DNA of 33,469 nucleotides, from positions 1-33,469 of the forward strand of contig JAAOYB010000032.1 in assembly GCA_018221135.1 (NCBI GenBank), written 5' to 3'. Shown here piece by piece: positions 1-33,469 of the stretch (the stretch's first letter is position 1; each line of letters opens with the position of its first letter). The notes below the pieces were generated by a model. That model was not told the origin of the DNA and searched no databases. It was given only the letters and a program-made list of their open reading frames with translations. The position numbers and the translations under genes were made by a program. Source of the DNA: Candidatus Woesearchaeota archaeon. GTDB taxonomy: Archaea; Nanobdellota; Nanobdellia; Woesearchaeales; BM511.

Positions 1-90
1 AAACCAGCTGAGACTCCTGCTGAAGAGAAACCTGTTGAGGAAGAAAAACCAGCTGAGACTCCTGCTGAAGAGAAACCTGTTGCAGAGGTA
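1..90 (+). repeat. Two tandem copies of a 45-base coding repeat
   Basis: Units lie at 1-45 and 46-90. The first 37 bases of each unit are identical, and the last three codons differ. The unit encodes 15 residues beginning KPAETPAEEKPV. More copies may lie upstream of the window edge. The unit length keeps the reading frame, so copy number can change without a frameshift. Confidence 0.9.
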
Positions 91-330
91 CAACCGCAAA
101 CGCAGCCAGCAGTGGAAGAAACACAACCAACAGTACAAGAAGAACAAAAGAGTGTTCTTCCAGCTATGAACGAGAAAGACCCTAAGAAAATCATTGAGAA
201 AAGCAACTTACAAAAACTTTTTTGCGAACTTCACTTTGACTGCACAAAAAAAGAGTTCTTGATAGGAATGCTTTTCGGATTAATAATAGGCATCATCCTT
301 TTTCGTATAATAAGCCTAATCGCAGGATAA
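1..330 (+). CDS. Tail-anchored P/E/K-rich repeat protein (5' partial)
   Basis: The frame is open from base 1, so the start lies outside the window; an internal ATG at 172 or GTG at 112 is unlikely to be the true start. The visible 109 residues begin with two 15-residue repeats rich in Pro, Glu, Ala and Lys, followed by a Q/E/P-rich linker. A hydrophobic segment of about 20 residues (roughly 85-107 of the visible part, with FLIGMLFGLIIGIILF) then ends a few residues before the stop. This is the layout of a C-terminally anchored membrane protein with a disordered cytoplasmic or surface stalk. The stop is followed after one base by the glycogen synthase ATG, so the two are probably co-transcribed. 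I do not recognise the family; the function is unknown. Confidence 0.8.
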   Translation, partial: KPAETPAEEKPVEEEKPAETPAEEKPVAEVQPQTQPAVEETQPTVQEEQKSVLPAMNEKDPKKIIEKSNLQKLFCELHFDCTKKEFLIGMLFGLIIGIILFRIISLIAG

Positions 331-331
331 G

Positions 332-2113
332 ATGAAAAAACCCGAAGCCGACTTTTTATTCGAATCAAGTTTTGAAGTATGCAACAAAGTCGGTGGCATA
401 TACACCGTGGTGACATCCAAAGCAGCGATAATAAACGAAGCATACGACAAGAACTACTTTCTTATAGGGCCGTACTTCGCGGACCAAGCACAAAAAGAAC
501 TAGAACAACTAAGCCCCCCAGAATTCTTAAAGAAACCATTTGAGGAACTAGCAACTCAAGGAATAAACTGCGTTTATGGAAAGTGGCAGATAAAAGGAGA
601 ACCCCAAGTAATCCTAGTCGATTTCAAAAACAGGTTGGGAGACGCAGACCATGTAAAAGAAGAGTTATGGGAAAGCTTCGGCGTAGAAACCTTGTTCTCA
701 GCTTATGACTACGTAGAACCCATGATATGGGCGTGGTGCGTAGGCATACTACTACAAAAAATAGAAGGAGTTATGCAAGGCAAAAAATTAGTAGCGCATT
801 TTCATGAATGGCTAGCAGGGATAACAATACTTTACTTAAAAAAGAATAATTCAAGTATAGGAACGGTTTTCACCACGCACGCAACGATGCTTGGCAGAGC
901 AATCGCAGGAGCAGGCGACGCGTTGTACTCAATGATGGACACCCTAGACGCGTACCAAGAAGCAAAGAATAGAGGGGTCCTAGACAAATACACCACGGAG
1001 AAAGCCTGCGCTAAAGCAACAGATATATTCACGACGGTCTCAGAAATAACAGGGTTAGAAGCCGAGAAAATCCTAGAGAGGAAACCAGAAGTCCTAGTAC
1101 TAAACGGACTAGACATAAACAAGTTCCCCACCTTTGAAGAGACGAGTTTGATGCACAGAAAAAACAGGGATATCACAAGAGAATTCCTAACGTATTACTT
1201 CTACCCATACTACTACCTCGACTTACAAAAAAGCCTGAACTTTTTCATATTTGGCAGAAACGAATTCAAAAACAAAGGAATAGACGTCTTTGTCAGAGCA
1301 TTAAACAAACTCAACGAAGAATTAAAAAAAGAAAAAGACTCAAAAACCGTCTTCGCATTCTTCTTCATACCAGACGCGGCTACGTCGATTCGGTTTAGTA
1401 TTTTAGAATCAAAAAACAAGTTTCACGAAATAAAAAGCAGCATAAAAGAACACGAAAAACAAATAACGAACAACGCCTTAAAATGCATATTAGGACACCA
1501 AGACCTCAGCGTAGAAAACATTTTCCCACTAGATTTCGAGCGAGAACTAAAACACAAAGCGCGAGAGTTCCAGATAAAAGAAGGAAACCCTCCGCTCTCA
1601 ACACACAACTTGACAAACGAGTACGAAAACCAAATCCTAAACGCATTCAAAGCCAACGGCTTACTCAACTCAGAAGAAGACAAAGTAAAAGTCATCCTGT
1701 ACCCTATATACGTCTCGAACAACGACGGCTTACTAAACCTGACATATAACGAAGCAATAAGCGCTGGGCACTTCGGAGTCTTCCCGTCTTATTACGAGCC
1801 TTGGGGGTACACGCCTCTTGAGAGCGCTGCTCTAGGAGTCCCTGCATTAACAACTGACTTAGCAGGTTACGGAAGATTCATGCAAAAAAAAGCAGAACAA
1901 AAAAAAGGCGGGTTATACGTTCTTAAAAGAATGAACGTCTCTGATGACGAACTAGTAGAAGACTTCTCAAAAACACTCCTTGATTTTGTGAGCTTAAAAC
2001 ACCAAGAAAGAGTAGAACAAAAAATAGAAGCCAAAGAATTATCAGTGCTCGCAGACTGGAGCGTCCTCGCAGAGAACTACATCACTGCTCAAAACAAAGC
2101 AATAAAAAAATAG
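332..2113 (+). CDS. Glycogen synthase, GT3 family
   Basis: Transfers glucose from a nucleotide sugar (UDP-glucose in the family) to the non-reducing end of a glucan, in the cytoplasm. GT3 hallmarks run in order: the NDP-sugar loop KVGGIYTV (residues 19-26), HFHEWLAG, FTTHATMLGR, FTTVSEITGLEAEKIL, RKPEVLVLNGLDINKF, and PSYYEPWGYTPLE carrying the E-x7-E pair at E489 and E497. This pattern matches the eukaryote-like GT3 family, not the GT5 GlgA of bacteria. The length, 593 residues, is shorter than animal or yeast enzymes (around 700), mainly because the C-terminal phosphorylated tail is absent. The arginine helix that senses glucose-6-phosphate in eukaryotic enzymes is poorly conserved here (R560, K564, E566, E569 in the equivalent places), so that allostery is probably missing. 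The gene follows the upstream one by a single base and precedes the GalT-like gene by three bases. Family assignment is secure; the donor nucleotide is inferred. Confidence 0.93.
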   Translation: MKKPEADFLFESSFEVCNKVGGIYTVVTSKAAIINEAYDKNYFLIGPYFADQAQKELEQLSPPEFLKKPFEELATQGINCVYGKWQIKGEPQVILVDFKNRLGDADHVKEELWESFGVETLFSAYDYVEPMIWAWCVGILLQKIEGVMQGKKLVAHFHEWLAGITILYLKKNNSSIGTVFTTHATMLGRAIAGAGDALYSMMDTLDAYQEAKNRGVLDKYTTEKACAKATDIFTTVSEITGLEAEKILERKPEVLVLNGLDINKFPTFEETSLMHRKNRDITREFLTYYFYPYYYLDLQKSLNFFIFGRNEFKNKGIDVFVRALNKLNEELKKEKDSKTVFAFFFIPDAATSIRFSILESKNKFHEIKSSIKEHEKQITNNALKCILGHQDLSVENIFPLDFERELKHKAREFQIKEGNPPLSTHNLTNEYENQILNAFKANGLLNSEEDKVKVILYPIYVSNNDGLLNLTYNEAISAGHFGVFPSYYEPWGYTPLESAALGVPALTTDLAGYGRFMQKKAEQKKGGLYVLKRMNVSDDELVEDFSKTLLDFVSLKHQERVEQKIEAKELSVLADWSVLAENYITAQNKAIKK

Positions 2114-2116
2114 AAG

Positions 2117-3091
2117 ATGGCTGGTATAAGAAAAGATTACTTAACAGATGATTACGTCATAATCGCAACAGAGAGAGCTAAGAGGCCACAAGAATTCAAA
2201 GACAAAGCCAAAAAAAAAGAAGTTAAGCCAGAAGAAGCTCTTAAGTGCCCTTTCTGCCCAGGCCACGAACACATGATCCCCGGAGTAGTCGAAGAAGAAA
2301 TCGGTAAAGACGGCAGATTCTTAGTAAGAAGCATCCCAAATAAGTTCCGCGCAGTAAGCGAAGAAGGAAACACTGATTTAAGAACAGATAACGAATTCTA
2401 CACTTACGCTGACGCAGTTGGCAACCACCAAGTAATAATAGAGACTCCTAACCACGGAGAAGAACTACACGAATTATCAGAAGAACACATAGTTAAAGTT
2501 ATCAAGATGTATGTTAGGCGCTTAGACGCAGACATCAAAAACGGGCATAGATACCCAGCGCTTTTCAAAAACAAAGGCGGAGACGGAGGCGCGAGCCTAT
2601 CTCACAGCCACGCCCAACTAATAAGCTACAACTTACTCCCAGAAAGGATTGCTAAGATTGGCAAAGAAGCCAAAAATTACCACGCAAATAATAATTGCTG
2701 CGCGTATTGCAGAGTCATCGACAAAGAACTTAACAGCGAGCGCCACATAAGCTTAGATGATCATTTCTTTGTATTAACTCCTTACGCTAGTCGCTTCGCC
2801 ATGCAACTAATGATAATACCTCTTAGACACATCAACAACATGCTAAGTTTAAACAAAGAAGAAATAGTTAGCTTGGCAAAAAATATTAAGAAGTATTTGG
2901 GTAAACTCGAAGAATTAGGAAGCCCTAGTTACAACGTCTTATTCTACAACTTCTATGATGGGGAAGAACACAACCATTTCTTTATAGAAGTCTCACCGAG
3001 GCTTGCTAAGTGGGCTGGGTTCGAATTATTAACAAACACGATTATTAATAGCGTGCCGCCTGAAGAAGCAGCGAAGTACTACAAAGAATAA
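2117..3091 (+). CDS. galT: Galactose-1-phosphate uridylyltransferase-like (GalT, HIT superfamily)
   Basis: Expected to move a nucleotidyl group between hexose-1-phosphates through a histidine-bound intermediate. The N-terminal half has the zinc-type pair C44-P-F-C47 and the family segment NKFRAV. The catalytic loop reads H163-S-H165-A-Q, where H165 would be the nucleophile (HPHGQ in classic GalT). A second Cys pair follows (CCAYC), then the second HIT half ending with HNHFFIEVSP. Its 324 residues are close to the usual length of about 350. It lies three bases after the GT3 glycogen synthase, suggesting an operon feeding NDP-glucose into glycogen or recycling it. The Ser and Ala replacements around the catalytic His mean it may be an archaeal GalT variant or an ADP-glucose/UDP-glucose phosphorylase-like enzyme. 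GalT-family membership is clear; the substrate is not. Confidence 0.85.
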   Translation: MAGIRKDYLTDDYVIIATERAKRPQEFKDKAKKKEVKPEEALKCPFCPGHEHMIPGVVEEEIGKDGRFLVRSIPNKFRAVSEEGNTDLRTDNEFYTYADAVGNHQVIIETPNHGEELHELSEEHIVKVIKMYVRRLDADIKNGHRYPALFKNKGGDGGASLSHSHAQLISYNLLPERIAKIGKEAKNYHANNNCCAYCRVIDKELNSERHISLDDHFFVLTPYASRFAMQLMIIPLRHINNMLSLNKEEIVSLAKNIKKYLGKLEELGSPSYNVLFYNFYDGEEHNHFFIEVSPRLAKWAGFELLTNTIINSVPPEEAAKYYKE

Positions 3092-3092
3092 A

Positions 3093-3527
3093 TTAGTTTT
3101 TACTAGCGATAATATCATGATTATGTAAATCTTCATAGATTTCTGGGACCATATCAGCAACGATTACTAAATTCTTCTCCCAATCATGATTATTAACATA
3201 GATAGCATTATGAATACCATCTTTAGGACTAGGCAAACCATTATAACTCTCAACTAAGAATAAGTGAAGTGTTAAGTCATCATATTTTGCATCAAAAATG
3301 GGTTTTCCAACGTTATTATACTCTCTAAAACGAGTCCAACCTAATAAAGTAATCCCTAGTTCTTCTTTTAATTCTCGTTGCAATGTCCCATCAAGTGTTT
3401 CGCCTTCTTCTTTTTTTCCACCTGGGAATATAAGAGGTGTTCCAGGAGTTCTTTCAATTAACAAAATCTTAGACAAATCTGAGGGGTCCCTAATAATTGC
3501 TGAGGCGACATGTAAAGTGTTTTTCAT
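3093..3527 (-). CDS. Nudix hydrolase
   Basis: A 144-residue single-domain Nudix protein that would hydrolyse a nucleoside diphosphate linked to another group, with Mg2+ bound by the Nudix helix. The Nudix box is complete: GGKKEEGE, then TLDGTLQ, then RELKEELGI, fitting G-x5-E-x7-REU-x-EE-x-GU exactly. Just before it, IFPGG forms the usual entry loop. The opening strand HVASAIIRDP with ILLIER is typical of MutT/ADP-ribose pyrophosphatase-like members. The gene is convergent with the GalT-like gene, with one base between their stop codons, and divergent from the gene at 3598. The start is supported by a TATA-like box about 25 bases upstream on the minus strand. The substrate cannot be told from the sequence; a nucleotide-sugar or oxidised-nucleotide role is possible. 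Confidence 0.92.
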   Translation of the reverse strand: MKNTLHVASAIIRDPSDLSKILLIERTPGTPLIFPGGKKEEGETLDGTLQRELKEELGITLLGWTRFREYNNVGKPIFDAKYDDLTLHLFLVESYNGLPSPKDGIHNAIYVNNHDWEKNLVIVADMVPEIYEDLHNHDIIASKN

Positions 3528-3597
3528 AGTAAAAAAAGGGGTAACGTTTTTACTTATAAAGTTTTATAAATAATTTTCTACTTTTATAATTATTAGC
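3528..3597. promoter_or_regulatory. Divergent promoter region
   Basis: This 70-base A+T-rich spacer separates the starts of two divergent genes. Around 3550-3558 the minus strand reads CTTTATAAG, about 25 bases before the Nudix start. Around 3562-3573 the plus strand reads TTTTATAAATAA, about 27 bases before the ATG at 3598. Both spacings fit archaeal TATA boxes giving leaderless transcripts. The assignment is by spacing and base pattern only. Confidence 0.55.
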
Positions 3598-4185
3598 ATG
3601 AGTGATATTATCAGGGAGCAAGTAAAAAAAGCGTTTGACAAACTAGAAGACAAACTATTAAGCGAAGGCTTCAAAACCGAAGAGATAGAAGAACTAAAAA
3701 TAGACGTAGAAGTAGGAATAAAAAACAATGTATCGCTCTCAGAGTTAATCAAGACGATACAAGACGCCGAAAAAAAAGTTTTAGGCAGAAAAAAAAGTGA
3801 TCCAAGAAAAAAAGGAGAATCAAAGAATCTCATAACAAGCCTCCTAGGAGAATCAGGAGTAGGCGAGGACTACGACTCTGAGACAATCGACGCGTTTTTT
3901 AAAAGTGATGATGACAGAGAAGAAATAGAAACACAAAACACCCCCCAAACACCAGAAGCCCTAGAAGCAACTATTAATACTAGCTCAGAGTACTTCACAA
4001 AACCAGGCGGCGCTGAAGAATCAATTGCTGAGTACGCAAAAAACGAATCAGAACACGAATACGAATCAGGCGAAGGCCAAGCAGACCAAAACACGTTAGG
4101 AAACGTAGAGAAACAAAGAGAAGAAGAAAAAAGAACAAGGGAGTACCAAGTTTTTGGAAAAAGACCAAAAGACATATACAAATAA
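3598..4185 (+). CDS. Acidic, helix-rich protein of unknown function
   Basis: A 195-residue charged protein that I do not recognise. Residues 1-60 look like amphipathic helices (IIREQVKKAFDKLEDKLL, then FKTEEIEELKIDVEVGI), possibly a small helical bundle. A basic stretch follows (LGRKKSDPRKKGESK, about residues 62-77). From about residue 80 to the end the protein is Glu/Asp/Ser/Thr-rich and probably disordered, closing with the basic tail QVFGKRPKDIYK. There is no signal peptide or membrane segment. The ATG at 3598 has a TATA-like box at the leaderless spacing, which supports the start. It lies between the Nudix gene and the nucleotidyltransferase gene; the latter has its own TATA-like box, so a shared transcript is not required. 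No function is proposed. Confidence 0.75.
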   Translation: MSDIIREQVKKAFDKLEDKLLSEGFKTEEIEELKIDVEVGIKNNVSLSELIKTIQDAEKKVLGRKKSDPRKKGESKNLITSLLGESGVGEDYDSETIDAFFKSDDDREEIETQNTPQTPEALEATINTSSEYFTKPGGAEESIAEYAKNESEHEYESGEGQADQNTLGNVEKQREEEKRTREYQVFGKRPKDIYK

Positions 4186-4192
4186 AGATAAA

Positions 4193-4200
4193 TTTATAAA
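4193..4200 (+). promoter_or_regulatory. TATA-like box for the nucleotidyltransferase gene
   Basis: TTTATAAA ends 42 bases before the GTG at 4243, within an A/T-rich spacer after the preceding stop. This would place transcription start near 4222-4226 and give a leader of about 20 bases. It is predicted from pattern and spacing alone. Confidence 0.4.
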
Positions 4201-4242
4201 GAATTAACCAATCAATTCTCAACAAAAAACACAAAAAATTTT

Positions 4243-5241
4243 GTGGGGAGGAATAAAAAAATCAAAGTCATAATACCACTAGCAGGGAAAGGAACAAGGC
4301 TAAGACCACACACTTATTCTAAGCCAAAACCACTACTACACGTAGCAGGAAAACCAGTACTCGGACACATACTAGACTCAATAAAGAACCTCGACGTTGA
4401 AGAAGTCATCATGATAACCGGGGACATGGAAGAACAAATACGAGAATACGTCGATAACAATTACGATTACAAAACAGCTTATTTTAAGCAGACAGAAATG
4501 CTAGGAGACGGCCACGCCATAAGCATGGCTAAAGACGAAGTACGAGACACAGACGTACTAATAATTTTTTCAGACACATTATTTGTAAAGAACATAAAAA
4601 CGGACATAGACGAAATAAAAGATTACGACGGCATCGTCTGGGCTAATAAGACAGACACCCCTGAGCGTTTCGGAATCCTAAACACAAAAGAAGAAACCAT
4701 CACAGAAATAGAAGAAAAACCAGAGAAGCCAAAAAGTGATTTGGCAATAATAGGGTTATACTACTTTAAAAGCTCGAAGCAGATGTTCTCATACCTAGAA
4801 AAAGCGATGAATGAGCGAAGAACTTCAAAAGGAGAGTATCGACTCGCTGACGCCATGGCGTTAATGGTAGAAGAAAACCACAAATTAAGAGCTGTGCCGA
4901 TAGGGGACTGGCTTGACACAGGAATCCCAGAAACAATGCTATCCACTAATAAGTACTTATTAGAAAACGGACATAACAAAACAATAAAGACAAATAACTC
5001 AATAATAATCGAGCCTGTCTACATAGAAGACGGATGCGTAATAAATAGTAGCGTGATAGGACCCCACGTTAGCATAGCGAAGAACTCAACAGTTGAGAAC
5101 AGCATAATAAAAAACAGTATTATAGGCGAGGAATCAAGGATTCAAAACGCTCAACTAACAAACAGCTTAATAGGGGACTGCGCAGAAGTAATCGAGAAAG
5201 AAAAAAGTTTGAACATCGCAAGCAACACCATCATCCGCTAG
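4243..5241 (+). CDS. Sugar-1-phosphate nucleotidyltransferase with left-handed beta-helix tail
   Basis: Condenses an NTP with a hexose-1-phosphate to give NDP-sugar and pyrophosphate. The nucleotide-binding motif is at residues 12-30 (PLAGKGTRLRP, then SKPKPLL), as in RmlA/GlmU/GlgC-type enzymes. The metal-binding aspartate is likely in LIIFSDTLF, and the sugar-binding ITEIEEKP and IIGLYYF segments follow. From about residue 250 the hexapeptide pattern of a left-handed beta-helix appears (VYIEDGCVINSSVIGPHV, then ENSIIKNSIIGEES). The length of 332 fits RmlA-long or archaeal UTP/dTTP-glucose-1-phosphate enzymes. The only in-frame start is GTG at 4243; the GGGGAGG that follows lies inside the coding region and cannot serve this start. 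The setting near glycogen synthase suggests it supplies NDP-glucose. The nucleotide (UTP, ATP or dTTP) is not decided by the sequence. Confidence 0.88.
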   Translation: MGRNKKIKVIIPLAGKGTRLRPHTYSKPKPLLHVAGKPVLGHILDSIKNLDVEEVIMITGDMEEQIREYVDNNYDYKTAYFKQTEMLGDGHAISMAKDEVRDTDVLIIFSDTLFVKNIKTDIDEIKDYDGIVWANKTDTPERFGILNTKEETITEIEEKPEKPKSDLAIIGLYYFKSSKQMFSYLEKAMNERRTSKGEYRLADAMALMVEENHKLRAVPIGDWLDTGIPETMLSTNKYLLENGHNKTIKTNNSIIIEPVYIEDGCVINSSVIGPHVSIAKNSTVENSIIKNSIIGEESRIQNAQLTNSLIGDCAEVIEKEKSLNIASNTIIR

Positions 5242-5284
5242 GAACCCCAATCAATTAAATTATTTTTTTAGAGTTTATAAAAAA

Positions 5285-7141
5285 ATGGTTAAGGTAAGTT
5301 ACGAATTAGAAGGAACAAGTCACAGAGAAGAAGTTTACTCACCGCAGTTCTTATTAACAAATAAGAAAGGAGGCTACTACCTTGATTACCCAACAACGCT
5401 TTATCGAGGAATGCACATATTAGAAGTCCAAAAAGGAATCCCCAGTCTTTTCAAAACAATAGACACCATAAAAATAAGTAATGTCGCAACGCAGATAACT
5501 AATAAGTTTTGGTGCATCGAGAAAAAATACGGGCCTAAAACGACTGAGCGGTTCTTCATGCACGAAAACGGCTTATTATACGAAGTAGAAGACTACGAAG
5601 GCTACGCGTTATTAACACTTGATATGCGGCGCATCTATGATTTCTCAGTTCGAGGCCACACTTACGAAGTCTACGAGAAGAAAGATTTCATAATAATTGA
5701 GTACAAAAAACACAAAGATGATAGCAAACAAGACTTAGAATACCAAAAGTACTTAGTGATAAAAACCGATGCGAAAAAAGAAGAAGTAGCCAAATGGGTG
5801 AAAAAAGAATTCGAGCATGATAAGAAGCGCAAAACTAAGAGTGAGTGGTTCATCTATGAAGCCATGCGTTTTAACATCGCAAAAAACGCGAAGATAGTTT
5901 TCTACGCAGCTGATAATTTGGAGAGAGCGATGAACAACGCTAATTACTTGTTCTACTCAGGGGACCACTTGAAGAATCAAAGAAAAGAACACATCAAAAA
6001 ATTGGTTCGTCACAACATCCAAGTAAGCAAAAGGATTGGCATGGCTTACAAATTAGCTCTAAAAAGCCTTGATGACTTAGTGATAAGCATTAATGATCAA
6101 CCCATGATATACGCGGGGCTCCCGTGGTTTTTTCAGATATGGACTCGAGACGAAGCTATTAGTTTGAGGGCTTTAATGCTTGAAAAAGACTATGAGAAAG
6201 TCAAAAAAATTTTGTTTAGGCAGCTAAACATAATATTAAAAGATGGGAGGATTCCTAGCAGGTACCCTCCTACTACGCTTAGCAGCGCTGATGGCGTCGG
6301 CTGGGTTTTTAAACGCATCCACGATTTCCTAAAATTATTGAATGTTCATAAGAAATTAAAGAAGGTTCTTAGCCGAGAAGACTTGCTTGTTATAAAAGAG
6401 AAGTTAGGTGATAGCCTTAGCAAATTACTTGTTTATAGAACAAAAGATGGCTACGCGGTTAACGCAGCTAAAGAGACATGGATGGATACAGAGTTCCAAG
6501 GAGACACAAGAGAAGGGGTGCGCTTAGAGATTCAGTGCTTGAGACTCTCGATGTATTCTTTGATGAATTATCTCTCTAAGATGCTTGATGATAAAGACTA
6601 CAAAAAATACGGTAAGCTTGAGAGGAAGCTTCGCCTTGATGTTAGGAGGAATTTCTTGGACAGATACCAATTAAAAGATGGTATTAGTGACCCGACTCTC
6701 AGACCTAATATTTTCTTGGCGTACTACGCATATCCTCATCTTCTTAGTAATAAGAAGTGGGAGTACGTCTTCAAAAACGCATCGAAACGCTTATACCTTG
6801 ACTGGGGCGGCTTTAGCACTATCGAGAAGAGCAACCCCTTGTTTTGTGAGGAGTACACAGGAGCTGATAATAAGAGTTACCACAGAGGGGACAGCTGGTT
6901 TTTTATTAATAACTTAGCAGCTATTTGTTTAAAACGCGTTAATTACAAAATGTTTTACAAAGTCATAGTCAAAATAGTAGAAGCCTCAACTAATGAGCTT
7001 CTAACTAGGGGAGTCGTAGGCGCCTCAGCTGAGGTTAGCAGCGCCAAAGAACTCAGGAGTGAGGGGTGCTTCTCTCAGGCGTGGAGCGCGGCAACATACA
7101 TAGAATTAGTCCACGAATTATTCGAACACGTAAAAGAATAA
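5285..7141 (+). CDS. Glycogen debranching enzyme, GH133-type amylo-alpha-1,6-glucosidase
   Basis: Predicted to hydrolyse alpha-1,6 branch points of glycogen. Its 618 residues consist of an N-terminal beta-rich domain (about 1-200), carrying FLLTNKKGGYY and YRGMH, and a C-terminal (alpha/alpha)6 barrel. The barrel has the family segments AGLPWFFQIWTRDE (W286, R288, D289, E290), SRYPP, ETWMD (T398-D401), EIQCLRLS, and GCFSQAWSA (G594-A602). These correspond to the PWF..WGRD, TWMD and GC..QAWS signatures of archaeal and bacterial GDEs. There is no signal peptide, so it is cytoplasmic. It starts 43 bases after the nucleotidyltransferase. A glucoamylase-like (GH15) reading is possible because the barrel folds are related, but TWMD and the GC..QAWS ending favour GDE. 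It completes a synthesis plus debranching set with the GT3 synthase at 332. Confidence 0.88.
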   Translation: MVKVSYELEGTSHREEVYSPQFLLTNKKGGYYLDYPTTLYRGMHILEVQKGIPSLFKTIDTIKISNVATQITNKFWCIEKKYGPKTTERFFMHENGLLYEVEDYEGYALLTLDMRRIYDFSVRGHTYEVYEKKDFIIIEYKKHKDDSKQDLEYQKYLVIKTDAKKEEVAKWVKKEFEHDKKRKTKSEWFIYEAMRFNIAKNAKIVFYAADNLERAMNNANYLFYSGDHLKNQRKEHIKKLVRHNIQVSKRIGMAYKLALKSLDDLVISINDQPMIYAGLPWFFQIWTRDEAISLRALMLEKDYEKVKKILFRQLNIILKDGRIPSRYPPTTLSSADGVGWVFKRIHDFLKLLNVHKKLKKVLSREDLLVIKEKLGDSLSKLLVYRTKDGYAVNAAKETWMDTEFQGDTREGVRLEIQCLRLSMYSLMNYLSKMLDDKDYKKYGKLERKLRLDVRRNFLDRYQLKDGISDPTLRPNIFLAYYAYPHLLSNKKWEYVFKNASKRLYLDWGGFSTIEKSNPLFCEEYTGADNKSYHRGDSWFFINNLAAICLKRVNYKMFYKVIVKIVEASTNELLTRGVVGASAEVSSAKELRSEGCFSQAWSAATYIELVHELFEHVKE

Positions 7142-7153
7142 ATAATAACCAAT

Positions 7154-7179
7154 TTCTAAGAATCGAAAAATTTTTAGAA
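7154..7179 (+). terminator. Weak A/T-only inverted repeat after the debranching enzyme gene
   Basis: TTCTAA (7154-7159) and TTAGAA (7174-7179) can pair around an A/T-rich loop that itself contains AAAAATTTTT. With no G-C-rich stem it would be unstable, so a terminator role is only a guess from its place 13 bases after the stop. Confidence 0.2.
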
Positions 7180-7193
7180 TTAGAAAAGAAAAA

Positions 7194-7200
7194 TTTATAA
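7194..7200 (+). promoter_or_regulatory. TATA-like box for the CYTH gene
   Basis: TTTATAA ends 23 bases before the ATG at 7224. That is the distance expected if transcription starts at or next to the start codon. The segment from 7142 to 7223 is otherwise A/T-rich with no other visible signal. Confidence 0.5.
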
Positions 7201-7223
7201 CTTCTTATTTTCTTATTTTTTTT

Positions 7224-7748
7224 ATGATTGAGTTAGAAAAAACTTTTTTGGCAAAGAAAATTCCTGATGATTTGAAAGATTGTAAATTTAAGGAAATTAT
7301 TGATGTTTATATTCCTAAATTTAGTGAACACCCAAAATTGAGACTAAGAAAAAATGGGGATAAGTATGAATTGACTAAAAAAGAACCTGTTGATGAAGGT
7401 GACGCCTCAACTCAAAAAGAACAAACAATAATTCTTACAGAAACAGAATTTAATTCATTAAATGAGCAACTCGAAGGAAAAAGAGTACATAAAATAAGGT
7501 ATTATTATGATTATGAAGGGAGATTTGCTGAATTTGATGTTTTTCAAGATGCTTTAAAAGGTTTGGTTGTTGTTGATTTTGAATTTGAAACCACAGAAGA
7601 AAAAGAAAAATTTGAAATGCCCGACTTTTGTCTTGTTGATATAACCCAAGAAATTTTTATAGCAGGAGGAATTATTTGTGGTAAAACCTACAAAGATATA
7701 GAAGAGAACTTAATTAAATTCAATTATAACAAATTATTTTTAGAATAA
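7224..7748 (+). CDS. CYTH domain protein (triphosphate tunnel enzyme family)
   Basis: A 174-residue single-domain CYTH protein; the family binds triphosphorylated substrates in an eight-strand beta tunnel with divalent metal. Features in order: N-terminal IELEKTFLA, the basic strand KLRLRKNGDKYELTKK, an acidic EQTIILTE, KIRYYYDYEGRFAEFDVFQ, the acidic strand VVVDFEFET, and the closing TQEIFIAGGIICGKTYKDI. The start motif departs from the usual E-x-E-x-K: it reads E3-L-E5-K6-T7, with Thr where the catalytic Lys is expected and a Lys one residue earlier. Hand counts of two 60-base lines gave about 22% and 28% G+C, against about 48% in a line of the preceding gene, so it may be a recent acquisition. 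It is preceded by its own TATA-like box. The substrate is unknown; thiamine triphosphatase, tripolyphosphatase and adenylate cyclase all occur in this family. Confidence 0.88.
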   Translation: MIELEKTFLAKKIPDDLKDCKFKEIIDVYIPKFSEHPKLRLRKNGDKYELTKKEPVDEGDASTQKEQTIILTETEFNSLNEQLEGKRVHKIRYYYDYEGRFAEFDVFQDALKGLVVVDFEFETTEEKEKFEMPDFCLVDITQEIFIAGGIICGKTYKDIEENLIKFNYNKLFLE

Positions 7749-7793
7749 AAAAATATTTAGATATAAATAGGAATTGCTTTTTTTCCATCACTT

Positions 7794-7805
7794 TTTTAAA
7801 TAAAA
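7794..7805 (+). promoter_or_regulatory. TATA-like box for elp3
   Basis: TTTTAAATAAAA ends 21 bases before the ATG at 7827, a spacing that fits a leaderless transcript. A T-run at about 7778-7785 just upstream could end transcripts from the CYTH gene. Both are inferred from pattern and position. Confidence 0.45.
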
Positions 7806-7826
7806 TCCTAGTTCTTAAAAGTTATT

Positions 7827-9515
7827 ATGAGTGATTCACAACTTTTTTTTGATGAGATAATAAAGTACGTCTTAGATGAGAAGCCGTCAAAAGACGAGTT
7901 ATCCAAACAAAAAATAAAGCTATGCAAAAAACATAGTCAGAAAAATATACCAACAGACATCCAAGTACTCTTACACACCAAGCCAGAAGACGTAAAGAAA
8001 CTAAACCTTGTTTCTAAGCCGACTCGTACTATTAGCGGGGTGTGCGTAGTCGCGATAATGAGCAAACCCCAGAAATGCCCTCACGGCGAGTGCGCGATGT
8101 GCCCATCAAACGTATCAGACGGAATCCCAATGAGTTACACAGGGTTTGAACCAGCGACGATGAGAGGAGTACGAAACGAGTTCGACGCGTACTCACAAGT
8201 CTTCAACCGCTTAGAACAATACATAGTCCTAGGCCAACCATTTGACAAAGTAGAACTAATAATTATGGGAGGAACTTTCCCAAGCTTCGAGAAAACCTAC
8301 CAAGAAAACTTCGTAACAAACGCATATGGTGCGATGAACGACTTCTCAGAAACCTTCTTTGACAAAAACCAAGAATTCCAAGTACTTAAATTCAGAGAGT
8401 TCTTCGAACTACCACACGACGTTCGAGAACAAAACAAAGCAAGAGAAATAAGAATCAAAAAAAAGATTCTTAACCTAAAAGAATCCAAGAAGAGAACTTT
8501 AGAAGAAGAACAAAAAAAGAATGAGACCTCACTTGTTCGATGCGTTGGCCTAACAGTAGAGACAAGACCAGATTATGGAGGACTAAAACAAGGAAACGAG
8601 TTACTAAGACTCGGATGCACAAGAGTAGAACTCGGAGTACAAAGCGTATACGACAAAGCACTAAAAAAAATTGATAGGGGTCACACAGTAAAAGACAGCG
8701 TTAACAGTATTAAAGTCTTAAAAGACATGGGTTTCAAACTTAACTTTCACGTCATGCCAGGACTCCCAGGCATAAAGTACGATGAGGACTTAACAGGCTT
8801 AAAAAAAATATTTGGTGACGAAAATTTTAGGCCTGACATGCTAAAAATATATCCTTGCATGGTCATCCCTGGAACAAAACTTTTCAAAGAATACAAAGCT
8901 GGAAAGTATACGCCTTTATCAACGAGTCAAGCAGCTAAGATGATAGCAGAATTCAAAAAAAGTATTCCTGCGTATTGCAGGGTTATGAGGATTCAACGAG
9001 ACATCCCAACTTATAAGACGACGAGCGGAGTTGACATGACTAACTTACGCCAAGAAATCGAGAAACACAAACCTTTTTGTGAGTGTATTCGTTGCAGAGA
9101 AGTAGGTCACGTACAAAGAAAAACGCAGAAGACACCCAAAAACGTTGAGATAAGAACATATCAATACGAAGCCAGTGACGGATTGGAGTTTTTCATCTCC
9201 GCTGAGGACTTCGAACAAAAAATATTGGTGGGTTTTTGCAGACTAAGAATCCCCTCTCAAAGCTTACGAAAAGAAATAACTAATGACTCAGCGATATTAA
9301 GAGAGCTTCACGTTTACGGCCAAGCAACACCTATAGGAGATAAAGGAAAAACTCAACACATAGGCTGGGGTAAGAAACTCTTGCTAAAAGCAGAAAGAAT
9401 AGCAAAAGAAAACAATAAAAACAAAGTAGTAATAATAAGTGGTGTAGGAGTCAGGAAATACTACGAGAAGTTAGGATACGTCTTAGAAGGTCCTTACATG
9501 ACAAAAAAATGGTAG
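7827..9515 (+). CDS. elp3: Elp3, tRNA U34 modification radical SAM/acetyltransferase
   Basis: Catalyses acetyl-CoA- and SAM-dependent addition of the carboxymethyl group to U34 in the tRNA anticodon; archaeal Elp3 acts without the eukaryotic Elongator partners. The radical SAM cluster site is C84-PHGE-C89-AM-C92. Further Elp3 segments are GFEPATMRGVRNEFD, GGTFPSF, CVGLTVETRPD, LGVQSVYD, LNFHVMPGLPG and KIYPCMVIPGT. A Cys-rich link FCECIRCREVG precedes the C-terminal GNAT domain (about 440-562), which has LRELHVYGQ, the acetyl-CoA loop GWGKKLL and YYEKLGY. The length of 562 is normal for the family, and all domains appear intact. Its last seven bases overlap the following methyltransferase gene, so the two are surely one transcript and both act on tRNA or rRNA. 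Confidence 0.97.
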   Translation: MSDSQLFFDEIIKYVLDEKPSKDELSKQKIKLCKKHSQKNIPTDIQVLLHTKPEDVKKLNLVSKPTRTISGVCVVAIMSKPQKCPHGECAMCPSNVSDGIPMSYTGFEPATMRGVRNEFDAYSQVFNRLEQYIVLGQPFDKVELIIMGGTFPSFEKTYQENFVTNAYGAMNDFSETFFDKNQEFQVLKFREFFELPHDVREQNKAREIRIKKKILNLKESKKRTLEEEQKKNETSLVRCVGLTVETRPDYGGLKQGNELLRLGCTRVELGVQSVYDKALKKIDRGHTVKDSVNSIKVLKDMGFKLNFHVMPGLPGIKYDEDLTGLKKIFGDENFRPDMLKIYPCMVIPGTKLFKEYKAGKYTPLSTSQAAKMIAEFKKSIPAYCRVMRIQRDIPTYKTTSGVDMTNLRQEIEKHKPFCECIRCREVGHVQRKTQKTPKNVEIRTYQYEASDGLEFFISAEDFEQKILVGFCRLRIPSQSLRKEITNDSAILRELHVYGQATPIGDKGKTQHIGWGKKLLLKAERIAKENNKNKVVIISGVGVRKYYEKLGYVLEGPYMTKKW

Positions 9516-10462
9516 AACAAATCCCAAAAACTGAGAACATTGTTATCAAGCCTGGTTTTGAAGCTAGGTACAAAACTCTTTGCGGGGCTAATTACGAGGA
9601 GTTCATGAAGTACAGCTTGAGCTTTCTTAGGCGAAGCATCCGCGTAAACACACTCAAAACTAGTGTTCTGAAAACTAAGAAGAGCCTTGAAAAAAAAGGA
9701 TGGATACTAACTAGTATTCCTTGGTGCAAAGAAGGTTTCTGGATTGAGCACGAAACAGGGAGGCGAGACATTGGCAACACCGCCGAGCACGCACTAGGAT
9801 TTATCTACGTCCAAGAAGCAGTCAGCATGATACCACCCATAGTACTGAATCCTAAGCCTGGCGAATTAGTCTTAGATATGTGCGCGGCTCCTGGTTCAAA
9901 AACTAGCCAGATGGCTATGTACATGAATAACGATGGATTAATAGTTGCTAACGATTACCAGGGAATGAGGGCGAGGCCACTTGGTATTAACATGCAAAGA
10001 GTCGGCGCGACGAACACGCTTATTAGTTTATCAGAAGGCCAGAGACTAAGAGTAGGTGGTTTTGATAAAATCTTAGTTGACGCGCCTTGCAGCGGGACAG
10101 GAACGATTAGAAAGAGTCTTAAGACGCTTCGGATGTGGAATGAGAACATGATAAGACGCCTCGCAGGAACCCAGAAACAATTAATTCTGCACGCGTATAA
10201 AATGCTGAGACCAGGCGGAGAACTAGTTTATAGCACGTGTACTCTCGAACCAGAAGAAGACGAAGCAATAATAAACTACTTATTAGAAAAACACCCCGAC
10301 GCCGATGTCGTGCCTTTTGACTTAGACATAAAAAGAGCGGAACCTGTTCTTGAATGGGATGGACAAAAATTTGATCCAAGAATCAAAAACGTTCTCAGAC
10401 TTTATCCTCAACTTAACAACACAGAAGGTTTTTTTGTAGCAAAAATAAAAAAACAAAAATAA
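9509..10462 (+). CDS. RsmB/NSUN-family RNA (cytosine-5)-methyltransferase
   Basis: SAM-dependent m5C methyltransferase acting on tRNA or rRNA. The SAM-binding motif is DMCAAPGSKTSQMA. Motif IV is DAPCSGTG with C194, which releases the product; motif VI is YSTCTLEPEE with C244, the attacking nucleophile. An N-terminal segment RVNTLKTS is also characteristic of the Nop2/Sun fold. The length of 317 is that of compact archaeal NSUN proteins; no PUA domain is present. The ATG at 9509 overlaps the elp3 stop by seven bases, indicating translational coupling. Archaeal relatives such as PAB1947 modify tRNA C48/C49, which is the likeliest target, but the site cannot be read from the sequence. Confidence 0.93.
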   Translation: MVEQIPKTENIVIKPGFEARYKTLCGANYEEFMKYSLSFLRRSIRVNTLKTSVLKTKKSLEKKGWILTSIPWCKEGFWIEHETGRRDIGNTAEHALGFIYVQEAVSMIPPIVLNPKPGELVLDMCAAPGSKTSQMAMYMNNDGLIVANDYQGMRARPLGINMQRVGATNTLISLSEGQRLRVGGFDKILVDAPCSGTGTIRKSLKTLRMWNENMIRRLAGTQKQLILHAYKMLRPGGELVYSTCTLEPEEDEAIINYLLEKHPDADVVPFDLDIKRAEPVLEWDGQKFDPRIKNVLRLYPQLNNTEGFFVAKIKKQK

Positions 10463-10504
10463 CACCTATTCTTATTTTGATTCACTATCACTAAAAAAAC
10501 TAAG

Positions 10505-10513
10505 TATTAAATA
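10505..10513 (+). promoter_or_regulatory. TATA-like box for the helicase gene
   Basis: TATTAAATA ends 25 bases before the GTG at 10539. This spacing supports GTG as the true start and a leaderless mRNA. No ribosome-binding site is visible before the start. Confidence 0.5.
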
Positions 10514-10538
10514 GTATTAGCGAACACTAACATTTTTA

Positions 10539-12500
10539 GTGGCGCAGACAAAAAGTGTTGTTAAGTATAGAGACTTCGTTCTAGACCAATTCCAGATAGA
10601 TAGCATAAAAAGTATTGACGCTGGTCACAGCGTAGTAGTCAGCGCAGCTACTGGAACTGGCAAGACGTTAATCGCGGATTACCTTATAGATAGATACATC
10701 AAGAAAAAGAAGAGAATCATTTACACAGCTCCTATCAAGGCGCTTTCTAATCAGAAGTACAAAGAGTTCAAAACGCTTTACGGAGAAGAAAAAGTTGGGA
10801 TATTAACTGGGGACGTAACAATTAACCACGACGCCCAAATACTGATTATGACAACTGAGATTTATAGAAACATGCTCTTATCAAAAGACTCTGACCTCGA
10901 CGCACTTGGATACGTGGTTTATGATGAAATCCATTTCATCAGCGATATCGAGCGAGGAACAGTCTGGGAGGAATCAATTATTTTCAGCCCGGAACACGTA
11001 AGATTCTTATGTTTGAGCGCTACTATTCCTAACGCTAGGCAATTCGCGGACTGGATAAGTACTATTAAGAACCACATAGTTGACGTAGTTGAATACTCAA
11101 AAAGAGCGGTTCCATTAACTCACCACGTATACGATTACTACCTTGGCTTGACAACTATTAAAGAATTAAAAAAAGAACTTAGTAGAACCCCTAATTATTA
11201 CGATGTCATGCCATACGCAAAGAAGAAAAAGAATAGAGGTAAGCGGAGAGAGAAGACGCCTTTTCCAAGTCACTTAGACGTAATAGAGTACTTGTCTGAG
11301 CACAATCAACTTCCTTGTTTCTTTTTTGCGTTTAGCAGGAAGAAATGCGAGGAATTAGCTGAGCAGTTAGGAATAAAGCACGACTTTACAAACGCGGCGC
11401 AAAAAAAGGAGATCCTTGATTATTATTACAAAACCGTTAGTGAAGAAGTCAAGAAGATGGACTCAGCAAGGTTTTTAAAAAATGTTCTGGTAAAAGGCGT
11501 CGCGGTTCACCACGCAGGGATACTGCCCAAACTAAAAGAAGTCGTAGAAGAATTATTCGCTAGAGGATTGATTAGCGTGTTGTACACCACGGAGACTTTC
11601 GCAGTCGGTATTAACATGCCAGCAAAAACGGTTTGTTTTAACTCTTTAGAAAAATTTGATGGCTTTAACTTCAGGTACCTTAATAGCAAGGAGTACTTCC
11701 AGTTAGCGGGTAGGGCTGGGAGAAGAGGAATCGACAAGGAAGGAAGAGCTATTGCGTTAGTTGATCGTAACAGAAACGACTTAGACAAAATCACAGGTTT
11801 TACCAGTAAGGATACTGAGCCTATCATCAGCCAGTTCCACTTAACTTACAACACAGTTCTTAACATCGTTCACAACCACACACCAGATGAGCGCGAAAAA
11901 ATTTTGAAGATGAACTTCGATTATTTTCTTAAGCGACAAACTAGTAGTAATAAGCAAGTAAGAATCATGAGTAGTTACAAGCACAAGTACAAAACATTGG
12001 AGAAGATGGGCTACTTAAGAAACGATGAGTTAACATCTAAGGGATTATTTGCTAAGCACATCTACTCCGAGGAATTAATATTAACCGAGATTTTTACTAG
12101 TGATTTGTACAAGAAACTAAGTGATAATCAACTCTTAATACTATTAGGGGCTATTGCGTACGAAGAAAAAAAATTCGATAAGTTCAAATTCGGTGATAAA
12201 AAAGATTACTTCGCCATAATAGATGAGTTATCTAAACACTCATACCTAGATAAGGCTTTGAATAAGATGAAAATCGCTAGGATGAACAAAATAGTAAGTG
12301 TATGGGCTAACGGCTGCGACTTCGAAGAACTACTCGATTACACCAGCTACGTCGAAGGAGACATCATCCGCTTATTCAGACAAATCATTGACCGCTTACA
12401 CCAAGTAATCCGAGCAGGGAAAAACGATTACGAACTCGTAGACAGACTTCACCTATGCGCAAAGAAAATACAACGAGACGTCATAAAAGTAGAGTTCTAG
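10539..12500 (+). CDS. Mtr4/Ski2-like RNA helicase with DSHCT domain
   Basis: ATP-dependent 3'-5' RNA helicase of superfamily 2, expected to unwind RNA for decay or processing, for instance by the archaeal exosome. Motifs: Walker A AATGTGKT (36-43), motif Ia YTAPIKALSNQKY, Ib TGDVTINHDA, DEIH box at 129-132, motif III S160-A-T, and motif VI Q388-LAGRAGRRG. The segment ERGTVWEES and the LSATIPNARQFADWI run are particular to Mtr4/Ski2. The C-terminus carries a DSHCT-like ending (VSVWANGCDFEELLDYT, then VEGDIIRLFRQIIDRL). Its 653 residues are shorter than Mtr4 (about 1000): I see no room for the arch/KOW insertion. It is distinct from archaeal Hel308, which lacks DSHCT. It starts with GTG, supported by the TATA-like box. 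It stands alone between the NSUN gene and a convergent methyltransferase. Confidence 0.92.
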   Translation: MAQTKSVVKYRDFVLDQFQIDSIKSIDAGHSVVVSAATGTGKTLIADYLIDRYIKKKKRIIYTAPIKALSNQKYKEFKTLYGEEKVGILTGDVTINHDAQILIMTTEIYRNMLLSKDSDLDALGYVVYDEIHFISDIERGTVWEESIIFSPEHVRFLCLSATIPNARQFADWISTIKNHIVDVVEYSKRAVPLTHHVYDYYLGLTTIKELKKELSRTPNYYDVMPYAKKKKNRGKRREKTPFPSHLDVIEYLSEHNQLPCFFFAFSRKKCEELAEQLGIKHDFTNAAQKKEILDYYYKTVSEEVKKMDSARFLKNVLVKGVAVHHAGILPKLKEVVEELFARGLISVLYTTETFAVGINMPAKTVCFNSLEKFDGFNFRYLNSKEYFQLAGRAGRRGIDKEGRAIALVDRNRNDLDKITGFTSKDTEPIISQFHLTYNTVLNIVHNHTPDEREKILKMNFDYFLKRQTSSNKQVRIMSSYKHKYKTLEKMGYLRNDELTSKGLFAKHIYSEELILTEIFTSDLYKKLSDNQLLILLGAIAYEEKKFDKFKFGDKKDYFAIIDELSKHSYLDKALNKMKIARMNKIVSVWANGCDFEELLDYTSYVEGDIIRLFRQIIDRLHQVIRAGKNDYELVDRLHLCAKKIQRDVIKVEF

Positions 12501-12510
12501 CAATCTTTAT
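12498..12510 (+). repeat. 13-base direct repeat, left copy
   Basis: TAGCAATCTTTAT begins with the helicase stop codon and recurs exactly at 13088-13100. The two copies flank the inverted methyltransferase gene. Confidence 0.7.
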
Positions 12511-12526
12511 CAAGCTTGACCAGGAT

Positions 12527-12554
12527 TGTATGTTTCGCTTCGCTCAAGCATACA
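12527..12554. terminator. Hairpin between convergent genes
   Basis: TGTATG (12527-12532) pairs with CATACA (12549-12554). The stem extends by one T-G wobble and two T-A pairs, leaving the loop CGCTTCGCTC. It sits 26 bases after the helicase stop and directly abuts the stop codon of the minus-strand methyltransferase. A two-way transcription end or 3'-end stabiliser is likely; no long T-run follows on either strand. Confidence 0.5.
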
Positions 12555-13064
12555 TTATTTATTACAGAAAAAAAGGATGTCTTTTTCTTCTTCAACGCGT
12601 CCAAGAACTTTGAAATATTCATTAATTGTTTCTTCAATCTTATTTGCTTTTGAGCTCTTCTTTAAGAAACTTAAGATAAAGAAATCCTTGCCAACCCGTT
12701 TTATTTCTAGTAAACCTTTTCTAGTATCAGCGAAGTTTTGGATTGCGGTGATTGAGACTACAATATCAAATGAGTCGTTTTCAAAGGGGATGCTTTCTGC
12801 TTTTCCTAGCACGTATTTTATTTCTTCTTTGTTATGAGCTTTTTCTAATAATTTCTTCGCAGGATCCAACCCTGTCCTCTTACACTTCCATGGCTGCGTG
12901 GTTATCCCAGTACCACACCCCACGTCTAACAAAGTATGCTCGGGTTTTATACTGAAGTATTTGGGTAGTTCTGATAGTATAATATCTAGTTTTTTTCTTT
13001 GTTCTTCTAAGTATAACTCTTCGTAACCCTCACTTATGCTATTGTAGTAATCATCCATTTTCAT
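12555..13064 (-). CDS. Class I SAM-dependent methyltransferase (UbiE/Methyltransf_11-like)
   Basis: A small 169-residue Rossmann-fold methyltransferase. The glycine-rich SAM loop is LLDVGCGTG, followed by the acidic strand end TGLDPAKKLLEKA, KAESIPFENDSFD (motif II region) and IVVSITAIQNF, the usual post-motif in this family. The N-terminus DDYYNSISEGYEELY is the Tyr-rich helix often seen in small-molecule or protein methyltransferases of this type. It starts at ATG 13064 or, two codons later, at ATG 13058; a 10-base tandem duplication lies over this start. The gene is inverted relative to its neighbours and flanked by a 13-base direct repeat, so it may have been inserted here. Its substrate is unknown; it has no operon partner. 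Confidence 0.88.
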   Translation of the reverse strand: MKMDDYYNSISEGYEELYLEEQRKKLDIILSELPKYFSIKPEHTLLDVGCGTGITTQPWKCKRTGLDPAKKLLEKAHNKEEIKYVLGKAESIPFENDSFDIVVSITAIQNFADTRKGLLEIKRVGKDFFILSFLKKSSKANKIEETINEYFKVLGRVEEEKDILFFCNK

Positions 13065-13073
13065 CCATTTTCA
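13051..13073 (-). repeat. 10-base tandem duplication over the methyltransferase start
   Basis: TCATCCATTT occurs twice in a row (13051-13060 and 13061-13070), followed by a further TCA. On the minus strand this yields two in-frame ATGs, at 13064 and 13058. Confidence 0.85.
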
Positions 13074-13087
13074 ACTACATAAAAAAG

Positions 13088-13100
13088 TAGCAATCTTTAT
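13088..13100 (+). repeat. 13-base direct repeat, right copy
   Basis: An exact copy of 12498-12510 (TAGCAATCTTTAT). Here it runs into the TATA-like element of the divergent promoter. Confidence 0.7.
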
Positions 13101-13106
13101 AAATAA
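13094..13106. promoter_or_regulatory. Bidirectional TATA-like element
   Basis: TCTTTATAAATAA lies between divergent starts, about 30 bases upstream of the methyltransferase ATG on the minus strand and about 38 bases upstream of the ATG at 13145. The near-palindromic TTTATAAATA could serve either direction. No other signal is evident in this 80-base spacer. Confidence 0.35.
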
Positions 13107-13144
13107 ATACTATCAAAGAAGCTTATAAGGGATGCTGAATCGGT

Positions 13145-13740
13145 ATGGGTGGCAAAAAAAAGAGTTTAATATTCTTGATAGTTTTACTAATTTTATTTTC
13201 TTGTAGCGTGCTGGGAGTTAATGATATACTCAATGTTAAAATAGACAAATCAACGTATAAACCAAACGAGACCATAACTGTTTCTGGAGAGTTATATGCT
13301 TCTGGCGGCGCAATCCAAGGAGTTAACGTGACAATAACCTTGGATAACACCACCTATTACGTTGCAACAGATAGTAATGGGGAGTTCACAAAAACATTAG
13401 CTGCTCCTAGCCAAGGAATCACTATGTAACTGTTACTTACTCTTCGATTACTATAAACAAAACAATTAGGGTAAGCAACATAAAAAAGATCTTGTCAAGT
13501 ATTATCTCCTCAGAGCAAGAATCCTACAAAGTCATAAGTTATTACGATGACATGGCAAACGCGGGAATAACTGATAACGCGTCACTCTCAGGAAGCCTAA
13601 AATACGCGAACTTAACAGTTAACCAAACAACGTACTACTTAATACTGCAAAAAGAAATCGGAGAAAACGAGTACAAAAACTTATTTGTCAGCGACCAAGC
13701 AGATTTTTTTCTTCTACAAGAAATTCGTTTCTTGAGATAA
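13145..13740 (+). pseudogene. Frameshifted, truncated secreted Ig-like protein
   Basis: The first part (13145-13429) encodes a basic start, a hydrophobic signal sequence (IFLIVLLILFSCSVLG) and an Ig-like or carboxypeptidase-regulatory-like domain (YKPNETITVSGELYASG, then TDSNGEFTKTL). It stops at TAA 13427. The other frame carries on without a gap from 13426 (VTVTYSSITINKTIR) to the stop at 13740. Inserting one T so that ACTATGTAA becomes ACTTATGTAA restores a continuous domain ending (GIT-Y-VTVTYSS), so a one-base deletion is the simplest cause. N-glycosylation-type sequons (NVT, NTT, NKT, NAS, NLT, NQT) occur on both sides of the break. The 3' end runs into the opposite-strand gene, and the last residues (FFLLQEIRFLR) look like nonsense, so the original C-terminus is probably lost near 13700. 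A sequencing error is the alternative for the first break. Confidence 0.7.
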
Positions 13741-14113
13741 TAAACGCGACAAAGATTAAGAGTAAAGCAGCGGTGTTAAAACTCCAATATGTTATGCTAT
13801 CTTGAAAAATCCTGAGACTAGTGCTTACCGCCTCGAAATAAGTTAATCCTTCTGTGTGTAAAAAAATAAATATTAAGTCTTTAACCACAAATAACGAGTA
13901 CGCTATTACTAGCAGTGAATCTATTATTTTTTTTTTGTACCCAACTAGTATCCTTGTAAAACCGAAATGGTATAGTAAGTATATCATCAAGGACCAACTA
14001 ACCAGTTTCTTTACTATGTCAAAGTCGCCTTCTAATATTTCTAAGAAATCTAGGATGTTAAGGAGTATTAGCGCGAATAAGAAGAAGTTTTCAATCACCC
14101 TTTTTAATTTCAT
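13688..14113 (-). CDS. Small four-TM membrane protein of unknown function
   Basis: A 141-residue protein made almost wholly of membrane helices: about residues 8-27 (ENFFLFALILLNILDFL), 37-60 (SWSLMIYLLYHFGF), 64-86 (DSLLVIAYSLFVV) and 114-132 (NTAALLLIFVAFIIS). Basic residues (MKLKR, then GYKKK) sit at what would be cytoplasmic ends. A run of ten A residues on the coding strand (T10 at 13927-13936 on the plus strand) encodes the KKK. Its 3' end overlaps the tail of the frameshifted secreted-protein gene by 53 bases, tail to tail. I do not recognise the family. The hydrophobic pattern is regular enough to favour a real gene over a shadow frame, but no partner supports a function. Confidence 0.6.
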   Translation of the reverse strand: MKLKRVIENFFLFALILLNILDFLEILEGDFDIVKKLVSWSLMIYLLYHFGFTRILVGYKKKIIDSLLVIAYSLFVVKDLIFIFLHTEGLTYFEAVSTSLRIFQDSITYWSFNTAALLLIFVAFIISRNEFLVEEKNLLGR

Positions 14114-14167
14114 AACAAACTAGTAACATGTTTTTTTTTCTTTTTAAGCTTTTTCTAAAAAAAATAG

Positions 14168-14180
14168 TTAAATATAAAAC
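14168..14180 (+). promoter_or_regulatory. TATA-like box for the PLP-enzyme gene
   Basis: TTAAATATAAAAC ends 24 bases before the ATG at 14205, again the spacing for a leaderless transcript. The rest of the divergent spacer (14114-14167) holds a T9-C-T5 tract at 14131-14145, which could act as an archaeal oligo-T termination signal on the plus strand. Confidence 0.5.
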
Positions 14181-14204
14181 TAGTAAAATAAAAAACTTTT
14201 TGTT

Positions 14205-15035
14205 ATGGAAGAAATCAGTAAGAAAGATGTTTGCGTTGAAGCTTTGAGTAGCTTGACAGGCAAAAAGAATATTTTGTTTACTAGGCGAGGCAACAATAGT
14301 ATAGAGTTAGTCTTAGGTTTGGTTAAGGGGTTAGGTAAAGAAATCGTTTTAATCCAAGACCAGGGGGGTTGGATGACTTACGAAGAATTAGCAGAGAAAC
14401 AAGATCTTAAAGTCATAATTTTAAAGACGAATCTTGGCTTGATAGAGTCCTCGCAGCTAAGTAATTATCACGACGCAGTACTACTTATTAATTCGATGCC
14501 AGCGTATAGCTTCATAGAGGACATGATATCAGTTGAAGTGGAGTGCGAGCAAAACAAGATAATGATAATAAACGATGTTAGTGGAAGCATTGGTAAAGAA
14601 CCTGCTAAGATCGGTGATGTAATCATTGGGAGTTTTGGTCGTTGGAAACCAATCAATATCGGCGAGGGCGGTTTCATCGCGACAGACAACGATAATTATC
14701 ATAGCATCCTCAGCGCTAAGACTCAATTCAACCCAACAGAAGAATTCTTTATCAACTTAGAAAAGAAGTTATCAGGTCTTGGTAGTAGATTGAAGTTTTT
14801 GGAACAAAAAAGGAGCGAGACCATACAAAAACTTCAAGGAGAGGGCTTTGAGGTCTTAATGCCGGAATCAGAAGGGTTGAACGTGATTGTGTGGACTCCA
14901 AACAAAGAAGAAAAAGACAAAGTCAAAGCGTTCTGTGAGAAGAACAAATTAGAATACACTGATTGTCCTAGGGATATCCGCGTTGATGAAGAAGCAATCT
15001 CGATTGAGATTAAACGCATGGATTTGGATGAGTAA
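14205..15035 (+). CDS. PLP-dependent fold-type-I enzyme, DegT/aminotransferase-like
   Basis: A 276-residue protein that looks like a compact type-I PLP enzyme. The opening segment NILFTRRGNNSIELVL resembles the cofactor-phosphate and substrate-binding helix of DegT/DnrJ/EryC1 and related enzymes. D124 in IINDVSGSIG is placed to bind the pyridine nitrogen. K148 in SFGRWKPINIGEGGF sits where DegT-type enzymes keep the Schiff-base lysine, followed by the typical GEGG turn. The C-terminal third (from about 190) has the small-domain pattern (EGLNVIVWTP, then CPRDIRVD). It is shorter than typical DegT proteins (about 370), so part of the large domain is reduced. It is followed 54 bases later by a zinc-ribbon gene, with which it may be linked. 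The reaction is unknown: transamination, dehydration or a non-catalytic role are all possible. Confidence 0.65.
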   Translation: MEEISKKDVCVEALSSLTGKKNILFTRRGNNSIELVLGLVKGLGKEIVLIQDQGGWMTYEELAEKQDLKVIILKTNLGLIESSQLSNYHDAVLLINSMPAYSFIEDMISVEVECEQNKIMIINDVSGSIGKEPAKIGDVIIGSFGRWKPINIGEGGFIATDNDNYHSILSAKTQFNPTEEFFINLEKKLSGLGSRLKFLEQKRSETIQKLQGEGFEVLMPESEGLNVIVWTPNKEEKDKVKAFCEKNKLEYTDCPRDIRVDEEAISIEIKRMDLDE

Positions 15036-15075
15036 AACAAAAGTTTTTTAAAAGATTTAATCCATGATGTTTTCT

Positions 15076-15082
15076 AAGGTGG
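15076..15082 (+). promoter_or_regulatory. Ribosome-binding site that decides the zinc-ribbon start
   Basis: AAGGTGG can pair with the CCACC/CACCU part of an archaeal 16S 3' end and ends seven bases before the ATG at 15090. It favours that ATG over the adjacent in-frame TTG at 15087. It is one of the few clear Shine-Dalgarno-like sites in the window. Confidence 0.5.
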
Positions 15083-15089
15083 TTTTTTG

Positions 15090-15485
15090 ATGGGGTTTAA
15101 GCATCCGACTAGCGTGAATCAATGTTTATATTTTACTAACAGGAATTTTGAAGATGATGGTAAGATAAAGGCTTGGGCGTATAAGCTTGAGTGTCCTAAG
15201 TGCAAGAAAGGAATCATGGGCAAGCCTGTTGTCAAAGGCAAAGTCAAGATTCGCGCAAAAGAATACGCGTGTCCTGAGTGCGGCTACACAGAAGATAAGT
15301 TCGAGCACGAAAAAAACGTTGTCGTCCAAGCAGCGTACACTTGTCCGTATTGCAAGAAAGAAGGCGAGTCAGAAACCGATTTTAAGTTTAAGAGTTGGAG
15401 AGGAGTCAAAGCCTACGTAGTTCTTTGTGAGCACTGCAACGAGAAAATTGGGATTACAAAGCGAATGGCATTCCCAAAAAAATAA
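15090..15485 (+). CDS. Double zinc-ribbon protein with four CxxC knuckles
   Basis: From ATG 15090 the protein has 131 residues; a TTG one codon upstream is also in frame but less likely. Four Cys knuckles are evenly arranged: C35-PK-C38, C61-PE-C64, C85-PY-C88 and C113-EH-C116, enough for two treble-clef or zinc-ribbon sites. Between them lie basic strands (KGKVKIRAKEYA, then KFKSWRGVKAYVVL) that suit nucleic-acid or protein binding. The N-terminus HPTSVNQCLYFTNR carries a fifth cysteine at position 12. There is no membrane segment or signal. The protein looks complete; I do not recognise a named family. A role as a ribosome- or RNA-associated zinc protein is plausible. It lies between the PLP-enzyme gene and metG, each with its own TATA-like box. 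Confidence 0.8.
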   Translation: MGFKHPTSVNQCLYFTNRNFEDDGKIKAWAYKLECPKCKKGIMGKPVVKGKVKIRAKEYACPECGYTEDKFEHEKNVVVQAAYTCPYCKKEGESETDFKFKSWRGVKAYVVLCEHCNEKIGITKRMAFPKK

Positions 15486-15499
15486 GTTTTTCTAGTAAG

Positions 15500-15510
15500 T
15501 TTTATATATT
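15500..15510 (+). promoter_or_regulatory. TATA-like box for metG
   Basis: TTTTATATATT ends 25 bases before the ATG at 15536, matching the leaderless spacing seen elsewhere in the window. Confidence 0.5.
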
Positions 15511-15535
15511 AAGAACTAGTCTTTTTATTCCTTAA

Positions 15536-17521
15536 ATGGCAAAAGACAAAGACACTTTTTATGTTACTACAGCGATTGATTACGCATCGGGCGACCCGCA
15601 CATCGGACACGCGTACGAAAAAATAACTAGTGATGTTATTGCTAGGTGGAATAGAGGTCTTGGAAAAAAAGTTTATTTTCTTACAGGCACTGATGAGCAC
15701 GGACAAAAAATATTGGACGCCGCTAAAAACGCGAAAAAAGACGTGAAAGTTTTCGTTGAAGAAAAAGTTGCGAAGTTCAAGAAGCTCTGCAAAGACTTAG
15801 AAATAAGTAATGATTACTTTGTAAGAACCACTGATTCAGACCACAAGAAGTTCGTGCAAAAAACTTTACAAAAAAGTTATGACGCTGGCGACATATACCT
15901 AGATAAATACAGCGGGTTGTACTGCGTGGGGTGTGAGAGGTACTACCAAGAAAGCGATTTGGACAAAGGAGATATTTGCAAGACTCACAAAACAAAGTGT
16001 GAGCGAGTAGAAGAAGAAAGCTACTTCTTTAAATTATCAAAGTACGAGGACAAACTACTCAAGCTCTACAAAGAAAACCCTGAGTTCATCAGCCCAAAAT
16101 CAAAGCAGCAAGAAATAATAAATAGAGTAAGAGAAGGACTTCAAGACATTAGTATTTCCAGGATTAATCTAAAATGGGGGGTACCTCTCCCGTTTGATAA
16201 AAAACACGTCGCGTACGTCTGGTTCGACGCGTTATTTAATTACGTCTCAGCTTTAGAAAACCAAGACAAAAAAAGTTTTTGGCCGGCTGACGTTCACATA
16301 ATCGGCTACGACATCATGTGGTTTCACACAGTTTACTGGCCAGCTTTCTTGATGAGCACAGGTTACGAACTCCCAAAAAAAGTTTTTAGTCACGGCATGA
16401 TACTCGACACAGAAGGCCACAAGATGAGCAAGAGCTTAAACAACGTAGTCGACCCATACGACTTAATAAAAGAATACGGCGTTGAAGAACTCAAATTTTA
16501 TTTCTTAGCAATGGGAGCGTACGGAGACGACCTGAACTTTAGCCACGACTTATTCATAGAAAAAATAAATAATGACTTAAACAACGACCTAGGAAATTTG
16601 ATTAGCAGAATTCACACCATGATAACCAAGTACTTCGACTCAGTCATACCAACGCCTAGCGGCTTGGAAAAAATAGATGAGGACCTAATAAAAAAACTCA
16701 ACTTCTTCGAAGAATTTGATAACTATATGCAAGCTCTTAGTTTTAACAAAGCAATAGACTTGCTTTGGAAGAGTATCAGAGAAGTCAACGCGTACATAAA
16801 CAAAGTTGAGCCATGGAAAATAAAAGATAAGGTAAGACTCGCAACAATTATTAACATCTTGGCTTCAAGTGCGAAGCTCTTCGCAGAGTTTGTTGATTGC
16901 GTCATGCCAGAAAAAAGCAATAGGATCCTAAAACAACTAGGCTTGAAGAAAACTAACACTTTTGTTTTCGAACACATAAAAAGCGCTAAAGTCGGCGAGA
17001 AAGACAACGTTTTTAGCAAAGTAGAAACAAAGAAAAAAGAAACTAAAAAACGAGAAGGTTTTGAAATCCTTGATTTACGAGTCGCCGAGATAATCGATGT
17101 TAAGCCCCACCCAGACGCAGACAAATTATACATAGAAAAAATAAGTTTTGGCAAAGGCGAAGAAAAACAGATTGTTAGCGGATTAAAAGAATACTACAAA
17201 CCAAAAGACCTGCTAGGAAAAAAAGTAGTTGTGGTAACCAATCTTCTTCCCACGAAGCTTCGAGGAGTACTTAGTGAGGGCATGCTCTTAGCAGCGGATG
17301 ACAAAAAAAATGTTGGCGTCTTAGTAGCAGACGCAAAACCCGGCAGTGTTGTTAGCTTAGAAGGCGTAAAGCCTAATCCAAAAACCAAGATTACATTTGA
17401 CGAATTCTCTAAAATCAAGATAGAAAGCACCAAGAAAGGAGTGTTCTATGAAGACAAAAAACTAGTCGCAAACAAAAAAGCGGTAAGTGTTGATAAAGGC
17501 GTAATCGGTGTTGTGCGATAA
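15536..17521 (+). CDS. metG: Methionyl-tRNA synthetase with fused C-terminal tRNA-binding domain
   Basis: Attaches methionine to tRNA-Met, including the initiator. The catalytic domain has HIGH at residues 22-25, TGTDEHGQK, one zinc knuckle set (C130, C133, C148, C155), YVWFDAL, and KMSKS at 296-300. The connective segment GLYCVGCERYY, ESYFFKLSKY and SRINLKWGVPLP follow the bacterial (Thermus/Bacillus-like) single-knuckle form, not the two-knuckle archaeal/eukaryotic form. The anticodon-binding helical domain follows to about residue 500. From about 507 an EMAPII/Arc1-type OB fold appears (LRVAEIIDVKPHPDADKLY, then GLKEYY, TNLLPTKLRGVLSEGM). The total of 661 matches bacterial MetRS with this appendix; in many archaea the appendix is a separate protein. 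A lysine-rich linker (KVETKKKETKKREG) joins the parts. Function is certain; bacterial ancestry is inferred from motif style. Confidence 0.97.
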   Translation: MAKDKDTFYVTTAIDYASGDPHIGHAYEKITSDVIARWNRGLGKKVYFLTGTDEHGQKILDAAKNAKKDVKVFVEEKVAKFKKLCKDLEISNDYFVRTTDSDHKKFVQKTLQKSYDAGDIYLDKYSGLYCVGCERYYQESDLDKGDICKTHKTKCERVEEESYFFKLSKYEDKLLKLYKENPEFISPKSKQQEIINRVREGLQDISISRINLKWGVPLPFDKKHVAYVWFDALFNYVSALENQDKKSFWPADVHIIGYDIMWFHTVYWPAFLMSTGYELPKKVFSHGMILDTEGHKMSKSLNNVVDPYDLIKEYGVEELKFYFLAMGAYGDDLNFSHDLFIEKINNDLNNDLGNLISRIHTMITKYFDSVIPTPSGLEKIDEDLIKKLNFFEEFDNYMQALSFNKAIDLLWKSIREVNAYINKVEPWKIKDKVRLATIINILASSAKLFAEFVDCVMPEKSNRILKQLGLKKTNTFVFEHIKSAKVGEKDNVFSKVETKKKETKKREGFEILDLRVAEIIDVKPHPDADKLYIEKISFGKGEEKQIVSGLKEYYKPKDLLGKKVVVVTNLLPTKLRGVLSEGMLLAADDKKNVGVLVADAKPGSVVSLEGVKPNPKTKITFDEFSKIKIESTKKGVFYEDKKLVANKKAVSVDKGVIGVVR

Positions 17522-17553
17522 AACCTTTTGTTTTCTTATGTTTTTATAGTAAA

Positions 17554-17564
17554 TTATATAAAGG
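17554..17564 (+). promoter_or_regulatory. Promoter of the surface-protein operon
   Basis: TTATATAAAGG ends 32 bases before the GTG at 17597 and would give a short leader of about 10 bases. A second TATA-like stretch (TATAAAATA, 17587-17595) lies just before the GTG. If that one is used, translation would more likely start at TTG 17612 or GTG 17615. The upstream T-rich stretch 17525-17547 may end metG transcripts. Confidence 0.45.
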
Positions 17565-17596
17565 CTTAAACCCCGTTTTTATTGAGTATAAAATAG

Positions 17597-18433
17597 GTGG
17601 GTAAATTTATATTGGTGCGCAATAAAACTCATAAAAAGAGGCAGACGACTAAAAAACGGGTTTCTTCGACGAAGAAAAAAGAGAATTCTAAGTCTTATCT
17701 AGAGAAGTTTTTCAAGTTAGAACACGAACTCCCACTAGGGATAAGAGTATTAATAGTGTATTTGTTGTTACTATCTTTTTTTTATTTGTTCATCGGCTTT
17801 GGTTTTAGGCGAGCAATGATTTTTGGCTTCATCCTCGAGGGAGGATTAGCTTTTCTTATCAACGCCGCGACTATAGCATTACTCTTATTTATTGTGTATG
17901 GATTCGCAAAAAAAGACGTTAGGCACTACTACGCATCAATCATTTTTTTTGTTCTCATCATCCTTAACACGCTTCTAAGCATCTTCAGTCTTAGACTTCA
18001 AAGCTTTGGAGCTCTCAAGAGTTTTGTCAACGTAAGTTTTTACTTAACACTAATCCTTAACGTGATAACGCTATTATTTCTTTTTAGAAAAAAGTATTAT
18101 TTCATAACGCCAAAACCCGAGTACACAGTTCACTACGAAGACCGCTTCTTTGTCTTGTCAATAGTTGTTATCTGGGTTTTACTCATACTAAGCACTTTTT
18201 ACTACGGAGAAAAATATTATGATGAAAGCTTCCAAACCGCGGACCAATACTTACTAGAACTAAGAGATAGGAGCGTGATTGAAAGCATATCTTATTGCGA
18301 GGAAGTTAGTAACAAAGATTTATGCTATTACATCTCGGCTTTGATAAACAAAGAAGACGCGAACTCACTTAATATGTGCGAGATGATACTAAACCCGATT
18401 TATAGAACAGACTGCAAAACAAGTATAAAATAA
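17597..18433 (+). CDS. Five-TM membrane protein with a four-Cys outer domain
   Basis: First gene of the surface operon, 278 residues. A strongly basic N-terminus (HKKRQTTKKR, then STKKKE) precedes five hydrophobic helices at about 48-68, 74-103, 111-130, 142-162 and 184-203. The last 70 residues form a soluble, helical domain with four cysteines (SYCEEV, KDLCYY, LNMCEMI, RTDCK), regularly spaced and probably paired as disulfides outside the cell. By the positive-inside rule the basic N-terminus is cytoplasmic, so with five helices the C-terminal domain faces outward. The start is GTG 17597; in-frame TTG 17612 or GTG 17615 are alternatives. Five bases separate it from the next gene. The family is not recognised; an assembly or anchor role for the secreted proteins downstream is inferred only from position. 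Confidence 0.8.
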   Translation: MGKFILVRNKTHKKRQTTKKRVSSTKKKENSKSYLEKFFKLEHELPLGIRVLIVYLLLLSFFYLFIGFGFRRAMIFGFILEGGLAFLINAATIALLLFIVYGFAKKDVRHYYASIIFFVLIILNTLLSIFSLRLQSFGALKSFVNVSFYLTLILNVITLLFLFRKKYYFITPKPEYTVHYEDRFFVLSIVVIWVLLILSTFYYGEKYYDESFQTADQYLLELRDRSVIESISYCEEVSNKDLCYYISALINKEDANSLNMCEMILNPIYRTDCKTSIK

Positions 18434-18438
18434 AAAAA

Positions 18439-20583
18439 ATGTTTAAGAACAAAAAAGCGCAGCTAACAATGTTTATCATACTAGGAATAATACTTTTGTT
18501 CTCAGCAGCGCTTTTCTTTTACATAAAAGGCGAGATAATTATTGGAGGAGACTTCGAAGACTTAATTGGGACGACGCCTATGGAAGCCCAGCCAGTAAAA
18601 GAATACGTGGACCAATGCTTGTATAACATCGGAAAAGAGGCCATTATTAGGATAGGTGAGAACGGTGGTTACATAGAGATAGATCCCGCGACGGTTACTA
18701 TAATCCCTGGTAGGCCGACTCTTAGCGAAGGACTAGAAATCGTGCCGAACACCGACATCGTTGTTCCGTACTGGTTTTTTATGAGTAGTGATGATACGTG
18801 TCAGAACGGTTGCGTCTTTGAAGATTACCTAAAGCCTAAACTCAAAAAAACAGGGGTTGATGACTTATTAACAATCGAGGGACAAATCGCTAGTTTCGTA
18901 GAAGAAAACCTAGGCTCTTGCTTAAGAGACTTTGATAGTTTTGAACAAGTAGGGATGAGTGTCAGCGCTTCTAACCCCGTAGCAGACGCAGTCATAGATA
19001 GAGCAAGCAAGTACGTAAGCATAAGATTAAGAATGCCTCTAAGCATAGAGAAAGGAGGAGTCAACACGAGCCTTGAGTACTTCCTCCAAAAATTTGATGT
19101 TGGGTTGTACAATATGTACAACTTAGCAACGCACCTAACGCGTCAAGAACTAAAAAATTATTACTTAGAACAAGTCGTCACTAACTTAATCACGATTTTT
19201 AGCGGTCTTAACAACTCAATCATCCCACCGCCGTACGGCGGAGTAGACTTCTTTTTGAGCAACCCAATACAGACATGGGACAAAAAAGAAGTGAAGCTTC
19301 ACATACAAAATTTTTTGAATCCTTACGTCGCGAATCTCAAGCCCACCAACACATTAGCGATAAGCAAAGTAGTAAACTTAGGAGATGATCAATGGAGTGA
19401 CACAGTAAACAAACTAAACTACGTAATTGATTTGGAACTAGGAGAACTACTTTTGCCTTTTGACGTCCAATTCGTTTACAGCCCGGACTGGCCTATTTAT
19501 TTGGATGTGAGTCCAAGCCTTGGAGACTTCATACTTCCTGACAGGTCTTACCCTACTATTATGACTTTCTTAGGATATGGGTTGACACGCTATGATTTCA
19601 GCTACGATGTTAGCTTCCCAGTACTAATTAAAATAAGTGATGAAGCGGCTTTTAAAGGAGAAGGATATGACTTCTACTTTGCTATGGAGGCGAATCTTAG
19701 AAACAACCAAGCCTTGTTTGCTAGTAACAGCGATAATTATGTCTCAAACGACGAAGCTGAGCAAAGCCTTATCTGCACAGATGAAGCTTCAAAGACTGGA
19801 GACGTCACTATAGAAGTACGTGATTACTTAACACAAGAAGAAATCAGTCATGTGAGTATCTTCAGCGAGTTCGCGGGTGTTAGTTGCAGAGCCGGTGAGA
19901 CTAGCAGTCCTTTTGTTGGTAAACTAAAAGCAGGCATAGGCCACTTAACACTAACCCACCCAGATTATCTTAGTGTCAACAACTTCTTAGTATTAGTTGA
20001 GAACAAGACTTACGATTTTAGTTTTGAGATGTACCCTGAGAAAACACTGAACGTATCTGTTTTTAAGAAGATGATAAGCAAATCAACTGGTTGGGGGATT
20101 AATGACGACCAAGTTTTCAGCGAGGAAGGAAACGAACAAGTAATACTAACTTTTGAGAGAGTTCCTGATGAAGATAGTAAGCAAAGAATCAAAAAAACAG
20201 TTTTTTTCTATGATGATTACAGCCCAAAAAGCGTAAAATTATACCCTGGGGAGTACGAGTTATCAATTGTTTATATGAACACTGATGAATTCACGATACC
20301 AAGAGAAACAAAAAAGGTTGGTCCTTGGTGGAATAGGAAAACCATAACTATCCCAGCGATGGATTTGACATTGGGTTTCAGCTTGGATTATAATGAGTCA
20401 GAATACAACTTACTAATTAGTCCGGATGAATTATATGATAAGAAAGATTTGGAGCTTGGCTTATTAATCCCTGATTTTTATAGGGAACAACAAAGTCTCA
20501 ACTCAAATGATCTTAAAGTCTTAGAGGATATAAGCAAATATCATAAACAAAACTATGAGGAGATAAAACTAGTGCTAAGATGA
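18439..20583 (+). CDS. Large pilin-like surface protein A
   Basis: 714 residues beginning KNKKAQLTMFIILGIILLFSA, that is, a short basic leader, AQLT, then one membrane helix (about 12-34), as in type IV pilin-like exported proteins. The large outer part is mainly beta-rich. Conserved pieces shared with the paralogue at 27771 include VKEYVDQCLYNIGKEA and NGGYIEI (cf. VKNYVEACLRQTAQEA, QGGYAKL), VPYWF, LGSCLRDF, and a later domain with LICTDEASKTGDVTIEV and GVSCRAG, where two Cys likely pair. The C-terminal third looks like transthyretin/carboxypeptidase-regulatory-like beta domains (GKLKAGIGHLTLTHPDY, LNVSVFKK, LYPGEYELSI). The stop overlaps the next ATG (ATGA). The usual pilin Glu5 is absent. 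The function is unknown; it is probably a membrane-tethered envelope or surface component. Confidence 0.82.
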   Translation: MFKNKKAQLTMFIILGIILLFSAALFFYIKGEIIIGGDFEDLIGTTPMEAQPVKEYVDQCLYNIGKEAIIRIGENGGYIEIDPATVTIIPGRPTLSEGLEIVPNTDIVVPYWFFMSSDDTCQNGCVFEDYLKPKLKKTGVDDLLTIEGQIASFVEENLGSCLRDFDSFEQVGMSVSASNPVADAVIDRASKYVSIRLRMPLSIEKGGVNTSLEYFLQKFDVGLYNMYNLATHLTRQELKNYYLEQVVTNLITIFSGLNNSIIPPPYGGVDFFLSNPIQTWDKKEVKLHIQNFLNPYVANLKPTNTLAISKVVNLGDDQWSDTVNKLNYVIDLELGELLLPFDVQFVYSPDWPIYLDVSPSLGDFILPDRSYPTIMTFLGYGLTRYDFSYDVSFPVLIKISDEAAFKGEGYDFYFAMEANLRNNQALFASNSDNYVSNDEAEQSLICTDEASKTGDVTIEVRDYLTQEEISHVSIFSEFAGVSCRAGETSSPFVGKLKAGIGHLTLTHPDYLSVNNFLVLVENKTYDFSFEMYPEKTLNVSVFKKMISKSTGWGINDDQVFSEEGNEQVILTFERVPDEDSKQRIKKTVFFYDDYSPKSVKLYPGEYELSIVYMNTDEFTIPRETKKVGPWWNRKTITIPAMDLTLGFSLDYNESEYNLLISPDELYDKKDLELGLLIPDFYREQQSLNSNDLKVLEDISKYHKQNYEEIKLVLR

Positions 20584-23500
20584 TGTTTACAAAAAAAAAA
20601 AGAGCGTTATTGATGATTTTTTTGATAATCACTATCCCATTTATTAGTGCTAGCGCGCTTGCCGAACTAAACATAATCTATGCTGGGGGAGAAGGCGCAA
20701 GTGATGGTTACATCGGAAGCGAAGATAGATTAGTTATTAATGTTACAGCTACGCAAAGCGTCATCAAATTCCCAGAAGCCCCGAACACTCCTTATATAGG
20801 GGTGTTGAATCCGAGTACTGGCTTGTACTCTTTTAATTTGGTTGACGGGGAAGAAACTTCTTATTATGAGGAAAGCTTTGAATTCGAACTCGTAGGGTAT
20901 GATACTAGTAATAACCCAGTAGTTGGTAGTAGTGACACGGCAAGGGTAGTAGTTGATAACACCGCGCCGGTTGTGAGCTTCTCAGTTGAGCAATCAATAA
21001 GTGATAAGAAACCTTATATTACAATTACAAGCGCGCAAGACCCAGAAAACCTTTACGGTGAGTGCAGCGGGGTTAGAAGCATCAAAGTAGTGAGTAGTTC
21101 TCAAGTGATTCAAACATTAGATGTTGAGACAAGCTTTGGAAACTGCCAAGAAATCGCGTCTTTTACAAGAGAATTAAGCTTGGCTAGCAGCGGGACTTAC
21201 AGGCTCAGCGTGTTAATAGAAGACAACACTGGCAACACTTACGAAACACAAGCTCAAAGATTCGATTATGACGACGATGCACCCATAGCTACGAGTAGTC
21301 TTTTTGAGATGTACTACCACGGCACAAAAAGACCAGTCTCTGCTCTTAGCACAAGAAACGTAGTTGACATATTAGTCGACGTGTATTTTAGGATTAGGGA
21401 CCCAAACCTTGATGTTAGTAGCGTAGAAGCAGACCTTAGAAGCCTAAACGCTAACACGTTTACTGACATGCCTTATTCAGAGATACCTTTTGATTGCGTT
21501 GAGAGCGGCACAGCTAGTGTTTATGATTGCACAAGCGCGCCAACCACTAATTTCCCGAGTGGTCTTCCTCTTTCCATAATTGCTAGTGGGAGCGGGAACA
21601 TAGTATTAGACGCAACTGTTAGTGCTAGTGACTACTTTGGCTACTCTAATAATGATATTAGTCTTTCAAAAACAATCATTATAGATAATAATAAGCCAAG
21701 AGCACAGAGTATCGGCACGGGGTATTGCAAGCAAAGCACTTGTTATGTTAGTAGCGATGCTAACATCATCGTTATGCGAACTGAAGGGATAGGAACAAAA
21801 ACTTTGAACAACAGAGGGGTTACTTTGTACGTTGGACGCTTATCAACCAACCAAGTACTAGTGCCTTATGAGTGTAGCGGTATTGGTGGTAGTGTTTGGG
21901 AGTGCAAATACTTTGTTAGTACTAGCTCAAATCTTAACGAAGGAGAATCAGTTGATGTCTACCTTACTAGTCCTAGTTATGATGATTTAGGAAACCCTTT
22001 CGAGGATTTTAGTGACACCGTAGTTGTTGATAGCATCGCCCCAGCGGATGTAGAAGCAAAGTTTTTTAGTAAGGCTAGCAACGCTCCCTACCTCTTAGAA
22101 GGAGATAATGTAAGAGTTGTCTTAACAGCTAGCGATGCTACGAGTGGGGTGAGAGCGGCAACACTTGATTTTAGCAGCGTTGATGAATCAAAAAGCGAAG
22201 TCTTCACTACATGCGAAGAAATTAGTGGTTCTGAGTATGAGTGTGTTTGGAACACGGGACTCGTTGCGTGGACACCAGGGAATCACGATGTAGACTTCGT
22301 TGTTGAGGATTACGCAGGTAACAAGGCAAGGTATACTAGCAGTCTTGAGATTTTAGTCAACGCTGATTACGCAGCTGATTTTTGGAGTTTTGAAAGCGTA
22401 ACCATCACTCCTTCTACTGGTGTTGATGTAGTAACGCTTCCTTACTTCCCATCTGACTACGCTCAGGTCTGGGTGAGCCCAACGCTTGATGGCGATCCTT
22501 ATGCGAGAATTCTTAGCGTTGATTTCTTAACCAGTACTAAGTGCGTTTTGTCAGAAGAAGACCAGGAAGAGTTTGAGAATGTTCTTAGAACCGCGAAAGT
22601 TTTTAGGAAAACGTATGCTTACACTGATGGGAGCAACTTATTGATTGAAGTTGAATTAATAAAAGAGCAGCTCGGCATCGCGGCTAATGAAATCTTAGAA
22701 AACGAAGACATTAATCAAGGTGATAACTTCACTTTAACTTATACTTGTCCTCTTAGTATTGTGAGTGCTAAGCAAGGAAGATTATTCCCTGCTCAGAATC
22801 TGAACTTAACGTTTTCTATTCCTGTGTTTAGCAGCCAGTACATGGCTGGGCACGCATTGCAAAAAAAGATTGATGACAAGAAAGAAAGTCTTAGAAAAGA
22901 CAAAATCATCGATGAGCTTAATGATTACATGGAGATGCTCCAAGAAATCTGTGGGTTTTGGAACGCCGCGGTAACCGCGTATAAAGGCATCAATATCTTG
23001 ATGGGAGTGACTGCTACGGCTCTTGAAGCAGTTGGTATTACGTGGAGTATTGGTAAAGGCCTCCAAGCAGCGGATTGGGGAGTAGCTATAGGCCTTGATA
23101 AAGTAGCGGTTCTCATGGGTTATCTTTGCGGGTTTGCGCAATGCACGCTTTGGCCTAACTTCATAGAAAAAACAGTTATTGACACAGGAGGCATGGAGAC
23201 TGGTAAAAGAATAGTTTTTCAATTAATGCTCGGATACACTGATGAGGAAGGCTTAGGCAAACTTGTTGGCGAGCTTAACGGAGGGTATTACGAGACTAGC
23301 AAGAAGAGCATCTTGTATAGTATAATCTTTTTGTGCATCCCAGGATTAATTTATAATTTGAAGCAGAGCAGAAACATTGATTGCCAGTACGTTTATTGTT
23401 TGGAGACCGAGGTCTCCGAGAACGGCATGCAACCTTACGCTTGCGATGCTAGAAAAGCGTACGCGAAGTGCTTATTTGTGTACGGCCAAGTTTTTAACAG

Positions 23501-23768
23501 CTTGCCTTTCAGTCAAGTACTAAACGCGTTTAGTAATCTCATAAGATTATTCGCTGATAACCCCTTAAGCGCGCTTGGAGGAGTATTAACCGTTGCTTGT
23601 AGTGGTTGGTTTGGCATGCCTGGTTGGCTTGAGAGTACTTGTATTAATGTTAACATGGTCACTGACGCAATTGATACCGTTAGAGGAATAGGTGACTTTT
23701 TTGATTACTTAAAAGGTGATAGGCCTGACCCGGCAAGGGATTATTGTGAGGAAATAGGAGTAAATTAG
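20580..23768 (+). CDS. Giant secreted Ig-domain protein with Cys-rich helical C-terminus (copy 1)
   Basis: 1062 residues. A lysine-rich start and a hydrophobic signal (LLMIFLIITIPFISASALA) direct export; ATG 20583 is an equally good start. At least four Ig-like beta domains follow, their boundaries marked by DNTAP (126), DDDAP (231), DNNKP (369) and DSIAP (484), in the style of bacterial Ig-like domains that read DxxAP. After about residue 600 the protein changes to a helical domain with hydrophobic helices and many cysteines: C850-x4-C855, FLCIPG, NIDCQYVYC, C940-LETEVSENG, YACDARKAYAKC and FVYGQVF. This domain recurs in the protein at 29760. A run of eleven A residues lies in codons 4-8. 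It overlaps the preceding gene by four bases and abuts the next. A surface-exposed adhesive or structural role is inferred. Confidence 0.85.
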   Translation: MMFTKKKRALLMIFLIITIPFISASALAELNIIYAGGEGASDGYIGSEDRLVINVTATQSVIKFPEAPNTPYIGVLNPSTGLYSFNLVDGEETSYYEESFEFELVGYDTSNNPVVGSSDTARVVVDNTAPVVSFSVEQSISDKKPYITITSAQDPENLYGECSGVRSIKVVSSSQVIQTLDVETSFGNCQEIASFTRELSLASSGTYRLSVLIEDNTGNTYETQAQRFDYDDDAPIATSSLFEMYYHGTKRPVSALSTRNVVDILVDVYFRIRDPNLDVSSVEADLRSLNANTFTDMPYSEIPFDCVESGTASVYDCTSAPTTNFPSGLPLSIIASGSGNIVLDATVSASDYFGYSNNDISLSKTIIIDNNKPRAQSIGTGYCKQSTCYVSSDANIIVMRTEGIGTKTLNNRGVTLYVGRLSTNQVLVPYECSGIGGSVWECKYFVSTSSNLNEGESVDVYLTSPSYDDLGNPFEDFSDTVVVDSIAPADVEAKFFSKASNAPYLLEGDNVRVVLTASDATSGVRAATLDFSSVDESKSEVFTTCEEISGSEYECVWNTGLVAWTPGNHDVDFVVEDYAGNKARYTSSLEILVNADYAADFWSFESVTITPSTGVDVVTLPYFPSDYAQVWVSPTLDGDPYARILSVDFLTSTKCVLSEEDQEEFENVLRTAKVFRKTYAYTDGSNLLIEVELIKEQLGIAANEILENEDINQGDNFTLTYTCPLSIVSAKQGRLFPAQNLNLTFSIPVFSSQYMAGHALQKKIDDKKESLRKDKIIDELNDYMEMLQEICGFWNAAVTAYKGINILMGVTATALEAVGITWSIGKGLQAADWGVAIGLDKVAVLMGYLCGFAQCTLWPNFIEKTVIDTGGMETGKRIVFQLMLGYTDEEGLGKLVGELNGGYYETSKKSILYSIIFLCIPGLIYNLKQSRNIDCQYVYCLETEVSENGMQPYACDARKAYAKCLFVYGQVFNSLPFSQVLNAFSNLIRLFADNPLSALGGVLTVACSGWFGMPGWLESTCINVNMVTDAIDTVRGIGDFFDYLKGDRPDPARDYCEEIGVN

Positions 23769-24581
23769 ATGAGTAGTCAGAGTTTCGGAGGAAAAATAAT
23801 AAAAACCGATGATGGTTGGATGACTTTCCTAATCTTAACACTAGTCTTGTTATCGACTAGTTTCTTCACTCTTAATTATTTGAAGATACAAGCTGAGAGT
23901 TACCTTGTTCCTCTACAGGAAGAATTGATTGATGGGGACGATTCTGGTTTTGGTGTTTTTGACATACGAGACGATGATGATAAGCCTCGCGAAGAAACTA
24001 GTAGTGGCGGTTACGTTGAGGCACCAAAAGACTTGAAGACTTTATTAGAAGAGAAGAAAAGAGCGGAATCAGTTAAGAGAGACGAAGATACACGTCCTAG
24101 CTTGGATGATTACGAGACTAGCTTTGAGACCGAAGAGGTTAGTGATGGAGGCGTTCCTATGAGCACCGCCGCCGTTGTTAAAGACGCGTTCTTTGTTGTC
24201 AACCACGCCTTTACTTATGATAACGTTTTTAATCCTGAAGAAGCGTACGACACAACTTTTAGTGAGGGAACAACGATTTACTTATTCGTTGAGATGTACA
24301 ACTTACAAGAAGACCTAAATGGTGATATCGACTTAGCAATTGATTTTTTATTAAAGAATGAGGATAATCGTGTTATCCCTGGTTACGACGCCCAAGACTT
24401 AGTAGTCTACAAAGGAAAACCACCATATAAAGATGGGTATTTCTTGGCTAGGATGAGAATCCCTCTAGGATTAGATTTCAACCCAGGCAAGTACTACACA
24501 GACCTAGTAATACGAGACAAAGTAAGTGGCAAGATAAGAAAAGAAAAATATTTGTTTAGGATAAGACAAGAAACAATATGA
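23769..24581 (+). CDS. Single-pass membrane protein with outer beta-sandwich domain
   Basis: 270 residues. A short N-terminus is followed by one membrane helix (about 17-38, WMTFLILTLVLLSTSFF). A charged linker rich in Asp, Glu and Lys covers about 55-125 (DIRDDDDKPREE, LLEEKKRAES) and is probably disordered or helical. The last 130 residues are a predicted beta sandwich: FFVVNHAFTYDN, TTIYLFVEMYNL, YFLARMRIPLGL, FNPGKYYTDLVIRD and SGKIRKEKY. The pattern of PG-x-Y followed by V-I-x-D and SGK is common in Ig-like accessory domains of secreted archaeal and bacterial proteins. It starts directly after the stop of the giant protein and overlaps the next gene by ATGA, so tight co-translation is likely. 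No catalytic motif is present. Its partner is unknown. Confidence 0.8.
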   Translation: MSSQSFGGKIIKTDDGWMTFLILTLVLLSTSFFTLNYLKIQAESYLVPLQEELIDGDDSGFGVFDIRDDDDKPREETSSGGYVEAPKDLKTLLEEKKRAESVKRDEDTRPSLDDYETSFETEEVSDGGVPMSTAAVVKDAFFVVNHAFTYDNVFNPEEAYDTTFSEGTTIYLFVEMYNLQEDLNGDIDLAIDFLLKNEDNRVIPGYDAQDLVVYKGKPPYKDGYFLARMRIPLGLDFNPGKYYTDLVIRDKVSGKIRKEKYLFRIRQETI

Positions 24582-26932
24582 AGAAAACAAAAAAGATAAT
24601 AACTAATTTATTGATAATAATAATCTTATCACTAGGAGTTTATGGTGCTTCTTATAAGTACGCTTTAAATGGTGATATAATAGTAACTGTTGCTGAAAGA
24701 GAAATAAGATACGACCAAACCAATGTTTTAACTGATGATTGGAAATGGGTATATCAATCCGCGGATAATGAATATTACACTTTTGATGGAACTAGAGTAA
24801 ATAATGATGGAACATTATTTGTACCAACACAAACAGACATGCGGATTGAGAGTCAGATTCTTGGCGTACAAGTTCATGTTAGTGAACAAATACCAACTTA
24901 TGCGGTTAGTCCAAGCGCAGGTGCAGGTATTAGTTACTCTGATTTTGAATCGGACAAAATCGATAATATTCAAGGGGGTTCTGTCATAAGCAAAACAGAC
25001 GATTACATATATTTTGTTCCTGATGGACAAAACTATGCTTATAGGATGGATGTATATCCTGTTGATGATAAGACATACGTATCTTACACAGATAACGAAG
25101 GTAAAACAACATACTTCGAACAACAAAGCACAAGTTATGATATTCTTGCTTCTGATGATATTCTTACAGCAGGGGATTATAGTTATATAATAACAAGTAG
25201 CTCAGATGGTTTGGCTACTGAGATTTATGATCCTAAAACAAAAGAAACTATAAGTTTGTCAGAGTCAAGCATAGAGATTAATGGAATACAAGCTTTCTTA
25301 GTTGAGGATACGTGGGGTGGGGCTCCGATAGCTGTTTGTCCAGATGGAAGTTGTTATACCAATGAACATGGAGTGGTATTAGATTCAGAGGGGAATTACA
25401 TCGCTTATATCGATGAAGGTGTTTTTGGCGGAGATGAAGTGATGCCTGTAGGAAGCGACGGATTAGTTGATGGAAAATATATTCTTACTCCTACTGGTTT
25501 AGTGAGAGTAAGTGGTGAGCCTGTTGGCAATAAGTATTATGATTCTTCAGGAAAACTTATTGGTGTAAAATATGAGGGCAAAGTTTATCCTCTAGTAAAT
25601 GGGTACATGATACCAGACCCTTCAGGAGAAGGATACATTGGATACTATAACGAAGATCAAAACGCAGTCATAACCGAAAAAGACATAAATCAAAATACTA
25701 TTAAGATAGGAAACAAAGAATATCAAAGCATAACATATAATGGAAGAGAAATAGGGGCCATTGTGAACGGGCAAGTATTAAGAAAAGATGGCGACACATA
25801 CGTTGATAGTTCTGGCACTGTAAAAGCTGCTAAGATAGGTAATGAGTTCGGAATAGTTGATGGGCGCGGAGTAGTGAGAGGAGAAGATGATAAACCCTTA
25901 GCAATAGTTCAATACGAATGCGAGAACTGCGATGACGACGACCCCACTAATGATAACCTACAAGCTAACTTAGAAACAGGTAGTGATGCTTTAACTGTTA
26001 GTAATCGTTTTTTGAGTGAGTGGGGGAGCCAAGCAGCTATTAGGCGTTACCAGTTAGAAAGAGAGCAACAAGATCAGACTTGGGGTTTGTTTAACTTAAT
26101 GGCTGAGACTGTCCAAACCGCTAGGACTCTAGGGAGTTTAGGAGCCGCTTTTGGATGGGGAGATCAAGAAGACCCCTGGCTTGAAGGAGTAAGCGAACTA
26201 GCTGATGTTTTCAGCCCAGACGCGTGGGCAGAGAGCGAATGCGACTACCCATTCGATTACCAAACCCCGACAAATGTGTTAATAACAGGCGATGACGACG
26301 CAGCGTTAGTAATAGAAGGAAAAAGAACCAACCACTCAAACTACGTTACTTGCGAGGACATAACAGGCGCGGATAACGACACCATGTGCGAAGAAGCCTT
26401 CGAAGCGTTTGGCAAAAGCGAAGACGTGAAATGCTCAGACGGCCTATGCGTAGACAAAACCAACACTAATTGGGATGTACCAGTAGAAGCACAATACTAC
26501 ATCTATATCATAGAACTAATAATCAGCGCGCAAGACGACATATACTACTCAGACGAAAACGACGACTTAGAATTCAAACTAATGCTAAGACCACGAAGCA
26601 CGAGGCTTGACTTAAACAGAGACGGAGTAAGAAACGACTCAGACACCATAAAAGTCAAGAAAGGCGAGACTATAAGATTGATTAACCAAGACCAAATAGC
26701 GTTTTTCCTACCAATAAACGCCACTAATACGTACGACGAAGTATGCGTGGAATTCACACAAAGACCAGATAAACTAGGAGACTTACTAAAAGATTATGGA
26801 GGAAGCAGTAAGAACTTGTTTTGCACAAACTTCGTCATAGACAGAGAAATCAACCCAGACAACAATAATAACTTATTACTCTACGAAATAGGAGGGATCT
26901 CAATACCAGTAACGGTGATGGTATTAATATGA
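24578..26932 (+). CDS. Secreted repeat protein of 784 residues, two-part composition
   Basis: A lysine-rich start and hydrophobic segment (IITNLLIIIILSLGVYGAS) give a signal peptide. Residues to about 445 are beta-hairpin repeats rich in Tyr, Gly, Asp and Ser: GNKYYDSSGKLIGVKYEG, DTYVDSSGTVKAAKIG and VVLDSEGNYIAYIDEG share a (Y/V)DS-x-G-x(3-5) core. The second half (about 450-784) is helical then beta-rich, with Trp-rich WGLFNLMAETVQ and WGDQEDPWLEG and cysteines (SECDYPF, YVTCED, TMCEEAF, VKCSDGLCVD). It contains LDLNRDGVRNDSD, which resembles a calcium-binding DxNxDG loop, and ends IPVTVMVLI. The first half is visibly more A+T-rich (33% G+C in one counted line, against 52% in a line of the second half), suggesting a fusion. 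ATGA overlaps join it to both neighbours. Function unknown. Confidence 0.82.
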   Translation: MKKTKKIITNLLIIIILSLGVYGASYKYALNGDIIVTVAEREIRYDQTNVLTDDWKWVYQSADNEYYTFDGTRVNNDGTLFVPTQTDMRIESQILGVQVHVSEQIPTYAVSPSAGAGISYSDFESDKIDNIQGGSVISKTDDYIYFVPDGQNYAYRMDVYPVDDKTYVSYTDNEGKTTYFEQQSTSYDILASDDILTAGDYSYIITSSSDGLATEIYDPKTKETISLSESSIEINGIQAFLVEDTWGGAPIAVCPDGSCYTNEHGVVLDSEGNYIAYIDEGVFGGDEVMPVGSDGLVDGKYILTPTGLVRVSGEPVGNKYYDSSGKLIGVKYEGKVYPLVNGYMIPDPSGEGYIGYYNEDQNAVITEKDINQNTIKIGNKEYQSITYNGREIGAIVNGQVLRKDGDTYVDSSGTVKAAKIGNEFGIVDGRGVVRGEDDKPLAIVQYECENCDDDDPTNDNLQANLETGSDALTVSNRFLSEWGSQAAIRRYQLEREQQDQTWGLFNLMAETVQTARTLGSLGAAFGWGDQEDPWLEGVSELADVFSPDAWAESECDYPFDYQTPTNVLITGDDDAALVIEGKRTNHSNYVTCEDITGADNDTMCEEAFEAFGKSEDVKCSDGLCVDKTNTNWDVPVEAQYYIYIIELIISAQDDIYYSDENDDLEFKLMLRPRSTRLDLNRDGVRNDSDTIKVKKGETIRLINQDQIAFFLPINATNTYDEVCVEFTQRPDKLGDLLKDYGGSSKNLFCTNFVIDREINPDNNNNLLLYEIGGISIPVTVMVLI

Positions 26933-27720
26933 AACTATTCAAAAACAAAAAGAAGAAATCTTTTTTTGGCTTTGACAAAAAAAAGTTTTTGCAAGTCTTA
27001 CTAATAGATTTCGGCAGCTTAGTAATCTTAGTGTTGTTTTTGTTATTAATGCTTAGTATCTTCTCAGCTTTTATTCCAACACAAGGAATAAGCCCTGATG
27101 ATTTCAATTTGAAAAGCACAGATGAATTACTAGATTATAAGAATAGTCTTCGAATATATGGCTTCGCGTTTTTTACAAGTATAATAACGATGTTGTTAGG
27201 CTCGGTATTCTTGTACAACGCTTCAAGAAAACTATTATGGGAGAAGATAGTAAATGATAAGTACAGTTTTAAGGGTTTTTGGAAGTACTTCGCATACAAC
27301 ACGACATTAACGATGACTCTCTCATTAATAGCTGGGCTGATTTATTTATTAATCAATCTTTTTTTTGGGTTGATAACATACCTTACTAGCAGCATCCCAT
27401 TCTTAGTAATGGAGTTCCTACAAAAAATCATACCAATAACAATATTATTCTACGCTGTGATGGCGTATTCATACTTGCTCAACGCTTACTACTTTGAAAA
27501 CAAAACCAAAATAAAAAAAGCAATAAAGAAAACAAAGGAGTACAACATAAAAAAATTAATTATGCCCTCACTATTAGTTTTGCTGATTAATTACGTCTTA
27601 ACCTACGCTAATTACTACGTCACTGGAAGTAATGAGTTAGTGTTTAGCATAAGTTCACTACTAATATTTTCGGTGCAGATTAGCTTGTACAAAATAGTTG
27701 TGTATGAGAACACAAAATAA
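26929..27720 (+). CDS. Six-TM membrane protein of unknown function
   Basis: 263 residues with a basic N-terminus (KNKKKKSFFGFDKKK) and six predicted helices near 24-50, 78-99, 123-147, 164-187, 208-226 and 234-256. The first loop (FIPTQGISPDDFNLKSTDELLDYKN) faces outward if the N-terminus is inside. A basic, helical loop between helices 4 and 5 (NKTKIKKAIKKTKEYNIKK) would be cytoplasmic. No motif of known transporters, peptidases or export channels is seen. It overlaps the 784-residue protein by ATGA and is followed by a 50-base gap with a weak TATA-like box, so it closes the middle group of the operon. It could assemble or export its neighbours, but that is inferred from position only. Confidence 0.8.
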   Translation: MKLFKNKKKKSFFGFDKKKFLQVLLIDFGSLVILVLFLLLMLSIFSAFIPTQGISPDDFNLKSTDELLDYKNSLRIYGFAFFTSIITMLLGSVFLYNASRKLLWEKIVNDKYSFKGFWKYFAYNTTLTMTLSLIAGLIYLLINLFFGLITYLTSSIPFLVMEFLQKIIPITILFYAVMAYSYLLNAYYFENKTKIKKAIKKTKEYNIKKLIMPSLLVLLINYVLTYANYYVTGSNELVFSISSLLIFSVQISLYKIVVYENTK

Positions 27721-27726
27721 GAAAAG

Positions 27727-27734
27727 TATAAAAA
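27727..27734 (+). promoter_or_regulatory. Possible internal promoter before the second pilin-like gene
   Basis: TATAAAAA lies 36 bases before the ATG at 27771, in the only gap above 10 bases within the operon. The gap is purine-rich and may carry a second transcription start for the second module. The evidence is pattern only. Confidence 0.3.
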
Positions 27735-27770
27735 CCAAAGAAAACCAAAAGAAAAAGAGAATAAGAAAAA

Positions 27771-29753
27771 ATGTTTGTTAAAAAGAGGAAGGCACAAGTA
27801 ACGCTTTTTATAATCATAGGGATGGTCCTACTAATTAGTGTCTTAATCTATTTTGGTATAGAAGGAAAACTTTCCTATTTCGACCCCGAAGCGATTATCG
27901 CACCGGATAAAACAGCGGTTAAGAACTATGTTGAGGCGTGTCTGAGGCAAACCGCTCAAGAAGCAGTTACCTTAGTAGCGTTTCAAGGAGGCTACGCGAA
28001 ACTAACAGATCGCTTCGAGCCGCACCAAGGAGGAAACTACCAAGAATTCGTTGGTGGAGGCTTCAAAATACCTTATTGGCACAGCAACGGAATAGACTTC
28101 ACACCCACAAGAGAATTACTAGGCAAAAACATCGCGTTGTACATTGACAGCAGATTAAACGCGTGTTTACAAGACTTAGAACCTTTAAGAGCAGTATATG
28201 ATGTTAACGCGACAAAACCACCAAAGAGCAGTGTTAGTATAGGGAGGGGGAGGATAACAGTAGACTTAGACTACCCAGTGCTTCTTCGAACACTCAAAAA
28301 AAGAGGGGATACACTCGTTAATGATTACAGAACCAGTGTTAACAGCCAAATATTCGAAGCGTACGACCTAGCAAAACTCATCAGGGATGACTACATAGAA
28401 AACAACAGGTTATACAATTTTACCATGGAGATAATAGCTGGGAGCGAACTCCCATATAAAGGTTACGAGTTCAACTGTCATGATAGGACTTGGAGCATGA
28501 CTGAGTTAGAACAAGAATTTAACTCATTAACAAACGCTAATCTAAGATTCATAAAATACGTTAACACTAGAAACGCCGAGTTCGAAACAGAGTACCCTGC
28601 TTGTGCAGAGCCCGGAGTATGTGATTATACCAGAAGCGAATATTATGATAAGCGTTACTTACTAGATGTCGGAGCAGATGATAAACACAAACGCTTTAGT
28701 GTTAGTATCACTCCTTTTAGTACTACTCGTTTTGAGGTTTTCCCAAACACGGGAGGTTTTGTTAAAAGCTTAGACATACAATTACCTGTTGTTGGGAACT
28801 TAATAGATCCTTGCGTTAACTTATTCAATCACTTCTACACAGTGGACTACGCGGTTAAGTACAGCATCACAGATGAGGATGGGCTGCGGTTTAACTTCAT
28901 ACTACCTGTTAATGTGTTGTACAACGACCAAAAAACGACGTTTAGCTTATACAACCCTTATTTTGATGATGACATATTATATTATATGAACAACACTCTT
29001 AGCGTCACAAATTATTGTCAAGGCGCAGAGCACGAAGTAGTAGTCGTAGTAGAAGACAAGGTGAGTGGCAAAGGAATACTAAACGCGAGTCTTTATTACG
29101 AGTGCATAAGTTTTAGGTGCGCAGTAGGACAAACAGACTATATACGAACCAGGCATGGAATAGTGATTAGTAGGACTACCTTACTTCGAGGGATGTTCCC
29201 AGAGTGCATTAATGGAAACTTAATAGTAGACGCAGAGAATTACATCCCAAGAAACGATATAGTCCTAACACCTAGAGAACAATTAGACTCTTTGTTGGTA
29301 CAACTAAAACCAATCGTTGAAGTCCCCGTGAGTTTTGAGAGTGTTAGTTATAACGCTCAAGGCGTAGCAAGCATCACTGACTACTTAGACGAAGACAGCT
29401 ACATCATAGTATTTGTTACAAACGACGATATTCCACACAGCGAAGCATCAACTTTTGTTCCAGGCCAAGGCATGTCCTTGTCTGATTTTAAGATAAGAAT
29501 CCCTCTTAATGACTCATACGAAAACAATATAACAATAGATGTCAAAGTAATAGACGAAGCGACGTCGATAAGCACCGCTGGGTATTATTACAAAGGAACC
29601 TTTGATGGCCGTAGTCTTAGCATAGCAGAGAACATAGAATTAGTCTTAATAACCCAGAGGCCTCAGCCGACCACGCAAGACGCGATGATTGACATGTACA
29701 AAGACGTAGTATTTGAGTACTCAGACCGCTTCAGGCCAAAAATAAACTACTAA
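27771..29753 (+). CDS. Large pilin-like surface protein B (paralogue of the 18439 gene)
   Basis: 660 residues starting VKKRKAQVTLFIIIGMVLLIS: a basic leader, AQVT, then one membrane helix (about 12-32). The order of features follows protein A: VKNYVEACLRQTAQEAVTL and FQGGYAKL, KIPYWHS, LNACLQDLEPL, a central part with paired cysteines (YPACAEPGVCDY), the YAVKYSITDEDGLRFNF strand pair (cf. YDFSYDVSFPVLIKISDE), then NYCQGAEHEVVVVVED with YYECISFRCAVGQ. It ends with beta domains (VPVSFESVSYN, NNITIDVKVID). Identity to protein A is low but the landmarks are collinear, so they are ancient duplicates. Like A, it is followed directly (six bases) by a giant Ig/Cys-rich protein. It is probably membrane-tethered by the N-terminal helix and exposed outside; its role is unknown. 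Confidence 0.82.
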   Translation: MFVKKRKAQVTLFIIIGMVLLISVLIYFGIEGKLSYFDPEAIIAPDKTAVKNYVEACLRQTAQEAVTLVAFQGGYAKLTDRFEPHQGGNYQEFVGGGFKIPYWHSNGIDFTPTRELLGKNIALYIDSRLNACLQDLEPLRAVYDVNATKPPKSSVSIGRGRITVDLDYPVLLRTLKKRGDTLVNDYRTSVNSQIFEAYDLAKLIRDDYIENNRLYNFTMEIIAGSELPYKGYEFNCHDRTWSMTELEQEFNSLTNANLRFIKYVNTRNAEFETEYPACAEPGVCDYTRSEYYDKRYLLDVGADDKHKRFSVSITPFSTTRFEVFPNTGGFVKSLDIQLPVVGNLIDPCVNLFNHFYTVDYAVKYSITDEDGLRFNFILPVNVLYNDQKTTFSLYNPYFDDDILYYMNNTLSVTNYCQGAEHEVVVVVEDKVSGKGILNASLYYECISFRCAVGQTDYIRTRHGIVISRTTLLRGMFPECINGNLIVDAENYIPRNDIVLTPREQLDSLLVQLKPIVEVPVSFESVSYNAQGVASITDYLDEDSYIIVFVTNDDIPHSEASTFVPGQGMSLSDFKIRIPLNDSYENNITIDVKVIDEATSISTAGYYYKGTFDGRSLSIAENIELVLITQRPQPTTQDAMIDMYKDVVFEYSDRFRPKINY

Positions 29754-29759
29754 AAGAAA

Positions 29760-32700
29760 ATGAATAAGAAAACAGCGCTACCAATTTTTGTAATTCTTTT
29801 ATTAGTTAGTTTCGTCTCCGCAGACATAAATAATCCCAACATAAACGTGGGTGTTAACTACGCTGAGATTAACTGGACTAGTACGTCTCTTGAAGCGGGT
29901 CAAGTTTTCTGGGGCGAAGTAATCCCAAGCAACACAGAACAAGAAACCACGCCGACGTTAGCGCACTCAGTCAGGATTAATAACTTGGATCCCTCCACCA
30001 CTTATTTTTATCGGGTTCATAGCGGAACAGATTACTATCCTGGGATTAGCTCATCTAATAATTTCACAACTCTCCAAGCAGGAGTAATTAACCAAAACAG
30101 GATAAGATTAACATTAGACCAAAACCTCGCGGTAACCACTTATTCTAACCAGACCACATACGCTATTAGTGGCACGACAGAAACAGATACTCGAATCAGG
30201 GTTTACAGATACCTTAACGGGTTACCAAACCAAGTAGGCATGACATTGCCTGGTGGAAGCGTTGTTTATCGCATAGACACCCCTCTTAGTGGCGAGTTCG
30301 AATTTGAGATAAGCTTAGTTGAGGGCGCCAATGATTTCATGATAGAATTCTTAAACCCAATAACTTATGATCGAGAGCAAAGAAATTTTAGCGTGACCGC
30401 TGATTTCACGGAGCCAAACGCTCAGTTTGTTAGTCTAAGAACTGATTACAGCCAAGAAACCTATAAGTTACTTGGAGTAACTGATACTAACACGACTTTC
30501 GAAGTGTTTGTCGATGGAGCATTCAAGCAAAGAATCACTTTGAACAACCCAACTACTAACACAACAAATTATTTTACTAGTCAAGGATTATTTTTGCCTT
30601 TATCTTATCTTTATTTTAATACTAGTGTTAACGTAGGCGTTGACGGCCTTCATAACCTAAGCTTTGTCTTTACTGACATGGCAGGAAACGTAAACACCGT
30701 AAACATAGATGATATCTTTTTTGATAGCGAAGAGCCCGAAATCATAAATATTAGTATTAGCACGATTACTGATGCGCCTATAAGCGCTGAATTATGGACG
30801 CCTTTCAACCCAGTAACGATAAGAGGATACGTAAGTGATAACAGCAATAGTAAACTAACTGTTATTATCAAAAACGCTTTTAACAATAGTCGTTTCAGCT
30901 TCGATGACGAATTAGAAGAAAACGATCAAGGAGGCTTTGACCACTCATTATTCACACAAGTCCCTGGTATGTGGAGCACCTTGCTAGGTGAGGATGGGGA
31001 TGTCATAACACTAAACGGTAACGGCTGGTTCGAGCTTGACTTGTACTTGATGGCACCAAACATCCTAGACGAACCACCAGAGACCAAAAAAGATAACAAC
31101 GTCTTTTTCAGAGTGGTAGACCAAGCAGGAAACATCGAAGATGACTACGAGACCATAACGTATGAGCCTACAAGCACGGTTTGGGGTATTAACACCCAAG
31201 AAACAGATCCTAACGAGATATACAGTAGTTGGTTAATCCACGCGGATTACCCAGCTCAGTTAATGTTTGAATTAGTCTTTCACGAAAGCGTAAACTTCGA
31301 AGATATAGAATTATTAAACATCAATTTCTTACCATTAGATGATGGGTACGACCAAATAACTAAAGAGTTAAGAATAAGAATGGATGACGCCCAAGCTAAT
31401 CTTATAAGAAACGATGACTTGCCAGGCTACTTGGTCATATTGCCTTTTGAACTCGCGCAGAACAGAGATGCAAACGAGTTATTGTATGAGAAGGATAGTA
31501 TGCAGTTCAACATAAAACTTGAAATCGATTATAGTTATAAAAAAGAGGGGCAGCCAAAACAAACCCAGTACGTCCAAGCAGTTTTCAGTCCTCAGACACC
31601 TTATGATTTTAGCAAGTTCTTAACACCAGAAATCGTAAGAAACACATTAATACCTACTTTTACTGACGCGAGGGATTTTGTTGGTAAACTAAGCAATTTC
31701 ACTTATGATAATATAATCAAGCCAGGCCTCCCGATTTGTGTTGTTTTAATGGCGTACAACGCGGTTAAGAACTATGTCAACCCGCTTGAGACTTTCACTG
31801 CGAGTACTAATGATCCGGCGTTGAAGCTTATGAAAGTTGTTTGCGACAGAATTTTTTGTCCGGTGGTCCCGCCAAAAGGACCAAATGATGATAGCGTCCT
31901 TGGTTATAGTCCTAATGTTGGCAGTCAGTTTAATGACTTAGGCGTTTATCGCGAGGGCGGTTTTCTTAATAGGCGTGAGACTCCGTGCAACCCTACCGTC
32001 GTGAATTTTGGAAACACAGTTAACCCTATACAATCAGCTCTTATGACCACGCAACAAGTAGGCGTCTACACAGTTAATAGCTTAGCAACAGGTCTTAGCA
32101 CTAAGAGGTGTTATAGTAATAGTTACCCGTTCTACGATGACCTTAAGTGTTTGTTTAATAAGGGCGGAGGAGACACTGATAAGAACCCGATGCGCGACTT
32201 AGTAGATAGTGTTCAGTGCGGATGTGCTGGTGGGTTCTACTTACAAACTCAGCGCATAGTTAGGCACTTAGACGAAGTCCTGGACTGCTTAGAGAAGTTG
32301 GAGAACGGAGATGTCGACGCAGGGTATTGCGAGGCAATCCTTGCTACTAGTGCTTGCGAATTATTTCAGTACGTATTCGAAAAAATAATTGAGAAAAGAT
32401 ATGATACCAAGATGTACAGTACTCGAGACGCTGTTGGGAAACTAACTCTTAGCGAGATGAAAAACAGTTACGGCGACGCCATAACAAGAGTTACCGCGGG
32501 TGAGTTCACCGCCGCTAGCATAGTCCATAAGAGTTGCATGCTTGCTTTAGGTATGGATATCAGCGATTTCAATGCTTTATTAGATAACGCTATCGGCGCG
32601 CAAGACGTAGAGCCAAAAGTTGGGCCTGTCGTCGTGCAAAGCCACCTTAATAGCGTCAACGAAGCTGACAGGACGCTTCAAATCCAGTACAAGTACACTC

Positions 32701-33469
32701 CTTACATACAAGCAGGTCTGGGTAGTGATGTGACTGCTAAACTAATAATGTTTTGTGACCCAGAAGGAATCGACTCCGAATATTGTCCTCTCAGACGTGA
32801 TGAGAGCGTCAAGATTAACTTAGGCCAAATCGCTAAGGGCACGACTCTTAGCACCACTGGTGTTTACAACGACGCACCCGACGCCAAAGTCTGGTACAAC
32901 AAAGCATTCATCGAATACACTTATCGCGACAGAGTATTAGAAGACATTGACAGCGTGGAATACAGATGCGTCCCGAACAATTCATGTATAGGTGCTGGTG
33001 GTTCGTTGCAGCCTGGTTACGAAGCTAGTCTCGGCTGCTCTTCAGAGCAAGAGGCTTGCGGGTTTAGAACTATCACTAGCCAAGCAACCCCGGAATACGT
33101 CACTAAGACAACTGAGCCTTTCGACATAATACACCGCGGCGGTATTAAGTTTGGTTGCATCTTTGACCTTAACACCTACGGCGGGTTCTACTGCGGATTA
33201 GGTGATGAATCGTTGCCTAGCGCGAACATGGAATTAGAAGACGCAGCAATGGCTCAGGCAGGAACGTTTTATCAGGGTCAAGACGTAGTAGCATTCCTAA
33301 CACTTAATAAGCGTCAGTTTAACAAAGAAAACTTCATAGTAAGATACGAAATAATGGATAGGAACGGCAACCCAAGAGGCGACGGATTAGAAATCTTTAA
33401 CACGCAAGAAGTTTTTAAGTGCCCGTTCGGCGGAGTTGGCGAAACACCAGAACTAGTACTCCCAGTAAC
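29760..33469 (+). CDS. Giant secreted Ig/fibronectin-like protein with Cys-rich C-terminal domain (copy 2, 3' partial)
   Basis: The frame opened by ATG 29760 has no stop before the window ends, giving at least 1236 residues. I checked the frame at several points and it stays open. A signal peptide (NKKTALPIFVILLLVSFVSA) is followed by a fibronectin-III-like domain (NWTSTSLEAGQVFWG, LDPSTTYFYRVHSG). More Ig-like domains follow (FTDMAGNVNTVNIDDIFFD, ISTITDAPISAE, VDQAGNIEDD). From about residue 640 it turns helical and cysteine-rich: V-C695-DRIFC700-P, QCGCAGG, C843-LEKLENGD, YCEAILATSACELFQYVFEK. This domain matches that of the 20580 protein. Later cysteine pairs (CSSEQEAC, CIFDLNTYGGFYC) and an ending that is still open suggest a further outer domain. 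It is the second module partner of pilin-like protein B. Confidence 0.85.
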   Translation, partial: MNKKTALPIFVILLLVSFVSADINNPNINVGVNYAEINWTSTSLEAGQVFWGEVIPSNTEQETTPTLAHSVRINNLDPSTTYFYRVHSGTDYYPGISSSNNFTTLQAGVINQNRIRLTLDQNLAVTTYSNQTTYAISGTTETDTRIRVYRYLNGLPNQVGMTLPGGSVVYRIDTPLSGEFEFEISLVEGANDFMIEFLNPITYDREQRNFSVTADFTEPNAQFVSLRTDYSQETYKLLGVTDTNTTFEVFVDGAFKQRITLNNPTTNTTNYFTSQGLFLPLSYLYFNTSVNVGVDGLHNLSFVFTDMAGNVNTVNIDDIFFDSEEPEIINISISTITDAPISAELWTPFNPVTIRGYVSDNSNSKLTVIIKNAFNNSRFSFDDELEENDQGGFDHSLFTQVPGMWSTLLGEDGDVITLNGNGWFELDLYLMAPNILDEPPETKKDNNVFFRVVDQAGNIEDDYETITYEPTSTVWGINTQETDPNEIYSSWLIHADYPAQLMFELVFHESVNFEDIELLNINFLPLDDGYDQITKELRIRMDDAQANLIRNDDLPGYLVILPFELAQNRDANELLYEKDSMQFNIKLEIDYSYKKEGQPKQTQYVQAVFSPQTPYDFSKFLTPEIVRNTLIPTFTDARDFVGKLSNFTYDNIIKPGLPICVVLMAYNAVKNYVNPLETFTASTNDPALKLMKVVCDRIFCPVVPPKGPNDDSVLGYSPNVGSQFNDLGVYREGGFLNRRETPCNPTVVNFGNTVNPIQSALMTTQQVGVYTVNSLATGLSTKRCYSNSYPFYDDLKCLFNKGGGDTDKNPMRDLVDSVQCGCAGGFYLQTQRIVRHLDEVLDCLEKLENGDVDAGYCEAILATSACELFQYVFEKIIEKRYDTKMYSTRDAVGKLTLSEMKNSYGDAITRVTAGEFTAASIVHKSCMLALGMDISDFNALLDNAIGAQDVEPKVGPVVVQSHLNSVNEADRTLQIQYKYTPYIQAGLGSDVTAKLIMFCDPEGIDSEYCPLRRDESVKINLGQIAKGTTLSTTGVYNDAPDAKVWYNKAFIEYTYRDRVLEDIDSVEYRCVPNNSCIGAGGSLQPGYEASLGCSSEQEACGFRTITSQATPEYVTKTTEPFDIIHRGGIKFGCIFDLNTYGGFYCGLGDESLPSANMELEDAAMAQAGTFYQGQDVVAFLTLNKRQFNKENFIVRYEIMDRNGNPRGDGLEIFNTQEVFKCPFGGVGETPELVLPV

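Follow-up and report, generated by a model that had tools for sequence, protein, structure and literature searches.

Here we show that eight genes (A to H) filling the end of a contig from a Woesearchaeota archaeon are a conserved gene cluster of Woesearchaeota and not a chance run, since dozens of genomes carry these families in the same arrangement. We give about even weight to the reading that these genes encode a cell-surface complex whose core, a membrane anchor (G) paired with a giant secreted protein (H), is kept across the class, with the B-C pair and D to F present at the level of the order. By comparing domain content across lineages, we infer an envelope-anchored contact complex that would face bacterial walls in at least some of them.

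The contacts of Woesearchaeota and Pacearchaeota with other cells are largely unknown, and nearly all of these organisms are uncultured. Together, the class-wide anchor-giant pair, the B-C pair of the order and the recurrent murein hydrolases give a defined set of proteins for localisation and testing.

The window, i.e. the whole stretch of DNA analysed here, is one entire contig (33,469 bases) from a genome (G000) assembled as 62 contigs totalling 1.05 Mb; the terms order and class refer to those of this genome. Because the window is the whole contig, H is cut at its end and the sequence downstream is unreadable in this genome. Gene calls are mechanical open reading frames (ORFs). Loci were mapped using profiles built from the window's proteins, which gave 21 loci in 20 genomes, window included; eight genomes of other orders, two G112 loci, 16 further stretches and seven loci picked for SLT matches were then added. 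The counts 43, 30/36, 19, 124 and 17 reported below were tallied by hand from the result tables.

The row spans positions 17597-33469 and comprises eight plus-strand ORFs whose neighbours overlap or lie at most 50 bases apart (Table 1). From A to H, the junctions consist of a 5-base gap, a 4-base overlap (20580), an abutment (23769), two further 4-base overlaps (24578 and 26929), a 50-base gap, and a 6-base gap. Hydropathy yielded the transmembrane (TM) counts given for A, D, and F, a single N-terminal segment each in B and G, an N-terminal signal in H, a signal or TM segment in C, and both an N-terminal signal and a hydrophobic C-terminal end in E. Among A-H, scans with Pfam and NCBIfam detected neither an ATPase (T2SSE included) nor a platform protein, sortase, peptidase, or glycosylation enzyme; on function, they yielded weak Ig/fn3-type matches to C and H and nothing more. 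Pfam matches to DUF998, DUF6799, and DUF373 in A, E, and F scored below the cut-off and were rejected. The original prediction, which had described a one-strand row joined by ATGA overlaps, abutment, and gaps not exceeding 50 bases, with every product bearing a membrane or signal segment and no ATPase, sortase, peptidase, or glycosylation enzyme recognisable, agrees with the ORF coordinates, the hydropathy of A-H, and both profile scans.

Table 1. Genes of the cluster in the window, with strand and predicted product.
Gene	Position	Strand	Product
A	17597-18433	+	5-TM protein with Cys motif at the C-terminus; first gene after metG
B	18439-20583	+	Membrane anchor with large ectodomain and an N-terminus of prepilin type (KAQL, Phe at +5); paralogous to G
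C	20580-23768	+	Secreted; about 5-6 Ig-like domains, then a Cys-rich C-terminal domain
D	23769-24581	+	Single TM segment and one small beta-rich-looking domain
E	24578-26932	+	Secreted; variable N-terminal part, conserved C-terminal domain of about 280 aa (residues 475-763)
F	26929-27720	+	6-TM protein, usually just before G
G	27771-29753	+	Membrane anchor, prepilin-type N-terminus (KAQV, Phe at +5); class-wide anchor of the G-H pair
H	29760-33467, frame open to contig end (33469)	+	Giant secreted fn3/Ig and Cys-rich protein

Three other regions of the window are recorded here. Genes reading as glycogen synthase-like, galT-like, nucleotidyltransferase, and amylo-alpha-1,6-glucosidase (GDE_C) are grouped at 332-7141, possibly as a glycogen metabolism cluster. 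A broken secreted Ig-like gene occupies 13145-13740, its signal-peptide frame stopping at 13429 and a stretch in another frame starting at 13492, and probably represents decay of a surface gene or a frameshift introduced by assembly. The short DegT/DnrJ-type aminotransferase-like protein at 14205-15035 (276 aa) matches just positions 126-196 of the 360 in the Pfam profile.

Within the window's order the usual gene order is B, C, (D), E, F, G, H, often preceded by metG and often followed, after H, by a 6-TM gene resembling F. The series B, C, F-type gene, G, H is found at 19 loci, in some of them interrupted by additional genes (G000, G002, G009, G010, G015, G034, G037, G054, G298, G159, G335, G209, G303, G125, G180, G218, G330, G246, and G200). 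H lies directly 3' of G in 43/43 loci where the pair was found (other orders, 12/12), and C directly 3' of B in 30/36; the B-C and G-H parts are separated in G007, G016, and G022. By coordinates alone, an anchor, C, and a second anchor are collinear within roughly 16 kb in 16 genomes, most of which were later inspected. The A family was present in 5 of the 21 loci first mapped, and homologues of D were found in six other genomes. In other orders, the G-H pair lies near genes reading, by eye, as Lsm, S8e, L44e, and TFIIB. Gene order is conserved among the related genomes mapped, so the original prediction passes the check that it had proposed, under which a lack of conserved order would have refuted it.

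Some copies are interrupted. H occupies two ORFs (339 and 1769 aa) at locus L169 of G246, possibly through a frameshift. G is split behind its membrane segment in two genomes that belong to a single genus (G200, L174:15543-17468, and G335, L156). The parts measure 64 + 558 aa and 73 + 565 aa, and one genome carries an in-frame TGA, the other TAG; decay, readthrough, and a true two-part protein are alternatives that we leave unranked.

The anchor ectodomain profile matched 310/371 genomes of the phylum (213/243 of the good ones), and 124 of these belong to other orders. The C domain was detected in 160/371, just three of them outside the order. Each of eight other-order genomes examined closely encodes one full-length anchor and usually adds short proteins with the anchor's first domain alone. 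When named genomes were scanned with a 6-row C-terminal alignment, 27/27 matches came from Woesearchaeota, Nanoarchaeota/Nanoarchaeia, or unplaced archaea.

B and G belong to one family. In a maximum-likelihood tree of 49 rows, B-type proteins stand apart from G-type proteins, while G proteins of the order cluster together (98/98) and are joined to eight other-order proteins (100/100); the tree was rooted by midpoint and thus leaves the timing of the duplication unsettled. A giant Cys-rich protein is encoded next after 26/26 members of the group uniting G with the other orders, and after 0/23 of the remaining rows. When profiles were aligned using hhalign, the C-terminal profile of C matched H (P 2.8e-5, probability 74), and the H of other orders matched both H (P 8e-14, probability 98) and the C profile (P 2e-5, probability 77), with all three matches falling on the same C..GI...CL......C motif. 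The C-H link is a motif match over 61-76 columns at 74-77% probability, and homology of C and H is likely, short of proven, because the match in C is short. The cluster therefore likely combines an ancestral G-H pair with a paralogous B-C pair, an arrangement of two related pairs plus D, E, and F that the original prediction had not noticed.

The model of C contains five or six Ig-like domains and a helical Cys-rich end, the latter at low confidence, in which 13 cysteines are kept in at least 19 of 20 homologues. Foldseek matches of C are generic Ig, S-layer, and complement strings, including the S-layer proteins EA1 and SbsB, and were set aside as functional evidence; by sequence, the C domain gave chance-level matches only against solved structures. 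In the window's order H contains fn3 and Ig-like domains, and across the class it measures about 1300-2700 aa and carries a signal. The proteins in the E position seem unrelated between genomes, yet 22/26 have in common a C-terminal domain about 280 residues long. In G014, in whose cluster no separate E gene was found, a match to this domain (profile positions 33-261, E 3e-14) stands at the end of C. VKOR, sought as a disulfide partner, had no match in the window's genome.

A strict class III motif fits 28/33 B/G N-termini, with Gln at +1 in 33/33, and the residue at +5 is Phe in 30/33, Tyr in 3/33, and Glu in none, whereas Glu occupies this position in three pilins encoded by the window's genome. 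The AlphaFold2 model of G (pLDDT 82) shows a TM helix (residues 6-34), a break, and a second helix (45-71), followed by a beta-rich ectodomain with a transthyretin/carboxypeptidase-D-like domain; its helices are separated, unlike the single long N-terminal helix of a pilin. Type IV pilins were absent from the significant Foldseek matches of this model, a sequence search of solved structures returned no relative of B or G, and neither sequence nor fold linked the anchors to pilins or PilY1. Given the missing Glu5, the split helix, and the lack of a solved relative, B and G look like prepilin-type anchors and not filament subunits. The description pilin-like, as used in the original prediction, accordingly suits most of their N-termini but neither the residue at +5 nor the ectodomains, which are unlike those of pilins.

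Pilus machinery is encoded elsewhere in the genome: one A24 prepilin peptidase (C3:17484-18362) and three T2SSE ATPases (contigs C12, C27, and C53) with TadC/FlaJ-like neighbours. T2SSE was present in 44/44 anchor-positive genomes tested, a uniformity that deprives it of discriminating power on pilus dependence; this co-presence is compatible with dependence of the anchors on pilus machinery without demonstrating it. That the row is not a standard pilus, archaellum, or secretion operon, as had been proposed, holds insofar as the machinery lies outside it, and the row may be linked to type IV pilus machinery through the peptidase and ATPases. Contigs C53 and C13 (loci L104 and L107) appear to have a common sequence end and, combined, encode a T2SSE ATPase, two TadC-like proteins, and a class III pilin; a third B/G-family protein, cut, lies beside the pilin and TadC-like genes on C13 (L107:2738-4225). 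A second ATPase/TadC-like locus on C12 (L105:5871-18912) encodes two large surface proteins of fn3/Ig-like type (746 and 1086 aa) along with small proteins resembling pilins.

Peptidoglycan-cutting domains occur in H proteins of other orders and in some E proteins of the window's order. Among eight other-order H proteins, an SLT domain is present in three and an M23 peptidase domain in one (G338, HxxxD/HxH intact). SLT was found in ORFs of about 1,700-2,731 aa from at least 17 other-order genomes among the matches listed. At seven loci the SLT-bearing H directly follows G (G122, G168, G115, G204, G069, G249, and G316), and the catalytic Glu and GL(M/I)Q motif are visible in the six sequences inspected (G122, G168, G204, G069, G249, and G316). 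In the window's order, the SLT domain is located close to the N-terminus of E in G295 (3,407 aa), G200 (2,227 aa), and G055 (790 aa), each time in an E that comes after C. Among the E and H sequences of alignment A10, one more carries an Amidase_2 domain. No hydrolase domain was detected in A-H of the window (for H, in its readable part), in most E proteins, or in order-level H (0/13, alignment A3). Since domain positions differ and two different proteins carry it, the distribution suggests repeated recruitment of hydrolase domains. To our knowledge archaea have no murein of their own, so the target of these murein hydrolases should be bacterial, and bacteria are indicated as partners for at least some lineages. 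Outside the cluster, the window's genome also encodes a 467-aa lytic transglycosylase on contig C10 (L180:6803-8206) that bears a twin-arginine-like signal and an ES...GLMQ motif of catalytic type.

In the complex that we favour, B and G are predicted to be processed by the genome's prepilin peptidase, and would then either stay membrane-bound as anchors or cap a type IV filament. C and H would attach to them outside the cell and project Ig/fn3 arms, A and F would serve as membrane organisers, and E as an exchangeable head; in lineages with SLT or M23, the complex would face a peptidoglycan-bearing partner. The window's own copy likely has a contact or adhesion role, since its readable part contains no hydrolase domain. 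Gene order and the one fusion, of the E domain to C in G014, suggest that the products associate physically. Of the envelope or host-contact complex originally proposed, the conserved envelope complex stands, and host contact is the best-supported reading. Near-universality in the class and housekeeping neighbours fit a structural envelope role equally well. A bolder version, in which the cluster would encode a class-wide archaeal contact weapon or feeding apparatus that is prepilin-anchored, carries exchangeable heads, docks on bacteria, opens their wall, and is unrelated to known secretion systems or pili, we regard as rather improbable.

The strongest rival, owing to the near-universality of the pair in the class, is an S-layer-like scaffold in which G is the stalk and H the outer lattice, as SlaB and SlaA are in Sulfolobales, with B-C a second layer and the hydrolases decorations; we rate it as unlikely on balance while giving it serious weight. 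Adjacency of a stalk and a giant protein throughout the class, the single full-length G in each of the eight other-order genomes checked, and the Foldseek matches of G (best match SlaB, 8qox, E 1.5e-5) and of C (EA1 and SbsB) speak for it, but TM-scores of 0.11-0.19 are those of generic beta-sandwich strings, and a Cys-rich core with exchangeable hydrolases is unusual among S-layers. Codon bias, taken as a proxy for expression at S-layer level, gave no signal and is uninformative here because ribosomal genes are equally unbiased.

Alternatively, B and G could cap a filament built by the distant ATPases, with C and H as tip adhesins, making the cluster a tip or minor-pilin complex of a type IV pilus. 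Prepilin-type N-termini without Glu5, the peptidase and three ATPases of the genome, the B/G-family protein beside pilin and TadC-like genes on C13, and the ubiquity of T2SSE in anchor-positive genomes are in keeping with this, whereas the cluster lacks an ATPase, a platform protein, and a major pilin, the G model breaks after its TM helix where a pilin has one long helix, and no pilin or PilY1 match was obtained by sequence or fold; we judge this explanation to be distinctly unlikely. Least credible, with little probability in our estimation, is a loose set of unrelated, co-regulated surface proteins that do not form one complex. The separation of B-C from G-H in three genomes would suit such a set, but the invariable G-H adjacency across the class, the relatedness of the pairs, and the E-C fusion argue against it.

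Several known systems resemble the cluster in part. SlaA/SlaB of Sulfolobales comprises a membrane stalk and a giant outer protein encoded side by side. The stalk-giant pairing recurs here and G has a weak Foldseek match to SlaB, but the TM-score of G with SlaB is 0.14-0.19, there is no sequence similarity, and the cluster has a Cys-rich core and hydrolase domains. In bacteria, GspK is a large prepilin-like protein without Glu5, and PilY1-type systems encode large adhesins together with minor pilins. B and G are likewise large, prepilin-like, and without Glu5; however, no homology was found, and the cluster is archaeal, consists of two related pairs, and has no motor genes nearby. With archaeal type IV pili and archaella (Makarova et al. 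2016, PMC4858521), the cluster shares the class III motif of B and G and a genome encoding the peptidase and ATPases; it differs in lacking an ATPase, a platform protein, and a major pilin, in the Phe/Tyr at +5, and in B/G ectodomains of about 600 aa with no sequence or fold match.

The closest described component is fam00969 (Castelle et al. 2021, PMC8204110), a family from Woesearchaeota and Pacearchaeota whose proteins reach 3,000 aa and bear a murein-like transglycosylase domain. Compared by description, H probably overlaps this family: size, extracellular location, transglycosylase domain, and taxa fit other-order H and some Woesearchaeota E, whereas H of the window's order is without SLT in 13/13 cases, and the portions of that paper available to us do not describe the anchor G, the pairing, B-C, or the rest of the cluster. 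Large lytic transglycosylases have been reported in Woesearchaeota (Vigneron et al. 2022, PMC9723730) and peptidoglycan hydrolase homologues are reported to be prominent in Nanoarchaeota (2025 paper, PMC12352652). A largely open-access literature search gave no account of the anchor, the pairing, or the cluster. Since no known family accounts for its core, we regard the cluster as new as a system, with one component flagged before and a function that is proposed here, and the giant hydrolase family noted earlier is now placed in a defined gene neighbourhood.
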